From: Acidobacteriota bacterium
GTDB lineage: Bacteria; Acidobacteriota; Holophagae; Holophagales; Holophagaceae
NCBI GenBank assembly: GCA_016192145.1
Contig: JACPUT010000004.1
Coordinates: forward strand, 62,001-126,000
Reading direction: 5' to 3'
Length of the DNA stretch: 64,000 bases
The notes beneath the pieces were generated by a model. The model was given only the letters and a program-made list of their open reading frames with translations. It did no database searches and was not told the DNA's origin. This document shows, piece by piece, positions 1 to 64,000 of the stretch (within the stretch, counting starts at the first letter, position 1; every line of letters starts with the position of its first letter). Position numbers and translations under genes: made by a program.

Positions 1-1
1 G

Positions 2-628
2 CTCACCAACACCCCCAACCTGCACCTGCGGGCGGCTGCAAGCCGCCAGGGAGACCCCATGAACGAGCTTCTGGAGCGGCTTTGCGTGCTCCTCGATGTG
101 CCTGTCACCACCTCGGCTGAGGATGTGCTGGGCCGCCTCAAACCAATTCTCGCGGAGCATTCCGCTTCCGTTTCCGCAACCCACCACCTCGCCAAGAGCG
201 TGGGCCTGGCCGAAGGCTCCAACCTGGCCACCGTGGCGCAGGCGGTGCAGTCCCGCCTGGCGCAGCCCCCGGACCCGGCCCAGTACGTGCCCAAGGCCGT
301 CTATGACCAGACAGCCCACAGCCTGGCCCAGCTCCAGGACCAGATGAAGGCCGGGGAAGTCCGCGCCCTCGTCAGCACCGCCATGAGCGCAGGGAAGGTG
401 CCTCCGGCCCTGGAAGCCTGGGCCTTGGAATACGCCAAGCGCGACACGGCGGGCTTCAGGAGCTACCTGGAGACCGCCCCCGTGCTCGCCTCGGCCTCTC
501 ACGCCACCGGATCGAGCCCCGAGCGTGGCACCGGCGCCAGCGACCTCACGCCCGAGCAGGAGGCCGTGCGCGTGGCCTGCGGCCTGGACCGTGCCGCCTT
601 CCTCAAGACCCTCAACGCCCAGGAGTAG
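2..628 (+). CDS. Mu-like phage protease/scaffold (gpI), C-terminal part, open at left edge
   Basis: The reading frame is open from base 2, so this is the 3' part (about 208 codons) of a longer gene and not a gene starting at 59. The first visible residues, LTNTPNL, match the conserved segment near the end of the protease domain of Mu gpI. The rest, rich in Ala, Gln and Glu and helical in character, corresponds to the scaffold part. In Mu the scaffold protein Z comes from an internal start in the I gene. The ATG at 59, preceded by a GGGAGA-type site, sits where such an internal start would be and would give 189 residues. Family knowledge: gpI matures the procapsid, and the scaffold part directs head assembly with gpT. 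It is followed after 3 nt by the decoration-type gene. Confidence 0.85.
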   Translation, partial: LTNTPNLHLRAAASRQGDPMNELLERLCVLLDVPVTTSAEDVLGRLKPILAEHSASVSATHHLAKSVGLAEGSNLATVAQAVQSRLAQPPDPAQYVPKAVYDQTAHSLAQLQDQMKAGEVRALVSTAMSAGKVPPALEAWALEYAKRDTAGFRSYLETAPVLASASHATGSSPERGTGASDLTPEQEAVRVACGLDRAAFLKTLNAQE

Positions 629-631
629 CCC

Positions 632-1033
632 TTGTCCGCCCTCACTTCCGATCTCAGCACTCCCTGCCGCCTCGGGCGCCAATACGTCCACCCCTTGGCC
701 GCAGGCGTGAAGGCCTACTCCGGCGGCATCGCCGTCCTGGACGCCGCGGGCACCTGCAGGCCCGCCATCACCGCGACGGGCCTCACGGCCTGCGGCGTCT
801 TCCAGGAGACGGTGGACAACCTCCTCGGCAGCGCGGGCGAAAAGGTCGTCCGGGTAGAGAAGGGCGTCTTCGGTTTCCTCACGGACGGAACGATCAACCG
901 CACTCGCATCGGTCGGGTGGTCTACCTGCTCGACGACCAGACCATCGCGGCCACGAACGGTTCGGGCACGCGAAGTCCTGCCGGGACGCTGGACGACTTC
1001 GACGGCAACCACGCCTGGATCCGCTTCGAGTAG
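632..1033 (+). CDS. DUF2190-like capsid decoration protein
   Basis: A 133-residue protein starting at TTG, 3 nt after the protease stop. It sits between protease/scaffold and major head subunit, the usual place of the small head-decoration or stabilising protein in Mu-like phages. Its composition (Gly, Ala, Thr and Val rich, predicted beta, with alternating short strands and a GVFQE-type segment) resembles the DUF2190 family of capsid cement proteins. No catalytic motif is seen. The function is inferred from position and general resemblance, not from a diagnostic motif. Confidence 0.65.
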   Translation: MSALTSDLSTPCRLGRQYVHPLAAGVKAYSGGIAVLDAAGTCRPAITATGLTACGVFQETVDNLLGSAGEKVVRVEKGVFGFLTDGTINRTRIGRVVYLLDDQTIAATNGSGTRSPAGTLDDFDGNHAWIRFE

Positions 1034-1067
1034 CGCGGCCCTTCACCCCCTTCCCGGAGACCCCTGC

Positions 1068-1946
1068 ATGATCCTTAACCAATCAAACCTCGCCATCCTC
1101 TACCAGGCCTTCAAGACCTCTTTCCAGCTGGGCTTCGACACCTACGAGCCGCAGTACGGAAGGATCGCCACCACGGTTCCCTCCACCACGCGCACTGAGA
1201 ACTACGGCTGGCTGGGGCAGTGGCCGCGCATCCGGGAGTGGGTGGGCGACCGCCAGGTGCAGAACCTGGCGATGTACAACTACTCCATCACCAACAAGCG
1301 CTTCGAGACCACGGTCTCGGTGCCGCGCACGGACATCGAGGATGACCAGTACGGCGTCTATTCCCCGATGATGCGCGAGCTGGGTTATGCCGCGAAGGTC
1401 CACCCCGACGAGCTGGTCTTCGCGCTGCTGGCAGCGGGGTTCACCACGCCCTGCTACGACGGCCAGAACTTCTTCGATGCCGACCATCCCGTGGACGGCA
1501 CCACCGTGAGCAACGTCCAGGCGGGGAGCGGCAATCCCTGGTTCCTGCTGGATACCAGCCGCAGCCTCAAGCCGCTCATCTACCAGCTCCGCAAGGCCTA
1601 CACCTTCACGCCCCTGGTCGGGGAAGATGATCCCAACGTCTTCTTCAAAGACGAGTACGTCTTCGGGGCGGACGGGCGCGGGAACGTGGGCTTCGGCTTC
1701 TGGCAGATGGCCTTCGGCTCCAAGGCCGCCCTCGCCAAGGATGCCTTTGTGGCGGCCCGGGCCTCAATGACCAGCCTGCGCAGCGACCAGGGGCGGCCCC
1801 TCGGCATCCGGCCCTCGCTGCTGGTCGTGGGCCCCAGCAACGAGCAGCAGGCCCTGGACCTCATCAAGGCCGAGCGCAATGCGGCAGGGGCCACCAACAC
1901 GCTCTTCAACGCCGTCGACATCCACGTCACCCCCTATCTCCCTTGA
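1068..1946 (+). CDS. Mu-like major head subunit (gpT)
   Basis: A 292-residue protein with ATG at 1068 behind a GGAGA site. The N-terminus resembles the Mu gpT family: an initial Asn/Leu-rich helix, then YEPQYGRIAT, a segment of the type ENYGWLG, and later the NFFDADHPVDG segment that is highly characteristic of Mu-like major capsid proteins. Length is close to the family norm of about 300. It forms the icosahedral head shell after processing of the scaffold encoded upstream. The order protease/scaffold, small decoration protein, gpT is the standard Mu-like head module. Confidence 0.92.
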   Translation: MILNQSNLAILYQAFKTSFQLGFDTYEPQYGRIATTVPSTTRTENYGWLGQWPRIREWVGDRQVQNLAMYNYSITNKRFETTVSVPRTDIEDDQYGVYSPMMRELGYAAKVHPDELVFALLAAGFTTPCYDGQNFFDADHPVDGTTVSNVQAGSGNPWFLLDTSRSLKPLIYQLRKAYTFTPLVGEDDPNVFFKDEYVFGADGRGNVGFGFWQMAFGSKAALAKDAFVAARASMTSLRSDQGRPLGIRPSLLVVGPSNEQQALDLIKAERNAAGATNTLFNAVDIHVTPYLP

Positions 1947-1954
1947 GGTGAACC

Positions 1955-2164
1955 ATGGCCGATCCCAAACCCATCCCCGGCCTCCGCGTCCGAAGTGTTC
2001 CCGCCTCCTTCTGGCGGGCGGGACGGAAGTGGACGAAGGAACCCCAGGAAGTGCCCGCCAGCGCCTTCAGCAAGGCCCAGATCGCCCTGCTGCGGGCCGA
2101 ACCCAACCTAGTGGTCGAGGACGTCGAACTGGCCGCCAAGGCCGAACCTGGCGCGGAGGGCTGA
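1955..2164 (+). CDS. Mu-like FluMu N-terminal domain protein (gp35-like)
   Basis: A small 69-residue protein starting 9 nt after gpT. It contains the pattern of the FluMu N-terminal domain: GLRVRS, then a Phe-Trp-Arg-Ala-Gly-Arg-x-Trp stretch, then a Val-Pro segment, and near the end LVVEDVE after an Ala/Glu-rich helix. Proteins of this family follow the major head subunit in Haemophilus FluMu and related prophages; their exact role is not established. The last stop base overlaps the ATG of the next gene (TGATG), implying translational coupling. Confidence 0.8.
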   Translation: MADPKPIPGLRVRSVPASFWRAGRKWTKEPQEVPASAFSKAQIALLRAEPNLVVEDVELAAKAEPGAEG

Positions 2165-2586
2165 TGCCCAGCCGTTACGCTTCCGCCGCCGACCTCACCA
2201 CCCGCTTTGGCGATGCCATCGGGCAGATGGTGGCCCAGGATCCCCTCGCCAGCACCAAAGTGCAGGCAGCCCTGGAGGACGCGGCGGCGGAAGTGGACAG
2301 TTACCTGGAGGGCCGCTTCCAGCTCCCCCTCCGGCCCATCCCCCGCACGATCCTTCGTGTCTCCTGCGACATCGCCTGCTACCGCCTCCTCAGCCTTCTT
2401 CCCAACATGGAGGTGGAGGACGCCCGGCACCGCTACGAGGATGCCGTCCGAACCCTCCAGGCCATCCGCGAAGGCCGCCTGGACCTCGGCCTTCCCCAGG
2501 CCTCTGCGCCCGCGAGCGTGCCCATGCCGGTCCTGGTGTCCTCGTCCAGGCGGCTTTTCAACCGGGACGCCATGAGGGAGGGGTGA
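2164..2586 (+). CDS. Mu-like gp36 (DUF1320) head-tail connector protein
   Basis: 140 residues starting at the ATG that overlaps the preceding stop; a longer in-frame extension upstream is ignored because it would run through the two previous genes. The N-terminus (Tyr-Ala-Ser-Ala-Ala-Asp-Leu with an RFGD turn), the central AAAEVDSYLEGRFQLPL segment and the following helical Cys-Asp-Ile-Ala-Cys-Tyr stretch are typical of DUF1320. This family includes gp36 of Mu-like phages and resembles small head-completion adaptors. It overlaps gp37 by TGATG. Confidence 0.85.
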   Translation: MPSRYASAADLTTRFGDAIGQMVAQDPLASTKVQAALEDAAAEVDSYLEGRFQLPLRPIPRTILRVSCDIACYRLLSLLPNMEVEDARHRYEDAVRTLQAIREGRLDLGLPQASAPASVPMPVLVSSSRRLFNRDAMREG

Positions 2587-3053
2587 TGGCCACGCCTGCC
2601 GAGCTGGAAGCCGCCCTCATTGCCCGCATCCAGGCCGCCGTGCCCGTGGGTGTTCTCGCCAAGGCCTACCCCGACAATCCGCGCACCTACAAGATCTTCG
2701 CGCCCGCGGAGGTGCTGGTGGTCTTCCGCGGCGGGGATTACGAGCCGCCCCGTAAGACCGACCTGGTTCTCCAGGAGCGGACGCTTCAGTTCGAGCTGTC
2801 CGTGGTGGTCCGCAGCCTCGCGGGCCACGCCGGGGCCTACGCCCTGCTGGAGACCGTCCGGAAGGCGCTCCAGGGCTGGAAGCCCGCACTGGACTGCCTC
2901 CCCGTCTTCATCCTCAAGGACCAGTTTCTCGGCATGGAGTCCGGCCAGTGGTGGTGGGCGGTCTTTGTGGCGACTCGGACCCGTGTCCTTCCAGAAATTG
3001 CGCCGGATGCGGGCGCACCCTTCACGACCGTCTCTGTTCACTCCTCGCCCTGA
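2586..3053 (+). CDS. Mu-like gp37 family tail/head completion protein
   Basis: 155 residues from the ATG that shares a base with the gp36 stop; a GTG one codon upstream is also possible. It resembles the Gp37/DUF1834-type proteins found between gp36 and the sheath in Mu-like phages: an N-terminal ELEAALIARI helix, a central beta-rich core and a conserved Trp-Trp-containing segment near residue 122. Inferred role is tail terminator or head completion, from position; family members have not been resolved well enough to be certain. Confidence 0.75.
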   Translation: MATPAELEAALIARIQAAVPVGVLAKAYPDNPRTYKIFAPAEVLVVFRGGDYEPPRKTDLVLQERTLQFELSVVVRSLAGHAGAYALLETVRKALQGWKPALDCLPVFILKDQFLGMESGQWWWAVFVATRTRVLPEIAPDAGAPFTTVSVHSSP

Positions 3054-3062
3054 AAGGCCTCC

Positions 3063-4490
3063 ATGACCACCTCCTTCCTCCACGGCGTCCAGATCCAGGA
3101 AGTGTCCACGGGCGCCCGCCCCATCCAGACCCCGCCCACGGCCGTAATCGAGCTGGTGGGCACGGCCCCGGTGCATCTGGTCGCTCCCACCAACGCCACC
3201 GTAAACAAGCCGGTCCTCGTGCAGAGCGACCGGGACGCCGCCGCCTTCTTCGGCCCCGACCTGCCGGGCTACACCATTCCCCAGGCCCTGCGCGCCATCC
3301 TGGATTTCGGCGCCTGCTCCGTGGTGGTGATCAACGTCTTCGATCCCGCCCAGCACCAGGCCTGGGCCGGAGAGACTATCGACCTCGCCCCGGACGGAAC
3401 GCTCACCCTGGCCCATCCCGGCGTGATCAGCGCCACGGTGAGTCGGAATCCGGGCGAGCAGGTCTACACCGCCGGGACGGACTACACCTTGGATCCCGCC
3501 ACAGGCCGGATCGTTCGCCTTCCGAACGGTGCCATTCCGGCAGGCGCCTCCCTCTCCGTGGACTACAGCTACGGCGACCCAGGCCAGGTCCAGAACGGCG
3601 ACCTCGTGGGGACCACCACGGTGGCCGGGGTCCGGACGGGCCTGCAGGCCAGCCTCGATATCGTGCATCTCTTCAACCTCAAGCCGCGCATCCTCCTTGC
3701 GCCGGGCTACAGCGCCCAGGCCGAGATCCGGAACGCCCTCCTGGGCATGGCAGACAAGCTGAAGGCCCACGCCTACCTCGACGCACCCCTCGGCCTGACC
3801 TTTCAGCAGGCCATCGAAAGCCGGGGCCCCAGCGGCGCGGTCGACCTGAACCTTGCCTCGGAGCGCGCGGTCCTCTGCTATCCCTTCGTCCAGGTGGCCG
3901 GGATGCTGGAACCCTACAGCCAGAACCTGGCAGGGCTGGCAGCCTCGGTGGACCTGAACGAAGGCTTCTGGGTCTCCCCCAGCAACCACACGTTGACGCG
4001 CGTGGAGGCGCTGGAGCGGCCCATCAGCTGGTCCCTGGGCGATCCTTCCTGCGAGGCCAATCAGCTCAACGCCGCAGGCTTCGTCACGGCCGTCCGCGGC
4101 TACGGCACGGGCTTCCTGGCCTGGGGCAACCGCAGCGCCGCCTGGCCCACCAGCACGGACCCCAAGACCTTCATCTGTGTCCGCGTGGTGGCCGACGTGC
4201 TCCACGAAGCCGTCGAGCGGGCCATGCTCCCCTTCGTGGACAAGCCCCTCAACCGGGCCATCCTCGACGCTGTCCGGGAGTCGGTGAACACCTACCTCAC
4301 GACCCTGATCCGGCAGGGCGCCCTCGTCGGTAGTGCCTGCACCTGGACGCCCGCCGACAACCCGGAGAGCGAACTGGCGCTGGGGCACGCCTCCTTCCAG
4401 CTCTCCTTCATGCCGCCCACGCCCATGGAGGAGGTCACCTTCACCTCCACGGTGGACACGGCCTGGCTGGCGAACCTCTATCAGCCCTGA
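3063..4490 (+). CDS. Contractile tail sheath protein (Mu gpL/P2 FI type)
   Basis: 475 residues, ATG at 3063. The N-terminal segment (FLHGVQIQEVSTGARPIQT) is the classical start of phage tail sheath subunits, followed by a variable beta-rich insertion and the conserved C-terminal sheath domain, with the pattern of a Trp-Gly-Asn-Arg turn near residue 355 and the segment FVDKPLNRAILDAVRESV. The sheath surrounds the tail tube and contracts on infection. Its presence, with tube and baseplate genes downstream, identifies a myovirus-type tail. A 99-nt gap carrying a hairpin separates it from the tube gene. Confidence 0.93.
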   Translation: MTTSFLHGVQIQEVSTGARPIQTPPTAVIELVGTAPVHLVAPTNATVNKPVLVQSDRDAAAFFGPDLPGYTIPQALRAILDFGACSVVVINVFDPAQHQAWAGETIDLAPDGTLTLAHPGVISATVSRNPGEQVYTAGTDYTLDPATGRIVRLPNGAIPAGASLSVDYSYGDPGQVQNGDLVGTTTVAGVRTGLQASLDIVHLFNLKPRILLAPGYSAQAEIRNALLGMADKLKAHAYLDAPLGLTFQQAIESRGPSGAVDLNLASERAVLCYPFVQVAGMLEPYSQNLAGLAASVDLNEGFWVSPSNHTLTRVEALERPISWSLGDPSCEANQLNAAGFVTAVRGYGTGFLAWGNRSAAWPTSTDPKTFICVRVVADVLHEAVERAMLPFVDKPLNRAILDAVRESVNTYLTTLIRQGALVGSACTWTPADNPESELALGHASFQLSFMPPTPMEEVTFTSTVDTAWLANLYQP

Positions 4491-4537
4491 ACCAGGGGAC
4501 CGCCCGGCCTTCGGCCTCTGCGTCCCCCGGACCCCGC

Positions 4538-4566
4538 GATGAACGCGGGCCAAGCCCGCATTCATC
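4538..4566 (+). promoter_or_regulatory. Stem-loop between sheath and tube genes
   Basis: GATGAACGCGGGC pairs with GCCCGCATTCATC around a CAA loop, with one internal mismatch (13-position stem). It lies in the only sizeable gap (99 nt) of the tail operon. There is no U-tract, so an mRNA-stability or partial attenuation role is more likely than termination. Confidence 0.5.
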
Positions 4567-4589
4567 ACCCCGCCGCATAGGGAGACTCC

Positions 4590-5105
4590 ATGAGCTTCAG
4601 CATCCGCAAACTCGTCAACGCGAACGTCTACCTGAACGGCGTCAGCTACGCGGGGCTCGCTTCCGAAGTCACGCTGCCCGAGGTGAAGGCCATCACCAAG
4701 GACCACCAGCCCTCCTCCATGGCCGGGAAGATCAAGGTCCCCATGGGCCTCGACGAGATGACCCTCACCATCAAGGGGGACTTCGACGCCGCCTTCGTGG
4801 CCGCCAGCGCGGACATCTACCACGTCCAGCTTCTCCAGATCCGATGCAACCTGCCCGGCTACGACGAATCGGGGCGGGCCATCGAGCAGAGCGTGGTGGC
4901 CCACATCCGTGCGCTGCCCACCGGCCACAAGCCCGGCGCGGTGAAGGGCCAGGAGCCCTCTGAGATCGAATACACGTTCAATGTGTGGGCCTACAAGCTC
5001 GAAGTGGACGGCGTCCCGCTCTACGACCTGGGCCTCACCACGAACAAGCATCAGGTGCTCGGGAAGAACCTCCTCTCCACGGCTAACGACAACCTCGGCG
5101 TTTGA
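4590..5105 (+). CDS. Phage major tail tube protein (P2 FII family)
   Basis: 171 residues with ATG at 4590 behind GGGAGA. The opening (a Val-Asn-Ala-Asn-Val-Tyr strand and NGVSYAGLASEVTLPEVK) and the central MPMG-like segment KVPMGLDEMTLTIKG match the FII tail-tube family of P2-like phages, and the length is the family norm of about 170. The protein forms the inner tube inside the sheath. It is followed by the E/E' chaperone pair, as in P2. Confidence 0.93.
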   Translation: MSFSIRKLVNANVYLNGVSYAGLASEVTLPEVKAITKDHQPSSMAGKIKVPMGLDEMTLTIKGDFDAAFVAASADIYHVQLLQIRCNLPGYDESGRAIEQSVVAHIRALPTGHKPGAVKGQEPSEIEYTFNVWAYKLEVDGVPLYDLGLTTNKHQVLGKNLLSTANDNLGV

Positions 5106-5134
5106 CGCTCTTTCTCATCTCATCCAGGAGACCC

Positions 5135-5425
5135 ATGAAAACCCAGACGATTCCGCCCTCCGCACTTCCCGCTCTCACCCTCTCCGATGGCCGTACGGTG
5201 CAGTTCATCCGCAAGGCGCGGGCGGGGGACGCCTCCAAGGCCCACCGCATCGCGGGCCCCAAGGGCAACGACATCGACCGTTCCGCGGCGCTCCTCGCGC
5301 AGATCGTTCAGGTCGGCGGCGCACCCGTCACCATGGAAGACCTCCTTCAGCTCGACCTCGACGACTTCAACGCCGTGAGCGAGGCCATGCCGGGAAAGCC
5401 TTCTGGCCCGACGGCCGAAGCCTGA
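5135..5425 (+). CDS. Tail assembly chaperone, short form (P2 E / Mu gp41-like)
   Basis: 96 residues. ATG 5135, preceded by CAGGAG, is preferred over an in-frame upstream TTG-like start that overlaps the tube gene. The sequence (LTLSDGRTVQFIRKARAGD followed by a DLLQLDLDDFNAVSEAM segment) fits the E/gp41 tail-chaperone family (PF10109 type). Family knowledge: E and its frameshifted form E' bind the tape measure during tail-tube assembly and are absent from virions. The slippery heptamer GGGAAAG lies at 5392-5398, eight codons before the stop. Confidence 0.85.
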   Translation: MKTQTIPPSALPALTLSDGRTVQFIRKARAGDASKAHRIAGPKGNDIDRSAALLAQIVQVGGAPVTMEDLLQLDLDDFNAVSEAMPGKPSGPTAEA

Positions 5426-5565
5426 TCGCCCTCTCCCGCATCACCGGCTGGACCTACCAGGACGTGATGGGGATGGAGCTGGACGACCTCGCCTACTGGC
5501 TGGAAGAGGCCGCCGCCTTCCAGGAAGAACTGAATGAAGCGCAAGAAAAGGCCGCCCGCGCCTGA
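5135..5565 (+). CDS. Tail assembly chaperone, -1 frameshift product (E' type)
   Basis: Reading 88 codons from 5135 through AAG at 5396-5398, slipping back one base, and continuing in the -1 frame to the TGA at 5563-5565 gives about 143 residues. The extension, starting AFWPDGRSLIALSRITGW and ending in an acidic and Ala-rich helix, resembles the C-terminal extensions of P2 E' and other GT-type chaperones. The heptamer G GGA AAG is the same one used by lambda gpG/gpGT. Frame relation and sequence are read directly; use of the frameshift is inferred. Confidence 0.82.
5392..5420 (+). promoter_or_regulatory. Programmed -1 frameshift site: GGGAAAG plus hairpin
   Basis: G GGA AAG at 5392-5398 fits X XXY YYZ in the frame of the E-type chaperone. 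Immediately downstream, CTTC-T-GGCC (5400-5408) can pair with GGCC-GAAG (5413-5420) with one bulged T and a 4-nt loop. The hairpin is closer to the slip site than the usual 5-9 nt spacer, so its importance is unsure. Confidence 0.8.
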
Positions 5566-5592
5566 GCGGTCGGCCTTTTCTTTGGAGAACCC

Positions 5593-8160
5593 TTGTCTGC
5601 ATCCTTTGAAGTCAGCCTGGTGCTCCGGACCACCGACGAGGCCTCCGGCGCCGTCAGTGCGGCCATGGCCAAGGCGGGGAGCGCCTCCAAGGCTGCAGGC
5701 ACCACCTCCGCCACCGCCTGGAGCAAGGCGACCTCGGGCATGGTGACCTTCGAGGCCTCGGTGACCCGGGCGGGGGCCGCCCTCAAGAAGACCGGTCAGG
5801 ACGGCGCCGATGGGGCCGACAAGGCGCGCCGCGCCGCCGAGCGCTACGCCAAGGCCCTCGACGATCTCCACGGCAAGGCGGGGGAGGTGGCCAGCAGCGT
5901 CCGCAACGCGGGCATGGTCGCCATGGGCGCGGGGGCCGCCACGGCCTATGGCGCCGGGAAGGCCATCCAGGCTTATGCCGAGATGGAATCCGTCATCACG
6001 CGGGCGCGGCTCCCCTTCATGCGCCGGGAGGGCACGGACCCGGTCTGGGACCAGATCCAGCCCATCATCGAGCGCCTGGGCCAGCAGCTCCCGGGCACCA
6101 CGGCGGACTTCTCGGAGATGGCGGGCTCCATGCGGGCCGCCGGGCTTGCCTCTACCGCCATCCGGGACGGAGGTCTGGAAGCCGCTGCCGCCCTCAAGAT
6201 CCTCGGCAACCTCACCAACGAGGAGGCGGGCGGCCTCACGGTCCAGATGAGCCGGGCGCTGGAGGTGGGCGGAAAGGACTTCCGCGCCTTCGCCAACCTC
6301 GTCCAGAAAACCTCCTTCGCCGCGGGCATCAGCATCCGGGAACTGGCCACGGCGATCCCTTACATGGGGCCGCAGTTCAAGGCCTTCGGCCTGACGGGCA
6401 TGGGCGGCGCCGAGGCCATGGGCACGGTGATGACCATGATGAAGGGCGCGGGCCTCAGCGGGAGCGAGATCGGCACCAGCATCGGCGAGCTGATGGACAG
6501 CCTGCCGATCCTCCAGGAGCGCTTGGTCCTCGGCCGGGGCTGGAAGGCAAAGGAAGGCGCCGCCCTCCTGCAGAAATACTCCTTGGGCAACCTGGGCGCG
6601 CAGCTCTTCGACGAGAAGGGCGAGCTTCGAGGCGCGGATCCCCTGGCGAAGATGGCGAATGTGGTGATGGTCTTCGACCGCATCAACAAGTCCATCACCA
6701 GTACCAAGGACAAGCAGCTGCTCTTCACCGAGCTGCTCGGCGGGGTGGGCAAGCGGGCGGGCCTCAACTTCACGGCGGAGAACTGGAACGAGTCCCAGAA
6801 GAAGCTCCAGGATCAGGCCGACATCCAGGTCCGCATGGACGAGGTCATGAAGACCCTTTCCGCGCAGTGGGAGGCCCTCACGGGCACCGGGAAGATCTTC
6901 CTCATGACCGTGGTGGAACCCCTGGTTCCGCTTCTGAAATGGATCACCACCGGCCTGAACACGCTCACTGGCAAGCTCTCGGATTGGCACAAGGCCCACC
7001 CCAAGCTCACCGGAGCCATCGGGGGCAGCATCGGCGTGGCGGCCTTTTTGGCGCTGACGGTGGGAGGTCTCCTCATCGGCGTGGGGCTGCTGGGGAAGGT
7101 CCTGCTCTCGTCCGTGAAGGGCATGTCCGACTGGCGGAACCTGATCAGCCTCAGCCGGATCGCGGTGAAGGGGCTGGGCACCGACGCGGCCCTCAGCACC
7201 GCCAAGCTCGGCGCCCTGAAGCTGGCGGAAGGCGGCGGAGGCGTCACCAGCGGCCTCGCGTCCCTGTTCGGCGGAGGGGCCTCGGGCCTGCTCGGGGGCC
7301 TCGGCGGCTGGTTCAGCGGCCTGGGCAGCGCCGTCGCGGGCGTGATCGGGGCCATCACATGGCCCGTGGCCCTCGCCATCGTCGCGGCGGCGATGCTGAT
7401 CTACAAATACTGGGAACCCATCAAGGCCTTCTTCAAAGGCATCTGGTCCGGGATCCAGATGGACATGGAACCCATCCTGGGCCTCTGGGAATCCTTCAAG
7501 GAAGCGATCCTCGGCGTCTGGGAGGCCGTATCGAGCCTCATCGAGGTCTTCATCCCCCTGAAGAGCGGCCAGGAGGGCGTCAATGAAGCCTTCGGGGCCG
7601 GGCAGGTGGTGGGGCTGGCCCTGGCCTGGGCCTTCAAGGCCATCCTCGCCACGGCCACTTACGTCGCCAAAGGCGTGGAGGCCGTGGTCATCGTCGTGGC
7701 GAGCCTCATCGATGCGGTGGTGACACTGGTGAAGTCCCTCTATCACTTGGCCACGGGCAATGTAAAGGCGGCCGGAACGGATTGGTCCTCCTTCTCCGAC
7801 CGCTTCTGGAAGCGGCTGGAGAACAGCTCCATGAACCCCGACAAGCCCGCCCAGAAGGCGGAGCTGGCCGCCGGGCCCGCGCGGCTGCCCAAAACCCTGG
7901 GCGGATCCCCCAGAACCCCAATGGATGCGCCCGGCGAAGACGGGAAAGGGAAACCCTCCTTCCCTGCGGGGCCGCTGATGGCCCAGCCCCAGGCCGCCCC
8001 CGTCTCGCTGACCTACAGCCCCAAGGTGGAGCTGAAGGGCGCCGCGGGACCGGACGACGAGGCGCGCATCATGGCCATCCTGCGAAAGCATGGCGATGAG
8101 TTCGCCGACATGATCCAGCAGCGCTTCGACCGCAAGCTCCGCTGGAATGGAGCGCGCTGA
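5593..8160 (+). CDS. Phage tail tape measure protein
   Basis: 855 residues from a TTG start with a GGAG site 8 nt upstream. The N-terminal third is an Ala/Gly/Lys-rich coiled-coil region; residues 100-430 hold the conserved tape-measure domain (repeated helical segments such as GAKAIQAYAEMESVITRA and a PGTTADFSEMAGSMRAAGL stretch). Around residues 470-510 and 560-600 are hydrophobic stretches, the second reading GVIGAITWPVALAIVAAAM, as usual for proteins that may insert in the inner membrane during DNA ejection. Length sets tail length. It sits directly after E/E' and overlaps gpU by TGATG, the standard P2 order. Confidence 0.92.
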   Translation: MSASFEVSLVLRTTDEASGAVSAAMAKAGSASKAAGTTSATAWSKATSGMVTFEASVTRAGAALKKTGQDGADGADKARRAAERYAKALDDLHGKAGEVASSVRNAGMVAMGAGAATAYGAGKAIQAYAEMESVITRARLPFMRREGTDPVWDQIQPIIERLGQQLPGTTADFSEMAGSMRAAGLASTAIRDGGLEAAAALKILGNLTNEEAGGLTVQMSRALEVGGKDFRAFANLVQKTSFAAGISIRELATAIPYMGPQFKAFGLTGMGGAEAMGTVMTMMKGAGLSGSEIGTSIGELMDSLPILQERLVLGRGWKAKEGAALLQKYSLGNLGAQLFDEKGELRGADPLAKMANVVMVFDRINKSITSTKDKQLLFTELLGGVGKRAGLNFTAENWNESQKKLQDQADIQVRMDEVMKTLSAQWEALTGTGKIFLMTVVEPLVPLLKWITTGLNTLTGKLSDWHKAHPKLTGAIGGSIGVAAFLALTVGGLLIGVGLLGKVLLSSVKGMSDWRNLISLSRIAVKGLGTDAALSTAKLGALKLAEGGGGVTSGLASLFGGGASGLLGGLGGWFSGLGSAVAGVIGAITWPVALAIVAAAMLIYKYWEPIKAFFKGIWSGIQMDMEPILGLWESFKEAILGVWEAVSSLIEVFIPLKSGQEGVNEAFGAGQVVGLALAWAFKAILATATYVAKGVEAVVIVVASLIDAVVTLVKSLYHLATGNVKAAGTDWSSFSDRFWKRLENSSMNPDKPAQKAELAAGPARLPKTLGGSPRTPMDAPGEDGKGKPSFPAGPLMAQPQAAPVSLTYSPKVELKGAAGPDDEARIMAILRKHGDEFADMIQQRFDRKLRWNGAR

Positions 8161-8933
8161 TGGCCTTCCCCGGCACCGGCATCCCCTACGTTCCCACCGC
8201 CGATCACGTCGGCCAGACGCTGAAGGATCTGGCCCCGCAGATCGCCGCGGAATATGCACATGTCCTCTGGGAGGCCTATAACAACGCGACGCGGAAGGCC
8301 CGGACTCAGGCCCTGATCCTGGATCCCCGGCTGGAGATCGCACTGGCGCTGGCTTCTGAAGCGCTGAATCGTTTCCAGGCCGTTTCCCTGCCCAGCCCGC
8401 CCGAGCCGGAACTTCCGCAGGTCTGGGGCGCCCTGGGCGATCTCACGTTCAGCATCCTCACGGCCCCGGACGCGCTGGAGATCCAGGATGGCGTGACCTA
8501 CGCGCGGCAGACGCTGATCTGCGAAAAGCCACATCTGCAGTGGACCGGCTATGAGCTGCAGGAGATCAAGCTGCCGCTCCGCTGGCACCATCTGGTTCAT
8601 CCGGACATCGAGGGGCAGCTGAAGGCCCTGCTCCAGGCCATGAACGAGCGCCAGGTGCTACCCCTCGTCATCGGAGGCCAGGATGGGACCGGGCTCTATG
8701 CGGGCTCTTTCGTGATCCCCCGCATCTCCCGCCAGGTGACGCGCCTCCTGCCGGACGGCAGGATCGCCGCCGTGGATCTCAGCGTGGAGCTGCTGGAATG
8801 GGTGGGTGACCCCGAACTGGTCATGGGGAAGGCCGCGCCCGCTGTCCGCGCCAAGTCCGGCCCCGCGCCCGCATCGCGCGCCCAAAGCCACTACGATCCC
8901 GCCACCCGCCAGATCCTCCCGGGAGGCAAGTGA
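8160..8933 (+). CDS. Phage tail protein U (P2 gpU family) with N-terminal extension
   Basis: 257 residues, starting at the ATG overlapping the tape-measure stop. Residues about 95-215 match the gpU family: LGDLTFSILTAPDALE, then YELQEIKLPLRWHH, then a Val-Ile-Gly-Gly segment and FVIPRISRQVTRLLPDGRI. P2 gpU is about 160 residues. Here about 90 extra residues precede the domain, helical and Ala/Leu-rich, so this is either a lineage-specific extension or a fusion of a small upstream protein. gpU is the tail terminator/completion protein in P2-like tails. Confidence 0.85.
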   Translation: MAFPGTGIPYVPTADHVGQTLKDLAPQIAAEYAHVLWEAYNNATRKARTQALILDPRLEIALALASEALNRFQAVSLPSPPEPELPQVWGALGDLTFSILTAPDALEIQDGVTYARQTLICEKPHLQWTGYELQEIKLPLRWHHLVHPDIEGQLKALLQAMNERQVLPLVIGGQDGTGLYAGSFVIPRISRQVTRLLPDGRIAAVDLSVELLEWVGDPELVMGKAAPAVRAKSGPAPASRAQSHYDPATRQILPGGK

Positions 8934-9163
8934 TGGAGGAATACCTCCTGCATCGCACTGTGGACGGAGACCGCTGGGACCTCCTCGCCCTGCGCTACTA
9001 CGGCGAGGGGAGCGCCTACGGCCTTCTCCTCCAGGCCAACCCCGAGGTGCCCTTCACGCCCCTGATCCCGCCCGGCCTCAGCCTTCGGATCCCCATCCTG
9101 GAGGGCGCTGCCCTGAACCCGGCCCCAGTGCCTTCCGACAGCGAGGTCTACCCATGGCTGTGA
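8933..9163 (+). CDS. Phage tail protein X (LysM-like)
   Basis: 76 residues. ATG 8933 shares its A with the gpU stop. The pattern YLLHRTVDGDRWDLLALRYYG followed by a Leu-Leu-Gln-Ala-Asn-Pro turn and PPGLSLRIP is that of the P2 gpX family, a small LysM-like protein needed for tail completion. The stop overlaps the beginning of the next gene by 10 nt. Position between U and D is as in P2. Confidence 0.9.
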   Translation: MEEYLLHRTVDGDRWDLLALRYYGEGSAYGLLLQANPEVPFTPLIPPGLSLRIPILEGAALNPAPVPSDSEVYPWL

Positions 9164-10227
9164 ACCATGTGGCCGAGGCGCGCGCCGAGGTGATCTACGA
9201 GGGCCTGGACTGCTCAGCGCTCGTCACGCCCTACTTGCACCAGCTCGTCTACGTGGACCACCTGCATGGCGAGGAGCCCGATGCGCTGGAGGTGGAGCTG
9301 GGGGACCGCCAGCGGCTGTTCCAGGGGCCCCTGGCGCCCCGGCGCGGCGCCGCCCTGAGCTTCCGCTTCGGCCAGCGCCCCGACAACCGCTTCGAGAGCG
9401 GCCAGGGCTTCGAGATCGACGAGATCGAAGTGAATGGTCCGCCGGACGTGGTTCGCCTCCGCTGCCTCGGCAACGTGCCCAGCAGCCGCATCCACGACCA
9501 GGTGAGCTACGCCTGGGAGGGCGTGAGCCTGGAGCAGATCGCCCGCTCCCTCGCCGCCAAGCACGGTCTGGCGGTCTCCACGGAATCCACCGGCATCGCG
9601 CTGCGGCGCCTGACGCAGCACGACGAGTCCGACCTGGCCTTCCTCAAGCGCCTGGCGAAGGACTACGGCCTGGTATGCAGCCTCAAGGGGGACAAACAGG
9701 GAACGCCCGCCGTCCTCCTGCTCCTGAAGGCCGAATCCCTGGAGCGGCGCCCGCCGGTCTATGAGCTGGGCCGGTCTGCCTGCACCCGCTACCGCTTCCG
9801 CGACAAGATCCAGCCGGGATCGCGGGGCAGCTACACCCGCTACTTCGACAGCTCCCTCAAGGATCTCGTCGAGTTCGAGGTGAAGGTGAGCCCCGACGAG
9901 GTCTTCGACGGCCTGCTGAAGAAGACCGTCCCCGGCTTGTGGGGAAGGTCCCAGCAGCTCCGGCATCGGCTTCGGGGCGGGCGGGCCAACGTGGAGGTCC
10001 ACGCCAAGCGGGCGCTGCGTTCCTCCAAGACCTTTGAGCACGAGGTCACCCTCACCTGCAGCGGCGAGCCTCGCCTGCGCTCCGGCGTAACCATCCTTCT
10101 GCCCGCGGACGGGGTGGACGGATGGGGCGCCAACGGGGGCACCTGGATCGTGCTCCACAGCCGCCACACGCTGAATGCGGACCAGGGCTACACCACCGAA
10201 ATCACGCTTAGGAAGGTGCCGCGATGA
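9154..10227 (+). CDS. Phage late control / baseplate hub protein D (gpD)
   Basis: 357 residues from ATG 9154, chosen over a much longer in-frame extension because it gives the normal family length and couples to gpX. Features of the gpD/gp27-like hub: an N-terminal beta domain with a YVDHLHGEEPDALEVEL segment, the HDQVSYAWEGVSLEQIARSLA helix, and the QHDESDLAFLKRLAKDYG motif characteristic of the family. In P2-like and Mu-like tails this hub joins tube and spike. The ATGA overlap with gpV indicates coupled translation. Confidence 0.9.
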   Translation: MAVNHVAEARAEVIYEGLDCSALVTPYLHQLVYVDHLHGEEPDALEVELGDRQRLFQGPLAPRRGAALSFRFGQRPDNRFESGQGFEIDEIEVNGPPDVVRLRCLGNVPSSRIHDQVSYAWEGVSLEQIARSLAAKHGLAVSTESTGIALRRLTQHDESDLAFLKRLAKDYGLVCSLKGDKQGTPAVLLLLKAESLERRPPVYELGRSACTRYRFRDKIQPGSRGSYTRYFDSSLKDLVEFEVKVSPDEVFDGLLKKTVPGLWGRSQQLRHRLRGGRANVEVHAKRALRSSKTFEHEVTLTCSGEPRLRSGVTILLPADGVDGWGANGGTWIVLHSRHTLNADQGYTTEITLRKVPR

Positions 10228-10724
10228 GCCATCTCAAGGGCCTCGTGGAAGCGGTGGACGGCCGGGGCTTCGTCAAGGTTCGCCTGCCCGAGCATGGCGT
10301 CGTTACGGACTGGCTGCCGGTCCTCCAGTCGCTGGCCCACGGGGCCTGGGACGTGGCGCTTCCCCGGAAGGGCAGCCAGGTGGCCCTGCTGCCGGGCCTG
10401 GACCTGGATGACGCCGTGGTCCTGGGTTGCCTTCCCTCCAACGTGGATCAGCCTCCCGTGACTGATCCCATGATCCGCTTCCTCCACTTCGAGGACGGAA
10501 CGCGGATCCAGTACGATCCAGGCGCCCGCGCCCTCACCATCGAGGCGCCGCAGGACGTGAAGGTGACCTGCACCAGCTTCGAGATCACCGGCAAGCTCGC
10601 GCTCCGGGGGAACCTGGACGTGCAGGGCAGCGTCCAGGCCTCGGGCGATATGCTCGCGGGGGGCCGCACCAGCGCCCATCACTCCCACCCGGTCTCGGGA
10701 AGCACGGCTCAGCCGGTTCCCTGA
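10224..10724 (+). CDS. Baseplate spike protein V (gpV / Mu gp45 type) with HxH apex
   Basis: 166 residues overlapping gpD by 4 nt. The N-terminal OB-fold (RGFVKVRLPEHGVVTDWLPVLQ) and an ALPRKGSQV-type segment match the gpV/gp45 baseplate spike family, followed by a triangular beta-prism repeat (residues about 90-145). At the extreme C-terminus His153-Ser-His155 forms the HxH that in P2 gpV and phi92 gp138 binds an iron ion at the spike tip. This protein would pierce the outer membrane, implying a diderm host. Confidence 0.88.
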   Translation: MSHLKGLVEAVDGRGFVKVRLPEHGVVTDWLPVLQSLAHGAWDVALPRKGSQVALLPGLDLDDAVVLGCLPSNVDQPPVTDPMIRFLHFEDGTRIQYDPGARALTIEAPQDVKVTCTSFEITGKLALRGNLDVQGSVQASGDMLAGGRTSAHHSHPVSGSTAQPVP

Positions 10725-10777
10725 ATCCCTGAAGCGCTTTCACAGGCCGGAGGGCACGCGCGCAGGAGGGTTGCCTT

Positions 10778-11164
10778 ATGGCGCCCGCCCCCGCACCTTC
10801 CTCGCCCTATTGGCAGCTCGCCCTCGGCCGGACGGGAGAGGCCGTCACCGGCCTAGACGAGATCGCCCAGAGCATCGCCCTCATCGTCCAGACGCCGCTG
10901 GGCAGCCTTCCCGGCCAACCGGACCTGGGATGCGATGTGCTTGGCCAGCTGGACCGGCCCCTCACGGCGGCCGTGCCCGGGATGGTCCAATCGGTCTTCG
11001 AGGCCCTGCGGAAATGGGAGCCTCGGATCGACGTGCGCCGCGTGGGCGTAACGCCCGTGCGCCTCGGCGCCGTGATTCTCTCCGTCGTCTGGGCGCCTAA
11101 AGGAACCGCCACTTCCAACGATGGGGAAGTCGGCCAGCTCATCCTCCTCGGGAGCGCGACATGA
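10778..11164 (+). CDS. Baseplate wedge protein W (gp25-like)
   Basis: 128 residues with ATG 10778 behind an AGGAGGG site. The core has the gp25/gpW pattern: a long helix with SIALIVQTPLGSLPGQPDLGCDV, an arginine-rich EPRIDVRRV segment and a final beta strand. Family members are lysozyme-like-fold baseplate wedge proteins. ATGA overlap with gpJ follows, as in P2 (V-W-J-I). Confidence 0.88.
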   Translation: MAPAPAPSSPYWQLALGRTGEAVTGLDEIAQSIALIVQTPLGSLPGQPDLGCDVLGQLDRPLTAAVPGMVQSVFEALRKWEPRIDVRRVGVTPVRLGAVILSVVWAPKGTATSNDGEVGQLILLGSAT

Positions 11165-12270
11165 CGCTGCCGGTGCTGCCCGTCCCCCAGTTCACCGACA
11201 CGGACTCCGCCCGGATCACGGCGGACCTGGTGAGCCAGTACGAGGCCATTACCGGCCGCACGCTTTATCCGGCCCAGTACGAGCGCCTCTTCATCAGCCT
11301 CCTCGTCTACTTGACCGCGCTGAACCGGAATGCCCTCCAGCAGGCCTGTCTTCAGCAGCTCGTGCTCTTCGCCACGGGAGCGGCGCTGGATCATCGCGGA
11401 ATCGAGATGGATACGCCCCGCCTCGGAGCCCTTCCGGCCCGGACCACCCTGCGCGTTACCGTGGCCCCCTCTCCGCAGGACACGGTGATCGGCGCGGGCT
11501 TCCAGGTCCAAAGCAAGGACGCCAGGACCATCTTCATCACCCTCCAGACCCTCGTGATCCCTGCGGGCCTCACCGAGGGGGAGGCGGCGGCCCAGTGCCA
11601 GACGCCGGGCAGCGCGGGCAACGGCTACCAGCCGGGGGACGTCTGCCAGGCCATGGATCTGCTTCCCGCCGTCGTGGGCGTCCTGAACATCACCCAGACC
11701 GGCGGCGGCGCGGACCCGGAGGGCGACGACCATTACCGGGAGCGCATCCTCGAAGCCCCCAGCCGCTTCTCCGTGGCGGGCCCCCGTGACGCCTACCGGG
11801 CGCTCGCCTTCAGCGTCCATCCCGACATCCTGGACGTGGCCGTGGATTCCCCCGCGCCCGGCGTGGTGGCCGTCTATGTGCTGACGGGCGCGGGGCTGCC
11901 GACGCCGGAGATCCTGGCCCTGGTTCAGGCAGCCCTTTCGGCAGACACCGTCCGGCCCCTCTGTGATGCCGTGGACGTGCTCGCCCCTCTCCCGATGTCC
12001 TTCACTATCCACGCGGACCTCACCCTCTACGCCAGCGCCGATCCCGTGACCACCCTGGCGGCAGCCCAGGTCGCCGCCGAGGCCTACCGCCAGAATCGGC
12101 AGGGAGGCCTCGGGCGGGATCTGGTGGACAGCCAGCTCCTCAAGGCCCTGTCGGTGGACGGCGTCTACCATGTGCAGCTCCTGGGATGGGCCAACCAGGT
12201 GCTCGGCCCAAACCAGTGGGCCGCCTGCACGGGCATCACTCTCGCTGTCACAGGGATGGCCGATGGTTGA
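11161..12270 (+). CDS. Baseplate assembly protein J
   Basis: 369 residues starting in the ATGA overlap with W. It has the gpJ family pattern: an N-terminal helix, LALNRNALQQACLQQLVLFATGAALDHRG type stretch (residues about 55-80), a GNGYQPGDV-type turn, and GGADPEGDDHYRERI, the signature of the J family. Length fits phage J proteins (300-390). J anchors the baseplate wedge to W and I in the tail. Confidence 0.9.
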   Translation: MTLPVLPVPQFTDTDSARITADLVSQYEAITGRTLYPAQYERLFISLLVYLTALNRNALQQACLQQLVLFATGAALDHRGIEMDTPRLGALPARTTLRVTVAPSPQDTVIGAGFQVQSKDARTIFITLQTLVIPAGLTEGEAAAQCQTPGSAGNGYQPGDVCQAMDLLPAVVGVLNITQTGGGADPEGDDHYRERILEAPSRFSVAGPRDAYRALAFSVHPDILDVAVDSPAPGVVAVYVLTGAGLPTPEILALVQAALSADTVRPLCDAVDVLAPLPMSFTIHADLTLYASADPVTTLAAAQVAAEAYRQNRQGGLGRDLVDSQLLKALSVDGVYHVQLLGWANQVLGPNQWAACTGITLAVTGMADG

Positions 12271-13156
12271 CGCGGCCCTCCTTCCCCCTTCACTGCGAGA
12301 CCCGAGGGGCCTCGCCTTCCTGCAGCTCTGCGGCGCGGCCTCCGCGATGGATCTGGCCCAGGCTCGGATCCTCTGGATCGACCAGGCACCTAGCGCGGCG
12401 CTTCCGGCTCTGGCTCTTCAAGCGGGCCTGCACACTGATCCTGGTTGGCTCCTGGCCACCGGAGACGGCGAGCGCCGCGCGATCCTGAAGGAATCACTGA
12501 GCCTCGCCAAACGCCGGGGCACGCCCTGGTCCATCCAGCGGGCGCTGGCGCTGTCCGGCTGGCCGGGCATGCGCCTGGAGGAGCGACTCCCGCCCCGCAC
12601 CCTGGACGGCTCCTGGATCCTGGACGGCGTGGTGGGGCTTGACCAGATGGACAACTGGGCGCGCTTCCGGGCGATCCAACCCCTTCCAGAGAAGCCTGTC
12701 ACGCCCGAAATCCTGGCCCTTCTCATCCGCGTCATCGAGGCCTGGAAGCCGCTGCGCTGCCACCTAGAGGGCATCGCCTTCACCCTGGACCTCGCCAGCG
12801 AGGTCCGCGGCGGCCTCCTCGACGGATCCTGGCGCCTGGACGGCTCCTTCATCCTCTGCGGGGTCCGCCTGGAGGAGATCGTCCAGGTCCGCTTTGGCCA
12901 GGGCGGAGTGACGGCCGGTTTGGCGCACGCCCTCCCGATCCCGGCCGTGGACAACTCCCAGGCCCAGGCGGGCTGGGTGAGGGTCCGTTTCGAGATCGAC
13001 GCCCTCACGGCAAACGGCGAACAGATCGACACCTTCGCGCTCACCACCTCGGAGGGGATCGAGATCACGCGGATTACCCGCGCCCCCATCACCAAGACCG
13101 CCGGGCTGGCCCTTGCCTGCACCTGGGTCATTCACACGAACGGAAGAACCCCATGA
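12263..13156 (+). CDS. Phage tail protein I (baseplate), extended
   Basis: 297 residues. ATG 12263 is chosen because it overlaps the J stop by 8 nt and gives an N-terminus (PPSLRDPRGLAFLQLCGA) consistent with gpI family proteins; further in-frame sequence upstream lies inside J. The N-terminal two thirds carry the tail-protein-I pattern with KRRGTPWSIQRALALSGWPG and repeated LDGSW.LDG beta turns at about residues 115 and 190. The last 90 residues look like a separate beta domain. It connects baseplate and fibre genes. Confidence 0.8.
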   Translation: MVDAALLPPSLRDPRGLAFLQLCGAASAMDLAQARILWIDQAPSAALPALALQAGLHTDPGWLLATGDGERRAILKESLSLAKRRGTPWSIQRALALSGWPGMRLEERLPPRTLDGSWILDGVVGLDQMDNWARFRAIQPLPEKPVTPEILALLIRVIEAWKPLRCHLEGIAFTLDLASEVRGGLLDGSWRLDGSFILCGVRLEEIVQVRFGQGGVTAGLAHALPIPAVDNSQAQAGWVRVRFEIDALTANGEQIDTFALTTSEGIEITRITRAPITKTAGLALACTWVIHTNGRTP

Positions 13157-13437
13157 TGTACCGCTACCTCGGCCCCCTCTCCGGCGTGACGTTGAATGAC
13201 GTCGAGGGACCCGCGCTCGAAGTCCGCCGCCATGGAGACGGCGCCCCGGACGCCTTCGCCGAGTCCTTCATCCTCTTCCCCGGCGCGGAACTGCAGCTTC
13301 CAACGGGCCATCCCTACGTCGAGGCCCTTGAGGCCCAGGGCTGGCTGATCCCCGTCGAGATGCCCCGGCTGAAGGCTGCAACCAAGCCCGCCAAGTCCGC
13401 GAATGCCGCCCCCAAGCCTGCGGAGGCCGCCCAGTGA
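13153..13437 (+). CDS. Small hypothetical phage protein between gpI and tail fibre
   Basis: 94 residues, ATG 13153 overlapping the gpI stop. The first 75 residues look like a small beta domain (YRYLGPLSGVTLND, then ELQLPTGHPYVEALEAQGWL) and the last 20 are an Ala/Lys/Pro tail. I do not recognise a family with certainty. A similar small protein is commonly seen just ahead of fibre genes in Mu-like prophages. Its stop overlaps the fibre gene by 4 nt, so it belongs to the tail operon. Confidence 0.7.
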   Translation: MMYRYLGPLSGVTLNDVEGPALEVRRHGDGAPDAFAESFILFPGAELQLPTGHPYVEALEAQGWLIPVEMPRLKAATKPAKSANAAPKPAEAAQ

Positions 13438-15170
13438 CGAACCTCCAAGCCACACCCGGCTGGGACGACATCTACCAGCTCGAAGTCACGGACCCGGCCC
13501 AGGGCGGCCCCGGCGGTGTGCTCAACCGCCAGGCCCAGGCCCTGCTCAATCGCGCGGCCTACCTCCAGGAGCAGCTCCAGGGTGTGATCCAGACGCTGAC
13601 GGGGAAAGCCCCCCTGGTGCATCAGCACGACGCCAGCGCCCTCGTCAGCGGCGTTCTGGACCCCGCGCGGATCCCCGTCCTGCCCTCGCAGGCCACTGTC
13701 GTCAGCTCCGGCGGCCTCGCGGCCCTAACGGCCGCCCAGCAGGCAGAGATCATCCAGGGTGTAGTCGTCACCACCACCGACGGCTGGCGCTGGGTCTACA
13801 CGGGATCGGGCGACAAAACCGCCCAGGCCTCCTACATCCAGCTCGCCGATATCACGCCCGACTGGACGGCCATCCAGAACAAGCCCGGCCAGTTCCCGCC
13901 TTCGCCCCACGGCCACGCCATCGCGGACGTAGCAGGGCTCCAGCAGGAGCTGGACACCCTCGCGGCGGGGGCTTCCAATCCCCTCGGCAGCTGGCTCCGG
14001 GCCGTGGTGGGCAATCCCAACGGCACGGTGAATCTCTCCGCTGCCGCCCACGCGCGGCTCATCACCTACTTCTTCAACCTGCAGCCGGACGGCACCCTCG
14101 TCTGCGTGCGGCCCTGCTCCCTGTCTCTCTCCATCAGCGGTCGCGCCAACGGCAACTCCGGCGGCAACCAGGCCGTCTGGGATCTCTGGGTGAAGATCCT
14201 CAAGAACGGTGCCGAGCTGGCCTCCCAGTACGCCGAGGTGGGAACCAACGTCGGGCTCGACAGCTGGCTCACGGCCGCCGTCTCCGTCCCCGCCGACTTC
14301 CAGGCAGGAGACGTCCTCGCCTTCCAGCTCCTCCACGGCGGCAACGGGTCCAACAGCTCGGTGGCTACTTGCAGCGTGCTGCTGCTGCCCGGCATGAGCC
14401 TCCCGGCCCCCATCGCCCCGAGCCTGACCTGGACCACGCCCGCAAGCCTGGCCTTCAGCGTGGCCAACACGGAACCCACGCCCTACGTCCTCTCTTGGCC
14501 CCTGGGAGCCGCGGGCGGCACCGCACCCTACACCTTCAGCTGGATCGCTTCCACACTCACCAACCCCTCCATCAGTGGAACCACCTTCACCGGCCAGGCC
14601 GCCTCCGGCGGCTCCTTCACCACCACCCTGCGCGTCACTGACGCCGAGGGGCACACCGCCGACCTCACCATCGGGACCACCATCACCGTGACCACGAGCG
14701 GAGGCGGCGGGGGAGGCGGTGGCGGCGGCTGCTTCGCTCCATGGACCTGGATCCTCATGGCCGACGGAGCCCCCAAGCCCATCGAAGCGATTCGCCCCGG
14801 CGACCGCATCCGCACCTTCACTGAAGGGATGGAAGGGCCCGTGGAGGCGAGGGTCGAAGCTCTGCACGACCACGAGGGACGCTATTCGGTGTTGGAGCTG
14901 GAAGGCATCCTCGCAACGCCAGAGCATCCCTGGGCCCTTGCGGAGGGACGCTTCCTTCCCACCGGCGCGTTGAAGGAAGGGGACTCGCTCATGGCCTTGG
15001 ACGATCAAGGCACCGCTCTCGCTCCCACCCCGATGACGGCGGCGCCGCGCCGCGCAGGGACGCTCCCGCGGGTGCTCAACCTCAGCACCACGGCCCGCAC
15101 CTTCCAGGTCGCGGCCCGGCCCGAAGGCCCCTTCTTCCTCGTCCACAACATGAAGGCCCAAACCCTGTAG
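13434..15170 (+). CDS. Tail fibre protein ending in a Hint autoprocessing domain
   Basis: 578 residues. The N-terminus (WDDIYQLEVTDPAQGGPGG, then an NRQAQALLNRAAYLQEQ helix) is that of phage tail fibres that attach to a baseplate. A His-containing segment and beta-rich receptor region follow to about residue 420. Then comes a run of about ten glycines and, at Cys433, a Hint-type domain: CFAPWTWILMADG, KPIEAIRPGDRI, the block-B-like ATPEHPW and a C-terminal VHN followed by six residues. No homing endonuclease is present, so this resembles bacterial intein-like domains rather than a true intein. The fibre would be clipped or ligated at this site, but that is inference. Confidence 0.82.
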   Translation: MTNLQATPGWDDIYQLEVTDPAQGGPGGVLNRQAQALLNRAAYLQEQLQGVIQTLTGKAPLVHQHDASALVSGVLDPARIPVLPSQATVVSSGGLAALTAAQQAEIIQGVVVTTTDGWRWVYTGSGDKTAQASYIQLADITPDWTAIQNKPGQFPPSPHGHAIADVAGLQQELDTLAAGASNPLGSWLRAVVGNPNGTVNLSAAAHARLITYFFNLQPDGTLVCVRPCSLSLSISGRANGNSGGNQAVWDLWVKILKNGAELASQYAEVGTNVGLDSWLTAAVSVPADFQAGDVLAFQLLHGGNGSNSSVATCSVLLLPGMSLPAPIAPSLTWTTPASLAFSVANTEPTPYVLSWPLGAAGGTAPYTFSWIASTLTNPSISGTTFTGQAASGGSFTTTLRVTDAEGHTADLTIGTTITVTTSGGGGGGGGGGCFAPWTWILMADGAPKPIEAIRPGDRIRTFTEGMEGPVEARVEALHDHEGRYSVLELEGILATPEHPWALAEGRFLPTGALKEGDSLMALDDQGTALAPTPMTAAPRRAGTLPRVLNLSTTARTFQVAARPEGPFFLVHNMKAQTL

Positions 15171-15179
15171 GAGACCGCC

Positions 15180-15287
15180 ATGCCAGACCAACCCCAAGCC
15201 TGCTGCCGCTTCCAGGACATCGACCAAAGCCAAGAGCAGTTCAAAACGTCGGGGGTGCAGCCCTTCGAGGTGATGCCGAACTTGTGA
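15180..15287 (+). CDS. 35-residue ORF after the tail fibre
   Basis: ATG 15180 with AGGAG seven nucleotides upstream, overlapping nothing, ends at TGA 15287. The product is short, Gln- and Asp-rich and has a Cys-Cys pair at residues 8-9. It sits between the fibre stop and the terminator-like stem-loop and so would be the last gene of the tail operon. No homologue recognised. Good ribosome binding site and position favour a real gene; size alone argues for caution. Confidence 0.5.
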   Translation: MPDQPQACCRFQDIDQSQEQFKTSGVQPFEVMPNL

Positions 15288-15318
15288 TCCCTTGCACGCC
15301 TAGGACTTGGCGCGGAGA

Positions 15319-15354
15319 GCGGCCCTCTGAAGCCTACGGGCTTCAGAGGGCCGC
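15319..15354 (+). terminator. Perfect 16-bp stem-loop closing the prophage tail operon
   Basis: GCGGCCCTCTGAAGCC (15319-15334), loop TACG, then its exact complement (15339-15354). It is followed by CTGTTAGG rather than a U-tract, so termination may be inefficient or Rho-assisted. It lies 32 nt after the last small ORF and ahead of the restriction genes. Confidence 0.7.
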
Positions 15355-15414
15355 CTGTTAGGCTATTGAAACGCCCCAGCCTGCCCTTGGATGGATGGAC
15401 CCAACGAGAGATCC

Positions 15415-18400
15415 ATGTCGATTCCCTTTTTTGAACATCCCATCCTCAACTCGCCCTATGAATATCCAGCCCGTCATTGGGAACTCGACGGTTCCGGCCA
15501 GCCTACTCAGCAGATCAGCGAGGCCCGGCGGAGGGCAGACTTCATCACCCCCATCCCGAAGCCCAAGAAGCGGAAAGGGAGCGGTGGAGAGCAGGGTCGC
15601 CTGATCCTTGACGAGGTTGAAGGCCTTTCGACCAAGGACCAAAAGTACGACCCCACCGCCATCATCAACGCGGTTCGCAGCCAGGTGGATGCGTGGCGTA
15701 AGCTCTCCGATCCCAAGGATTGGAAGGTCACACCGGAGACAGCGCGACTGCTCCAGCACTGGCGCCACCACGAATTCATGGGAGTCCGGCCATTCTTCTG
15801 CCAGGTAGAGGCGGTCGAGACCCTCATCTGGCTCACCGAAGTGGCCCCCCATGTTGGCAAAGCGGGAAGGGACTTCCTGGAGCACCTAGAGAACGCCAGC
15901 CGGGACGCCAACCCAGAGCTGATACGCATTGCCTTGAAATTGGCCACGGGCGCGGGGAAGACCACTGTGATGGCCATGGTCATCGCCTGGCAAACGATCA
16001 ATGCGGTCAGGTACCCTAACAAAAAGCGCTTCACCCGGGGTTTCCTTGTCGTGACGCCGGGGATCACCATCAAGGACCGGCTGCGGGTGCTCCAGCCCAA
16101 CGACCCTGATTCCTACTACGCCAGCCGTGAACTGGTGCCCAGCGACATGGTGGGTGACCTGGAACGAGCCAAGATCGTCATCACCAACTATCACGCCTTC
16201 AAACTGCGAGAACGGCTGGACCTCTCAAAGGGTGGACGATCCCTGCTCCAAGGCCGAGGCGAAGCCCTGAGCACCCTCGAAACCGAGGGACAGATGATCC
16301 AGCGCGTGATGCCGGATCTCATGGGCCTCAAGAACGTGCTGGTGCTGAATGACGAGGCCCATCACTGCTACCGCGAAAAGCCCGACGGAGACGAGGATCT
16401 GTCCGGCGATGAGAAGAAGGAAGCCGCAGAAAATAACGAGGCTGCCCGCCTCTGGATCTCCGGCCTCGAAGCGGTAAACCGTAAGCTGGGCCTGAACCGG
16501 GTCCTGGACCTCTCTGCCACACCTTTCTTCCTACGCGGTTCCGGCTATGCGGAAGGCACCCTGTTCCCATGGACCATGAGTGACTTCTCTCTCATGGACG
16601 CCATCGAGTGCGGCATCGTGAAGCTCCCGCGTGTGCCCGTAGCCGATAACATCCCCGGCGGGGACATGCCCATGTTCCGCAATCTCTGGGAGCACATCCG
16701 GAAGGACATGCCCAAGAAGGGGCGTGGGAAGGGGACCACGCTGGACCCCTTGAAACTGCCCACGCGCCTCCTGACCGCTCTTGAAGCCCTCTACGGCCAT
16801 TACCAGAAGACCTTCGATCTCTGGGAGAAGGCGGGCATCAAGGTTCCGCCCTGCTTCATCGTGGTCTGCAACAACACTTCCACCTCCAAGCTGGTCTACG
16901 ACTACATCTCCGGTTTCCACCGGGACAACGGTGATGGCACCACCTCCTTGGAGAACGGCCGTCTGGAGCTGTTCCGCAATTTCGATGATTACGGCAATCC
17001 CATCGCGCGCCCTCGCACTCTCCTGATCGACAGCGAACAGCTCGAATCCGGCGAGGCTCTGGACGACAACTTTCACACCATGGCCGCGGACGAGATCGAG
17101 CGGTTCCGTCGGGAAATCCTCGAACGAACCGGAGACATCCACCAGGCGGAGAATCTCACCGACCAGGATCTCCTGCGCGAGGCGATGAACACCGTGGGCA
17201 AGGTGGGTCGCCTGGGGGAATCCATCCGCTGCGTGGTCTCCGTTTCCATGCTTACGGAGGGGTGGGACACGAACACGGTCACCCACGTCCTGGGCGTGCG
17301 GGCTTTCGGCACTCAGCTTCTCTGCGAGCAGGTCATCGGCCGTGCCCTTCGTCGCCAGTCCTACGACCTTAACGAAGAGGGGCTCTTCAATGTGGAATAC
17401 GCCGATGTGCTCGGCATTCCCTTCGACTTCAACGCCAAGCCCGTGGTGGCACCCCCTCAGCCACCCCGGGAAACCATTCAGGTAAGGGCTGTCCGCCCTG
17501 AGCGTGACCATTTGGAGATCACCTTCCCGCGGGTGCAGGGCTACCGTGTGGAGCTTCCTGAAGAACGTCTGAGGGCCACCTTCAATGACGATTCCGTCCT
17601 GGTGCTCACGCCGGACCAGGTCGGCCCCTCCATCACCCGAAATGAAGGCATCATCGGCGAAAACGTGGACCTGAATCTGGTCCACACTCGGGATCTGCGC
17701 CCCTCCACCCTTCTCTTTCATCTCACGCAGCGGCTGCTCTACAACCACTGGCGGGAGCCTGGTACCGAGCCCAAGCTGCATCTCTTCGGCCAGCTCAAGC
17801 GGATCACCAAGGAGTGGTTGGATACCTGCCTCGTGTGCAAGGGGGAGACCTACCCGGCCCAGCTCATGTACCCGGAGCTGGCGGACATGGCCTGCGGGCG
17901 GATCACCAAGGCCATCAACGACGCCACCCAGGACACCCAGCCCATCAAGGCCCTGCTGGATCCTTACAATCCTGTCGGAAGCACAGCCCATGTGAAGTTC
18001 GCCACCTCCAAGACCGACCGCTGGGAGACCCATCCCGAGCGCTGCCACGTCAACTGGGTGATCCTGGACAGCGACTGGGAAGCGGAGTTCTGCCGCGTGG
18101 CGGAGAACCATCCGGCGGTAAGAGCCTACGTCAAGAACCACAACCTGGGCCTCGAAGTGCCCTACCTTTTCGGCGCCACGCCCAGGATCTACCGGCCTGA
18201 CTTCATCGTGAGGGTGGATGACGGTCGCGACCCCGAAGATCTCCTGAACCTCATTGTCGAGATCAAGGGCTACCGGGGGGAGGATGCCAAAGATAAAAAG
18301 CTCACCATGGATACGCGCTGGATCCCTGGCGTGAATCACCTGAAGGTCCACGGCCGCTGGGCCTTCGCGGAGTTCACCGAGGTCTACCAGATCGAAGCCG

Positions 18401-18480
18401 ATTTCCGGGCGAAGATCGAATCCGAATTCAACAAGCTCGTGGAATCTGCGATGGCCCAGCCTGTGGGACAAGGGAAATAA
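15415..18480 (+). CDS. Restriction enzyme, type III Res-like helicase-nuclease (BPTD_3080-like)
   Basis: 1021 residues from ATG 15415; the in-frame ATG at 15391 is possible. It combines an SF2 DEAD/DEAH motor with a C-terminal nuclease: Walker A ATGAGKTT at residues 177-184, DEAHH at 313-317, SATPFF motif III, a C-terminal motif with QVIGRALRR (motif VI), and a PD-ExK nuclease with Pro928-Asp929 and Glu949-x-Lys951. This is the architecture of type III restriction subunits. It would translocate or switch on DNA and cleave unmodified foreign DNA together with the methyltransferase encoded next, 1 nt downstream. The res gene comes first here, whereas the usual type III order is mod-res. Confidence 0.9.
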   Translation: MSIPFFEHPILNSPYEYPARHWELDGSGQPTQQISEARRRADFITPIPKPKKRKGSGGEQGRLILDEVEGLSTKDQKYDPTAIINAVRSQVDAWRKLSDPKDWKVTPETARLLQHWRHHEFMGVRPFFCQVEAVETLIWLTEVAPHVGKAGRDFLEHLENASRDANPELIRIALKLATGAGKTTVMAMVIAWQTINAVRYPNKKRFTRGFLVVTPGITIKDRLRVLQPNDPDSYYASRELVPSDMVGDLERAKIVITNYHAFKLRERLDLSKGGRSLLQGRGEALSTLETEGQMIQRVMPDLMGLKNVLVLNDEAHHCYREKPDGDEDLSGDEKKEAAENNEAARLWISGLEAVNRKLGLNRVLDLSATPFFLRGSGYAEGTLFPWTMSDFSLMDAIECGIVKLPRVPVADNIPGGDMPMFRNLWEHIRKDMPKKGRGKGTTLDPLKLPTRLLTALEALYGHYQKTFDLWEKAGIKVPPCFIVVCNNTSTSKLVYDYISGFHRDNGDGTTSLENGRLELFRNFDDYGNPIARPRTLLIDSEQLESGEALDDNFHTMAADEIERFRREILERTGDIHQAENLTDQDLLREAMNTVGKVGRLGESIRCVVSVSMLTEGWDTNTVTHVLGVRAFGTQLLCEQVIGRALRRQSYDLNEEGLFNVEYADVLGIPFDFNAKPVVAPPQPPRETIQVRAVRPERDHLEITFPRVQGYRVELPEERLRATFNDDSVLVLTPDQVGPSITRNEGIIGENVDLNLVHTRDLRPSTLLFHLTQRLLYNHWREPGTEPKLHLFGQLKRITKEWLDTCLVCKGETYPAQLMYPELADMACGRITKAINDATQDTQPIKALLDPYNPVGSTAHVKFATSKTDRWETHPERCHVNWVILDSDWEAEFCRVAENHPAVRAYVKNHNLGLEVPYLFGATPRIYRPDFIVRVDDGRDPEDLLNLIVEIKGYRGEDAKDKKLTMDTRWIPGVNHLKVHGRWAFAEFTEVYQIEADFRAKIESEFNKLVESAMAQPVGQGK

Positions 18481-18481
18481 A

Positions 18482-21283
18482 ATGGCAAAGAATCCCGCAA
18501 GCCCAAAGAGCGTCGAAACCCTCATCCACGAGGACGCCACCCGCAAGAACATCCCCACCGCCGAGTTTCAGTCCGTGGTTCAGAAGGACCACCAGGATCC
18601 CATTCGGGTAGCCTACGAGCGGCGAAACCGCGACCTGGATCCCCAGCTCGTTTGGCGCGGGAAGGACGAGCAAGACTGGTCCGACCTCGTGGTGCAAGCT
18701 CCCCCCCTCTACATCCAGGAGAAGGTCCATCCCAAGGCTCTTATCGATGACCTCATGCGCCAGACTAGGGAGGCCCGCCCCCAGGAACCTGGCGCCCTCT
18801 TCGACCTCTACGCAGACTTCAACGGATTGCCTGAAGGGGCGGAAAAGACGGACTTCTACCAATATGAGGCGCATTGGCAGAACCGAATGATCCTGGGGGA
18901 TAGCCTCCAGGTCATGGCGTCCTTGGCCGAACGCGAGGGGCTTCGGGGGAAGGTGCAATGCATCTACTTCGATCCACCCTACGGGATCAAGTTCAACTCC
19001 AACTTCCAATGGTCTACCACCAGTCGGGATGTGAAGGACGGGAATGTGGGCCACATCACGAGAGAACCGGAACAAGTGAAAGCGTTCCGGGATACATGGC
19101 GGGATGGGATTCACTCTTACCTCACCTACCTCCGAGACCGGCTGACTGTGGCGCGGGACTTATTAACGGATTCTGGTTCAATCTTTGTGCAGATTGGGGA
19201 AGAGAACGTACATCGCGTGCGGGCAGTGATGGATGAGGTGTTTGGGGTCGATAACTGCATCAACCAGATTACTTTTCTCAAGACGAGCAGCAGTACTTCT
19301 GATTATCTAGGGAATGTCTGCGATTACCTTCTCTGGTATGGAAAGAGAAGGGAAGCACTGAAGTTCCGAGAACCGTTCTACGCCAAAGAATTAGGTTCTG
19401 GATCATTTGAAGCTTACAACAAGGTTCGGTATCCAGACGGTACCGTAAGGCCACTCGTGGAGTTGACGGAAAAGGAGCGAGTCGACGCCGACATTATTAG
19501 GTTCGACAACATCACCTCTCAGAGCATCGGTCGAGACAAAGGTGAGGGAGCTGCTTCTTGGTTCCCTGTGAAAATCGAAGGGCGTGAGATTTTGCCGAAT
19601 CAAAAAGTTCGGTGGAAAACCAATCAACAAGGAATGGCTAGGCTTCAGAAAGCAGGTCGATTAAATGCATCGAAGAACAGCCTGAGCTATGTAAGACGAC
19701 TTCACGATTTCATTGCAGCAAGTTTTCATCACATTTGGACAGACACGGTTATTTCTGGATCGTCGCTCGACAAAAATTATGTTGTCGAGACCCTTCCACT
19801 AGTCGTTCAGCGTTGTCTGCTCATGACTACTGATCCAGGCGACCTCGTCCTCGACCCCACCTGCGGCTCCGGTACAACCGCCTACGTCGCGGAGCAATGG
19901 GGCCGCCGGTGGATCACCATCGACACCTCCCGCGTGGCCCTTGCCTTGGCCCGCGCCCGCATCATGGGGGCCCGCCACCCCTATTACCTCCTGGCGGACT
20001 CCAAGGAGGGCCAGGAGAAGGAAGCAGAGATCACGCGCACGGTGCCTTCCTCCAAGCCCACCCACGGCAACATCCGCCGCGGCTTCGTCTACGAGCGGGT
20101 GCCCCACATCACTCTCAAAAGCATCGCCAACAATGCGGAGATCGATGTCATCTGGGAGAAGTTCCATGAACAGCTGGAGCCTCTCCGCGCCCAACTCAAC
20201 ATGACCCTGGGCAAAACCTGGGAGGAGTGGGAGATCCCCCGCCAGGCCGAAGCCAAGTGGCCCGAGGCGGTCAGGAAGCTCCACGCCCAATGGTGGGAAC
20301 GGCGCATCACCCGTCAGAAGGAGATAGACGCCTCCATCGCCGCCAAGGCCGAGTTTGAGTACCTCTACGATAAGCCCTACCAGGACCGGAAGAGGGTTCG
20401 TGTGGCGGGCCCCTTCACGGTGGAGAGCCTCTCACCGCACCGCATGCTGGCCCTGGGCGAGAATGACGAATTGATCGACGGGGCTTCCGAAGCGGCGGTG
20501 GCCTACCGGGAGGAGCACGACTTCGCCCAGATGATCCTGGAGAACCTGAGGTCTGCTGGCGTCCAGCAGGCCCACAAGGAGGATAAGATCGCCTTCACGT
20601 CGCTGACGCCTTGGCCGGGCCGCTATATCTGCGCCGAAGGCCGCTATCAGGACAGCGAAGGCATCGAGCGGCGGGCTGGGATCTTTGTCGGTCCAGAATT
20701 CGGCACCGTCGCAAAGCCGGATCTGGTGTCCGCAGCCCGGGAGGCCGGAGACGCGGATTTCGATGTGCTCATCGCCTGCGCCTTCAGCTACGACGCCCAT
20801 TCCGCCGAGTTCTCCAAGCTCGGCCGCATCCCCGTGCTCAAGGCCCGCATGAATGCGGATCTGCACATGAGCGAAGACCTTAAGAACACGGGCAAGGGGA
20901 ACCTCTTCGTCATCTTCGGCGAGCCGGACATCGAGATTCAGGAAGTGCTCGGGGGGCAGGTCCAAGTCAAGGTGAAGGGCGTAGACGTCTTCGACCCCTC
21001 CACCGGCAAAGTCCGAAGCGACTCCGCCGATGGCATCGCCTGCTGGTTCATCGACACCGACTACAACGAAGAAAGCTTCTTCGTCCGCCATGCCTACTTC
21101 CTGGGCGCCAGCGATCCCTATAGCGCCCTCAAGACGACCCTTAAGGCGGAAATCAACCAGGAGGCGTGGGAGAGCCTGTACTCCGACACCTCAAGGCCCT
21201 TTGCCAAACCTAGCTCGGGTCGCATTGCCGTGAAGGTCATTAACCACCTGGGGGATGAGGTAATGAAGGTATTCAGGGTGTAG
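18482..21283 (+). CDS. Site-specific DNA methyltransferase (type III Mod-like)
   Basis: 933 residues, starting directly after the res stop. DPPYG at residues 164-167 is the catalytic motif IV of an N6-adenine beta-class enzyme and DPTCGSGTT at 458-466 is the S-adenosylmethionine-binding motif I, so the order IV ... I is that of beta-class Mod proteins. Between them, residues about 220-450, lies the target recognition region, which is clearly richer in A/T and in rarer codons than the flanks. The 460-residue C-terminal part beyond the methylase core is longer than in EcoP15I-type Mod. Partner of the preceding nuclease. Confidence 0.92.
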   Translation: MAKNPASPKSVETLIHEDATRKNIPTAEFQSVVQKDHQDPIRVAYERRNRDLDPQLVWRGKDEQDWSDLVVQAPPLYIQEKVHPKALIDDLMRQTREARPQEPGALFDLYADFNGLPEGAEKTDFYQYEAHWQNRMILGDSLQVMASLAEREGLRGKVQCIYFDPPYGIKFNSNFQWSTTSRDVKDGNVGHITREPEQVKAFRDTWRDGIHSYLTYLRDRLTVARDLLTDSGSIFVQIGEENVHRVRAVMDEVFGVDNCINQITFLKTSSSTSDYLGNVCDYLLWYGKRREALKFREPFYAKELGSGSFEAYNKVRYPDGTVRPLVELTEKERVDADIIRFDNITSQSIGRDKGEGAASWFPVKIEGREILPNQKVRWKTNQQGMARLQKAGRLNASKNSLSYVRRLHDFIAASFHHIWTDTVISGSSLDKNYVVETLPLVVQRCLLMTTDPGDLVLDPTCGSGTTAYVAEQWGRRWITIDTSRVALALARARIMGARHPYYLLADSKEGQEKEAEITRTVPSSKPTHGNIRRGFVYERVPHITLKSIANNAEIDVIWEKFHEQLEPLRAQLNMTLGKTWEEWEIPRQAEAKWPEAVRKLHAQWWERRITRQKEIDASIAAKAEFEYLYDKPYQDRKRVRVAGPFTVESLSPHRMLALGENDELIDGASEAAVAYREEHDFAQMILENLRSAGVQQAHKEDKIAFTSLTPWPGRYICAEGRYQDSEGIERRAGIFVGPEFGTVAKPDLVSAAREAGDADFDVLIACAFSYDAHSAEFSKLGRIPVLKARMNADLHMSEDLKNTGKGNLFVIFGEPDIEIQEVLGGQVQVKVKGVDVFDPSTGKVRSDSADGIACWFIDTDYNEESFFVRHAYFLGASDPYSALKTTLKAEINQEAWESLYSDTSRPFAKPSSGRIAVKVINHLGDEVMKVFRV
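19150..19830 (+). other. Low-GC segment in the methyltransferase target recognition region
   Basis: From roughly 19150 to 19830 the sequence is much richer in A/T, with codons such as TTA, ATT, AAA and AGA, than the surrounding methylase gene, while the reading frame continues unbroken. It coincides with the segment between DPPY and the AdoMet motif, the normal site of the target recognition domain. This pattern suggests exchange of the specificity module by recombination. Confidence 0.7.
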
Positions 21284-21333
21284 GCTTTAACCAGGAAGCC
21301 CAAGGGGTCCAAGCCAATGCCGTCGAGCAAATC

Positions 21334-22434
21334 ATGAAGACCAGTTTCTTACAGCCACGGTTCCTCGGAGCCCGTTTCGACGAGCATACGCTTCCTCTAG
21401 AGGTTGCTCGCGACTTGGCTGCCTATGAATCCCTTGTCATTGAACTGGCGAAACATCTCTTCCTACAGGAACACCCCGACCGACAACGTGTCCCAAAGGG
21501 GTTCGCATCCGACTTCCACCTTCACCTGGAACGAGTAGACGAAGGAAGCGCCAAACCAATGATTTCTGTCGTCATGGCAGGAGCCTTGGCTTTAGGTGTA
21601 GGCGTGAATGATTATTTTGAACGTGCTCGTGATCTCATCACACTCTGTGTCGGTTCGGAAGTCGGGCATCTTCCCTCGGAGTTCCCGCAAGAGTTGTTAA
21701 TTCACTTCAATCAAATAGGAAGATCCCTCCTCCCTGATGAGCGCATAGAACTGCCCGGGCCAGGTGGAGCCATCTCAACGCTGACACAAGCAAAGCGAAA
21801 AGAACTCGTACTGGCTGCAGATACGGTCTACGAGCGTGAAGTTGAGCTAACCGGTAGCATTGGCGAAGCGGACTGGGAGAAGTCCACCTTCAGATTGCGA
21901 ATGAGTGATGGAAGTCAGGCAACCATTCCGATGCCTGAACATTTTCACTCGAAGGCCAGGGAGTTTGGAGGACGTGCCAGGCATCAAGTTGCAGTGCGTG
22001 GAATCGCGACATTCGATTCTTGGGACAAACTCCAAAAGGTGCTGAGTATCGACTCCCTGGAGATCTCGAAGAACTATCAATTGGCTTCTAGGTTCGACGA
22101 ACTCACTGCTCTAGAGGATGGCTGGTTCGATGGAAAGGGTTCCGCGCCCATCAAGGCGAATCTTTTGATCGTTACCGCGACTATGGCGAATCACTATCCA
22201 GAGCGGCTTCCGGTTCCAGCCATCGTTCCAACCCCGGAAGGCAACCTACTGTTTGAATGGAATCTTCCGGGGGATCCATCAGTCGATGTAGACCTGAGTG
22301 CGATGAGGGGCTACTTCCATTCATTCGGTGCCGACCAGCGTGAAGTCGAGCAAGATTTCAATCTTGGAAATGAGAACGACTGGAAAGGTTTGTTTGATTT
22401 CCTTCAGCACCACTTGGGATCGGTCAGAATATGA
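21334..22434 (+). CDS. Hypothetical protein, island gene of unknown function
   Basis: 366 residues, ATG 21334. It is in a distinctly lower-GC stretch than the prophage and core genes. Visible features: a helical N-terminal half with no catalytic motif I recognise, a DADTVYEREVELTGSIG-type beta segment around residue 170, and an LTALEDGWFDGKGSAPIKAN stretch around residue 258 that also occurs in several uncharacterised proteins of mobile regions. No signal peptide or membrane segment. It overlaps the next gene by ATGA, so the two form a unit. Possible defence or addiction pair; no function is assigned. Confidence 0.75.
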   Translation: MKTSFLQPRFLGARFDEHTLPLEVARDLAAYESLVIELAKHLFLQEHPDRQRVPKGFASDFHLHLERVDEGSAKPMISVVMAGALALGVGVNDYFERARDLITLCVGSEVGHLPSEFPQELLIHFNQIGRSLLPDERIELPGPGGAISTLTQAKRKELVLAADTVYEREVELTGSIGEADWEKSTFRLRMSDGSQATIPMPEHFHSKAREFGGRARHQVAVRGIATFDSWDKLQKVLSIDSLEISKNYQLASRFDELTALEDGWFDGKGSAPIKANLLIVTATMANHYPERLPVPAIVPTPEGNLLFEWNLPGDPSVDVDLSAMRGYFHSFGADQREVEQDFNLGNENDWKGLFDFLQHHLGSVRI

Positions 22435-22811
22435 GCCCCGAGACAATACTTTTCAGGCAGGTCCACCCAAACTTCGTTGATGCTGATGGGCTACTGACGA
22501 GCCAGGCATTTATGCCATTCCCCAAAGACGATGGTGGGTTATCCGTTTATGACGGAGATCAAATCTCGGCAGTCGCGTCCCACGAACACTACACCGGGAC
22601 CCTGGGAAACGTATCGGAAAGCGTTTGGGGCGTGACGAATTCTGAGGCCACGGCTCTTGAACTTACCGCTCGACCGGATGAGCTTCCGGACTTCCCCTCT
22701 CATGCCTTAATCGATTTTGGCGCCAAGCCGGAGAAGGAATGCCGGAAGTGTGCCAAGAAACTCAAATCGGCGGCGCTGGCAAGGGGGCTCCTGTATCGGC
22801 CCGCAAGTTGA
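22431..22811 (+). CDS. Hypothetical protein, partner of the preceding gene
   Basis: 126 residues, starting in the ATGA overlap with the preceding gene. The N-terminus reads FRQVHPNFVDADGLLTSQAF and then LSVYDGDQI, a pattern I associate with small uncharacterised proteins of sporadic distribution, usually next to a larger gene like the one upstream. The C-terminus is Cys/Lys rich (EKECRKCAKKLK), giving a possible CxxC-type metal site with only two cysteines visible. Lower GC than the core genome. Function unknown; translational coupling suggests a complex with the upstream product. Confidence 0.72.
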   Translation: MSPETILFRQVHPNFVDADGLLTSQAFMPFPKDDGGLSVYDGDQISAVASHEHYTGTLGNVSESVWGVTNSEATALELTARPDELPDFPSHALIDFGAKPEKECRKCAKKLKSAALARGLLYRPAS

Positions 22812-22883
22812 ATCTTCGCCACGCCGGTCATCGAGCAAATCGTGGTTCATCGGAGTTTCTCTTTTGTCAGGGAAGGTAATTGC

Positions 22884-24965
22884 ATGGACTTCCGCATCGC
22901 CGACACCTTCACTGATAGCCTTGCTCGCCTCACGGGTGAAGAGCAGAAAGCTGTCAAGACGACAGCCTTCGACCTTCAGATGAATCCGGCGAACCCCGGC
23001 ATGAGTTTCCACAAGCTCGACAAGGCTAAGGACAAGAACTTCTGGTCCGTCCGCGTGAGCAGCGACATTCGTGTGATCGTGCATCGGACAGATAGCAGTC
23101 TTCTCCTCTGCTTCGTGGATCACCACGACAAGGCCTACCAATGGGCCGAACGTCGAAAGCTGGAGGTCCACCCCAAGACTGGAGCGGCCCAGCTCGTGGT
23201 GATTCGCGAAGCGGTGCAAGAATCCCCGACTCCATCCTCGAAAAGGGTGGTTCCCCCGACGGCCGTTCAACCACCCCTTTTCGCTTCCATTGCCCCTGAA
23301 GAACTCCTCAGCTATGGGGTCCCGTTGGAATGGGTGGAGGAGGTGCGTCAGGTGGATGAGGATTCCCTCCTGTCCCTCGCTGATAACCTCCCTGCCGAAG
23401 CAGCGGAGGCCTTGCTGGAGCTGGCGACGGGTGGGAAGCCCAAGGCTGCCCAGACGGCTGCTCCAAGCGCCGATCCGTTCGAGCACCCAGATTCTCTCCG
23501 TCGCTTCCGGATGATGAACGACGCCGAGGAACTTGCCCGCGCCTTGGAGTTTCCCTGGGAGAAGTGGACGATTTTCCTTCATCCGGACCAGCGCTCCATG
23601 GTCGAGGCCAACTACAGCGGGCCTGCCCGTGTGTCTGGCTCCGCTGGCACTGGTAAGACCATCGTCGCCCTGCATCGGGCAGCCTTTCTGGCACGCACGC
23701 ATCAAGCCAGCCGCATTCTCCTCACCACGTTCTCGGAGACCCTGGCGCGCGCACTCCATGCGAAGATCCGGCGCTTGATCAGCAACGAACCCAAGCTCGG
23801 TGAGCGATTGGAAGTCCACGCTCTGAATGCCATTGGGGAGAGATTGTACGAGGCCCACTTCGGCCGCCCTCGCCTCGCTGGCCCGGATCGGATTCAGGCA
23901 GCGCTCCGAGAAGCCATGGGTGATGGGGCCGGGGGCCGCTTCAGCCTCCACTTTCTGGTGACGGAGTGGACCGAGGTGGTCGACGCCTGGCAGTTGGAAT
24001 CCTGGGAAGCCTACCGAGACGTGAAGCGCCTAGGGCGGAAGACGAGGCTTTCTGAATCCCAGCGCATGCAGCTGTGGTCCGTCTTCGATGCGGTTAGGAC
24101 CAAGCTCGCGAATGACGGTCTTCTGACCCACGCAGGCTTGTTCCGCAAGCTGGAGGAACCGCTCTCCAAACGCAACCAGCCTCCCTTCGACTACGTCGTA
24201 GTGGATGAATGCCAGGACGTCGGCATCCCGCAGCTCCGCTTCCTCGCAGCCCTTGCGGGCGTCCGCCAGGATGGCCTTTTCTTCACGGGAGACCTCGGTC
24301 AGCGGATCTTCCAGCAGCCCTTCTCATGGAAAGCGCTTGGGGTTGAGGTTCGCGGGCGGTCACGGACTCTCCACGTCAACTACCGGACCTCTCACCAAAT
24401 CCGAACCCAGGCAGACAAGTTGTTGGGTCCGGAGCTCGCTGACGTCGACGGAAATTCAGAGTCTCGGATGGGCACCGTCTCCGTCTTCAATGGGCCTGCG
24501 CCCATCCTTCAAACCCTGGCCACTCCCGAGGCGGAAGCTCAATCCGTCGGGGATTGGCTTGCCGAACTGCTGCAAAAGGGACTCCAACCCCACGAGATGG
24601 GTATCTTCGTCCGTTCTGAGGCTCAGTTGGACCGGGCCCGAGCCGCCTCAAAGCGCGGAGGGATTCCCTTCAAGATCCTGGATGACCGGGTGGAAACCAC
24701 TCACGGGCATCTCTCCATCAGCACCATGCACCTGGCCAAAGGCCTGGAGTTCCGCGCCGTGGCGGTGATGGCCTGCGACGATGAGGTGATCCCCTTGATG
24801 GAGCGCATCGAAGCCGTGGCCGATGACTCCGACCTTGAGGACGTCTACAACACAGAGCGACACCTGCTCTACGTTGCCTGCACCCGAGCCAGGGACTACC
24901 TCATGGTCACCAGCGGCAGCCCCGAGTCCGAGTTCTTAGGAGACCTTGGCGGGGGCGACCGCTAA
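22884..24965 (+). CDS. RelE-like domain fused to a UvrD/Rep-type superfamily 1 helicase
   Basis: 693 residues from ATG 22884, which has a GGGAAGG site; an in-frame upstream start is less convincing. Residues 1-95 look like a RelE/ParE-fold toxin: an N-terminal RIADTFTDSLARL helix, an FHKLDKAKDKNFWSVRVSSD strand pair and LLCFVDHHDKAYQWA. A linker leads to an SF1A motor: Walker A GSAGTGKT at 252-259, DECQD at 441-445, and motif VI-like VACTRARD near the C-terminus. The fusion of a RelE-like domain to a UvrD motor is the oddity. Neighbours are the res-mod pair and two unknown genes, so a defence role is plausible. It ends 5 nt before a convergent gene. Confidence 0.85.
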   Translation: MDFRIADTFTDSLARLTGEEQKAVKTTAFDLQMNPANPGMSFHKLDKAKDKNFWSVRVSSDIRVIVHRTDSSLLLCFVDHHDKAYQWAERRKLEVHPKTGAAQLVVIREAVQESPTPSSKRVVPPTAVQPPLFASIAPEELLSYGVPLEWVEEVRQVDEDSLLSLADNLPAEAAEALLELATGGKPKAAQTAAPSADPFEHPDSLRRFRMMNDAEELARALEFPWEKWTIFLHPDQRSMVEANYSGPARVSGSAGTGKTIVALHRAAFLARTHQASRILLTTFSETLARALHAKIRRLISNEPKLGERLEVHALNAIGERLYEAHFGRPRLAGPDRIQAALREAMGDGAGGRFSLHFLVTEWTEVVDAWQLESWEAYRDVKRLGRKTRLSESQRMQLWSVFDAVRTKLANDGLLTHAGLFRKLEEPLSKRNQPPFDYVVVDECQDVGIPQLRFLAALAGVRQDGLFFTGDLGQRIFQQPFSWKALGVEVRGRSRTLHVNYRTSHQIRTQADKLLGPELADVDGNSESRMGTVSVFNGPAPILQTLATPEAEAQSVGDWLAELLQKGLQPHEMGIFVRSEAQLDRARAASKRGGIPFKILDDRVETTHGHLSISTMHLAKGLEFRAVAVMACDDEVIPLMERIEAVADDSDLEDVYNTERHLLYVACTRARDYLMVTSGSPESEFLGDLGGGDR

Positions 24966-24970
24966 GCCGA

Positions 24971-25567
24971 TCAGGGTTTCAACAGATCAAAGCGCTTCAG
25001 GTAGGGCACCTTCTTTGTCGACACCATGTGTCCTTCTTGGAAGGTGTGGATGATGGCGTACCACTTCGATTCGTCAGGCTCGTTCCCCATGTCGTGCAGG
25101 TTCCCGAAGGTGAGAATCCGGAATCCTTTGGGAGTCCCCAGCACCTCTGGGCGCATCCGTGAATCGCCATCGAAGCGGTCGTCCTTGAACTCCTCCACCT
25201 TCTGAGTCTCGTAATTCCATCGCAGCAGGCTCATCTGGGTGGCAACGGCGGATGATCCGTAGATGATCAGGAACGCATCGGAAGCGGACCCATCCATCTG
25301 ATAGACGCCATCAAAGCGGCCTTCATAGATATTGGCGAGGCGCTTCGAGGCATCCTTCCGATACACGGAGACTGAGTATCCGTCATCGGTGCGGCGCGCC
25401 ACACATAGCCGATCTCCCCATCGACTGACCGCGCTGACTTTGGCGGTATCCAACGACTCCTCTAGAGAGAGGTTTTGAACGGCTGGCGTCGGGATGGCCT
25501 GGGAAGTCTTGGACCTTCCGCAGGCAAGAATGGAGACGGCAAGCCCCAGGGCAATGGTTTTCGACAT
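24971..25567 (-). CDS. Lipoprotein, candidate immunity protein for the RHS transglycosylase
   Basis: 198 residues. The start is the ATG at 25567 that shares one base with the stop of the upstream RHS gene (TGATG), so translation is coupled; a longer in-frame extension into that gene is ignored. The N-terminus MSKTIALGLAVSILACGRSK is a lipoprotein signal with lipobox ILAC. The mature part is beta-rich with regular Gly/Asp turns (RWGDRLCVARRTDDG, GDSRMRPEVLG), like a propeller or sandwich, and I do not recognise a family. Sitting directly after a secreted cell-wall hydrolase, a periplasmic lipoprotein is a natural immunity candidate. That role is inference. Confidence 0.72.
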   Translation of the reverse strand: MSKTIALGLAVSILACGRSKTSQAIPTPAVQNLSLEESLDTAKVSAVSRWGDRLCVARRTDDGYSVSVYRKDASKRLANIYEGRFDGVYQMDGSASDAFLIIYGSSAVATQMSLLRWNYETQKVEEFKDDRFDGDSRMRPEVLGTPKGFRILTFGNLHDMGNEPDESKWYAIIHTFQEGHMVSTKKVPYLKRFDLLKP

Positions 25568-27090
25568 CACATACCCCGCCCGAGGGTCTTGTTGAAGCAG
25601 CCGTCCTTGCACTTCCCGCCGTTCTCCCGGATGCACTTGGCGCAGTCTTCGATGGCGTTCGCATAACGGTTCCCGTTGCCCTTCTTATCCTTCGAGTGGG
25701 GGCCCATGCGGTAGCCCACCAGGGCCTTGTGGATGTTCGTGCCACCGCCGTAGCGATTGAGGAGGTAGCCCAGGTACTGGCTTCCGGCCTGGATGTTCCA
25801 CTCCGGAATCTCCGGATAGTAGCCCTCAAAATTCACTGCGCTGGAGGCATCCTCGCTGACACCCAGGAGCCCTTTTCCCGAGTGGGTCGTTCCGATGCCT
25901 GCATCGGGATCGAAGTGGCTTTCCCGCGCCATCATGCAAAGGAGGATCGCGGAGTCGATCAGCGGGGAGTTCGCGCCATTGTTCGCTGGAATAATGCCTG
26001 CAACTCCATTCGCGCCTGCCCAGGGCGATCCGGCCATGCCGTCAGGGTCCAGCATGTTGATCGGATCGTTGCTGACGTAGGCGTACATGTTCAGGCCATC
26101 GGCGATTCCCGCCGGGTCACGGCTGATCCAGCGTCCGAGGCTCGGGTCGTAGGCCCGGTACTGGGCGAGATACAGGCCGGTGGGGGAGTGCCAGAAATGG
26201 CCCGTAAACAGGAAGGGAGAGTCGATGTCCCCCATCAGTTTGGTCGGTCGTCCCCAGGGATCGTAGTCGTACCGGGCCCGGACTGTTCCAGAAGCGTCCA
26301 TGACCTCGCGGATGCTGCCCAGGTGGTCCTTCGTGTAGTAGTAGGGAGTCTCCCCGATGGTGAAACCCTGGGTGAAAAACCGCCGGGTCACATTCCCTTG
26401 GGCATCCTGCTCCAGGGCGATTTCGTTCCCAACCCAGAGATACCGGAGGTCGCTAACGACCACGCCGTTCTCTTTTTCGACGATGTGGGTTCGCCGACCC
26501 AAGCCGTCGTACTCGAATTCGGAGGTGTGGCTGCCCTTCTTCACGCCAAGGAGCCGGTTCTCCGCATCCCAGCCGCCTCCCTGGGCCGCCACGGCCTCCA
26601 AGCGGGCTTGGGAGCGCATGGATACCTTCTGCATGGCCGCCCGCCTCTCTTTGGCCGGGAAAAGGTCCGAGTACTCCGCCAGGGCAAAGGTCGCCAGGGA
26701 GATCTCCTTGGGGACCCTGGAACCTTCGCAAAGGTTCAGAACCTCCTCGAAGGCCTGCTGGGCTTTGACCGTCTGGCCAGTCTCCCGGTAGATGAGCCCG
26801 AGGGTGGCATGCACGAAGGCCCGCCAGGAAGAATTGGGGTACTGCTTCAGGAAGGACTCGAAGGGCTCGACGGCCGCGATCTTTCCGGCCTTCTTGTAGG
26901 TGGTCAAAGCTTGGGAAAGGGCCCGGTTCTCTTCCTTGCTCGGCACGCCCCCCACGGGCGACAGGATGGAATGGATTACCCCTCCCAGCTCCTGCTGGCT
27001 GCGTTGCGGCCTCTGGGTGTTCCGCTCAATGGTGGCGCCGCACAGCGTGCCAACGGCCAACAAAATAGAAAATAGGCGGCGCAAGGCCAT
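25567..27090 (-). CDS. Secreted RHS protein with TPR and C-terminal lytic transglycosylase toxin
   Basis: 507 residues, ATG 27090. A Sec signal peptide (about 1-18) is followed by TPR-like helices (about 55-150), then a short YD/RHS segment from residue 172 (DAENRLLGVKKG, EYDGLGRR). The hyperconserved RHS core lies at 250-352: YYTKDHLGSIREVMD, DPWGRPT, YRAYDPSLGRWISRDP and the final NMYAYVSNDPINMLDPDGM. The C-terminal variable part (about 365-507) fits an SLT lytic transglycosylase: ARES with Glu390, KGLLGVSE, AGSQYLGYLL and GYRMGP, plus four cysteines at the tail. It is far smaller than typical RHS toxins. It would cleave peptidoglycan. Downstream coupled lipoprotein probable immunity. Confidence 0.87.
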   Translation of the reverse strand: MALRRLFSILLAVGTLCGATIERNTQRPQRSQQELGGVIHSILSPVGGVPSKEENRALSQALTTYKKAGKIAAVEPFESFLKQYPNSSWRAFVHATLGLIYRETGQTVKAQQAFEEVLNLCEGSRVPKEISLATFALAEYSDLFPAKERRAAMQKVSMRSQARLEAVAAQGGGWDAENRLLGVKKGSHTSEFEYDGLGRRTHIVEKENGVVVSDLRYLWVGNEIALEQDAQGNVTRRFFTQGFTIGETPYYYTKDHLGSIREVMDASGTVRARYDYDPWGRPTKLMGDIDSPFLFTGHFWHSPTGLYLAQYRAYDPSLGRWISRDPAGIADGLNMYAYVSNDPINMLDPDGMAGSPWAGANGVAGIIPANNGANSPLIDSAILLCMMARESHFDPDAGIGTTHSGKGLLGVSEDASSAVNFEGYYPEIPEWNIQAGSQYLGYLLNRYGGGTNIHKALVGYRMGPHSKDKKGNGNRYANAIEDCAKCIRENGGKCKDGCFNKTLGRGM

Positions 27091-27634
27091 GGCAGCTCCA
27101 AACCAATCAAAACCCCTTATTTTGCCAGTATTTCCCGGAAATCATAGGCGCGACCATGCCAGAGGGGTGGGGCAGCTCTCCGGCCAATTTGACGCGCCAA
27201 GGCGCTTCGGCCCCCAAAGAGCCGGAAGCGGTTGCTTCGACACGCCAAACCGAGCGGTTATGGCGCGCCAAACCAGACGCACCGTTACACTGTCGGGAGC
27301 GAGACCGGCGGCCTGCGTAGCAGGGCGCGGTTCGAATCCCGGATCGGGTGGGTAGGCGGCACCCGTCGGCGAACTTAGACACCGCGCCATCAATTCTCGA
27401 AATATCTCCTAGCAGCCGAAGGCCTGCTGGATGCCTTCAGTCCCAGCCCCCATTCGCCATCCCCCCGCAGCACCTCCCCCTTTTTTTCACACTCCGATTC
27501 CCCTTGCACCCCCTGATATCCTTACTCCACCAATCCTTTTCGACCGACCGCATCTCCGGCCTGGGGTCTGTCCGTCCCATTTCCAAATGGTCATCGCTGT
27601 GCAACACTGGGTTCCTCGCGCGGGGAGCCCCTCG
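27091..27634. other. 544-nt non-coding stretch with cgccaaa repeats; possible element end
   Basis: No convincing gene starts here; short ORFs on either strand lack ribosome sites and composition support. Two 12-mers, GACACGCCAAAC (27239-27250) and GGCGCGCCAAAC (27262-27273), match at 10 of 12 positions and are spaced 23 nt apart, and a related GACGCGCCAA lies at 27191-27200. A segment with GGTTCGAATCCC near 27330 looks like a tRNA T-loop but does not fold into a tRNA. The stretch separates accessory genes from chromosomal cutA, so it is a candidate right boundary of the element. Confidence 0.55.
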
Positions 27635-27961
27635 ATGTCTGACGTGTGCACCGTCCTAACCACCTGCGGCAGCGAGGAGACCGCCCTCACCATCGCCGCG
27701 GCCCTGGTGGATCAGGGCTTCGCGGCCTGCGTGAACATCCTCCCGGGGATCAAGAGCTACTACTACTTCAAGGGCGAGACCCACCTCGATGAGGAGGTCA
27801 TGCTCATCATCAAGACCCAGAGCGACCTCTTCCCCCGCGTCAGCGAAGTGATCACCGACCTGCACACCTACGAAGTCCCCGAGATCCTCATGTTCCAGGT
27901 GGAGGCCGGTTCCGAGGCCTTCCTGGATTGGATCCGGCAGAGCACCGGCCGACTCGTCTAG
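27635..27961 (+). CDS. cutA: Divalent-cation tolerance protein CutA
   Basis: 108 residues from ATG 27635, preceded by CGGGGAG; longer in-frame extensions upstream are rejected because CutA is about 105-115 residues. Family pattern: a [23 protein letters not shown] start, [28 protein letters not shown] in the middle and [16 protein letters not shown] near the end. CutA forms a stable trimer with PII-like fold; its link to copper tolerance in E. coli is indirect. The first core gene to the right of the accessory region. Confidence 0.93.
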
Positions 27962-28060
27962 CTTCAGGCTGGAGGCCGGAGGCTGTAGTCTGGAGGATGG
28001 CCGTGCCGGAGGCGCGCCTATTTCTCCAGCCTCCAGCCTGCGGCCGCCAGCCTGGAGTTT
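27962..28060. repeat. GC-rich dispersed palindromic element, copy 1 (CTCCAGCCTCCAGCCTG)
   Basis: Between cutA and glpX, the left part (AGGCTGGAGGCCGGAGGC) and the right part (CTCCAGCCTCCAGCCTG at 28024-28040, then CCAGCCTGGAG) are complementary and can form a large imperfect hairpin. The 17-mer at 28024-28040 recurs exactly at 47165-47181 just upstream of lpxK, again with a GGCTGGAGG partner on its left. This is a dispersed intergenic repeat. Confidence 0.7.
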
Positions 28061-28062
28061 TC

Positions 28063-29031
28063 ATGGAAGCCACCCTCTCCCTCGAGTTCCTCCGCGTCGT
28101 GGAGCAGGCCGCCATCGCCTGCGCCCGGAGCATCGGGCATGGCCGCCGCAAGCACAGCGACAAGCTGGCCGTGGAGGCCATGCGCAAGGCCATGGAGACG
28201 GTGCGCATGAACGGCACCATCGTCATCGGCGAGGGGGAGCGCGACGAAGCCCCCATGCTCTACATCGGCGAGAAGGTGGGCCTGGGCGACGGCAATCCCT
28301 CCGTGGACATCGCCGTGGATCCCCTCGAGGGCACGAACCTCTGCGCCACGGGCGCCCCCAATGCCATCGCCGTGCTGGCCGCCACCGAGGGCGGCGGTCT
28401 GCTGCACGCCCCCGACCTCTACATGCAGAAGCTCGTCGTGGGCCCCGCCGCCAAGGGCAAAGTGCACCTCGATGCGCCCGTGCACGAGAACCTGGCCGCC
28501 ATCGCCAAGGCCCTGGACCGCCCCATCGCCGAGATCACCGTCTCCGTGCTGGATCGGGAACGCCACGCCGACCTCATCGCCGACATCCGCAAGGCCGGCG
28601 CCCGCATCCAGCTCATCGGCGACGGCGACCTCTCCGCGGCCATCAGCGCCGCCGTCAGCGGCACGGGCATCCACTGCGTCATGGGCACCGGCGGCGCCCC
28701 CGAAGGCGTGCTTTCCGCCGCCGCCCTGAAGTGCCTCAACGGCGAGATCCAGGGCCGCCTCGTGGTGGACACGAACACCGCCAGCCGCGAGAAGGCCGAG
28801 GCCATGGGCGCCCGCTTCGACAAGATCTACACCACGGATGAGCTCTGCCCCGGCAAGCAGATCATCTTCGCGGCCTCGGGCGTCACCACGGGCAACCTGC
28901 TCGACGGCGTGCAGTTCTTCGGCCACGGCATCCGCACCAAAAGCCTCATCCTCACCTACACGGACCGCAAGGTGCGCTTCATCGACACCGTGCACGTACA
29001 CGAGGGTGAGGACATCACCATCCGGTTCTAG
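28063..29031 (+). CDS. glpX: Class II fructose-1,6-bisphosphatase
   Basis: 322 residues from ATG 28063. It has the class II (GlpX) features: [24 protein letters not shown], with the metal-binding glutamates, then [21 protein letters not shown], containing the Asp-Pro-Leu-Glu-Gly-Thr signature, and a [18 protein letters not shown] segment. It removes the 1-phosphate of fructose 1,6-bisphosphate in gluconeogenesis, in the cytoplasm. Length matches the family (about 320-340). No operon partner is clear; a strong inverted repeat follows at 29055-29096. Confidence 0.96.
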
Positions 29032-29054
29032 GCTCCAAAACGGGAGCTGGCCAA

Positions 29055-29096
29055 GAGGGGATCATTGGGGGCAATATTTGCCTTAATGATCCCCTC
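29055..29096 (+). promoter_or_regulatory. Nested inverted repeat covering the start of the DUF4442 gene
   Basis: GAGGGGATCATT (29055-29066) is exactly complementary to AATGATCCCCTC (29085-29096), and inside it GGCAA pairs with TTGCC (29070-29082). The ATG of the next gene is at 29086 inside the 3' arm. It may end glpX transcription or hide the ribosome binding region. No U-tract follows. Confidence 0.6.
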
Positions 29097-29565
29097 GACT
29101 CGTGAATCCTGGCGTTCCCGGCGCTACCGCTGGCTCATCAACCTGTGGCCCTGCTACCTGGGCACGGGAGCCCGGATCACCTTCCTGGCCGCGGACTGGC
29201 GTTCGCTGCGGGTGAAGGTGCCCTTGGGCTGGCGCACGAAGAACGCCTACGGCACCCACTTCGGGGGCAGCCTCTACGCCGCCATCGACCCCCTCTTCGT
29301 GCTCATGTACCGGAAGGTGCTGGGTCCCGACGTGGTGGTGTGGGACAAGGCGGCCTCCATCCAGTTCAAACGGCCGGGCCGCTCCAACCTCTTCGCCGAG
29401 CTGCGGGTGGAGGACGAGGAAGTGGCCGCCATCCGCGCCGCCCTGGGCGAAGCCCCCAAGGTGGACCGCACCTACCTCGTGGAGCTGAAGGACGCGAAGG
29501 GCGAGGTGCACGCCGTGGTGGAGAAGGTGGTGCACTTCCGACGAGCCGCCCCTGACCGGAAGTAG
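29086..29565 (+). CDS. DUF4442 hotdog-fold protein, paralogue 1
   Basis: 159 residues from ATG 29086; TTG 29065 would add seven residues and has a better AGAGGGG site, so the start is not certain. DUF4442 pattern: LINLWPCYLGTGARITFL, then a KVPLGWRTKNAYGTHFGGSLYAAIDPLFVLM segment and the core strands DKAASIQFKRPG. Family members have the hotdog fold of acyl-CoA thioesterases, and substrate is unknown. The next gene is a tandem paralogue with the same layout (GTHFGGSLYAA versus GTIFGGSLYAA). Confidence 0.88.
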   Translation: MIPSTRESWRSRRYRWLINLWPCYLGTGARITFLAADWRSLRVKVPLGWRTKNAYGTHFGGSLYAAIDPLFVLMYRKVLGPDVVVWDKAASIQFKRPGRSNLFAELRVEDEEVAAIRAALGEAPKVDRTYLVELKDAKGEVHAVVEKVVHFRRAAPDRK

Positions 29566-29603
29566 CGGTTGGCGCCTGCCGATCCCAGGGCTAGCCTGCC
29601 CTG

Positions 29604-30068
29604 ATGCGTGAATCCATGCAGTCCCGCCTCCACCGCTGGTTGTTCAACTGGTGGCCCTGCTACCGGGGCACCGGCGGCCGCGTCACCTTCATCGCCCACG
29701 ACTGGCGGCTGCTGCGCGTGAAGCTGCCGCTGAGCCTGCGCACCCGCAATTACGTGGGCACCATCTTCGGCGGCAGCCTCTACGCCGCCGTGGACCCCTT
29801 CTTCATGCTCATGCTCATCAAGAATCTGGGACCCGACTACGTGGTGTGGGACAAAGCCGCCAGCATCCGCTTCCTCAAACCCGGCCGCGGCACCCTCACG
29901 GCGGAATTCCGCCTTGAGGACGATGAGCTGGACGCGATCCGGGAGGCGCTGGAGACGGCTCCGAAGGTGGATCGCGTTTACACCGTCACCTTGGTGGACG
30001 CCCAAGGCGAAGCCCATGCCGTCATCGAGAAGACTGTGCACGTCTCGAAGCGAGCTACCGGGCCCTGA
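29604..30068 (+). CDS. DUF4442 hotdog-fold protein, paralogue 2
   Basis: 154 residues, ATG 29604. Close paralogue of the preceding gene: WWPCYRGTGGRVTFI, LSLRTRNYVGTIFGGSLYAAVDPFF, DKAASIRFLKPGRG and a C-terminal VHAVIEK-type strand line up along the full length. Tandem duplication followed by divergence is the simplest reading. Thioesterase-like hotdog fold; substrate unknown. It ends 6 nt before the convergent deacetylase gene. Confidence 0.88.
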   Translation: MRESMQSRLHRWLFNWWPCYRGTGGRVTFIAHDWRLLRVKLPLSLRTRNYVGTIFGGSLYAAVDPFFMLMLIKNLGPDYVVWDKAASIRFLKPGRGTLTAEFRLEDDELDAIREALETAPKVDRVYTVTLVDAQGEAHAVIEKTVHVSKRATGP

Positions 30069-30074
30069 TCCGGC

Positions 30075-31004
30075 CTACTTCACCACTTCGCTGGCCCTCA
30101 CGAAGCGGATCTCGCCCTTCACTCGCGGAACCAGCTTCTCCAAGGCCTCCACGGTCTCGGGATAGATGTGGCCGATGGCCAGCGCCTCGCCGTCCTTGCG
30201 GGCCAGGGCCACGGCGCGCTCCCACTGCTTCTCGATCTCGGCGAAGGCCTTATCGTCATCCAGGAAGACGTTGCGGCGGGTGGTGGGGATGTGGAGCCTG
30301 CGGGCCTCGTCCTCGGCCACGGTCTCCTTGCTCGTGCGGCTGTCCACGAAGAAGAACTTCCGCGCCTTCACCTCCTGCAGCACCCAAGTGATGCGCTGCC
30401 GGTCTGCGGTGAGTTTGCTGCCCATGTGGTTGTTGGTGCCGATGGCGTGGGGGATCTCGCCCAGGGCTTTCTTCGCGCGGCGACGGAGTTCGCTTTCATC
30501 CAGGTTCGCGAGCAGGGCGTCGGGCCCGGGGTCCTTGGTGGCCAGCCCCTCCATGGGCAGGTGCAAGAGCACCTCCTTGCCGAGGTCGTGGGCGGCGTGG
30601 GCGCTCTCCTTCGTGAATTCCTGGTAGGGCAGCACGGCCACGGAGATGGGCACGGGCAGGCTGCAAAGCCGACGCACCAACTCGGGTGGGGCATATCCCA
30701 GATCATCGATGATGATGCAGAGGCGGGGCAGGTTCGTCTCTGGTTTCACGGGTGAAGAGGGGGGCTTGGTCGCCGTTGGTTCAGCCTTCGCAGGGGGCTT
30801 CGGTACCATCTTGGGCTCTGCCGGGGGCTTGTTGGGCGAGGGTTTGCCGTTCTTGGGGGCTTCCTTGGGCGCGGGTTTTCGTCCACAGCCCTGCTGACCC
30901 AGTCCGAGCCCGAGCACGAGCCCGAAGCCCACGGCCACGGCCGCGCCCAGGAGCAGCTTCGGGGTGGAGACGCTGCCGCCCCCGCCGGATTTGCGTTTGG
31001 CCAT
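30075..31004 (-). CDS. Divergent polysaccharide deacetylase (YibQ family)
   Basis: 309 residues. A membrane anchor (about residues 15-40, LLLGAAVAVGFGLVLGLGLG) is followed by a Pro/Lys-rich linker of about 60 residues and the divergent deacetylase domain: LCIIIDDLGY with the double Asp, PVPISVAVLPY, EVLLHLPMEG, NNHMGS, FFVDSRTS and AIGHIYPETVEAL. This family resembles NodB-type deacetylases but lies close to S41 peptidases in many genomes, in cell-wall remodelling contexts. The start overlaps the stop of the S41-like gene (TGATG), so they are coupled here too. Confidence 0.9.
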   Translation of the reverse strand: MAKRKSGGGGSVSTPKLLLGAAVAVGFGLVLGLGLGQQGCGRKPAPKEAPKNGKPSPNKPPAEPKMVPKPPAKAEPTATKPPSSPVKPETNLPRLCIIIDDLGYAPPELVRRLCSLPVPISVAVLPYQEFTKESAHAAHDLGKEVLLHLPMEGLATKDPGPDALLANLDESELRRRAKKALGEIPHAIGTNNHMGSKLTADRQRITWVLQEVKARKFFFVDSRTSKETVAEDEARRLHIPTTRRNVFLDDDKAFAEIEKQWERAVALARKDGEALAIGHIYPETVEALEKLVPRVKGEIRFVRASEVVK

Positions 31005-32176
31005 CAGGCCGCCTTGGCCGATTCGGGAACGGAAGCCACGACAGGTTTGAGCGCCGCCTCCCAGAGCTTGTTCAGGTGCTCCACTTCATCCTTGCCCCGC
31101 ACCGCGGAGGTGGGCACCACCCCCTGGCGATCCAGCTTCTCGCCCCCCGCTCCCACATAGCGCCGATGCACGAGTTCCACCGCGCCCCCCTGGCGCAGGG
31201 GGAAGCGCGCCCGCTCCACCACCAACCCGAGGCTGCGCTCCCCCACGACGGCCATGCCCGCCTTCTTCAGGGCGGAAGCCACCAGTTCAGCCGCCCCCTG
31301 GGTGGAAGGCGCTTGGAAGATCGCTACGCGCCCGAAACCCATGGGTTGGCCTGCGGGTACCTTCAGGATCTGTTCGGGCTTGCCTGCCTCCTGGAGCGTC
31401 CCGAAGGCAACCCCGGGAATGAAGAGGGCGGCCGCTCGTTGAGCCTCCTCGGGAGAACCTTCGAAGCACTCCCGGAAGTCGAGGGCCAGGGGCTTCTGCC
31501 GATCCTGCGCCATGAGGAGCTTCTGCAGCTCCTGGGCACGGCCGGGATTGAGGTCGGGCACCACCACGCGAAGACCTTGGGCGTCTGATTTCAATTCGAG
31601 GGCCCGGGCCGCAAGCCGCTTGCGGGTGACGACGACCTTGTTCTGTTCGTTGGTGGCCGCGGCGAAGCGGAACAGGGTCAGCGTGCTCCCCTCGAGTCCC
31701 TTCAACCGCCGCTCCAGCTCGAAGGCGCTCATGGCGCCCACGCTATCGCCATCCACCTTGCGGATCACATCCCCCACTTGAATGCCGGCCTGGGCTCCCG
31801 GGCCGCCGGGAACCACTCCGATCACCTGCGCGTAGAGCCCCTGCCCGCCCCGCTTGATCACCTTCAGACCCGCATCCGCGGGGCCCGGCTCAGGGGAACG
31901 CAGCTCCTCCTGGCTCAGGAGGCTGTTGAATGGGTGCGCCCGCTCCAGCACGGCCTGGATCCCGCCGCCGATGACCTTCTCCATGTCGGGGCGATCCACG
32001 TAGTTCTGCTGGACCAGCGAAAGCACATCCTGGATATCGGAAAGCCCTGCCAGGGGATCCTGGGCCACGGCGCCACTCTGGGGCTTGGGCGCGGGGGCCT
32101 GCGGCCGCAGGATGGGCATGCTGAAAGCCGCCACCAGGGGGAAGGACAGGACACTGAGCCAGGCGCGCGGATGCAT
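31004..32176 (-). CDS. S41 carboxy-terminal-processing-like protein lacking the catalytic dyad
   Basis: 390 residues with an N-terminal signal or anchor (WLSVLSFPLVAAFSM). The N-terminal helical region (LVQQNYVDRPDMEKVIGGGI), the PDZ domain (GLYAQVIGVVPGGPGAQAGIQVGD) and the C-terminal S41 fold are recognisable. In active enzymes the nucleophile lies in a G-S-A-S-A-S-E type motif and the general base in F-G-K-G. Here the equivalents read STQGAAEL, with Gly in the Ser position, and RSLGLVVE, with no Lys. It therefore looks like a pseudo-protease, perhaps a scaffold for the coupled deacetylase. The alignment is mine by eye. Confidence 0.82.
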   Translation of the reverse strand: MHPRAWLSVLSFPLVAAFSMPILRPQAPAPKPQSGAVAQDPLAGLSDIQDVLSLVQQNYVDRPDMEKVIGGGIQAVLERAHPFNSLLSQEELRSPEPGPADAGLKVIKRGGQGLYAQVIGVVPGGPGAQAGIQVGDVIRKVDGDSVGAMSAFELERRLKGLEGSTLTLFRFAAATNEQNKVVVTRKRLAARALELKSDAQGLRVVVPDLNPGRAQELQKLLMAQDRQKPLALDFRECFEGSPEEAQRAAALFIPGVAFGTLQEAGKPEQILKVPAGQPMGFGRVAIFQAPSTQGAAELVASALKKAGMAVVGERSLGLVVERARFPLRQGGAVELVHRRYVGAGGEKLDRQGVVPTSAVRGKDEVEHLNKLWEAALKPVVASVPESAKAA

Positions 32177-32248
32177 AGGTCAAGGCTATCAGCTGAGGGA
32201 CCTGCCCAGGGGGCTCCAACCCACCTTTGGTCCCAGGTTCCGACCGGA

Positions 32249-32566
32249 TCAGGCCTTCAGATCCAGGGTGGACTTGAGGCGCTCATCCTCGCTCTGGATC
32301 ACCTTCAGATTGGCGTTGTAGAGCAGCCCATCCGCGAAGGAATTGGTGAACTCCCGGGCCAGATCCACGTTGGAGCCTTCGGGGTTGGTCGGGGTTTGAT
32401 CCTTGGAGACCTGGGAGACCCGGACACCGCCGGAAGGTTGATCGGCCAAATCCACCCGGGTGGCCTGGTAGCCGGCGCTGAGCAGGTTGGCCACGTTGTT
32501 GCCGCCGGCCTGACGGCGGACGGAGGCCGCCTGCAGACCCGACAACGCGCTGGAAATGGCGTCCAT
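32249..32566 (-). CDS. Flagellar rod/hook-like small protein (FlgC/FlgB type)
   Basis: 105 residues, ATG 32566. The N-terminus ISSALSGLQAASVRRQAGGNNVANLLSAGYQATRVD has the flagellar rod/hook pattern (SGL..a..R....NNVAN....GY...RV), and the C-terminal segment VDLAREFTNSFADGLLYNANLKVIQSEDERL resembles the rod C-terminal helix (DL..e..n.i.....Y.an...ik). It is a single compact gene with no neighbouring flagellar genes here. Either an isolated rod protein or a relative with another function. Confidence 0.72.
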   Translation of the reverse strand: MDAISSALSGLQAASVRRQAGGNNVANLLSAGYQATRVDLADQPSGGVRVSQVSKDQTPTNPEGSNVDLAREFTNSFADGLLYNANLKVIQSEDERLKSTLDLKA

Positions 32567-32618
32567 GACCCCCCCTGGGCAACCTATCGGCGCCGGGGGG
32601 CGATTCCATTACCTGATC

Positions 32619-33707
32619 TCACCCCTGGAACCAGCCCGTGCCGCTCTGGAACCCCTTGTCCTTGGCCTTCATCTGGGCATGCCGGGCACGAGCCAGGTCG
32701 ATGAGGCGGTCGAGGAGCTCCCCGTAGGGCACCCCGCTGGCGGCCATCATCTTGGGATACATGGAGATGCTCGTGAAACCGGGGATCAGGTTGATCTCGT
32801 TGAGGTGGATCTTCCCGGATAGTCGCTCCAGGAAGAAATCGACCCGGGCCATGCCGTAGGCGTCCAGGGCCCGAAAGGCCTGGGCCGCCTGTTTGCGGAT
32901 GAGGTCCGCCAGTTCCACTGGGAGGTCCGCGGGGATCCGGGTGGTGCTCTTGCCCGCGATGTACTTGTCTTCGAAGGTGTAGAACTCGTCAGCCACGAGG
33001 ACTTCGCCAGGCTGGGACACGAAGGGATCATCCCCGCCGAGCACCGCCACTTCGATCTCGCGCACGTCGAGACCCTGCTCCACGAGCACACGGCGGTCAT
33101 AGGTGAAGGCCTTGTCCAGGGCACCGGGCAGTTCCGCGGCGGCCTTGACCTTCACGACCCCGATGCTGCTCCCCAGGTTCGCGGGCTTGAGGAAGAGGGG
33201 CAGGCCCAGGCGGGCCACCTCGCCGAGGCAGGCCTCCCGGTGGTGGGCCCAACGCTCCTCCGTGAGGCCCACGTAGGGCACCACGGGCAGGCCCTCGCTC
33301 TCCCAGATCCGCTTGGTGATCCACTTGTCCATGCCTGCGGCCATGGCCAGCAGGCCGGCGCCCGTGTAGGGGCGGTGGAGGAGTTCCAGGTAGCCCTGGA
33401 TCTGCCCGTCCTCGCCGCCGGCGCCGTGCAACGCGTTGAAGAAGAGGTCCGGCAGGGGCGTGGCCTCCGCACCCTTCTCCAGGGGCAGGAAGGGATGGGC
33501 ACTGCGGTCGGGGATCTCCCCGGCGGCCAGGCGGGCGAAGGGGTCCCCCGTCACCACCCACACGCCGTTGCGGGCGATGCCCATGGGCCGCACTTCGTAC
33601 CGGGCCGGATCCAGGTGCTGCGCGATGGAGCGCGCCGTGACGATGGAGACTTCGTGCTCGGGGGATTCCCCGCCGAAGAGGAGACCGATGGAGAGGCGCG
33701 TGGACAT
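32619..33707 (-). CDS. ddl: D-alanine--D-alanine ligase
   Basis: 362 residues. Family signatures are clear: LLFGGESPEHEVSIVTARS at the N-terminus, GEDGQIQGYLELLHRPYTG, KPANLGSSIGVVKV in the ATP-grasp fold, and near the C-terminus FFLERLSGKIHLNEINLIPGFT with the ATP and metal ligands. It joins two D-Ala molecules for peptidoglycan precursor synthesis. Length is typical. Cytoplasmic; probably independently transcribed. Confidence 0.96.
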   Translation of the reverse strand: MSTRLSIGLLFGGESPEHEVSIVTARSIAQHLDPARYEVRPMGIARNGVWVVTGDPFARLAAGEIPDRSAHPFLPLEKGAEATPLPDLFFNALHGAGGEDGQIQGYLELLHRPYTGAGLLAMAAGMDKWITKRIWESEGLPVVPYVGLTEERWAHHREACLGEVARLGLPLFLKPANLGSSIGVVKVKAAAELPGALDKAFTYDRRVLVEQGLDVREIEVAVLGGDDPFVSQPGEVLVADEFYTFEDKYIAGKSTTRIPADLPVELADLIRKQAAQAFRALDAYGMARVDFFLERLSGKIHLNEINLIPGFTSISMYPKMMAASGVPYGELLDRLIDLARARHAQMKAKDKGFQSGTGWFQG

Positions 33708-33802
33708 CGGTCCAGATTAATCGCCTTCAGCCCGATTGTGCGTCGGTGATCGGTCGGGGGCACCCTTTGTGGCATCCTGGTTTCCGCCACCCCGAGGAAC
33801 CC

Positions 33803-34282
33803 TTGCGCATCGCCATCTACCCAGGCTCTTTCGACCCCGTGCACTACGGGCACCTGGATCTCATCCAGCGGGCGGACAAGCTCGTGGATCGCCTCGTGGT
33901 GGCCGTGCTCCAGAACGAGGCGAAGCAGCCGGCCTTTTCGGTGGAGGAGCGCATCCAGTTCCTGCGGGAGATGACCAAGGACATGAAGAAGGTGGAGATC
34001 ACCTCCTTCCACGGCCTTCTGGTGGATTTCGCCCGCCAGCGGAAGGCCCAGTTCATCGTGCGGGGCCTGCGCGCCTTCAGCGACTTCGAGTTCGAGTTCC
34101 AGATGGCGCTCATGAACCGCAAGCTGGCGCCGGAGCTGGAGACGGTGTTCCTCATGCCCAAGGAGAAGTACTCCGCCGTGAGTTCCAAGCTCGTGCGGGA
34201 GATCGGCCACTTCGGAGGGGATCTCACCGAACTGGTGCCAGAACTCATCCGCGAGCGGGTCGTCTCAGGCCTGCTCAAGTAA
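33803..34282 (+). CDS. coaD: Phosphopantetheine adenylyltransferase
   Basis: 159 residues from TTG 33803 behind GAGGA; the longer frame upstream is rejected because IAIYPGSFDPVHYGHLD begins directly after this start, as in other CoaD proteins. The HYGH nucleotidyltransferase motif, RGLRAFSDFEFEFQMALMNRKL and the SAVSSKLVREI segment identify it. It transfers AMP to 4'-phosphopantetheine in coenzyme A synthesis. The last 18 nt overlap the convergent NTF2-fold gene. Confidence 0.95.
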   Translation: MRIAIYPGSFDPVHYGHLDLIQRADKLVDRLVVAVLQNEAKQPAFSVEERIQFLREMTKDMKKVEITSFHGLLVDFARQRKAQFIVRGLRAFSDFEFEFQMALMNRKLAPELETVFLMPKEKYSAVSSKLVREIGHFGGDLTELVPELIRERVVSGLLK

Positions 34283-35038
34283 CGGGCGGGGGTTCCAGTA
34301 GATCCGGTAGCGGGCGATCCTCCCATCCTCCGCGAATCGGAAGAGGGAGATGCCCCGGATGTCCTGGGCCAAGCCATCGTGACCGATGGCCCGGCCCTCC
34401 CAATGGGCCGCAACATCGCCTTGGGCCTGGAAGGCCTCCAACGGCCTCATGCGGATCTCCGGAAAGCGGCTCACCGCGGATTCGTAAATGGCCCGGAGCG
34501 TGGCTTCGCCCCGCAGGCCTGGCCCGGCCAGGGTGCCGCCAAAGCTGCCCTCCTCCGTGAACAGAAGCCCCACGGCGGTCCAGTCCCGCCCATTGAAGCC
34601 CTCGAAGTAGGCTTCGATGGCCTCGCGGTGATGGGGATCCACTCCCGTGGAATCGGCTGGCCCCACGCCGGTGAGCGCCCGGGGGTTCCAGAACACCTGG
34701 GCTAGGCGGATCTTCGCGTCCTCATCGAAGTCGAACAGCGTGATGCCGTGGACGGGGGTCCTCCCGCCCGAGGGCGCCCTGACCTCCCCCGCCCAGACCA
34801 CCATCACTTCGGATTGGGCCTGATATAGGGTGACGGGGGACATCATCAAATCCCCCAACCCCCCGCACGCCGTGCGCAGGATGGCCTTCTGCACCCCGAC
34901 ACCGGATACGGGCGTGCCCGTGAGCGTGCCTCCCACCGCGCCATCGGGGCGGAAGCAGGCCAAGTAGGCGTCCTCGGCACGCGCGTTGAAGGCCCTGTAA
35001 TAGGCCTCGATCCGTGCCTTGAAACGGGGATCCACCAC
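34265..35038 (-). CDS. Protein with two SnoaL/NTF2-like domains
   Basis: 257 residues made of two similar domains, about 8-120 and 135-250, each with a starting helix (IEAYYRAFNARAEDAYLACF / IEAYFEGFNGRDWTAVGLLF), a Gly-Thr-Leu-rich segment (GTLTGTPV / GTLAGPGL), and a final beta strand with a WNPR motif. Duplicated SnoaL-like (NTF2 fold) domains. Such proteins are often isomerases or ligand-binding, and substrate is unknown. Internal duplication can be read directly by lining up the two halves. Confidence 0.85.
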   Translation of the reverse strand: MVDPRFKARIEAYYRAFNARAEDAYLACFRPDGAVGGTLTGTPVSGVGVQKAILRTACGGLGDLMMSPVTLYQAQSEVMVVWAGEVRAPSGGRTPVHGITLFDFDEDAKIRLAQVFWNPRALTGVGPADSTGVDPHHREAIEAYFEGFNGRDWTAVGLLFTEEGSFGGTLAGPGLRGEATLRAIYESAVSRFPEIRMRPLEAFQAQGDVAAHWEGRAIGHDGLAQDIRGISLFRFAEDGRIARYRIYWNPRPLLEQA

Positions 35039-35113
35039 CGGGGCTCCGAGGAGTCACCCGGAGGGTACCTTACAATCCAACGCCTCGCGAGGATTACGCC
35101 ATCCCCTACCGGC

Positions 35114-37222
35114 TCACCCGACTTCCGCGAGCTTGAGCCGCACCTGCTCCCGCTGCAGCCAGGCCTGCTGGGCCTCCGTGAGGCCCGCGGCGAGGGCCCG
35201 CTCGGCGGCCTCCCGGCAGCGTTCCAGCAGCCGGCGATCCCGCACCAGATCCGCCACCTGGAACTGGGGCACGCCGGATTGCCGCGTGCCGAAGAACTCG
35301 CCGGGCCCCCGAAGTTCCAGGTCCTTCTGGGCGATGCGGAAACCATCCTGCGTCTGCACGAGGATCCGCAGGCGCTCCGTCTCGGAGCCGCTGATCATGA
35401 CGAAGTGGCTGGCGTGGGCCCCCCGGCCGACCCGGCCCCGCAGCTGATGCAGCTGCGAGAGGCCGAAGCGCTCGGCGTGGTCCACCACCATCACGGTGGC
35501 GTTGGGAACGTCCACGCCCACCTCGATGACCGTCGTGGCGACCAGCAGCTTCGCCTCGCCCCGGACGAACCGTTGCATGCGAGCCGTCATCTCATCGGCC
35601 TTGAGCCGCCCGTGGACCACCTCCAGCGGGGTATCCGGGAAGATGCCGCGCAACAACGCCTCCATGGCCTGGATATCCCGCAGCTGCACCTTGCCTTCAT
35701 CGGTGGGATCGATGCTGGGGCTCACCACATAGGCCTGCCGGCCTTCGGCGAGTTCCCTGCGGACCCGCTCCCAGGCCCGCTCGGCATGATCGGGATCCAC
35801 CAGGTGCGTCTTGATCGGTTGGCGGCCGGGCGGCAGCTCGTCGAGCACGGATTGCTCCAGATCCCCGAAGAGCGAGAGGGCCAGACTGCGGGGGATCGGC
35901 GTGGCGCTCATGACGAGGAAGTGGGGATCCCCGCCCTTCTCCTTCAGGGCCTCCCGCTGCTTCACGCCGAAGCGGTGCTGCTCGTCCACCACGGCGAGGC
36001 GCAGGTCCTGGAAGGCCACGGCCTCCTGGAAGAGCGCGTGGGTGCCCACCACGTAAGCCGCCTCGCCCGAGGCGATGCGCGCGAGGGCCGCCCGCTTCTC
36101 CGCCGCCTTCATCCCCCCGAGCAGCACCTGCAGGCGCCCGCCCTCCCCGCCCAGGTAGCGGGAGAGGCTCTGGGCGTGTTGGCGTGCCAGGACTTCCGTG
36201 GGCACGAGGAAGGCGCCCTGGCCCCCGGTCTCCGCCACCATGGCCAGGCTGAGGAAGGCGACCAGCGTCTTCCCGCTGCCCACGTCCCCCTGCAGCAGGC
36301 GGTGCATGACCCGACCGGAAGTGAGGTCCCCCACGATCTCCTTGAATGCCCGGCGCTGCGCCCCCGTGAGGGGGAATGGCAGATAGGCCCTGAGGCGCTC
36401 CCGGAGTTCGGGCGAGGTGGGGACCACCCTGCCCCGGCGCTGGAGCCTTCCGGCCCGGCGAAGGGAGATGCCCAGCGCGAAGGCAAAGAGCTCCTCGGCG
36501 GCCATGCGCTGATGGGCGGGGCTCAGCCCCGCGGCCAGGGCCTGGGGGTCGGCGTCCTCGGGGGGCTGGTGGAGGTGGCGCAGGGCCTCCAGGGGCCCCG
36601 GAAGCTCCTTCCGGAGTTCCAAGGGCAGCCACTCCTCGGGATCCACCCGGCTCAGGGCTTCCTGGGCCACCTGCGCGCGCACCCGGCTGGAGAGCGGGCC
36701 GATGCGGCGGTACAGCGGGAGGAATCGCTTGATCCAGGCGCCCTCATCCTCCTTGCTGAACCGTTCGAAGGCGGGGCTGCGCAGTTCCAGGCCCGCGCGC
36801 CCCATGGAGAGGGGCCCCCAGGCGAGCAGGCGATCCCCGGCCTTCAGGCTCTTGGCCAGCCAGGGTTGATTGAAGAACAGGAGCCGCAGGGAGCCGCTGC
36901 CATCTTCCAGCAACACCTCGGTGATCATCATGCGACGCACCCGGGTGGCGGCCTGGCGAAGGTCCGTGATGGTGCCCAGGACGGTGATGGGCTCCCGTGC
37001 CTCCGCAGGGCCGAAGCCCCCCCCGCCGTGCTCGAAACCCCACGTGTCCAACTTGCCGAGGGGGGTGAGCTCCCCCCGGTCCACATAGCGGTAGGGCAGG
37101 CCCAATAGGAGGTCCCGAAGGGTCTCGATCCCGGCTTCCTGCAAGGCGGCCGCCCGGGCGGGCCCCAGCCCGCGAAGCACGGTCACCTTGGCGATCAGGG
37201 GAAGGTTGGGAAAGCCAGACAT
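35114..37222 (-). CDS. recG: ATP-dependent DNA helicase RecG
   Basis: 702 residues from ATG 37222, where the sequence MSGFPNLPLIAKVTVLRGLG opens the usual N-terminal domain; the frame extends further upstream but without support. Domains: N-terminal wedge/OB region with LLLGLPYRYVDRG; helicase motor with Walker A GDVGSGKT, DEQH box, SATPIPRSLAL and the QLHQLRGRVGRG motif. RecG remodels stalled replication forks and Holliday junctions. Length fits the family. Confidence 0.96.
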   Translation of the reverse strand: MSGFPNLPLIAKVTVLRGLGPARAAALQEAGIETLRDLLLGLPYRYVDRGELTPLGKLDTWGFEHGGGGFGPAEAREPITVLGTITDLRQAATRVRRMMITEVLLEDGSGSLRLLFFNQPWLAKSLKAGDRLLAWGPLSMGRAGLELRSPAFERFSKEDEGAWIKRFLPLYRRIGPLSSRVRAQVAQEALSRVDPEEWLPLELRKELPGPLEALRHLHQPPEDADPQALAAGLSPAHQRMAAEELFAFALGISLRRAGRLQRRGRVVPTSPELRERLRAYLPFPLTGAQRRAFKEIVGDLTSGRVMHRLLQGDVGSGKTLVAFLSLAMVAETGGQGAFLVPTEVLARQHAQSLSRYLGGEGGRLQVLLGGMKAAEKRAALARIASGEAAYVVGTHALFQEAVAFQDLRLAVVDEQHRFGVKQREALKEKGGDPHFLVMSATPIPRSLALSLFGDLEQSVLDELPPGRQPIKTHLVDPDHAERAWERVRRELAEGRQAYVVSPSIDPTDEGKVQLRDIQAMEALLRGIFPDTPLEVVHGRLKADEMTARMQRFVRGEAKLLVATTVIEVGVDVPNATVMVVDHAERFGLSQLHQLRGRVGRGAHASHFVMISGSETERLRILVQTQDGFRIAQKDLELRGPGEFFGTRQSGVPQFQVADLVRDRRLLERCREAAERALAAGLTEAQQAWLQREQVRLKLAEVG

Positions 37223-37359
37223 GGATTGAAGCAGAGTACCGGATCCCCCTTCCCCTTTTCGTCGCGCAGCCCATGCACTGATTTTCACCTTCAACATATC
37301 GGTTCGACTTGCATTTTGCCGATACCAGACCAAGTTTGATGGATTCCTCCCGGTGATCC

Positions 37360-38829
37360 ATGCCCAAGATCGACAAGATGCTGACGCTCCTCCTCCAGAA
37401 AGAGGGGCAGACCCTCCGGCTGGATCCGGGCGAACTCCCCGCCATGGACCTCCCCGGGGGCCACCGCCAGAACCTGGGCGTGCAGGAATCCCTGGGGACG
37501 GTGCTGGACGGCATCGCCAAGGAAATCCTCCCCAAGGACTTAGAGACTCCCTACCTGCGGGGGGAGAAGGTGCAATTCCATTACGCCTTCGAGGGCGTGA
37601 CCTTCACGGTGGTCTTCGTGAAGTCTCCCTTCGGCACGCGGATCGTCGCAGCCCGCGGCGTGGCGAAGGCGGCCCCCCGGGAGGGTGGATCCCCTTCGGG
37701 CCCCCTCGCCGTGGTGGCCGAATCCCGGGGGCTCGAAACCTTCCTCGGCCGGCTCCTTTCCAGCGGTTCTTCCGACCTCTTCCTCAATCCCGAAGAAGCC
37801 CCCATCGCCCAGGCCCAAGGTCGCTTCGTCCCCTGGCAGGACCTCGGAGCCACCCCCCTGCCCGAGATCGAATCCCTCATCCGGGAACTCGCCCCCAAGA
37901 AGGCCCTGGAGACCTTCCTGGGTGGGGAGGATGTCGAGTTCGCCGTGGACCATCCCAAACGCCAGTGCCGCCTGCGGGTGAACCTCCTCCATGGCAGCGC
38001 CGGACCCGCCCTCGCCCTCCGCCTGCTACCCCGGGGGGTACCGGATGCCCAAAGCCTCGGCCTGCGCGAGGAAGTGTGCCGCCTCGCCTCCCTCAACCGG
38101 GGCTTGGTCCTGCTGACGGGCCCCATGGCCAGCGGGCGCAGCTCCACGTTGGCCTGCCTGCTGGCCTGGGTGCGGACCCAGCGGGAGGCCTTCATGATCA
38201 CGCTGGAGGATGCCATCGAGTACGCCCTCCCCGAAGGACGCGGGCTCGTTCGCCAGCGGGAGATCGGCCGCGACGGAGAGCGGCAGGCCCGAGCCATCCG
38301 CACGGCGCTCAAGCAGCGGCCCGAGCTTCTGGCCGTGGATGAATGGGCGGGCGGGCCGGGCCTCGAGGCATTGCTGGAGGCCGCCTGCGAAGGGCGCCTG
38401 GTGCTCGTGGTGCTCCGGGCCCCCTGCGCCCTCGATGCCCTTCGCCGGATCGAGGGTTCCTTCATCCCGGAGCGCCGGCCTTGGGTCCACGCCCTCCTCG
38501 CCGAGGGGCTGAAGGCCGTGGTAGGGCATGCCCTCATCCCCAGGGCCGGCGGAGGGTTGGCCCTCGCCCAGGAAACCTTGTTCAATACCCCGGCCGTCGC
38601 GGAACTCCTGCGATCCGGCAGCCTGGACAAGATCCCCAACGTGCAGAAGGGCGCCCGCTACGGCCAGCACAGCCAAGCGGACGCCTTGGTGGAGCTCGTC
38701 CAGAACCACCGGGTGGAAGCCATGGAGGCCTACCGCCGGGCGGGCGACCGCGAAGCCTTCATGGGGGCCTGCCGCAAGGCCGGCCTGGATTTCGATCCCC
38801 GCGCGGATGGCCGGATCACGGAGGACTGA
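37360..38829 (+). CDS. PilT/GspE-family ATPase with altered Walker A
   Basis: 489 residues. The C-terminal two thirds have the layout of PilT retraction ATPases: a beta/alpha N-domain, then Walker A at 254-263, an Asp-box like region, Walker B at LLAVDEWAG and a His-box region. The Walker A reads GPMASGRSST, with Arg260 in place of the essential Lys. Walker B keeps Asp-Glu. An additional N-terminal region of about 110 residues precedes. ATP hydrolysis is probably impaired unless Arg compensates. The last 30 nt precede a 28-bp palindrome. Confidence 0.8.
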   Translation: MPKIDKMLTLLLQKEGQTLRLDPGELPAMDLPGGHRQNLGVQESLGTVLDGIAKEILPKDLETPYLRGEKVQFHYAFEGVTFTVVFVKSPFGTRIVAARGVAKAAPREGGSPSGPLAVVAESRGLETFLGRLLSSGSSDLFLNPEEAPIAQAQGRFVPWQDLGATPLPEIESLIRELAPKKALETFLGGEDVEFAVDHPKRQCRLRVNLLHGSAGPALALRLLPRGVPDAQSLGLREEVCRLASLNRGLVLLTGPMASGRSSTLACLLAWVRTQREAFMITLEDAIEYALPEGRGLVRQREIGRDGERQARAIRTALKQRPELLAVDEWAGGPGLEALLEAACEGRLVLVVLRAPCALDALRRIEGSFIPERRPWVHALLAEGLKAVVGHALIPRAGGGLALAQETLFNTPAVAELLRSGSLDKIPNVQKGARYGQHSQADALVELVQNHRVEAMEAYRRAGDREAFMGACRKAGLDFDPRADGRITED

Positions 38830-38833
38830 GGGC

Positions 38834-38892
38834 CTAGGAGCGTGTCCAAGTAACCCATGGGAGCCCCATGGGTTACTTGGACACGCTCCTAG
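38834..38892. terminator. 28-bp perfect palindrome, bidirectional terminator type
   Basis: The 28 nt from 38834 to 38861 (beginning CTAGGAGCGTGTCC) and the 28 nt from 38865 to 38892 are exact complements around a 3-nt AGC loop. It lies between the PilT-like gene (plus) and murG (minus), and the murG stop codon is inside its right arm. A related 17-mer (one mismatch) occurs at 60194-60210 at the end of another gene. No U-tracts. Confidence 0.75.
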
Positions 38893-39980
38893 CAACCCTC
38901 CCCCAGTTGCCCCGCCAGATCATCCAGGCAGGATTTCACCGCCCGGTTGGGTTCCGGGGTTTTCCCCAGCTTCAGGCGGGCATAGGGCGTGGCCATGTGC
39001 GAGGCGCAATGGGCCTCGATGAAATCGTGCAGGTTGGGCTGCTGGAGGGTGACGATCACCCGATTCTCCCGGCCCATGGCCTCGGCGTTCCGCCGTTGAT
39101 GGTCCCCGGCGCTGTTGGGGAGGGGGATCATCAGGGCGCCTCGCCCCGCCGCCTTCAGCTCCGCACAGGTGCTGGCCCCGGCCCGGCAGACGACGAAGCT
39201 GCTGTCCTCCAGGGCCTGAGCCATGTCCTCGATGAAGGGCACGAGCCGATGGCGGGGTTCCCGCGGACGATCCTTGAGGCGCTCGTACTCCGCCGGCCCG
39301 GCCTGATGGAGGATGGTCCAATCCGGGAATTGTTCCAGCAGGGGCGGGGCCGCCAGGAACATGGCCTCGTTGATGGCCCGGGCTCCGCCGCTGCCGCCCA
39401 TGATCAGCAGCTGGAAGGGGGCCTTGACCTCCTTCAGGGGCCGGAAGGGGCGCAGGAAGGCGGCGCGCACGGGGGTGCCCACGGTGAGGCAGTCGGCGCC
39501 GGGGAGCAGGGCCTTCACGGCATCGACGCCGCACCACACCCGGCGCGCCCCGGGCGCCACCTGCTTCACGAGCATCCCCGGCGCCGCATTGCTTTCATGA
39601 AGGAAATAGGGGATCCCCAGGGCCCGGGCCGCCAGCAGGGCGGGCCCGGAACCGTATCCGCCGGTGCCGATCACGGCCCAGGGCCGTTGCCGACGCCAGG
39701 TGGCCTTGAGCCGGGAGGTGGCGCGCCAGGCCTTCCAGGCCGCCCGGGCCATGGCCACGGGGCTTCGCCCCAGGAAGCCCTCCACATCGAGCAGGAGGTG
39801 CGGCCATGGGCTCTCCGGGAGCTTGCGGGCTTCGATGCCCCGCAGCGCCCCCACGAAGGCGATGGGAAGTTCAACCCAACGTTCGCGGGCCCCCTCGGCC
39901 AAAGCCACGGCGGGGAAGTAGTGTCCTCCGGTGCCGCCCCCCGTGAATACCAGTGCGTTCGTGAAGTCCGGTGCCTGCAT
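38889..39980 (-). CDS. murG: UDP-N-acetylglucosamine--N-acetylmuramyl-pentapeptide transferase
   Basis: 363 residues. The N-terminal glycine-rich loop FTGGGTGGHYFPAVALAE and the HESNAAPG segment are those of MurG, as is the C-terminal LIMGGSGGARAINEAM region and the acceptor-site pattern RAGASTCAELKAAGRGALMIPLP. It makes lipid II on the inner face of the membrane. Lone gene here, outside a dcw cluster. The end lies in a perfect palindrome. Confidence 0.95.
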   Translation of the reverse strand: MQAPDFTNALVFTGGGTGGHYFPAVALAEGARERWVELPIAFVGALRGIEARKLPESPWPHLLLDVEGFLGRSPVAMARAAWKAWRATSRLKATWRRQRPWAVIGTGGYGSGPALLAARALGIPYFLHESNAAPGMLVKQVAPGARRVWCGVDAVKALLPGADCLTVGTPVRAAFLRPFRPLKEVKAPFQLLIMGGSGGARAINEAMFLAAPPLLEQFPDWTILHQAGPAEYERLKDRPREPRHRLVPFIEDMAQALEDSSFVVCRAGASTCAELKAAGRGALMIPLPNSAGDHQRRNAEAMGRENRVIVTLQQPNLHDFIEAHCASHMATPYARLKLGKTPEPNRAVKSCLDDLAGQLGEGC

Positions 39981-40024
39981 GAAGGATCCAGTTCCATGAT
40001 GGCGCGGAGCGCCTGAATGGGACG

Positions 40025-40041
40025 GCGCTCCGAAGGAGCGC
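40025..40041. other. Short GC-rich hairpin between murG and response regulator
   Basis: GCGCTCC (40025-40031), loop GAA, GGAGCGC (40035-40041). It lies between divergent or successive minus-strand genes (response regulator end at 40077 and murG start at 39980). No U-tract, possibly part of a terminator for the regulator operon. Confidence 0.4.
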
Positions 40042-40076
40042 TGTGCGACTGGAATCAGGCTATCAGCCCCTCCGGT

Positions 40077-40439
40077 TCACTCCACGCCCAGCAGCTTCTT
40101 GATCTTCGCGAGCAGCCGGGGGAACTCCACGGGCTTCGTTTCGAAATCGTTGCAGCCCGCGGCCAGCGCCTTATCCTGATCGCTCTGGAGGGCATGGGCG
40201 GTGAGGGCGATGATGGGCATCCTGGCCCCCTGGGATCGCAGGGCCCGGGTGGCATCGAAGCCATCCATGAGGGGGAGGCCGATATCCATGAGCACGAGGT
40301 CAGGCTGATCCGCCAGCGCGGCCCGCACTCCGGCCTCGCCATCTTCGGCGAAGGTCACGTCCATGCCCTGGCGCTTCAGCAGCCGGGATAGGGAATCGCG
40401 ATTCAGCTCGTTGTCCTCGACCAGCAGGATCTTCGGCAT
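40077..40439 (-). CDS. Single-domain response regulator
   Basis: 120 residues from ATG 40439; a TTG two codons upstream overlaps the kinase stop but ATG has a better spaced GGGAG. A complete receiver domain: acidic Glu-Asp-Asn pocket near residue 8, the phosphoacceptor D52 in LMDIGLP, Thr/Ala at the switch (ALTAHA), and conserved Lys in TKPVE. It probably receives phosphate from the hybrid kinase next to it, and no output domain is present. Confidence 0.92.
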   Translation of the reverse strand: MPKILLVEDNELNRDSLSRLLKRQGMDVTFAEDGEAGVRAALADQPDLVLMDIGLPLMDGFDATRALRSQGARMPIIALTAHALQSDQDKALAAGCNDFETKPVEFPRLLAKIKKLLGVE

Positions 40440-40441
40440 GC

Positions 40442-42799
40442 TCAAGCTCCCTTCCCTTCCGGCGCCCGCCCCCGGGTGATGATCCCCCGCACGAGTTCCA
40501 CCAATTCCCTACGGCCTTGGCCACCCTTCTGCACCACGCGCTGGATCTGGGGCCAGTCCAGGCGGGCCCGATCCTCGGGGGTGATTTCCTTGGCGGTGAC
40601 CACGATGACGGGGATGTCCTTCCAGGCCGGGCGGGCCTGGAACTCGGAAACCAGCTCAAAGCCATCCATGCCCGGCATCATGAGGTCCAGCAGCACCAGA
40701 TTCGGGATGTTGTCTTCCAGGATGGCCATGGCCTGGAGGGCGTTGGTCGCGGGGAGGCAGGCCCAGCCCGCGCGTTCCACCATCTGCCGATAGGCTTCCA
40801 GGGTGGTCTCATCGTCCTCCACCACGAGGATGCTGAAGGGCGGCTGTCCCTTCCGGTGGTGATCCAGCACCCGCGCCACCATTTCCGGGCTCACGGGCTT
40901 CAGCAGGTAGTCGGCCGCCCCCAGCGCGAAACCCTTTTCCTTGTCCTCGACCATGGTGAGCAGCACTACGGGAATGGAGGCGGTGCGGCGGTCCGCCTTG
41001 AGCTCGCTCAGCACCATCCACCCATCGACGCCGTTCATGAGGATGTCGAGGGTGATCACGTCCGGATGAAGGGCCCTGGCGACTTCCAGGCCCTCATGCC
41101 CATCGGCGGCCGTGGCCACCCAATAGCCTTCCTTGACCAGGGCCCGGGACATGGCGTCACGCATGGCGGGGTCGTCATCGATGATCAGGGCCGTGGCCCG
41201 GCGCCCCCGAGGCGTCACATCCTCTGCCCGCGGCTCGGGAAGGGAACTGCTGGACTGCCCCTGTCCGCCGATGGGTAGTTCCACCGTGAAGGTGCTCCCT
41301 TCGCCGGGAACGCTCGACACGCGGATATCGCCGCCCATGAGCTGCACGAGCCGCCGGCTGATGGTGAGGCCCAGGCCCGTCCCGCCATACCGCCGAGTGG
41401 TGCTGTCGTCAGCCTGGGTGAATTCCTCGAAGATGCGCTTGGCCTGCTCCGGGCTCATGCCGATGCCGCTGTCCTTCACACGGAAGAACACCCTGCCGAG
41501 GCCCACTTCCACCTTCAACTCCACCAACCCCTGCTGGGTGAACTTGGAGGCATTGTTGAGCAGGTTGTAAAGGGTTTGGCGGAGCTTCGTGAGATCGGCC
41601 CGGATGGTGGTGATCGCGGGATCCACCTCCACCCGCAGCTGGTTCTGGTTCTTCTCCACGAGGGGCTTCACGGTGGCCACGACTTCGGCCACGAGCGCGG
41701 TGACCTTCACATCCTCCATGAAGAGCGTCATCTTGCCTGCCTCGATCTTGGAGAGGTCGAGGATGCCATCGATGAGGGAGAGCAGGTGCTTGCCGGCGCC
41801 GTGGATCTTCTGGATGTCGGGGACGAGCGAATCCATCCCCTGGTCGCGCGCGTCCTCTTGCAGGAGTTCGCTGTAGAGCAGGATGGCATTCAGCGGCGTG
41901 CGGAGTTCATGGCTCATGTTCGCCAGGAAGGCGCTCTTGGCCCGGGAGGCATCCTCGGCCTTTTCCTTTGAGATCAGAAGCTGGGTGTTCACGCGGATGA
42001 GCTCGTCGGTGCGCTCTGCGACTTGCACCTCAAGCTGTCCCTGGTTTTCCGTGAGCTGCTGATCCCGGCGCTGGATTTCCTGCAGCATGCCATTGAAGGC
42101 ATGCGCCAACTCCTTGAGCTCGCCGCCCCCGGCCTCCTCCACGCGGATTCCGTAGTCATTGCCTTCGCTGATGCGGCGCGCGGCTCCCGCGAGCCCGAGG
42201 ATGGGATCCGAGACCATTCGCTGTAGGCGGCTTCCCGCCAGGAACACGAGGCCGAAGACCACCACCAGGATCACGCCCTGGATCTGCATGGCATAGGAGA
42301 GGCGGGATCGGACCTCCGTCTGGTTGCTGCGGATGAAGATGTACCCCAACAGGCCGTCATCCTCCCGGATGGCGCTCCACACCTCCAGCCTGCCATCTTC
42401 GAATCGAGGAGGCGGAAGCACCGCGGGCACCCGGGGCAGAACGCGGACATCCAGCTCCATGGGATACACGGCGGCTTGCCTTCCCTTCACGCCCTCCTTG
42501 AGGAACACGTCCCCGGAGGCGTCATAGATGGCGGCGGCCTCCACGTTGGGGGAGGCCTTGAGGCTGCTCAACACGCGGGCCGCCGTATCCGATCGATCGA
42601 AGCGCAGGTAGGCCTTGGCATTGAAAGCCACCACTTCCGCCTGGGTGCTGAGTTCCTGGCCCAGAGTGCGCTTGATGGAGACGAGCTCGTAGACGAAATA
42701 GGCTCCCGCGCTCGTGAGCAGGGCCACGGCCGTGATGAAGGCCATCAGGTAGGTGAGCTTGCGGCGGATGCTCTGGGAATGGGTCTGGGGGACTTCCAT
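40442..42799 (-). CDS. Hybrid sensor histidine kinase with two receiver domains
   Basis: 785 residues from the ATG at 42799, which shares one base with the stop of the YfiR-like gene (TGATG); the ORF extends upstream but this start gives a normal N-terminus. Order: transmembrane segment (about 14-41), a periplasmic sensor domain (about 42-165), second transmembrane segment (about 170-190), HAMP-like coupling region, HisKA with phospho-His297 in SHELRTPLNAI, HATPase with GTGLGLTISRRLVQ, then two receiver domains with the phosphorylatable Asp in TLDILMNG and LLDLMMPG. It forms an operon with YfiR-like and response-regulator genes. Confidence 0.93.
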   Translation of the reverse strand: MEVPQTHSQSIRRKLTYLMAFITAVALLTSAGAYFVYELVSIKRTLGQELSTQAEVVAFNAKAYLRFDRSDTAARVLSSLKASPNVEAAAIYDASGDVFLKEGVKGRQAAVYPMELDVRVLPRVPAVLPPPRFEDGRLEVWSAIREDDGLLGYIFIRSNQTEVRSRLSYAMQIQGVILVVVFGLVFLAGSRLQRMVSDPILGLAGAARRISEGNDYGIRVEEAGGGELKELAHAFNGMLQEIQRRDQQLTENQGQLEVQVAERTDELIRVNTQLLISKEKAEDASRAKSAFLANMSHELRTPLNAILLYSELLQEDARDQGMDSLVPDIQKIHGAGKHLLSLIDGILDLSKIEAGKMTLFMEDVKVTALVAEVVATVKPLVEKNQNQLRVEVDPAITTIRADLTKLRQTLYNLLNNASKFTQQGLVELKVEVGLGRVFFRVKDSGIGMSPEQAKRIFEEFTQADDSTTRRYGGTGLGLTISRRLVQLMGGDIRVSSVPGEGSTFTVELPIGGQGQSSSSLPEPRAEDVTPRGRRATALIIDDDPAMRDAMSRALVKEGYWVATAADGHEGLEVARALHPDVITLDILMNGVDGWMVLSELKADRRTASIPVVLLTMVEDKEKGFALGAADYLLKPVSPEMVARVLDHHRKGQPPFSILVVEDDETTLEAYRQMVERAGWACLPATNALQAMAILEDNIPNLVLLDLMMPGMDGFELVSEFQARPAWKDIPVIVVTAKEITPEDRARLDWPQIQRVVQKGGQGRRELVELVRGIITRGRAPEGKGA

Positions 42800-43353
42800 C
42801 AGCGCTCCCCTCCCTCGATGCGCCTGACGGCCAGATCCAGAAAGGTCGGATCCATGATCAGTCCCGATTTGCGGAGGGAGCCCAGGTTCACTTCCCAATT
42901 CACCAGGTCCTTTTCCAAGGTGAAGTTCACCATCACGCCGCGCTGGGCGTAGCCCCGGGTATCCCCCACGGTCACCACGGGGCGGTTCTTCACCCAGCCG
43001 AGGATCTCTTCCAGCCGATCCGCCTCGGAGCGACTGATGAACAGCATCTGGCAGTCCATGGCCTCCTCGGGGGTCCGGGGGAAGACCACCTTCACCTTCG
43101 CCTTCTTAACCGTCTGCTTGCCGTAGATCGTGGCGAGGTGCTGCTCGAAGGGGTTCTTCCCCACCACCCCGATCCGATAGGTCTGAGTGGGTTCCAGGAG
43201 GGGGGCCCCATCCTTGCGATCGGTATAGGCCCCGATGTGCCCCAGGTACATCGCCTTGACTTGGTATTCCTCGAGCCGCCGCCCGGGTGTCTGGGCGGAC
43301 CAAGGCATCGCCGCCCAGAGGAGGCATGCTGACAGGTGGCGGCGGGGGATCAT
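42799..43353 (-). CDS. YfiR-family periplasmic protein
   Basis: 184 residues with a Sec signal peptide (LSACLLWAAMPWSAQ). The region EYQVKAMYLGHIGAYT, then YRIGVVGKNPFEQHLATIYGKQ and the C-terminal VGDTRGYAQRGVMVNFTLEKDLVNWEVN segment match YfiR/DUF4154. YfiR in Pseudomonas is a periplasmic repressor of the diguanylate cyclase YfiN. Here its immediate downstream partner is a hybrid histidine kinase and not a cyclase, so it may act as the input subunit of that kinase. Coupling is shown by the TGATG overlap. Confidence 0.88.
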   Translation of the reverse strand: MIPRRHLSACLLWAAMPWSAQTPGRRLEEYQVKAMYLGHIGAYTDRKDGAPLLEPTQTYRIGVVGKNPFEQHLATIYGKQTVKKAKVKVVFPRTPEEAMDCQMLFISRSEADRLEEILGWVKNRPVVTVGDTRGYAQRGVMVNFTLEKDLVNWEVNLGSLRKSGLIMDPTFLDLAVRRIEGGER

Positions 43354-43488
43354 GAGGTGGGGGACCCCTGGGATTGGGTAGGACTTTCCTCGGCATCCTC
43401 CCCTAAGTCCTTGAAAAGCGCCATGGGTCCCCTTCCCCGGAGGACCGTCGGATCGACCGGAAGTGTGACGCAGTCAGGCTTCTGGCCG

Positions 43489-43517
43489 TGGCCACCCCAC
43501 CCCCTGGCGGATAGACT
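43489..43517 (+). promoter_or_regulatory. Candidate sigma-70 type promoter for etfBA
   Basis: TGGCCA (43489-43494), 17-nt spacer, TAGACT (43512-43517) upstream of etfB; four of six matches in each box. Transcription would start about 45 nt before the gene. Low certainty. Confidence 0.35.
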
Positions 43518-43568
43518 GGATGGTTCCGGGCTGGCCTTAGGGGCCCCCGGTGACCTCTTGGAGTCCCC

Positions 43569-44318
43569 ATGAAGATCCTCGTCGCCCTCAAGCAGGTGCC
43601 CGACACCGAAACGAAGGTCAAGGTGGCCGCCGACGGGCGCTCCCTGGACCCCACCGATGTGAAGTGGATCACCTCGCCTTACGACGAATACGCCTTGGAG
43701 GAGGCGATCCGCCTGAAGGAGTCCGCCCAGGCCGAGGTGACCGTGGTCACCCTGGGCGACGACAAGGGCAAGGACGTGCTCCGCAACGCCCTGGCCCTGG
43801 GCGCCGACAACGCCATCCTCCTCAAGGGCGATGGCCAAGGCGACGCCTTCGCCGTGGCCTCGGCCCTGGCGGCCTTCGCCAAGGACAAGGGCTTCGATCT
43901 GATCCTCGCCGGCAACAAGGGCATGGGCGGGGACAACTCCGCCGTGGGCCCCATGCTGGCCGAGCTCCTGGGCTGGGCCCAGGCGAACGTCGTGGTGAAG
44001 CTGGAGCTGAGCGGCGCCACCTTCCGCGCCGAGCGGGAGATCGAGGGCGGCTCCGAGGCCGTGGAGGGCTCCCTGCCCGCCGTGATCACCGCGCAGAAGG
44101 GCCTCAATGAGCCCCGCTACGCCAGCCTGAAGGGCATCATGGCCGCCAAGAAGAAGACCATCGAGGAAGCCGACGCCACCGGTCTGCCCGCCGCCTCCGC
44201 CTGGTCCGCCCTGACCCTGCCCCCCGCCCGTCCCGAGGGCCGCAAGCTCGAAGGTGATGCCGCCAGCCAGGCGAAGTCCCTCTTCGGCCTGCTCCGGGAC
44301 GAAGCCAAGGTTCTTTAG
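43569..44318 (+). CDS. etfB: Electron transfer flavoprotein, beta subunit
   Basis: 249 residues. Starts KILVALKQVPDTETKVKV and has the beta-subunit signature region (VTLGDDKGKDVLRNALALGADNAILL, NKGMGGDNSAVGPMLAELLG). It carries AMP and forms a heterodimer with EtfA, shuttling electrons between acyl-CoA or other dehydrogenases and the quinone pool. Directly followed by etfA with a 33-nt gap. Confidence 0.96.
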   Translation: MKILVALKQVPDTETKVKVAADGRSLDPTDVKWITSPYDEYALEEAIRLKESAQAEVTVVTLGDDKGKDVLRNALALGADNAILLKGDGQGDAFAVASALAAFAKDKGFDLILAGNKGMGGDNSAVGPMLAELLGWAQANVVVKLELSGATFRAEREIEGGSEAVEGSLPAVITAQKGLNEPRYASLKGIMAAKKKTIEEADATGLPAASAWSALTLPPARPEGRKLEGDAASQAKSLFGLLRDEAKVL

Positions 44319-44351
44319 TTCACAGATCCCGTCGAATCGAAAGGCACACCC

Positions 44352-45320
44352 ATGATCCTCGTTTTCTGTGAACTGAAGGACGGCAAGGTCCGCAAGCCCT
44401 CCCTGGAAGCCCTCAGCGAAGGCCGCCGCTTGGCCGACGCCTCCGGCAAGAAACTCGGCGCCCTGTTCGTCGGCGCTTCCGCCGCGGGCTCCGCCGAGGC
44501 CGCCCAGTACGGCGCTGATGCCATCCTCACCTGCGAGGCCGCTTCCCTGGCCTCCTACTCCTCCGATGCCTTCGCCGCCGTGATCGCCGACGCCGTCCGG
44601 GCCAAGGGCGCCACCGTGCTCCTCGCTTCCGCTTCCGCCATGGGCAAGGACGTGCTGCCCCGCGTGGCCGCCCGCCTCCAGGCTGGCTATGCCAGCGATG
44701 TCACCGGCCTCTCCATGGTCGACGGCAAGCTGCAGGCCGAGCGCCCCGTCTACGCCGGCAAGGCCGTGGCCACCACGACCTTCTCCAGCGCCGTGCAGAT
44801 CGCCTCCACCCGTCCCAACGTCTTCCCCGCCAACGAGAAGGCCGCCGCGGGCGCCGTGGAAGCCCTCGCCGCCCCCGCCGCCGACTTCAAGGCCGTGGTG
44901 AAGGAAATCCTCGCCAAGGCCGGCGGCAAGGTGGATCTCACCGAAGCCAACGTGATCGTGGCCGGCGGCCGCGGCATGAAGGAAGGCGCCAACTTCAAGC
45001 TGCTCGAAGACCTCGCCGACGCCCTCGGCGGCGTGGTGGGCGCCTCCCGCGCCGCCGTGGACGCCGGCTGGGGCCTCTCCCACAGCATCCAGGTGGGCCA
45101 GACGGGCAAGGTGGTCTCCCCCACCCTCTACATCGCCGTCGGCATCAGCGGCGCCATCCAGCACCTGGCCGGCATGACCAGCTCCAAGGTCATCGTCGCC
45201 ATCAACAAGGATCCCGAGGCCCCCATCTTCAAGGTGGCCAACTACGGCCTCGTGGGCGACCTCTTCGAGATCGTCCCCGAACTCACCAAGGCCGCCAAGG
45301 AAATGGGCCTGGGGCACTGA
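44352..45320 (+). CDS. etfA: Electron transfer flavoprotein, alpha subunit
   Basis: 322 residues. The N-terminal alpha/beta domain ([20 protein letters not shown]) and the C-terminal FAD-binding domain with [38 protein letters not shown] and the [24 protein letters not shown] region are complete. It is the partner of etfB. A strong intrinsic terminator follows at 45347-45372. Confidence 0.96.
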
Positions 45321-45346
45321 GCCGGACCCGATTGCCGATCATGCGG

Positions 45347-45372
45347 AGGGGGCTTTCGGGCCCCCTTTTTTT
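45347..45372 (+). terminator. Intrinsic terminator after etfBA
   Basis: AGGGGGC, loop TTTCGG, GCCCCCT, then a run of seven T (45366-45372). Classical Rho-independent terminator 26 nt after the etfA stop. Confidence 0.9.
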
Positions 45373-45373
45373 G

Positions 45374-45478
45374 AACCGCGAATGACGCGAATTTACGCGT
45401 ATGAATGCCGCCACTGGTGCAGGGGAATCCCGGGACCAATGCCTTCTCTATTCGCGTAAATTCGCGTCATTCGCGGTT
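45374..45478. repeat. CGCGAATGACGCGAAT inverted-repeat element, copy 1
   Basis: The 26-mer at 45374-45399 (starting AACCGCGAATGACGCG) and that at 45453-45478 are exact complements, separated by 53 nt. A related arrangement with the same core is found at 63676-63756. It lies between a terminator and an antisense-strand gene. It is likely a mobile palindromic repeat of REP/BIME type, and its function is unknown. Confidence 0.8.
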
Positions 45479-45495
45479 AACAAGCTCTTCCGTCT

Positions 45496-45720
45496 TCAGT
45501 CAACGTAGAACCCCTCGCCCTGAAGGTACTCCTCGGCGGATTCCCGGTCGCCGAAACGGGCGACGACGTTGAAGCCCTCGCGCTCGTCGCCATCGATCTC
45601 ATCCAGGCGGTTCCGTTCCCGGATCACGCAGCTGCCGCCGATCTCATCGAGGCCGAGCTGGACCAACTCCCACTCGACGCCGTGTTCGTCCCGCCACACT
45701 TCCACATGCACGGTGGTCAT
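45496..45720 (-). CDS. Small hypothetical acidic protein
   Basis: 74 residues from ATG 45720, which has a GGAGG-type site seven nucleotides upstream; the longer frame is rejected. The sequence is acidic and beta-rich (HVEVWRDEHGVEWELVQLG, NVVARFGDRESAEEYLQGEGFYVD) and I recognise no family. Located beside the CNB-FHA gene on the same strand, but with a 66-nt gap, so a common transcript is possible. Confidence 0.6.
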   Translation of the reverse strand: MTTVHVEVWRDEHGVEWELVQLGLDEIGGSCVIRERNRLDEIDGDEREGFNVVARFGDRESAEEYLQGEGFYVD

Positions 45721-45786
45721 GGCCGCCTCCCGTTCCAAAGCTAAGCCGAATGGAGTTCCCTGCACTCCGACTTCGGTTACAACCCC

Positions 45787-46509
45787 TCAGCCCTTCTCGA
45801 AGAAGAGCACCACCATGCCGAAGCCGACCCGATCCCCGCTGTGCAGCTCGCGGGGCTCGTTGGATCCCAGGCGCTCGCCCTTGATGAAGGTGCCGTTGGA
45901 GACGCCCTGCTCCTCCATCAGGAAGTAGCGGCCATGCTCGCAGAGGATGCGGGCGTGACGCCGACTCACACTCAGGTTGTGGTCTTCCTCGGTGAGATCG
46001 ATATCGGGGTGCACGCCCGTGGTGGGGTCGAAGCGGCCGATGAGGGAACCATGGCTCAGGATCGGGTAGGGCTTCCCGGAGAGGACGCTCACCAGGTTGG
46101 CCACGGGGCCGCTGCTCTGGCGCTTCTGGGGGCGGGTGCTTTCGGTATCGGCCTTCTCCACCAGCTCCCGGTTCCGTTGCGCCATGCGCTGCAGCATCTT
46201 GATGCTGACCTCGGGATTCTGCCGGATCATCCGCAGGAAGGTGCCCCGGTTGATGGCGATGAGATCGGACTCTTCCAGCGCGATGGCGGTGTGGGTGCGG
46301 GGCAGCGCCTCGAGCAGGCTGCCTTCGCCGAAGAAGTCGCCCTTGCCGTATTCCTCGGCCCATTCACCCTTGGCCTCGGGGCCGTTATAGAGGCGAACGC
46401 GGCCGTTGAGGATGATGTACATCTGCTGGGCCATCTCCCCCTGGGAGAAGACAACCTGCCCCTCACCAAAGTGAAGCTTGCTCTGCTCGATGAAGCTGGT
46501 CTCGGCCAT
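45787..46509 (-). CDS. Cyclic-nucleotide-binding domain plus FHA domain protein
   Basis: 240 residues from ATG 46509 with a GGGAA site; a further frame upstream is unneeded. Residues about 12-125 match a cNMP-binding (CRP-type) domain with the GEGQVVFSQGEMAQQMYII segment, a GDFFGEGSLLEA turn and a conserved Arg near residue 85; there is no C-terminal HTH. Residues about 155-235 are an FHA domain with GRFDPTTGVHPDIDLTEEDHNLSVSRRHARI and a final NGTFIKGERL segment, recognising phosphothreonine. Such a fusion suggests a cAMP or cGMP-sensitive phospho-adaptor. No kinase partner is nearby. Confidence 0.9.
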   Translation of the reverse strand: MAETSFIEQSKLHFGEGQVVFSQGEMAQQMYIILNGRVRLYNGPEAKGEWAEEYGKGDFFGEGSLLEALPRTHTAIALEESDLIAINRGTFLRMIRQNPEVSIKMLQRMAQRNRELVEKADTESTRPQKRQSSGPVANLVSVLSGKPYPILSHGSLIGRFDPTTGVHPDIDLTEEDHNLSVSRRHARILCEHGRYFLMEEQGVSNGTFIKGERLGSNEPRELHSGDRVGFGMVVLFFEKG

Positions 46510-46543
46510 GCGGTTCCCGGAGGTTGGCTCAAGCTTAACGCAG

Positions 46544-47077
46544 TTAACCCAGGTCACCCCAATCCAGTCTTTCCATCCAGCCTCCGCCCAGGAAATCCTC
46601 GAGGATCCGGGCCTCTTCGGCGCCGAACCCCTCCGGATGGGGGGAGTCCAGGTCCAATACTCCCCGCAGGGCGCCTGCGGCCACGATGGGGATCACCAAC
46701 TCGCTGCGGGTGGCATCGTCGCAGGCGATGTGCCCCGGAAAGGCATGCACGTCGGGCACCAGCTGCGTCTGCCGATCCCGGGCCGCTGCGCCGCAGACAC
46801 CCCGGTGGAAGGGAATGCGAAGGCAGCCCATGCCCCCCTGATAGGGCCCGACGGCGAGCATCCCCGGCGCCACCACGCGGTAGAACCCGCACCAGTTGGT
46901 CTGCACGAAGGTCTCCCAAAACAGGCAGGCCAGGGTCGCCTCCACCGCCACGGGATCCGATTCCCCTTCCACCACCGCCCGGATCTGGGGCAGCGCCTCC
47001 TTGAGCCGGGCCACTCGGTCAGCTTCGGGCAGGAGGGTGCCGCGGGGGAACTTCGGAAGGAGAATGCCATCGCTCAT
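46544..47077 (-). CDS. msrC: Free methionine-(R)-sulfoxide reductase (GAF domain)
   Basis: 177 residues from ATG 47077; an in-frame upstream start is weaker. The GAF-domain reductase features are clear: NWCGFYRV, GCLRIPFHRGVCG and VHAFPGHIACDDATRSELVIPI. The three cysteines at 85, 95 and 119 correspond to Cys84, Cys94 and Cys118 of E. coli fRMsr. It reduces free methionine sulfoxide. Confidence 0.94.
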   Translation of the reverse strand: MSDGILLPKFPRGTLLPEADRVARLKEALPQIRAVVEGESDPVAVEATLACLFWETFVQTNWCGFYRVVAPGMLAVGPYQGGMGCLRIPFHRGVCGAAARDRQTQLVPDVHAFPGHIACDDATRSELVIPIVAAGALRGVLDLDSPHPEGFGAEEARILEDFLGGGWMERLDWGDLG

Positions 47078-47085
47078 GGGGGGAG

Positions 47086-47196
47086 TCCGGAGGCTGGAGG
47101 TGGATTGCGACCCACCCTTCATCCTACCCATCAGGCAGTTGCCCCGCTGGGTCGAGGTCCCCTCCTCCAGCCTCCAGCCTGCAGTCTCCAGCCTGA
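47086..47196. repeat. GC-rich dispersed palindromic element, copy 2
   Basis: The exact 17-mer CTCCAGCCTCCAGCCTG at 47165-47181 is shared with 28024-28040; a GGCTGGAGG part lies to its left (about 47089) so a stem can form over about 90 nt. It lies upstream of lpxK. Same family as the element upstream of glpX. Confidence 0.65.
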
Positions 47197-47208
47197 TAGC
47201 CTGATCCC

Positions 47209-48252
47209 ATGTCCCTGTTGCGTTGGCTCGCCGCTCCCCTCTCCCCCCTCTACGGAGCCGTGGTGGGGCTGCGGAACCGGACCTTCGACGCCCACCCCGG
47301 ACGGGCCATGAAGGTGGAGGCCCCGGTGGTCTCCGTGGGCAACCTGAGCACGGGCGGCACGGGGAAGACGCCGGTCACCCTCTTCCTCGCCGAAGGGCTG
47401 GCCGGGGAAGGCTGGTCCAACGCCATCGTTTCTCGCGGCTACGGCGGCTCCCGCAAGGTGGATCCCATGGAGGTGGCTCCCACCAGCGAGGCGAAGCTGT
47501 GCGGAGATGAACCCCTCCTCATGGCCAGGCGCCTGGGCGCAGGTCGGGTGGTGGTGGCCCGGAAGCGGGTGGTGGGCGCCCGCTATGCCCTCGCTTCGGA
47601 ACCACCCCCCCAGGTGCTGCTGCTGGACGATGGCTTCCAGCACCGGGCCCTCCACCGGGATCTGGACCTGTTGTTGCTGGACGGCGCCCGCCTCTGGGGC
47701 AACGGGCGCACCCTGCCCATGGGTGATCTGCGGGAGCCCATGGAAAGCGCATCCCGGGCCCACGCCCTCGTGGTCACCCGCTGCGGCCGCGTGCAGGATC
47801 GGACGGCGGTGGAAGACTGGTGGAAGCGGCATGGCTCGGGCGGCCCCATCTTCTGGGTGGACTTCAAGGTCCAGGCCCTGCGCGAGTGGCAGAGCGGGGC
47901 GCGTATCCCCCTTCCGCGCCCGGAGCTCCATCCCGTCTTCGCCTGGTGCGGCCTGGGCAACCCCGAGGCCTTCTACGCCGACCTCGCCTCGGCGGGCCTG
48001 AAGCTGGCCGGCACCCGGGCCTTTCCCGACCACGCCATCCCCTCCCTCCGCCGCTTCGCGATGCTCCCCGGAGCGGCGGAGGCCTGCGGCGCGAAGCTGC
48101 TCGTCTGCACGGAGAAGGATGCCGTGAAGCTCCGCCCGGAGCACGCCGCCGTGCTCACCTCTCCCCTCTGGATCGCGGAGCAGGGCTTGGTGGGCGGCGA
48201 GCCCTTGCTGGCCTGGGTCAAAGGCCGGCTCGAGGCGCTCAGGGTTCCTTGA
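47209..48252 (+). CDS. lpxK: Tetraacyldisaccharide 4'-kinase
   Basis: 347 residues. The Walker A region with SVGNLSTGGTGKTPVTLFLAEGL is the LpxK hallmark, followed by VSRGYGGS, the GDEPLLMARRL segment and LLLDDGFQHRALHRDLDLLLLDG. It phosphorylates the 4' position of the lipid A precursor, so the host is a diderm. The end overlaps the convergent secretin gene by 14 nt. Confidence 0.95.
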   Translation: MSLLRWLAAPLSPLYGAVVGLRNRTFDAHPGRAMKVEAPVVSVGNLSTGGTGKTPVTLFLAEGLAGEGWSNAIVSRGYGGSRKVDPMEVAPTSEAKLCGDEPLLMARRLGAGRVVVARKRVVGARYALASEPPPQVLLLDDGFQHRALHRDLDLLLLDGARLWGNGRTLPMGDLREPMESASRAHALVVTRCGRVQDRTAVEDWWKRHGSGGPIFWVDFKVQALREWQSGARIPLPRPELHPVFAWCGLGNPEAFYADLASAGLKLAGTRAFPDHAIPSLRRFAMLPGAAEACGAKLLVCTEKDAVKLRPEHAAVLTSPLWIAEQGLVGGEPLLAWVKGRLEALRVP

Positions 48253-49879
48253 AGCCCTTGTCCTTCGGGACGACGGGCTCCACCGTGGCGCCCACCTTGT
48301 CCAACCGCTCCACGGCGCGCTTGCGTTCGGCATCGATCTGCTCGGGTTCCTCCACCAGCGTGGGGGTGAGGAAGATGGCCAGCTCCGTGTGCCGCTTCTC
48401 CTTCTCCTTCTTGCTGAAGAGGTTTCCCAGCCAGGGGATGCGGCGGAGGAAGGGGATGCCCCGATCATCCTGGCCATCCCGCGACTTGATGATGCCCGCG
48501 AGCACCAGGGTCTCCCCGTTCTTCATGCGCACGACGGTGTCCAGATCGCGGCGATCCACCACGGGCAGGGTGGCACTCGCGAGCAGGTTGCCCGCGGAAT
48601 CCTTCACCTGCGTGGATTGCACCGACACCACCTCGCTCACGGAAGGGTTCACCGCCAGCGTGATCATGCCGTCCTCGCCCACCTGGGGCTGGATATCGAG
48701 CACGATCCCCACGGGCACCACCAGGGGCGTGACCGTGGTGGTGATGATCGGAGCGCCGAAGCCGCCGCTGGGGGTGACCTGGCTGTTCTGGAGGAAGTAG
48801 GCCTCCTCGCGGATCACGCGGAGGATCGCCTTCTGGTTGTTGAGGGTGGAGAGGCGGGGGCTGCTGAGTACCTGCAACCGCCCATCGCGGGCCAGGGCCG
48901 AGAGCGCGGCCGTCACGCGTTGGTTGTCCACCACCATGCGGAAGAGCCCCTGAGTGGCGTCCACGTTCGGGTTCAGCGTTTCGCCCGGGGTGAAGGAACC
49001 GGCGATGTTGGTGCCGGTGCCCAGCCCCGAGCTGGCACCGGCGGAGAGGATGGCCTTCTGCCAATCCACGCCCACCTGACTATCCTTCCCCAGGGTCACT
49101 TCCACGATGCGGGCCTCCAGTTGCACCTGGTGGCGGCCGCGTCGCTTGACCTGCTCCAGATACTGCTCCACCCGCCGATGGGTGCTGGGCTCCGCACCCA
49201 CCACCACCAGGCCGGCCTCCGGCTGGATGATGAGGGTCTTCCCATCTTTGGCGATGGCCTTGGAGCCGGGGGCCTTGGTCTGGCCGGAAGCGCCGTCGGT
49301 TTCCGCTTCAACGGGCTCGCCGAAAATGATGGTGCTGAGCCCCATCAGCAACTCGCTCCATGGATCATAGGCATTCCCCGAGCTCAGGGTCGATTCATAC
49401 GAGCTGCTATGGCCACCCTGCCCGCCCCCTCCGCCGGAGCTGGAACCGCCACCGCCCCCCGAGCTGGAGCCGCCGCCCCCCGCTCCGCCGCTCACCTGGA
49501 TGGTCTGCCCCGAGGCGTTCACGGAGAACTGCTTGTCGCCGCTCCGGCGCAACGCGAGCTGGTCCACCTGATAGAAACGCAGGGCTCCATCGGCCTTGTG
49601 GATGTGGATGGTGCGCCCCTTCCGGGTCGAACCGAGGCCCAGGTTCGGCAGCACCTGCTCCAGGAGTTCATCGAGGGTGACGGCCTTCAGATCCAGGCCC
49701 TTGATGCGCGTCTCGACTCCGGGGTCGAAGCTGAGGTTGAGGTCCGTCCCTTCCGTCGCCGCGCGCAGCACGTCCTTGAGGTCGGCCTCGCGGACGGACA
49801 GGGTGACGCGCCGCAAGGGTGGCGCTTGGGCCAGCAGCAGGGTCGATAGGGCGGGAATGATCAGCTGGCGGAGGCTCAA
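48239..49879 (-). CDS. Secretin of type IV pilus / MSHA-like system
   Basis: 546 residues from TTG 49879 (GGAGGG site; coupled to the PilP-like stop). A signal peptide (LIIPALSTLLLAQAPP) and an STN-like N-domain (VREADLKDVLRAATEGTDLNLSFDPG), then a long Gly/Ser-rich low-complexity linker (about 130-165) and the secretin beta-domain with VPVGIVLDIQPQVGEDGMITLAVNPSVSEVV, ending GIPFLRRIPWLGNLFSKKEK. It makes the outer-membrane pore. The last gene of the eight-gene cluster. Confidence 0.92.
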   Translation of the reverse strand: MSLRQLIIPALSTLLLAQAPPLRRVTLSVREADLKDVLRAATEGTDLNLSFDPGVETRIKGLDLKAVTLDELLEQVLPNLGLGSTRKGRTIHIHKADGALRFYQVDQLALRRSGDKQFSVNASGQTIQVSGGAGGGGSSSGGGGGSSSGGGGGQGGHSSSYESTLSSGNAYDPWSELLMGLSTIIFGEPVEAETDGASGQTKAPGSKAIAKDGKTLIIQPEAGLVVVGAEPSTHRRVEQYLEQVKRRGRHQVQLEARIVEVTLGKDSQVGVDWQKAILSAGASSGLGTGTNIAGSFTPGETLNPNVDATQGLFRMVVDNQRVTAALSALARDGRLQVLSSPRLSTLNNQKAILRVIREEAYFLQNSQVTPSGGFGAPIITTTVTPLVVPVGIVLDIQPQVGEDGMITLAVNPSVSEVVSVQSTQVKDSAGNLLASATLPVVDRRDLDTVVRMKNGETLVLAGIIKSRDGQDDRGIPFLRRIPWLGNLFSKKEKEKRHTELAIFLTPTLVEEPEQIDAERKRAVERLDKVGATVEPVVPKDKGFKEP

Positions 49880-50496
49880 GGGCCCTCCTTAGGGTCGGAA
49901 TTTGGCGCAGGATGGATGGATTTCACTTCGGTGCCCCCGGGCCCTTGCAGCTCCACGGCCTTGGGGTGGATCTTCCGCACCTTCCAGGGCGCGCGACCCA
50001 GTTCCTGCTTCTCCCGGTAGCCCACGCCGTCGAACCAGACGCGACTGCCTTCGGGAAGCTGGATGAGGATGTCCGGGAGGGGCGCGGGGTCGGGCGAACC
50101 CTCGCCGGAGGGATGGGCCTTGGACGGGGCCTCCCACATCTTGGGGCCTCCCAGGCGAATGAGGTCGGATGGGCTCTCCCGCAGGGCCGCCCCGGGCAGG
50201 GAAGCCCGGGCCTGGGTATCCAGGGCATCCAGGCGATTCAAGTCGCCGGGGACGAAGGCGAGGGGTTTGAGGTCATCCCACACGCCACTCGCCTCCGTGG
50301 GGGCCTCCTGCGCGGGGGCGGGCGCGGGGTTGGAGTCCGGGGGCGCGACCTCGGAGCTCTGCCCTGCGATCGGAGCCGGTGAGGGCTCGGCCGACTTCGG
50401 GCCTGAGAAGCTCTGGTAGTTGAACCAGGCCACCGCGGCGACCCCCACCACCAGGGTGGGAAGCAGCCAGAGCTTGTTGCGCTCGACAAAACTCAT
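49876..50496 (-). CDS. PilP-like type IV pilus assembly protein
   Basis: 206 residues from ATG 50496, with a membrane anchor (LWLLPTLVVGVAAVAWFNY), a Pro/Ala-rich linker and a C-terminal beta domain containing IQLPEGSRVWFDGVGYREKQELG and a VRKIHPKAVELQGPGG segment. In position and layout it matches PilP-type proteins that bridge the inner-membrane PilN/O complex to the secretin. The sequence itself is divergent, so the name rests on position. ATGA overlaps on both sides. Confidence 0.7.
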   Translation of the reverse strand: MSFVERNKLWLLPTLVVGVAAVAWFNYQSFSGPKSAEPSPAPIAGQSSEVAPPDSNPAPAPAQEAPTEASGVWDDLKPLAFVPGDLNRLDALDTQARASLPGAALRESPSDLIRLGGPKMWEAPSKAHPSGEGSPDPAPLPDILIQLPEGSRVWFDGVGYREKQELGRAPWKVRKIHPKAVELQGPGGTEVKSIHPAPNSDPKEGP

Positions 50497-51131
50497 GGCG
50501 CATCCCCCGGGGCCGATTGGGGCAGCGGTTCCAGCACCAGGTTGCGCAGCCAAAGGGATTGCTGCCGATGCTCCGGGGTGGATTCCCAGCGCAGGCCCAC
50601 GGGCTCCAGCATGGGCTGCACGGCCGGAAGGTGCTCCAGGCCGATGAAGAGGCGATCGGCGCCCCCGGAAATGCGCGCTTCAAGGACCCAGGCCTTCAGT
50701 TCGCCTGGACCACTGACCCCCGCGGCCCCGAGAGGGGGTGGCAGGGCGCCGGGAAGCGTGAAGCTGGCCTGGATGGGATCCCAGCTGGAGCGCACGCCCA
50801 CGATGTTCACCCCGTGGCGCCCCCAGGTGCGCTGCAGCAGGCTCACCACGCGATCGTAGTGGGCCAACTTCTCGCGATCACCGGACACGATGGGCAGGCG
50901 CTGGCGCCAGGGCGCGGTGGGATCCAGCAGCACCTTCCGTTCCTCCACCGAGAGGGGCTGGAAGTTGGGCAGGTCGCGGATCTGCGCGTCGGCCGCTTCG
51001 ATGCGGGCATCCAGGGCCTCGAGGGTCACCCGGGTCGGTCGCACGACGAAGGCGAAGAAGCAGATGGGCAGCACCAGGAAGATCACGGCGAAGGCGACCC
51101 GTTCCGCCGGGCGCGTGGAGGAACCGCTCAT
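50493..51131 (-). CDS. PilO-like inner-membrane pilus assembly protein
   Basis: 212 residues with one N-terminal transmembrane segment (VAFAVIFLVLPICFFAFVV), then a coiled-coil segment and a C-terminal ferredoxin-like domain. Family-type segments are weak, but the position between a PilM-PilN-like gene and PilP-like gene is the canonical one. ATGA overlap with both neighbours. Role: structural inner-membrane ring component of the pilus machine. Confidence 0.72.
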   Translation of the reverse strand: MSGSSTRPAERVAFAVIFLVLPICFFAFVVRPTRVTLEALDARIEAADAQIRDLPNFQPLSVEERKVLLDPTAPWRQRLPIVSGDREKLAHYDRVVSLLQRTWGRHGVNIVGVRSSWDPIQASFTLPGALPPPLGAAGVSGPGELKAWVLEARISGGADRLFIGLEHLPAVQPMLEPVGLRWESTPEHRQQSLWLRNLVLEPLPQSAPGDAP

Positions 51132-52528
51132 GGGGCGCTCCCTTCCAGGGTGAAGCGGGCCACGGCCCGCTGATCGATCTTGGAATCATTCTCGTCCCGG
51201 CGATCCAGCACCTGCACTTCGCGCATGGGCTGGAGGGCGAGGCCCGGATGGGCTTGCAACCGGGCCAGGTAGAGGGAGAGCGGCCCCGCGCTGAAAGAGG
51301 GCTCCGTGAGGGCGGTGCCGGTCACCACGAAGCGGTGCTTCAGGGGTTCGCCCGGCGCCTGGAGGACTTCAACCTTTTCGAGCGACACGCCTTCGGGGGC
51401 CTCCAGGAGCAAGGCCCCCAGGCGCCCGAGGGCCTGCCCCGCCTTCACCTGCCGAGCCTCCGCCATGCGCAGGCGCAGCAGGGGCACGCGAGCCCCCACC
51501 ACCTCATGCCGCTGGGCCTGCAGCGCCTTGCGCTGGGCCAGCGTGGCTTCCATCTGCTCCGCATCCCGGGCCCGCTGATCGGCGCTCCACCGGAGCCAGG
51601 CCCACAGGGTGCCCATGAGGCCCAGCGCGAGGAAGGACGCCACCCACAGCACCAGTCGCGCCACCTTGCGGGTCTGGGCCTCCAGCACCTCCACCGGCAC
51701 GAGATTCAACCCGCCCTTGCGCTCCCGCTCCAGTCCCCGCCACAGGACGGGCCAGAGTTCAGCGGGGCCTTCATGGGCCTTCAGGCGCAACCCCTTCAGG
51801 CGATCTAGAAAAGGCGCCGAAGGTGCCTCCATGCCCACGAGCAGGAGATGGTCCACGGCGATATTCCGCTGCCGCTGCTTCACGAACTGGAGGGTGCGCG
51901 CCAGCTCCTGCACCACGCGCTCCAACCGGGACTCCTCGTCCTCGTCCTCCGGCAGGCGGAAGGCGCGCTGCAGCAGCAGGCCAGGCCCCCGGAAGACGCA
52001 GAGGCGGCCCAGGCCCTCATCCACCGCCAGCACCATGCGATCCCGAGGTTGGTCGGGCGTGCCGTCGAGCCCCCGCTGCAGCACCCGGGCCCAAGGCGTG
52101 GCGAGGGTGAACCGCAGATCCAGATCCTCGGCCAGGGCCACCAGATCATGCATCTCCCGGGAGGGCAGGCTGGCGATCCAGAGGGCGTGACCGCCCTCGG
52201 CGGCGGGATCCGGATCCTGGGCCGCCCCCGTGGCGGCCGTACCCGCACCCTCGGCAGCCCCCATGCGGCGGGCCGTGTCCTTCAGTTCCGAAGCCCCCAG
52301 GAAGGGCGCATCCTGGCACGTCACGCTGAGGCTGGATTGGCCCAGCAGCACGCGGAGCTCCGAGCCGCGCGGGATCACGCCCCGGAGCGCCGTGCCCCAT
52401 TCCGCCCGCCGCTGCGGCCCCGCCGCCACGCCCGGCAGCGCCAGGAGCAGCTGACCTTCCCCATCCCGCAGGGCGGCGCCCTGATCTTCCATGACCAGGA
52501 CGAAGGTGTGCTTGGAGGGTTTGGACAT
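51128..52528 (-). CDS. PilM-PilN fusion (GspL-like) pilus assembly protein
   Basis: 466 residues from ATG 52528; a TTG three codons upstream overlaps the pseudopilin stop and is also possible. Residues about 1-275 are a PilM/GspL-like actin-fold cytoplasmic domain (DRMVLAVDEGLGRLCVFRG), a transmembrane segment follows at about 290-310 (LVLWVASFLALGLMGTLWAW), and the remaining 150 residues are PilN-like. Fused PilM-PilN corresponds to the GspL architecture of type II secretion systems. It lies between the pseudopilin and the PilO-like gene and overlaps the latter by ATGA. Confidence 0.8.
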   Translation of the reverse strand: MSKPSKHTFVLVMEDQGAALRDGEGQLLLALPGVAAGPQRRAEWGTALRGVIPRGSELRVLLGQSSLSVTCQDAPFLGASELKDTARRMGAAEGAGTAATGAAQDPDPAAEGGHALWIASLPSREMHDLVALAEDLDLRFTLATPWARVLQRGLDGTPDQPRDRMVLAVDEGLGRLCVFRGPGLLLQRAFRLPEDEDEESRLERVVQELARTLQFVKQRQRNIAVDHLLLVGMEAPSAPFLDRLKGLRLKAHEGPAELWPVLWRGLERERKGGLNLVPVEVLEAQTRKVARLVLWVASFLALGLMGTLWAWLRWSADQRARDAEQMEATLAQRKALQAQRHEVVGARVPLLRLRMAEARQVKAGQALGRLGALLLEAPEGVSLEKVEVLQAPGEPLKHRFVVTGTALTEPSFSAGPLSLYLARLQAHPGLALQPMREVQVLDRRDENDSKIDQRAVARFTLEGSAP

Positions 52529-52533
52529 GGCGC

Positions 52534-53367
52534 TCAATTGAAGGTGAAGGTGAGGTTCTGGGTCCCGCCGGGGGCGAGCGTGACGAGCCGTGACTGGGTC
52601 TGCGGTGCGGTCTGCGCCGCGAGGCCCAGCCCGAGGACGGCCGGCTGACCCCCTGGGATCGTCACCGTGATAAGCAGGGGCCCCGCGGGTAGGTTCTGGC
52701 GGGAATAGGGGGGCACGGGGGGGGGTGCCACCAGGCTGAACAGGACAGGGGTAAGGACGTTCGTCCGGGAAGGGGGCGTTGCCGAAATGGCACTCGGGAC
52801 CACCGGAAGATTGCCATGGCGAACGGTGGTCACTTGCACCGTCCCCGAGGGGGCCGGAAGGGTGGGGTTGGGGTAGACGAGGTCATCGACCCGGGCGGAT
52901 GGGTTGCCAGCCAGCACATCACTCTGCCCGTTGGGACCCCGCGTGGTGATCTGGAATCCGCCCGTCACCTGGCGGATGAGGTAGGCCCGGCCCCACGGAT
53001 CCGACGGCAGGCCCGTGTTCAGCGTGCTTCCCGACCAGTAGGGCCCCCGCCAGCCGCCCAGCAGGGGGCTCCCGGCGTAGGTTCCGTACAGCCGGGTGCC
53101 CGTGGCGGCCGTGGCGATGGCGAGATTGGGAGTGGCGACCCCGTTCGGAAAGCCGAAATCACCCTGCATGCCTGGGACATTGCGGTCCGGGGCGCCGAAG
53201 CAGGCTTCATAGAGTTGCTTCAGCTCGATCCGGGCCCTTTGTTCCTTCGCCTGATTCACGCTCTTGAGCAGGAGGGGAACCGCCGTGCCCGCCAGGATCG
53301 CCATCACCGCGATGGCGATGGCCACTTCCATGAGGGTGAATCCATCCCGCTTACTGGGCGCCGGCAT
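52534..53367 (-). CDS. Pseudopilin-like prepilin protein
   Basis: 277 residues from ATG 53367, which has GGAGG seven nucleotides upstream. The type III signal peptide is clear: KRDGFTLMEVAIAIAVMAILAGTAVPLLL, with prepilin peptidase cleavage before FTLME and Glu5. A long N-terminal helix and a beta-rich C-terminal domain with DPWGRAYLI follow, characteristic of the GspG-type calcium site. Pilin or pseudopilin of the system; larger than GspG. Coupled to PilC by a short overlap. Confidence 0.9.
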   Translation of the reverse strand: MPAPSKRDGFTLMEVAIAIAVMAILAGTAVPLLLKSVNQAKEQRARIELKQLYEACFGAPDRNVPGMQGDFGFPNGVATPNLAIATAATGTRLYGTYAGSPLLGGWRGPYWSGSTLNTGLPSDPWGRAYLIRQVTGGFQITTRGPNGQSDVLAGNPSARVDDLVYPNPTLPAPSGTVQVTTVRHGNLPVVPSAISATPPSRTNVLTPVLFSLVAPPPVPPYSRQNLPAGPLLITVTIPGGQPAVLGLGLAAQTAPQTQSRLVTLAPGGTQNLTFTFN

Positions 53368-54553
53368 TGATGCCTCCAATGAGCGTGTAGATGGGCAGCA
53401 GGATGGCGAGGGCGACGAAGACGAGCAGGGATGCCAGGCCCAGGATGATCAAGGGTTCGAGGAGCTGGAAGAAGCGCTTCACGCCGGCCTGCACCTCGGC
53501 GTCGAAGTACTGGCTCACCTTGGTGAGGGTCTGTTCGAGATTGCCTGCTTCCTCGCCGATGGCGAGCATGCGCACCACGAGGGGCGGGAAGGTGCCGACC
53601 CGGGCGGCCATGGCGCCCAGGCGCTCGCCGCCTTCGATGCCCTCGCGGATGCGGCGGACATCCAGCGCCAGCCGGGCATTGCCGGTGACCCCTTCGCACT
53701 CCCGCAGGATCTGCACGATGGGGATGCCGGCGCGGAACTGGGCCGCGAAGAAGGTGGCGAACCGGGAGAGCCCCATGCGGGTGACGAGCGGCCCGACCAG
53801 GGGTGCGCTGAGCTTGCGGGTGTCCCACCAGAGCCGGTAGGCGTCATCCCGCAACGACATGCGATGCCCGAAGTAGAGCAAGGTGGGCAGGGCCACCACC
53901 GCCCAACCGAAGCTGACCATGAAATCACCCACGCCCAGGAAGATCCGGGTGGGCAGTGGCATGGCCACGTTGAATTCGCGCAGCATCTTCAGGATGGGCG
54001 GGAAGGCGAAGATGGAGGCCGCGAGGATCGCGACTCCGATGACCCCCAGCACGATGAGCGGGTAGGTGCTCGCCTGCTGGATCTGGGCGGCGAAGGCCTC
54101 CTCCCACTCCACGAGTTTCACGACCTCGCGCAAGGCCTCATCCAGGCGGCCGCTGCCCTCTCCCGCCCTGATCATGTTGATCTGCAGGTGGGAGAACAGG
54201 CTGGGGTGGGCCTGGAAGGCCTCGGAGAGGCTGGCGCCGCCCTCGATGCGCCGGCGGATGTCGTTGAAGGCCGCATCCAGGTTGGGGTTCTCGGGCACCC
54301 GGTAATCCGCCAGCGCCGCGAGGATGGGCACGCCCGCCTCGATGTAGCTGCCCAGGTGCATGAGGAAGGCCACCTGATCCTTGCGGGAGATGGTGGCCCG
54401 GCCGGCCCGAGTGGCGCCTTCGGGCTCCGCCTTCACGAGGAAGGCCCTCTCCCGGGCCAGGGCGTTGGCCAGCTCGTCCTCGCTCGAGGCCATCCGCACG
54501 CCGCGGATGAGGCGTCCGTCATAGCCCTTGGCCGTGAAGGCGTAGCTGGGCAT
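53351..54553 (-). CDS. Type IV pilus inner membrane protein PilC / GspF
   Basis: 400 residues from ATG 54553 (sharing a base with the PilB stop); the frame extends upstream but without support. Two homologous cytoplasmic domains separated by membrane segments: residues about 70-130 (QVAFLMHLGSYIEAGVPILAAL) and about 270-330 (RFATFFAAQFRAGIPIVQIL), with transmembrane stretches at about 165-190, 215-235 and near 375. This is the PilC/GspF fold, the platform protein of pilus machines. Confidence 0.95.
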   Translation of the reverse strand: MPSYAFTAKGYDGRLIRGVRMASSEDELANALARERAFLVKAEPEGATRAGRATISRKDQVAFLMHLGSYIEAGVPILAALADYRVPENPNLDAAFNDIRRRIEGGASLSEAFQAHPSLFSHLQINMIRAGEGSGRLDEALREVVKLVEWEEAFAAQIQQASTYPLIVLGVIGVAILAASIFAFPPILKMLREFNVAMPLPTRIFLGVGDFMVSFGWAVVALPTLLYFGHRMSLRDDAYRLWWDTRKLSAPLVGPLVTRMGLSRFATFFAAQFRAGIPIVQILRECEGVTGNARLALDVRRIREGIEGGERLGAMAARVGTFPPLVVRMLAIGEEAGNLEQTLTKVSQYFDAEVQAGVKRFFQLLEPLIILGLASLLVFVALAILLPIYTLIGGINAGAQ

Positions 54554-56238
54554 CAGGCCTCCTCCGCCATGGAGACGCGCAGGGCCTCTTCCAGGGTGAT
54601 GAGGCCTTTGCGGGCCAGGTTGAAGGCGTGCTCGAAGAGGCTCGTCTTGCCCTCGGCGCGGGCCTGGGCTTCGATTTCCCCGAGCCCGGCGCCCTTGGCG
54701 ATGAGCTCGCGGATGGCGGGGCTCACGAAGAGCAGGTCGTGGATGGGACGCCGCCCACGGATGCCCGTCTGGCCGCAGATTTCGCAGCCGCGGCCCTTCT
54801 CCCACTGCCCTGTTCGCTGCTCCGGCTTGAGCAGGGTGAGGGCTTCGGGCTCGGGGGCATAGGGCTCGGAACAGGCCTGGCAGTTGGCCCGCACGAGTCG
54901 CTGGGCCAGCACGCCCTGGAGGCTGGCGGCCAGCTCCAGGTTGCTCACGCCCATGTCCTTCAAGCGCGGGATGGAGCCCACCGGATCGTTGGTGTGGAGC
55001 GTGGAGAGCACCAGGTGGCCCGTCATGGCCGCGCGCATGGCGATCTCCGCCGTGTCGCGATCCCGGATCTCACCGATGAGGATGATATCGGGATCCTGCC
55101 GGAGGATGCTGCGAAGCCCCGCCGCGAAGGTCAAACCCGCCTTCACGTTCACCTGCACCTGCGTGATGAGGGGCAGCTCGTACTCGACGGGATCCTCCAC
55201 CGTCACGATGCAGCGATCGCTCCCGTTGATGCTGTTGAGGGCGGAATAGAGGGTCGTCGTCTTACCGCTGCCCGTGGGCCCCGTCACGAGGATCACGCCA
55301 TGGGGCAGGGCCAGGATCTTGGTGAAGCGCTCGTAGATCGCATCCGGCATGCCCAGCTGATCCAGGCCCATCACGAGCTTCGTCTTGTCCAGGAAACGCA
55401 GCACCACCTTCTCGCCGTGGTTGTTGGGCAGGAAGGAGGCGCGCACGTCGAAGTGGCGCTTGCCGTAGGTGAACTGGAACTTGCCATCTTGGGGGAGGCG
55501 GTTTTCCGCGAGGTTCACCTCCGCGAGGATCTTGAACCGGGCCACGATGGCCGCCTGCACGGCCTTGGGCAGGCTGGGCCCCTGGTGCAGGGTGCCATCC
55601 ACGCGGTACCGGGTGAGCACCGTGCGGGGCCCGGGTTGCACGTGCAGATCCGTGGCCCGGTCCCGCACGGCCTTGAGCAGGATCTGGTCCACGAGGCGCA
55701 CCACGGGCAGCTCCGCCTCGGGATCCCGGGAGGTGCCGAGGCTCGCCTGGATGGCCTCCTCGATGAGCTCCTCCAGCGTCTTCCGCTCGCCGTAGGCCTC
55801 GTTGATCTTGACGTGGATATCCTCTTCCGCCGCGCCGGACACTTCCACCGGCCGCCGCGTGTAGGCTTCGACCTCGCCCAGGGCCTCGATGTCATAGATG
55901 TTGGCCATGGCCAGCGTGAGCACGTCCCCCTCGAGGGAGAGGGGCACCACGTTGAGCCGGCGGGCCATCTCCTCGGGCACGAGCGCCAGCGCAGCCGGAG
56001 GGATGTCCAGGTCGCCCAGATCCACGTAGCGGACGCCGCCCTGCTCGGCCAGCACCGCGCTGAGCATCTGCGGCGTTACGAGGCCCAGCTGGGTGATGAT
56101 CTCGCCCAGCATCACGCCCGTGCGCTTCTGCTCGCGCACCGCCAGCTCCAGCTGCCGCTCCGTGAGCAGGCCCGCGGCCACCAGGCGCTCGCCCAGCAGC
56201 TTGCGGGGGGCTCCCTGGCCCGGGGTCGGACTGCTCAT
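54553..56238 (-). CDS. Type IV pilus assembly ATPase PilB / GspE
   Basis: 561 residues from ATG 56238. N-terminal T2SSE-N domain (LLGERLVAAGLLTERQLELAVREQ), then the ATPase with Walker A GPTGSGKTTT, the Asp box and His box regions (ILIGEIRDRDTAEIAMRAAMTGHLVLSTLHTND) and a C-terminal zinc-binding region with CQAC and CEICGQTG. It powers pilus extension or secretion. Standard length. A hairpin at 56247-56281 separates it from the pilin gene. Confidence 0.96.
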   Translation of the reverse strand: MSSPTPGQGAPRKLLGERLVAAGLLTERQLELAVREQKRTGVMLGEIITQLGLVTPQMLSAVLAEQGGVRYVDLGDLDIPPAALALVPEEMARRLNVVPLSLEGDVLTLAMANIYDIEALGEVEAYTRRPVEVSGAAEEDIHVKINEAYGERKTLEELIEEAIQASLGTSRDPEAELPVVRLVDQILLKAVRDRATDLHVQPGPRTVLTRYRVDGTLHQGPSLPKAVQAAIVARFKILAEVNLAENRLPQDGKFQFTYGKRHFDVRASFLPNNHGEKVVLRFLDKTKLVMGLDQLGMPDAIYERFTKILALPHGVILVTGPTGSGKTTTLYSALNSINGSDRCIVTVEDPVEYELPLITQVQVNVKAGLTFAAGLRSILRQDPDIILIGEIRDRDTAEIAMRAAMTGHLVLSTLHTNDPVGSIPRLKDMGVSNLELAASLQGVLAQRLVRANCQACSEPYAPEPEALTLLKPEQRTGQWEKGRGCEICGQTGIRGRRPIHDLLFVSPAIRELIAKGAGLGEIEAQARAEGKTSLFEHAFNLARKGLITLEEALRVSMAEEA

Positions 56239-56246
56239 AACGTCTG

Positions 56247-56281
56247 GGACCCGTCCCATCCAAAGAGCGTGGGACGGGTCC
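56247..56281 (-). promoter_or_regulatory. 12-bp stem-loop between pilin and pilB genes
   Basis: GGACCCGTCCCA (56247-56258) pairs with TGGGACGGGTCC (56270-56281) around an 11-nt loop. On the minus strand it follows the pilin stop and precedes pilB, with no T-run. It probably reduces read-through or protects the pilin message so that pilin is made in excess. Confidence 0.65.
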
Positions 56282-56294
56282 TGGGCATGGAAAC

Positions 56295-56945
56295 CTAGTT
56301 CACGCGGACGACGATATCGTCCACGGACGTGGTGGTCTTGGTCCAGCCGTTCACCGGAGGATTGGTGAGGCTGTTGACCGCGGAAATGGTCTTGTTCGGG
56401 CCCGCGCAGACCACCCAGATGGCGCCGTTGGTGTTCTGTCCATTTTGGTTGTATCCGATGATCAGGTAGCGGGTGCCCCAGGGATCCGTCTTGGCGGCGA
56501 CATCGGAGCCCAGGTAGGGACCCTTGTAGGCGAACTCCTGGCCCGCATTGGCGGCGGCACCCAGGTTCGGGAGGGCGAACATGACCTGCGCGTTGGCCGG
56601 GCTGGCGGCCGTGGAGAACAGGTTCGTGAAGAGGTTGTTGGCGTTGCCCGCGGCCACGCCGACGGGGTAGCTGGTGGCACCGGCCGGGCCCGAGGCCCAG
56701 AAGAGGTTGCCGGCGCCGCTGGCCCCGCCGGGCCCGCCACCCACGCTGGGACGGTTGGCGGTGTCCTTCAGCTGGCTGGCGATGGCCGCGGCGATCACCT
56801 GGATATCGTTGGCCGCGCGGGCCCGGCGGCTGTCATCGAGGTTCTTCACCACGAGCGGCACCACGATGCCGGAGAGGATGGCCACCACCGCGATGGCGAC
56901 CGCGGCTTCGATGAGGGTGAAACCCTGTTCTCGGGCGTTCTTCAT
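56295..56945 (-). CDS. Type IV pilin-like major prepilin
   Basis: 216 residues. Starts KNAREQGFTLIEAAVAIAVVAILSGIVVPLVVK, a prepilin signal of class III with the conserved Glu5 in FTLIE; the rest is a long helix and a beta domain with Gly/Asn-rich loops and the DPWGTRYLI segment, seen in GspG-like pseudopilins (calcium-binding loop). First gene of the cluster, with an AGGAG site. Major pseudopilin or pilin is inferred from order. Confidence 0.93.
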   Translation of the reverse strand: MKNAREQGFTLIEAAVAIAVVAILSGIVVPLVVKNLDDSRRARAANDIQVIAAAIASQLKDTANRPSVGGGPGGASGAGNLFWASGPAGATSYPVGVAAGNANNLFTNLFSTAASPANAQVMFALPNLGAAANAGQEFAYKGPYLGSDVAAKTDPWGTRYLIIGYNQNGQNTNGAIWVVCAGPNKTISAVNSLTNPPVNGWTKTTTSVDDIVVRVN

Positions 56946-56959
56946 GGGAGCTCCTGGAT

Positions 56960-56975
56960 GAAGGTTGGAACCTTC
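56960..56975 (-). promoter_or_regulatory. Palindrome in the leader of the pilin gene
   Basis: GAAGGTT GG AACCTTC. A 7-bp palindrome with a 2-nt centre, too tight for a hairpin, so a DNA-binding site is more likely. Lies 15 nt ahead of the pilin ATG, between start and a weak TTGAGT-17-GATACC candidate promoter (57014-56986 on the minus strand). Confidence 0.35.
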
Positions 56976-57091
56976 GGATTTTAGAGGTATCGGTTGTAAA
57001 TAAGACTAACTCAACTAGGGGCATTCCAAGGGGTGGATCCTTCACCGCCTTGCCCCGGTGAGGCCTTTGAAGTAGCATCGACAGATCGCTT

Positions 57092-57166
57092 GCGGGCGTA
57101 GTTCAGTGGTAGAACGCAAGCTTCCCAAGCTTGATGTCGAGGGTTCAATCCCCTTCGCCCGCTCCA
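57092..57166 (+). tRNA. tRNA-Gly (anticodon CCC)
   Basis: 75 nt including encoded CCA. Acceptor GCGGGCG pairs with CGCCCGC; D-arm, anticodon stem CAAGC/GCTTG with loop TTCCCAA and anticodon CCC at 57124-57126; T-arm GAGGGTTCAATCCCCTT. All arms fold. Followed directly by an intrinsic terminator-like hairpin. Confidence 0.96.
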
Positions 57167-57200
57167 AAGGAAAGGCCTCCGAGTCGGGGGCCTTTCCTTT
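57166..57200 (+). terminator. Terminator of tRNA-Gly
   Basis: AAAGGAAAGGCC (57166-57177) pairs exactly with GGCCTTTCCTTT (57189-57200) around an 11-nt loop, ending in TTT. It also lies 46 nt from the end of a convergent gene. Confidence 0.85.
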
Positions 57201-57245
57201 AGCTGGCAGGAGCCCGGGGGGACCGGCCCGAGGATCCCGGAGGCC

Positions 57246-58379
57246 TCAGGACCCCGGCCGCCCCGCCGCCTTGTTCTCCAGCAGGCGCTTGGCCTCGCGC
57301 CGCAGCATCTCGGGCACGTTCTTGTCCTTCATGATGAGCTTGATATCGGCTTCCATGAGTCGCTTGAAGTGGGTCATGGCGATGGGGAGCGGGGTCTTGG
57401 GATTCATGACGAGGCTCTTGTAGATGGTGTATTTCTTCATCCAATCGCGGTTGGCGGCGATGACGCGGAGCACCTCCTCATTGATGGTGCGCATGTTGGC
57501 GATGTAGGCGACCTCGCCCTCGGTGATGCGGCCGTTGCGGATCACGGCCACCTGGATGAGACGGTTGGCCTCGCGGATGAGGATCGTGCGCTCTTCCTTG
57601 CCGCCCTTGGTGGCCAGCATGATCTTCTGATTCGTCTTCAAGCGCATGACGCGCTGGGTGAGGCTGAGGCTGATGGGGTTGCCTTCCTCGTCCACGATGG
57701 GCTCATCACCCAGGCGGGCACGACGCTCCTCGCCCTCGAAGGGTTCATCCCCTTCGCGGCGATCCGCATCCACGCCCGCGGGCAGCTCCACCTTGGGCAT
57801 GGGAAGTTCGGCCCAGGCCTTGTCCAGGCGGCCGGCTTCCACGTCGTCGATGACGGCCAGGCGCTCCTGCTTGAGGCTCTCGGGCCCCTGCTTGAGCACG
57901 TCGAAGCGGAATTCCTCGATGCGCCGCTTGAGGTTGTAATCGCACTCCGGATGTTCCTCGAGGAGATCGAGGATCTGGGGTCGCTCCAGCCACTTCACCT
58001 GGTTGTTCGAGACGATGGGCAGCGCGGGCCCAGGGAGGAAAGGCACGGCCTCTTCGAGAATGCCGGACGTGATCCCCGAGTGGAGCAGCGCCGGATCGAG
58101 GAGGGTCATCTCCTTCCGGAATCGAAGGATCAGGCGCAGCGGATCCGGCGGATCGATGGGCCCCAGCAGCACGCCCGCGATGAGCGACTCGGGCATCCCT
58201 TCGAAGGTCGCCCGCGCCTTCTCTTGATGGGCGCCTTCGCTCAGTGCCGCATGGCTCAGGGCCTGGAGGAGGTCGAGGGGAGGGACCGGCAGCGCGCCCC
58301 CCAGCAGGGCGCTGATCATCGGGTCAGGCAGCTGGTTCGCGAGGAATTTTTGTACGATCGGATGCACGGCTACCCTCAC
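57246..58379 (-). CDS. Uncharacterised helical-repeat-like protein
   Basis: 377 residues from GTG 58379, overlapping the preceding gene by GTGA. Two parts are visible: an N-terminal helical half (residues 1-175, repeated amphipathic helices, HEAT-like in character) and a C-terminal half with KTNQKIMLATKGGKEERTILIREANRLIQVAVIRNGRITEGEV and a final NPKTPLPIAMTHFKRLMEADIKLIMKDKNVPEMLRR segment. I have seen this C-terminal pattern in uncharacterised proteins of Acidobacteria and Deltaproteobacteria, without a function. It is co-transcribed with the RodZ-like gene. Confidence 0.7.
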   Translation of the reverse strand: MRVAVHPIVQKFLANQLPDPMISALLGGALPVPPLDLLQALSHAALSEGAHQEKARATFEGMPESLIAGVLLGPIDPPDPLRLILRFRKEMTLLDPALLHSGITSGILEEAVPFLPGPALPIVSNNQVKWLERPQILDLLEEHPECDYNLKRRIEEFRFDVLKQGPESLKQERLAVIDDVEAGRLDKAWAELPMPKVELPAGVDADRREGDEPFEGEERRARLGDEPIVDEEGNPISLSLTQRVMRLKTNQKIMLATKGGKEERTILIREANRLIQVAVIRNGRITEGEVAYIANMRTINEEVLRVIAANRDWMKKYTIYKSLVMNPKTPLPIAMTHFKRLMEADIKLIMKDKNVPEMLRREAKRLLENKAAGRPGS

Positions 58380-59191
58380 TGCGGAGTCTCTTCAATCTCG
58401 GGGGCTCCGCCCGGAGGCAGGGCCTTGGGCTTCGGCTTGATCCAGCGCCCTTCGGCATCGAATCGCCCCTCCCAATCCTCGCCGACCGCCGCCCCGTGGT
58501 CGATGGCCTCGCCGGCAACTTCCACCCGCACGACGCCTGCGTTGGAAAGCCGGAGCCGGAAGGCACCCTTCACCCTCAACTTCCAGGGTTCGGACACCCG
58601 TAGGGTCCGGGTGAGTTGAAGGCCTCCCTCCCCTTCCAGGATGGCATCCGCCACATCCTGGGCCCGGAGGCTCACGAGCATTCCGGCCTCGGTATGGGGC
58701 GCTTCGGGGAGCATATCCCCAAGCACGGGATAGGCCGTTTGAGCGGGAGGCGGCGGTGGAGGCACATAGGTTCCGGGATGTTCCGGCAGCCAGCTGAGGG
58801 TGGTCGTGCGTTGCCCCAGGCGCGGGCCGGGCACGACCAGCCACCCGAGGAGCAGAAGGCAGAGGGCGCTCAGCCCCACCACGGCCCACCGTTCCATGCG
58901 CTCTTGGGCCGGATCAACGGGGGGCGTCTCCGGCAGGCCTGGCAGGGCTTCGAATGCTTCCACATGGTCGGCGAGGTCCACCCCCAGCCGATCCGCCAGT
59001 TGCCGCACCAAGGGGCGCACGCCGCCGGGCGGGAAGGCCTTCCACCGGCCCTCCTCCAGGGCCTGGAGCTGGGAGGGATGGAGGTTCACCTCCTCCGCCA
59101 GGTACTCCCGGCTCAACGTCCTGGCCAGCCGGGCTTGCCGCAGCACCTGCCCGAGGTGGGAAGCCCCTCCCGGATCCTCGACGGCGTTCAC
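58376..59191 (-). CDS. RodZ-like protein (HTH, membrane anchor, DUF4115)
   Basis: 271 residues from GTG 59191, overlapping the MoxR stop by 4 nt. N-terminal HTH_25-like domain (LGQVLRQARLARTLSREYLAEEVNLHPSQLQALE, about 12-75), a transmembrane segment (about 103-125, WAVVGLSALCLLLLGWLVV), a Pro-rich linker and a C-terminal beta domain with GAFRLRLSNAGVVRVEVAGEAI, the DUF4115 pattern. RodZ links MreB to the cell-wall elongasome. Here it is next to MoxR and an unknown gene, with no mreB in view. Confidence 0.85.
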   Translation of the reverse strand: MNAVEDPGGASHLGQVLRQARLARTLSREYLAEEVNLHPSQLQALEEGRWKAFPPGGVRPLVRQLADRLGVDLADHVEAFEALPGLPETPPVDPAQERMERWAVVGLSALCLLLLGWLVVPGPRLGQRTTTLSWLPEHPGTYVPPPPPPAQTAYPVLGDMLPEAPHTEAGMLVSLRAQDVADAILEGEGGLQLTRTLRVSEPWKLRVKGAFRLRLSNAGVVRVEVAGEAIDHGAAVGEDWEGRFDAEGRWIKPKPKALPPGGAPEIEETPQ

Positions 59192-60156
59192 GGCTTCCAG
59201 CCGACGGGAACCTCGGCCACGAGGCGCCCCAACTGATCGCGCCGTTCCGCCCGGGCCAGGCGCCGATCATCCAAGGTGCCCCGATGGGCCATCACATCCT
59301 TGAAGGTGGCCTGCAGATCATCCGGGGTCACGAAGTCCCGATTGGAGAGCCAGGCCTCGGCCTGGGCCAACTTCAGCCAATGGCGCAGGGCCCGGGTGGA
59401 GCAGAAGGAACCCGACTGTCGCAACCGCAGGGCCACGCGCTCCGCGTAATCCAGGAGGGGGTCGCTCAGGCGCAGCTCACCCACCTGATGCCGCACGAGA
59501 CGCCATCCCTCCAGGTCCAAGCAGGGGGTGAGGCGATCCAGCCGCTCCGTGCCCGCCTCGCCCCGCAGCACCTTCCGCTCGGCGGCGGGGTCGGCGTAGC
59601 CGAGGTGGAGCACGCAGCTGAACCGATCCAGCTGGCTCTCGGGCAACGGGAAGGTGCCGGCATGATCCAAGGGGTTCTGCGTGGCCACGACGAAGAAGGG
59701 ATCCGGAAGGGGGTGGGTGCTGCGGTCCAGGGTGACCTGGCCTTCCACCATCACCTCCAGCAGGGCGCTTTGGGTCTTGGGGCCGATGCGGTTCAGCTCA
59801 TCCAGGAGCAGTACATTGCAGAAGACGGGCCCGGGCTGGAAGCGGAAGGCCTGGGCCGTACCATCCCAGAGGTGCACGCCGAGGAGATCGGAAGGGAGCA
59901 GATCGTTGGTGCCCTGCACCCGCTGGAAGGTGCCGCCCAGGAGCTGGGCCAGGCCCTTGGCCAGCGTCGTCTTGCCCACGCCGGGCACGTCCTCCAGCAG
60001 CAGGTGCCCACCGGCGAGGAGCGTGGCCAGGGCCCGACGAACCTGGACCTCCTTGCCGACCACCACCGACTGGAGCAACTGCAACCCTCCCAGCACGGCC
60101 TTGCGGAGGGCCTCCGCCGAACGGTGCTCCAGGGGCTGGACGGGGGGGACGTTCAT
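59188..60156 (-). CDS. MoxR-type AAA+ ATPase
   Basis: 322 residues from ATG 60156. Walker A LEDVPGVGKTTLAKGLAQ, Walker B VLLLDELNRI, and the segment ATQNPLDHAGTFPLPESQLDRF (the MoxR signature) are all present. MoxR ATPases act as chaperones for metalloproteins or membrane complexes, and usually precede a DUF58 gene; here a RodZ-like gene follows instead. The three-gene overlap (GTGA, GTGA) supports one operon. Confidence 0.93.
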   Translation of the reverse strand: MNVPPVQPLEHRSAEALRKAVLGGLQLLQSVVVGKEVQVRRALATLLAGGHLLLEDVPGVGKTTLAKGLAQLLGGTFQRVQGTNDLLPSDLLGVHLWDGTAQAFRFQPGPVFCNVLLLDELNRIGPKTQSALLEVMVEGQVTLDRSTHPLPDPFFVVATQNPLDHAGTFPLPESQLDRFSCVLHLGYADPAAERKVLRGEAGTERLDRLTPCLDLEGWRLVRHQVGELRLSDPLLDYAERVALRLRQSGSFCSTRALRHWLKLAQAEAWLSNRDFVTPDDLQATFKDVMAHRGTLDDRRLARAERRDQLGRLVAEVPVGWKP

Positions 60157-60193
60157 TCAACCAGTATGGGGCCCGGGGGCTTCTAATGGGATC

Positions 60194-60210
60194 ACTTGGA
60201 CACGCGCCTA
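60194..60210. repeat. Half-copy of the murG-proximal palindrome arm
   Basis: ACTTGGACACGCGCCTA matches ACTTGGACACGCTCCTA at 38875-38891 with one difference. Both copies end at a gene terminus: the stop codon of the NtrC-like gene (60208-60210) lies in this copy and the murG stop in the other. Confidence 0.5.
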
Positions 60211-61419
60211 ACCTTCGATGGGAATCCCGTGATCGCGGAGCCGCTGCCCGAGCACGCGAACCGTGAGCTCAAGGGCCTCCGCGGCTTTGGGAAGGTCGCC
60301 ACCGGATCGTTCCAGGGCCCGCCGGAGGAGGCGCTCCTCGGCTTGTCGGAGGATCTCCTTTTCCATCGTTTCCAGGGACCCTTCCCCCGGCCAGCCGAGG
60401 ATGAGGGGATCCTGCTCCGCGAGGCCGAGATCCCGGAAGCCCCGGATCACGGGCCCCCGATGGAAGCGGGCCGTGCGCAGGGCCAGGGCTTCCAGCTCCC
60501 GCAGATTCCCGGGCCAGGGGTGCTCCAACAATTCCCGCTCCGAGGCCCGATCCAGCTGGGGACTGAGGCGGCCCTCGCGCTGGCAGGCCCGCTCGAGGCA
60601 GAGCCGGAACAGGGGCAGGATATCCTCCCGCCGTTCCCGCAGCCCGGGCACCCGCAGCTCAAGTACGCCGAAGCGCTCCCGGAGCCGCGCTCCAGGCGCC
60701 CCTATGGCCCCAGCCATCCAGCGCAGGCCGGGCTCCTCCATTTGCCGGATGATCGCCTCGCCCGCTTCGACCCCGGCGAGGTCGAGCCCTTGAAGGAAGA
60801 GGCTGCCTCCCGCCACCAGCCTCCGCTGGGAATCGGGCACGCCCTCGGGTCCCAACGCCTCTGAAGCCAGGGAGAGGTAGGGAGCCTTGGGATGGCGGAG
60901 GACGTGGAGCCGCCGGGCCGCGCGCCCCTTCCCCGCACCCCGGGGTCCCAGGAAGAGCACGGGCACCGTGGCTTCGGAGGCCTTCCGCAGGGCGGCATCC
61001 AGCTCCTTCAGGGCGGGGCTCGCCGCCACCCAGGGCTCCTGGGGACTGGGCGGAGGGGCGGAGGCCAGGGCCCGGAGGCGGTCCAGCAGGGCCAGGAAGG
61101 CGCCGAGCTCGAAGGGCTTGGGCAGGAAGTCATCGGCCCCGGCCTGCATGGCCTCCACGATGTCCCGGGCCTCCGCGAACGCGCTCATGAGCACCACCCG
61201 CAACCCCGGCTGCAGCCGCTTGGCCCGGTGGATCAGCTCCAGCCCGGTGAGCCCCGGCAGGCGGAGATCCGTGGCGAGCAGATCGAAGGGGCCCGCCTCC
61301 AGGGCGCGCAGCGCCTCCAGGGGATCCCCCAACGCCACCACCTCGAAGGGCGACCCCACCAGGGCCTGCTCGAGCAGGCGGCGGAAGCTGTCCTTGTCCT
61401 CCACCAGCAGCAACCTCAA
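60208..61419 (-). CDS. NtrC-type response regulator with degenerate ATPase domain
   Basis: 403 residues from TTG 61419 (GGAGGG site). Receiver domain with phosphoacceptor D51 (LLATDLRLPGL), an AAA+ domain and a C-terminal Fis-type helix-turn-helix (LRQAEERLLRRALERSGG, near the end KAAEALELTVRVLGQRLRDHGI). The ATPase motifs are degraded: Walker A GPRGAGKG, Walker B FLQGLD in place of FLDEI. The segment that should hold GAFTGA is missing, so sigma-54 contact is unlikely. Probably a DNA-binding regulator that no longer activates sigma-54. Alternatively it acts only as a repressor or adaptor. Confidence 0.88.
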   Translation of the reverse strand: MRLLLVEDKDSFRRLLEQALVGSPFEVVALGDPLEALRALEAGPFDLLATDLRLPGLTGLELIHRAKRLQPGLRVVLMSAFAEARDIVEAMQAGADDFLPKPFELGAFLALLDRLRALASAPPPSPQEPWVAASPALKELDAALRKASEATVPVLFLGPRGAGKGRAARRLHVLRHPKAPYLSLASEALGPEGVPDSQRRLVAGGSLFLQGLDLAGVEAGEAIIRQMEEPGLRWMAGAIGAPGARLRERFGVLELRVPGLRERREDILPLFRLCLERACQREGRLSPQLDRASERELLEHPWPGNLRELEALALRTARFHRGPVIRGFRDLGLAEQDPLILGWPGEGSLETMEKEILRQAEERLLRRALERSGGDLPKAAEALELTVRVLGQRLRDHGIPIEG

Positions 61420-61420
61420 G

Positions 61421-62782
61421 TCACCCTCCGCAACCCGCGATGAAGCGGCGGCTCTGGGCCTCCGCCTGCAGCTCGAAAAGGGCCTCGCCGTCCACGAGGC
61501 TGAGGTTGTGGGCCTTCACCCACCGGGCGAAGGCGGTCTTCTCCTTGTAGACCCACTCCACGGCCCACTTGAGGGATGGCAGGGCCGCCGAGAGGAGTTC
61601 CGGATAGGGCACGGGATCCCCGGGATCCATCCCCAGGCTCGTGGCCTGGATGACCCCCACGGGCTTCAACGTGGCCAGGGTGGAGGCCAGGGGCTGGGCC
61701 CGCCGCTTGACCAGCACGGCGGTGAAGCCCATGGCCTCCACCACGTCGCGGCTGGCGTTCGCCACGCCGCCATCGCCGAGGATCAGCACGGGCCCCTTGG
61801 GCAGGCCCTTCAGCTTGGCCAGGAGGGCCTCGGTATCCGTGTTCACCCCCTCCCAGGGATCGCCGGGTTGCCGCCGCCAGAGGGTGTTCGTGGGACCCCG
61901 GAGCCCAAGGGCCTCGGGAAGGCTCATCTTCAGGGGCGCGGTGATCGAGAGGCCCAACACGGGAAGGGCATCCAGGGCCTCCACCGCCTCTTCGGCCTCG
62001 GCGCATTCCAGCGGCAGGTAGACGAGATCCTTCCAGGACCGCTGGAAGCGGGGCGTGTGGTATTCGGGGCTGCGGCTGTGCAGCACGGGCGAGCCGATCA
62101 CCCCGCAAATGCCGTGGTCCTTGTGGAGCCGCGCCACGCGCCAGCTGCGCAGGGTCGCGAGGGGCAGCTGGCCCGGCGCCGCGGGGGGCCCATCATCCGG
62201 GCAGGCGTAGGTGAAGGCGCCGTTCCAGGCCCCCTGCATCACCCGGCTCACCATGCCCTTGGGCCCCATGAGAAAGGCGCTGAGCCGGAGCTCGTGATCG
62301 TGGGCCCAGGCCAGGGGCCCCTTGAGGCGCGCATTGTCCCCGAGCCGCTCGGCGTGGCCCACCCACTTCCAGGCATCGCCTTCGGGCAGGGCCTTGAGCC
62401 GGGTTTCCAGATCGAAGACCCCCGGCCTCACATGGACGCTGCGGAGCAGGCGGGTATGGGTTCGATGGGCCTCGAACCAGGCGGGCACCGCCAGATCCCA
62501 CTCCAGGTCGATCCAGGCGGGCCGGGCCTCCGCGGCGCGCTTGAGGTGGGCCATCCGACCGGCCTCGTCGGCGTCCGGCCATCGTCCGCCCTCCGAGGCC
62601 CGACGGCAGGTGACCAGGCAGCGCCGCTGCAGCATCTGCACCATTTCCGCGGGATCGCGATCGGGCCAGAGATCCAGGCGCAGCTCGGGCAGCGCGTCGT
62701 CACCCAGGCGGCGGCCGTAGGTCAAGCCCTCCTCCGGTTCGGGGTGGGTGAGCGTGACGATGTAGAAGGGCAACGGGGTCAT
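61421..62782 (-). CDS. Bifunctional 3-dehydroquinate dehydratase / shikimate dehydrogenase
   Basis: 453 residues from ATG 62782; the frame reads on upstream but the enzyme begins here (YIVTLTHPE). Residues about 5-205 match type I DHQ dehydratase (ELRLDLW, LVTCRRASEGG, LRSVHVRPGVFD with the catalytic His and, further on, WKWVG with the Schiff-base Lys, MGPKGMVSR). Residues about 215-450 match shikimate dehydrogenase (CGVIGSPVLHSRSPEYHTPRFQ, TAPLKMSL with catalytic Lys, GVNTDTEALLAKL). It performs steps 3 and 4 of the shikimate pathway. Fusion of these two is standard in plants and less common in bacteria. Confidence 0.92.
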   Translation of the reverse strand: MTPLPFYIVTLTHPEPEEGLTYGRRLGDDALPELRLDLWPDRDPAEMVQMLQRRCLVTCRRASEGGRWPDADEAGRMAHLKRAAEARPAWIDLEWDLAVPAWFEAHRTHTRLLRSVHVRPGVFDLETRLKALPEGDAWKWVGHAERLGDNARLKGPLAWAHDHELRLSAFLMGPKGMVSRVMQGAWNGAFTYACPDDGPPAAPGQLPLATLRSWRVARLHKDHGICGVIGSPVLHSRSPEYHTPRFQRSWKDLVYLPLECAEAEEAVEALDALPVLGLSITAPLKMSLPEALGLRGPTNTLWRRQPGDPWEGVNTDTEALLAKLKGLPKGPVLILGDGGVANASRDVVEAMGFTAVLVKRRAQPLASTLATLKPVGVIQATSLGMDPGDPVPYPELLSAALPSLKWAVEWVYKEKTAFARWVKAHNLSLVDGEALFELQAEAQSRRFIAGCGG

Positions 62783-62867
62783 GGGCGGCGGTCCAGGCTG
62801 GGCGGGCGTATGGGACACAGCTAACCACAGATGCCCGGCATCGGCCTCATCGGTGTTCGCCAGAAAC

Positions 62868-63665
62868 CTATTCGTGACGGCGGTTCCGGACCTTGGCGGC
62901 CTGCCACTGGGCCTCCATCTCATCGAGGGTACGGTGCTCCCAACCTCCGTGGTCCAGGGCATCATCCTCCACGGATTCGAAGCGCTTCCGGAACCGCACC
63001 ATCTGCTTGCGCAGGGCGGCATCGGGGTCCACGCCCTTGCGGCGGGCCCACTGCACGAGGGAGAAGAGCACGTCGCCGAACTCCGCCTCCACCCGCACGG
63101 GATCGCTTTCGGCCTGAAGCTCCGCGACCTCCTCCTTCACCTTGTCGAGCACGCCTTCCAGATCCGGCCACTCGAAGCCCACCTTGGCGCAGCGCTTCCC
63201 GATCTCCATGGCCTCATCCAGGGGGGAGAGGTGGGCGGTGCCTTCCAGCAGGCGCTTCTCCGCGGGCAGGCCCTTGGCCTTCCGCTCCCCGGCCTTGATG
63301 GCGTCCCAGTTCACGAGCACTTCGTCGGAGCCGGAGACATCCACGTCCGCGAAGAGGTGGGGATGGCGGCGCACCAGCTTCTCCACGATCACGCGCTCCA
63401 CGTCCGCCAGATCCCAGGCCCCGCGATCCTCGGCCATCTGGGCGTGGAAGACCACCTGCAGCCAGAGGTCCCCCAGTTCTTCCTTGAGATGGGCTTCGGT
63501 GGCGGGGTCCCCCGGCTTGTGCGCGGCCAGCGCCTCCAACACCTCCGCCGTCTCCTCGCGGAGGTGCCGCATGAGGCTTTGGTGGTCCTGCTCCAGATCC
63601 CAGGGGCAGCCCCGCTCGGGGTGCCGCAGGCGGCTCATGAGGGCGCGGAGTGTGGTGGGGGCCAT
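62868..63665 (-). CDS. mazG: Nucleoside triphosphate pyrophosphohydrolase MazG
   Basis: 265 residues. Two MazG domains in tandem: the first with EETAEVLEAL and HLKEELGDLWLQVVFHAQMAE, the second with VKEEVAELQAE and EAEFGDVLFSLVQWAR, each with the EExxE-type metal sites. It hydrolyses NTPs or dNTPs to monophosphates, a housekeeping role. Length fits the E. coli-type protein. Just downstream is a palindromic repeat (63676-63756). Confidence 0.95.
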   Translation of the reverse strand: MAPTTLRALMSRLRHPERGCPWDLEQDHQSLMRHLREETAEVLEALAAHKPGDPATEAHLKEELGDLWLQVVFHAQMAEDRGAWDLADVERVIVEKLVRRHPHLFADVDVSGSDEVLVNWDAIKAGERKAKGLPAEKRLLEGTAHLSPLDEAMEIGKRCAKVGFEWPDLEGVLDKVKEEVAELQAESDPVRVEAEFGDVLFSLVQWARRKGVDPDAALRKQMVRFRKRFESVEDDALDHGGWEHRTLDEMEAQWQAAKVRNRRHE

Positions 63666-63675
63666 GCAAAGAAAT

Positions 63676-63756
63676 TAACCGCGAATGACGCGAATGAGCG
63701 CGAATGGAGCCGCACTTGGCTTTCCATTCGCGCCCATTCGCGTCATTCGCGGTTCC
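63676..63756. repeat. CGCGAATGACGCGAAT inverted-repeat element, copy 2
   Basis: AACCGCGAATGACGCGAAT (from 63676) and its complement around 63730-63753, with CGCGAATGGA in the arms and a 21-nt loop. Same core as the copy at 45374-45478 but with different inner sequence. Sits in the 90-nt gap between mazG and the peptidase gene on the same strand. Confidence 0.8.
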
Positions 63757-64000
63757 TACTTCTTGAGGAACCCGCGCTTCCGCATCAGCGCGTCGGTGTT
63801 GACGTCGCGGCCGCGGAAGGCGCGGAAGGATTCGCCTTGGTCGCGGGTGTTGCCCACGGCGAGGATCTCCTTCTGGAAGCGGGCGGCGACGTCCTTATCC
63901 CAGGGGCCCTTCCCTTCGGTGAAGGCCTCCCACGCGTCGGCGGTGAGGGAATCGCTCCAGAGGTAGGCGTAGTAGCCGGCCTCGTAGCCCCCCACGCCGC
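63756..64000 (-). CDS. M3 family peptidase, C-terminal end (Dcp / oligopeptidase type), open at right edge
   Basis: 81 codons visible, open to the right edge; the frame at the edge reads GVGGYEAGYYAYLWSD. This matches the C-terminal end of M3 oligopeptidases (peptidyl-dipeptidase Dcp, OpdA): AGYYAYLWSDSLTADAWEAF, FQKEILAVGNTRDQGESFRAFRGR, NTDALMRKRGF. The catalytic HEXXH is outside the window. The gene stops next to the dispersed repeat. Whether Dcp or PrlC-type cannot be told from this end. Confidence 0.85.
   Translation of the reverse strand, partial: GVGGYEAGYYAYLWSDSLTADAWEAFTEGKGPWDKDVAARFQKEILAVGNTRDQGESFRAFRGRDVNTDALMRKRGFLKK

Follow-up and report, generated by a model that had tools for sequence, protein, structure and literature searches.

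Introduction

Hint domains act through an established chemistry, in which an N–S acyl shift at the Cys1 junction gives a thioester and the terminal asparagine can cyclise. In phages, intein-like domains have usually been regarded as parasitic on genes of replication and packaging. The type A BIL domain of Clostridium thermocellum (PDB 2lwy) has the Hint fold, Cys1, the block B histidine and a C-terminal His-Asn pair, and possesses neither a reliable +1 nucleophile nor an endonuclease. Type A BILs with His-Asn and without a +1 nucleophile mostly cleave, and ligation by way of a free amine is possible for them as well (PMC4031507). In Tetrahymena, BIL2 of the BUBL polyubiquitin locus (6tmm, 6y75) joins the C-terminus of the upstream part to a lysine side chain of the downstream part by an ATP-independent isopeptide bond (PMC8616854). 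Zinc activates BIL2. Domains of the S74 or endosialidase type, which are fibre chaperones, lie at the C-termini of phage fibres, and S74 is autocleavable. HINT peptidases are described as never associated with the T6SS or PVC injection systems (Zhang et al. 2012, PMC3482391), and the open-access papers that we found on phage Hint domains or inteins deal with TerL, helicases or reductases and leave tail proteins aside.

Here we analyze a Hint domain at the end of a prophage tail fibre encoded in a window of 64,000 nucleotides (the whole stretch of DNA under analysis) from an Acidobacteriota genome. It shares the fold and sequence features listed for 2lwy, which is its best match in both sequence and fold; it differs in lying at the extreme C-terminus of a fibre, after an oligoglycine, and in having a six-residue lysine-containing tail in place of a C-extein domain. 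BIL2, the second-best fold match, is a ciliate domain with ubiquitin-like exteins, whereas the window has an Ig-like phage fibre domain and the six-residue tail; the lysine ligation of BIL2 is the mechanism that we propose for the window domain. The S74 domains resemble it in position and mode of working, but they are unrelated in fold and chemistry, and the window domain is not one of them.

Results

The fibre gene closes the tail module of a Mu-like prophage

The fibre gene (13434–15170, + strand, 578 aa) is the last gene of a tail module in which all the assigned genes lie on the + strand. The module encodes a tail sheath (3063–4490; PF04984, E = 2.6e-16), an FII-like tail tube (4590–5105; PF04985, E = 1.3e-33), a tape measure protein (5593–8160; PF10145, E = 2.9e-14), a P2 gpU-like tail protein (8160–8933; PF06995, E = 9.5e-21), a gpD-like baseplate hub (9157–10227; PF05954, E = 2.7e-7), a Baseplate J-like protein (11161–12270; PF04865, E = 2e-46) and a P2 gpI-like tail protein (12260–13156; PF09684, E = 1e-13). 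Further upstream on the same contig there are genes for a Mu-type transposase, a repressor, the Mu portal, gpF, a virion morphogenesis protein and the Mu gpT major head protein. Since these head and transposition genes are of Mu type, the element was taken to be a Mu-like prophage with a P2-like tail, and the upstream transposase, repressor, portal and head genes rule out a tailocin. The Mu gpF-like protein of the prophage (L010:2122-3327, G000:C3) has a PBECR2 nuclease-like domain at its C-terminus (PF18810, E = 4e-8).

The reading frame of the fibre is open, and its GTG start shares the sequence GTGA with the stop of the upstream gene. Immediately 3' of it lies a 35-codon open reading frame (15180–15287) with a good ribosome site (TAGGAG), and at 15391–21283 there follow a helicase-like gene (1,029 aa) and a DNA methyltransferase-like gene (933 aa), which on reading look like a type III restriction-modification pair.

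Residues 1–94 (13434–13715), the N-terminal or baseplate-attachment region, matched the PHROG tail-fibre families 10372, 3100 and 4209 with E-values of 3e-12 to 9e-11 (up to 2e-10 over the PHROG tail-fibre matches of the N-terminus), and tblastn searches with the N-terminus also found the N-termini of phage tail fibres and tailspikes. Its location within a contractile tail module agrees with these matches, and the original prediction of a tail fibre was thus upheld. Residues 133–183 (13830–13982), with the motif W..I.NKPG.FPPSPHGH, resemble the tail collar fibre gp4 of PDB entry 9d93 (phmmer, E = 2.8e-8), and residues 324–424 (14403–14705) form an Ig-like domain related to the phage decoration proteins 8zvi and 5lxk (phmmer, E = 7e-5 to 1e-3) and to the Hoc-like PHROG 2973.

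A linker of ten glycines (residues 423–432, 14700–14729), of a kind that recurs in unrelated phage tail proteins, leads to the Hint domain (residues 433–572, 14730–15149), and the predicted scissile bond is Gly432-Cys433. Cys433 (14730–14732), residue 1 of the Hint domain and its predicted nucleophile, is invariant in alignments. It is followed by a block A-like motif, CFAPWTWILMADGAPKPIEAIRPGD, and by a block B-like motif, ATPEH, of which the part T495-P-E-H498 (14916–14927) includes the catalytic His498, likewise invariant. The domain ends in LVHN, where His571-Asn572 (15144–15149) is the site of asparagine cyclisation predicted from the sequence and the alignments. The +1 residue is methionine, and the six-residue tail MKAQTL (15150–15167), with Lys574 at position +2, runs straight into a TAG stop. 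All the sequence elements on which the original prediction relied are present in the open reading frame, including the absence of a C-extein of normal size and of an endonuclease, for which the 140 residues of the Hint part leave no room.

Residues 433–572 belong to the Hint family

In single-sequence Pfam searches every Hint-type match fell under the curated cut-off. Vint was the best (E = 2e-4; 21.6 bits against a cut-off of 27 bits), and Hint, Hint_2 and PT-HINT were weaker. A profile built from two sequences, the window domain and a second copy in the same genome, matched the solved BIL domain 2lwy (E = 3e-6). When this pair was compared with a profile of seven independent phage Hints, from which the window sequence had been left out, the two aligned over the full length from Cys to Asn (99.1% probability, E = 1.5e-18). 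The expected profile-level recognition as Hint thus failed at the level of Pfam cut-offs and succeeded in profile–profile comparison, and the missed cut-off is a matter of scoring threshold and not a biological feature.

The AlphaFold2 model of residues 420–578 (14-row alignment; pLDDT 71.6, pTM 0.64) adopted the Hint fold that had been anticipated. Its quality was medium, and the linker and the six-residue tail were not modeled with confidence. The best PDB match of the model by Foldseek was 2lwy (E = 2.5e-7, TM(target) 0.66), followed by Tetrahymena BIL2 (6tmm, 6y75), Hedgehog (1at0) and inteins. The domain therefore meets the criteria of the Hint superfamily, namely a horseshoe all-beta fold (in the model), Cys433 at position 1 and a TxxH block B, and also the sequence criteria of type A BILs, namely a C-terminal H571-N572 and the absence of a +1 nucleophile; the N- and C-terminal autocleavage with minor ligation that marks this class is only inferred for it. 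From the predicted fold and the profile comparisons, residues 433–572 are a member of the Hint family, nearest to the BIL domains and without an endonuclease.

Other assignments were rejected. The six-residue tail, the methionine at +1 and the lack of a C-extein of normal size do not fit a class 1 intein, nor does the appending of the module at a natural C-terminus in the hub family described below. Six residues after the Hint part leave no sterol-recognition region of a Hedgehog (Hog) domain and no toxin domain of a PT-HINT polymorphic toxin. An S74 chaperone would require the S74 fold with a Ser-Lys catalytic pair; there was no S74 Pfam match in the fibre, and the modeled fold is that of Hint.

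Relatives in the same genome and phylum

The genome's second copy (P0003) forms the end of a 1,101-aa protein. Its Hint domain is 50% identical to that of the window (E = 7.6e-31) and ends in VHN-IKIQTM, and the gene lies near a weakly sheath-like gene. A second Hint with the same kind of ending makes the window feature more than chance. In another genome of the same family (G024), a 713-aa tail protein encoded beside Baseplate_J and sheath initiator genes has the arrangement Gly7-Thr-Gly-Cys...AHN-MIKVLLN, and the arrangement recurs in its relative G026, apparently divided between two contigs. In view of the reported absence of HINT peptidases from T6SS and PVC systems, Hint carriers on contractile tails are noteworthy. 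Two genomes from another family of the phylum encode phage-type proteins ending in ...VSN-AKALA and in GGSGGTGGT-Cys...AHN-AKSLDI. The serine before asparagine in the former (G177) means that the penultimate histidine is not absolutely conserved. The glycine run is missing from the second copy, from the Erwinia phage group described below and from others, so the linker is not required.

Searches of the host family revealed no relatives of the window fibre that lack the Hint domain, and the window Hint used as a single protein gave no matches in IMG/VR, which suggests that its exact subfamily is rare. The sole match in a GTDB scan, in Rhodobacterales (L084), was a 33-residue stretch without a Hint open reading frame and was taken as chance. 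UvrD-like helicases of 1,100 aa from the host family that matched Hint were true inteins and were set aside, as were the Hints of TerL, polymerases and helicases in viral contigs. UvrD/PcrA-type helicases of the host family often have an intein at the VVGDEDQ site (L024–L030, L035, L038, L040).

The glycine–Hint junction recurs on phage tail-tip proteins

We scanned IMG/VR with a DNA pattern for Gly4-Cys-Phe-x-x-Gly-Thr, using the same pattern with Ala4 as the control. The Gly4 pattern occurred in at least 120 stretches and, among the matches listed, a Hint domain was recognized by HMM in 110 of 120 (73 of the first 80 loci and 37 of the remaining 40), whereas the control gave six stretches and no Hint. 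By PHROGs the carriers included the central tail fibre J (E = 1e-132 and 1e-115), a gpL-like hub (E = 5e-49), a gpI-like tail assembly protein (E = 2e-25) and virion structural families. Judged from sequence, the glycine–Hint junction is a recurrent design on tail-tip proteins of many unrelated phages. The original prediction had called such domains rarely described; this holds for the literature searched, whereas sequence records show a common architecture.

In most carriers the module is C-terminal and leaves 3–18 residues after it, and it is N-terminal in some gpJ-like tail tip proteins (L057, L060, L137, L143, L190). In L057 and L060 it is flanked by two similar glycine-rich stretches. Eighteen loci (L127, L139, L145, L149 and 14 others) have a glycine run and a Hint-like N-terminal half, and no recognizable His-Asn end (...NVNILNA); they are perhaps a class on phage proteins similar to the B-type BILs. 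Tandem Hints were seen in three loci. A 968-aa phage structural protein (L042:4816-7722, IMGVR_UViG_3300032053_000038) has two joined by VHN-Tyr-Cys, which are preceded by an N-terminal part and followed by a laminin-G-like C-terminal part; in L049:7497-8423 the link is VHN-IKSLPGPT-Cys and the protein ends in VHNK; in L123 it is VVHN-Lys-Gly8-Cys. A Ruminococcus phage (L082, NatCom_28775) has genes that combine LXG-toxin-like N-termini, Hint and C-terminal toxin-like domains, and these genes are polymorphic-toxin-type cargo on phages.

The gpL-like hubs of IMG/VR have the arrangement ...QDKEIIWGRSSSNT-Gly-run-Cys-Hint-HN-KKD.... Their homologues without Hint, from cultured Roseobacter phages and from the E. 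coli phages JenP1 and 9g, occupy the same position between the distal tail protein and gpJ, and end in ...WGRKSS, ...WGGS or ...WGRSAG or shortly after. The contrast is clear-cut: the module of the hub family is an addition to the natural C-terminus by way of a glycine linker, a placement unlike that of inteins, and the predicted cut at Gly-Cys would restore the end of the Hint-less relatives plus a short linker.

Hint domains on the tail proteins of cultured jumbo phages

In tblastn searches with phage Hint queries, about 50 jumbo-phage records from Erwinia, Dickeya and Yersinia proved to encode collagen-like tail proteins that contain an Ig-like domain and carry a Hint at the C-terminus; Alcaligenes and Salmonella records and phage NCTB supplied further carriers. 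Phage NCTB has two proteins, with Gly4-Cys and Gly6-Cys junctions, and also a free-standing 153-aa Hint-like gene (L094:698-1159, SBV38304) that adjoins tail genes, lacks the usual Cys1 start and ends in NGILVHN-KVD. The jumbo-phage proteins (Y3 gp110, Alexandra, Yoloswag, Dickeya AD1, Yersinia fHe-Yen9-02, NCTB) share the Ig-like domain and the C-terminal Hint with the window fibre and have tails of 7–12 residues after the Hint. They differ from it in having a collagen-like stalk where the window fibre has its own N-terminal part and, in the Erwinia members, in having no glycine run. We found mention of the jumbo-phage tail Hint only in a database note, the record of Erwinia phage Y3 being annotated as 'putative phage tail protein, contains intein domain'.

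Cys1, the block B Thr and His, and His-Asn did not vary among the 17 distinct Erwinia-group sequences, in which the +1 residue was Thr in 16 and Val in one. Cys and Asn were also retained in the independent tail-protein families examined, so that the expected conservation of the two ends was confirmed. The median dN/dS (47 pairs) was 0.105 over the Hint and 0.118 over the rest of the protein; on these codon comparisons, the jumbo-phage Hint is under purifying selection.

The C-terminal tails contain lysine

Lysine was observed in the short tail after the asparagine in all of 22 families, that is, in every short tail found, against 7.7 expected. The expectation was derived only from same-length C-termini of other open reading frames in the same IMG/VR loci; as regards the few genomic families, open reading frames of the window itself had a similar lysine rate, 0.33, in their last six residues. 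When the set was reduced to 18 families, the control probabilities multiplied to 1.4e-9, and arginine was not enriched, being present in 1/18 against 5.6 expected. A held-out test on 40 loci gave lysine in 15/15 new distinct tails, with 6.8 expected. As a check for a general property of Hints, those with longer C-terminal parts were inspected, and only 7/15 had lysine within the first six residues. The +1 residue was Ser or Thr in four of the 22 families and Cys in none. The statistic treats the families as independent, whereas ancestry is partly shared and some tails are similar, and the probabilities are therefore not exact. Conservation of the AEK tail in the Erwinia group may have another cause, since its codons overlap a Shine-Dalgarno-like GGAGAA of the next gene, and the lysine signal gains only weak support from these phages. 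The preference for Lys over Arg points, by inference, to the amine rather than the charge, and lysine may matter for reasons besides a role as acceptor.

Discussion

Taking the chemistry of type A BILs (PMC4031507) and BIL2 (PMC8616854) as the analogy, we favour, with some reserve, the reading that the window fibre ends in a BIL-type Hint cap, which would remove itself by way of an oligoglycine thioester, perhaps with lysine resolving it, so that the fibre would end in oligoglycine or be welded to a lysine. The analyses above show the fold, the catalytic residues, the recurrence on tail-tip proteins, the purifying selection, the C-terminal placement and the tail lysine; the activity is inferred, and there are no biochemical or virion data. 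After folding, Cys433 would attack the Gly432-Cys433 bond by an N–S acyl shift aided by His498, so that the oligoglycine linker would end in a thioester, and cyclisation of Asn572 could free the six-residue tail. Without Cys, Ser or Thr at +1, ordinary intein splicing is blocked, and another nucleophile would have to resolve the thioester. Were this water, the fibre would end in oligoglycine; were it an amine, the tail lysine would be the prime candidate, and the predicted product a Gly-to-lysine isopeptide bond, which could lie within the chain, between fibre chains or to a neighbouring tail protein. Autocleavage at Gly-Cys is the part of this inference that we hold to be probable, its timing being likewise inferred, while lysine as the acceptor is put forward only tentatively. 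It remains doubtful, although conceivable, that tailed phages have a widespread ATP-independent, ubiquitination-like tail-tip chemistry, in which a Hint-made oligoglycine thioester is joined to a lysine of the protein's own tail, a neighbouring chain or the host surface and so cross-links or attaches tail-tip proteins or fibres.

The Hint could instead assist folding or trimerisation as a C-terminal chaperone and detach itself by cleavage after assembly in the manner of S74 (endosialidase-type) domains, without ligation, the glycines being only a flexible, accessible cleavage linker. Autocleavable S74 domains have the same position on T5-type lateral tail fibres (PMC4728585), and the conserved catalytic residues and the natural end that a Gly-Cys cut would restore in the gpL-like hub suit this explanation as well. 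However, carriers that are not fibres (the gpI-like assembly protein, the hub, the gpJ-like N-terminus) need no fibre chaperone, and the invariant tail lysine is left unexplained, so that we consider it rather unlikely. That the domain is a retained folded tip with a binding role, such as receptor recognition, and processes nothing, would suit its location at the distal end of the fibre and the fact that cleavage has not been shown. Yet Cys1, the block B His and the Asn are kept across highly diverged carriers, and a receptor binder would be expected to diversify its surface rather than to preserve the residues of autoprocessing together with a lysine tail; this is improbable. The suggestion in the original prediction that the module varies the receptor-binding tip also finds no support, since the sequence after the Asn is short and lysine-containing, with no variable domain.

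True inteins are frequent in phages, as the TerL, helicase and polymerase matches show, and occur in UvrD-type helicases of the host family, so a degenerate or parasitic mini-intein might have landed at the ends of tail genes and been tolerated. The module sits, however, at natural C-termini and not in conserved active-site motifs, it has neither endonuclease nor +1 nucleophile, it is under purifying selection, and the pattern of linker, Hint and lysine recurs, all of which makes this origin very improbable. We give still less credence to a polymorphic-toxin-like release module whose toxin has been lost. PT-HINT was among the weak Pfam matches, and Hint with C-terminal toxin-like domains does occur on Ruminococcus phages, but every short-tail family has tails of 2–18 residues without a toxin domain, the analysis turned up no close relative that continues into a toxin domain beyond the Asn, no immunity-like gene was recognized after the window fibre, and the reported absence of HINT from T6SS and PVC systems (PMC3482391) speaks against it.

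The Hint family is known. As far as the open-access literature goes, its form on phage tail-tip proteins, placed C-terminally, linked by glycines and tailed with lysine, is new, no description having been found there (subscription papers and preprints were outside the search). Here the Hint fold serves as a module at the C-termini of host-contacting tail parts, in Mu-like prophages, lambda-like siphophages and jumbo myophages, with a Gly-Hint-Lys signature that is reproducible. The Gly-Hint-Lys module could supply compact C-terminal ligation tags, and both ligation and cutting are open to test on existing cultured phages. Should the self-removing cap ligate, viruses would encode an isopeptide chemistry that needs no energy input; should it merely cut, it would represent an unrecognized class of tail-maturation protease.
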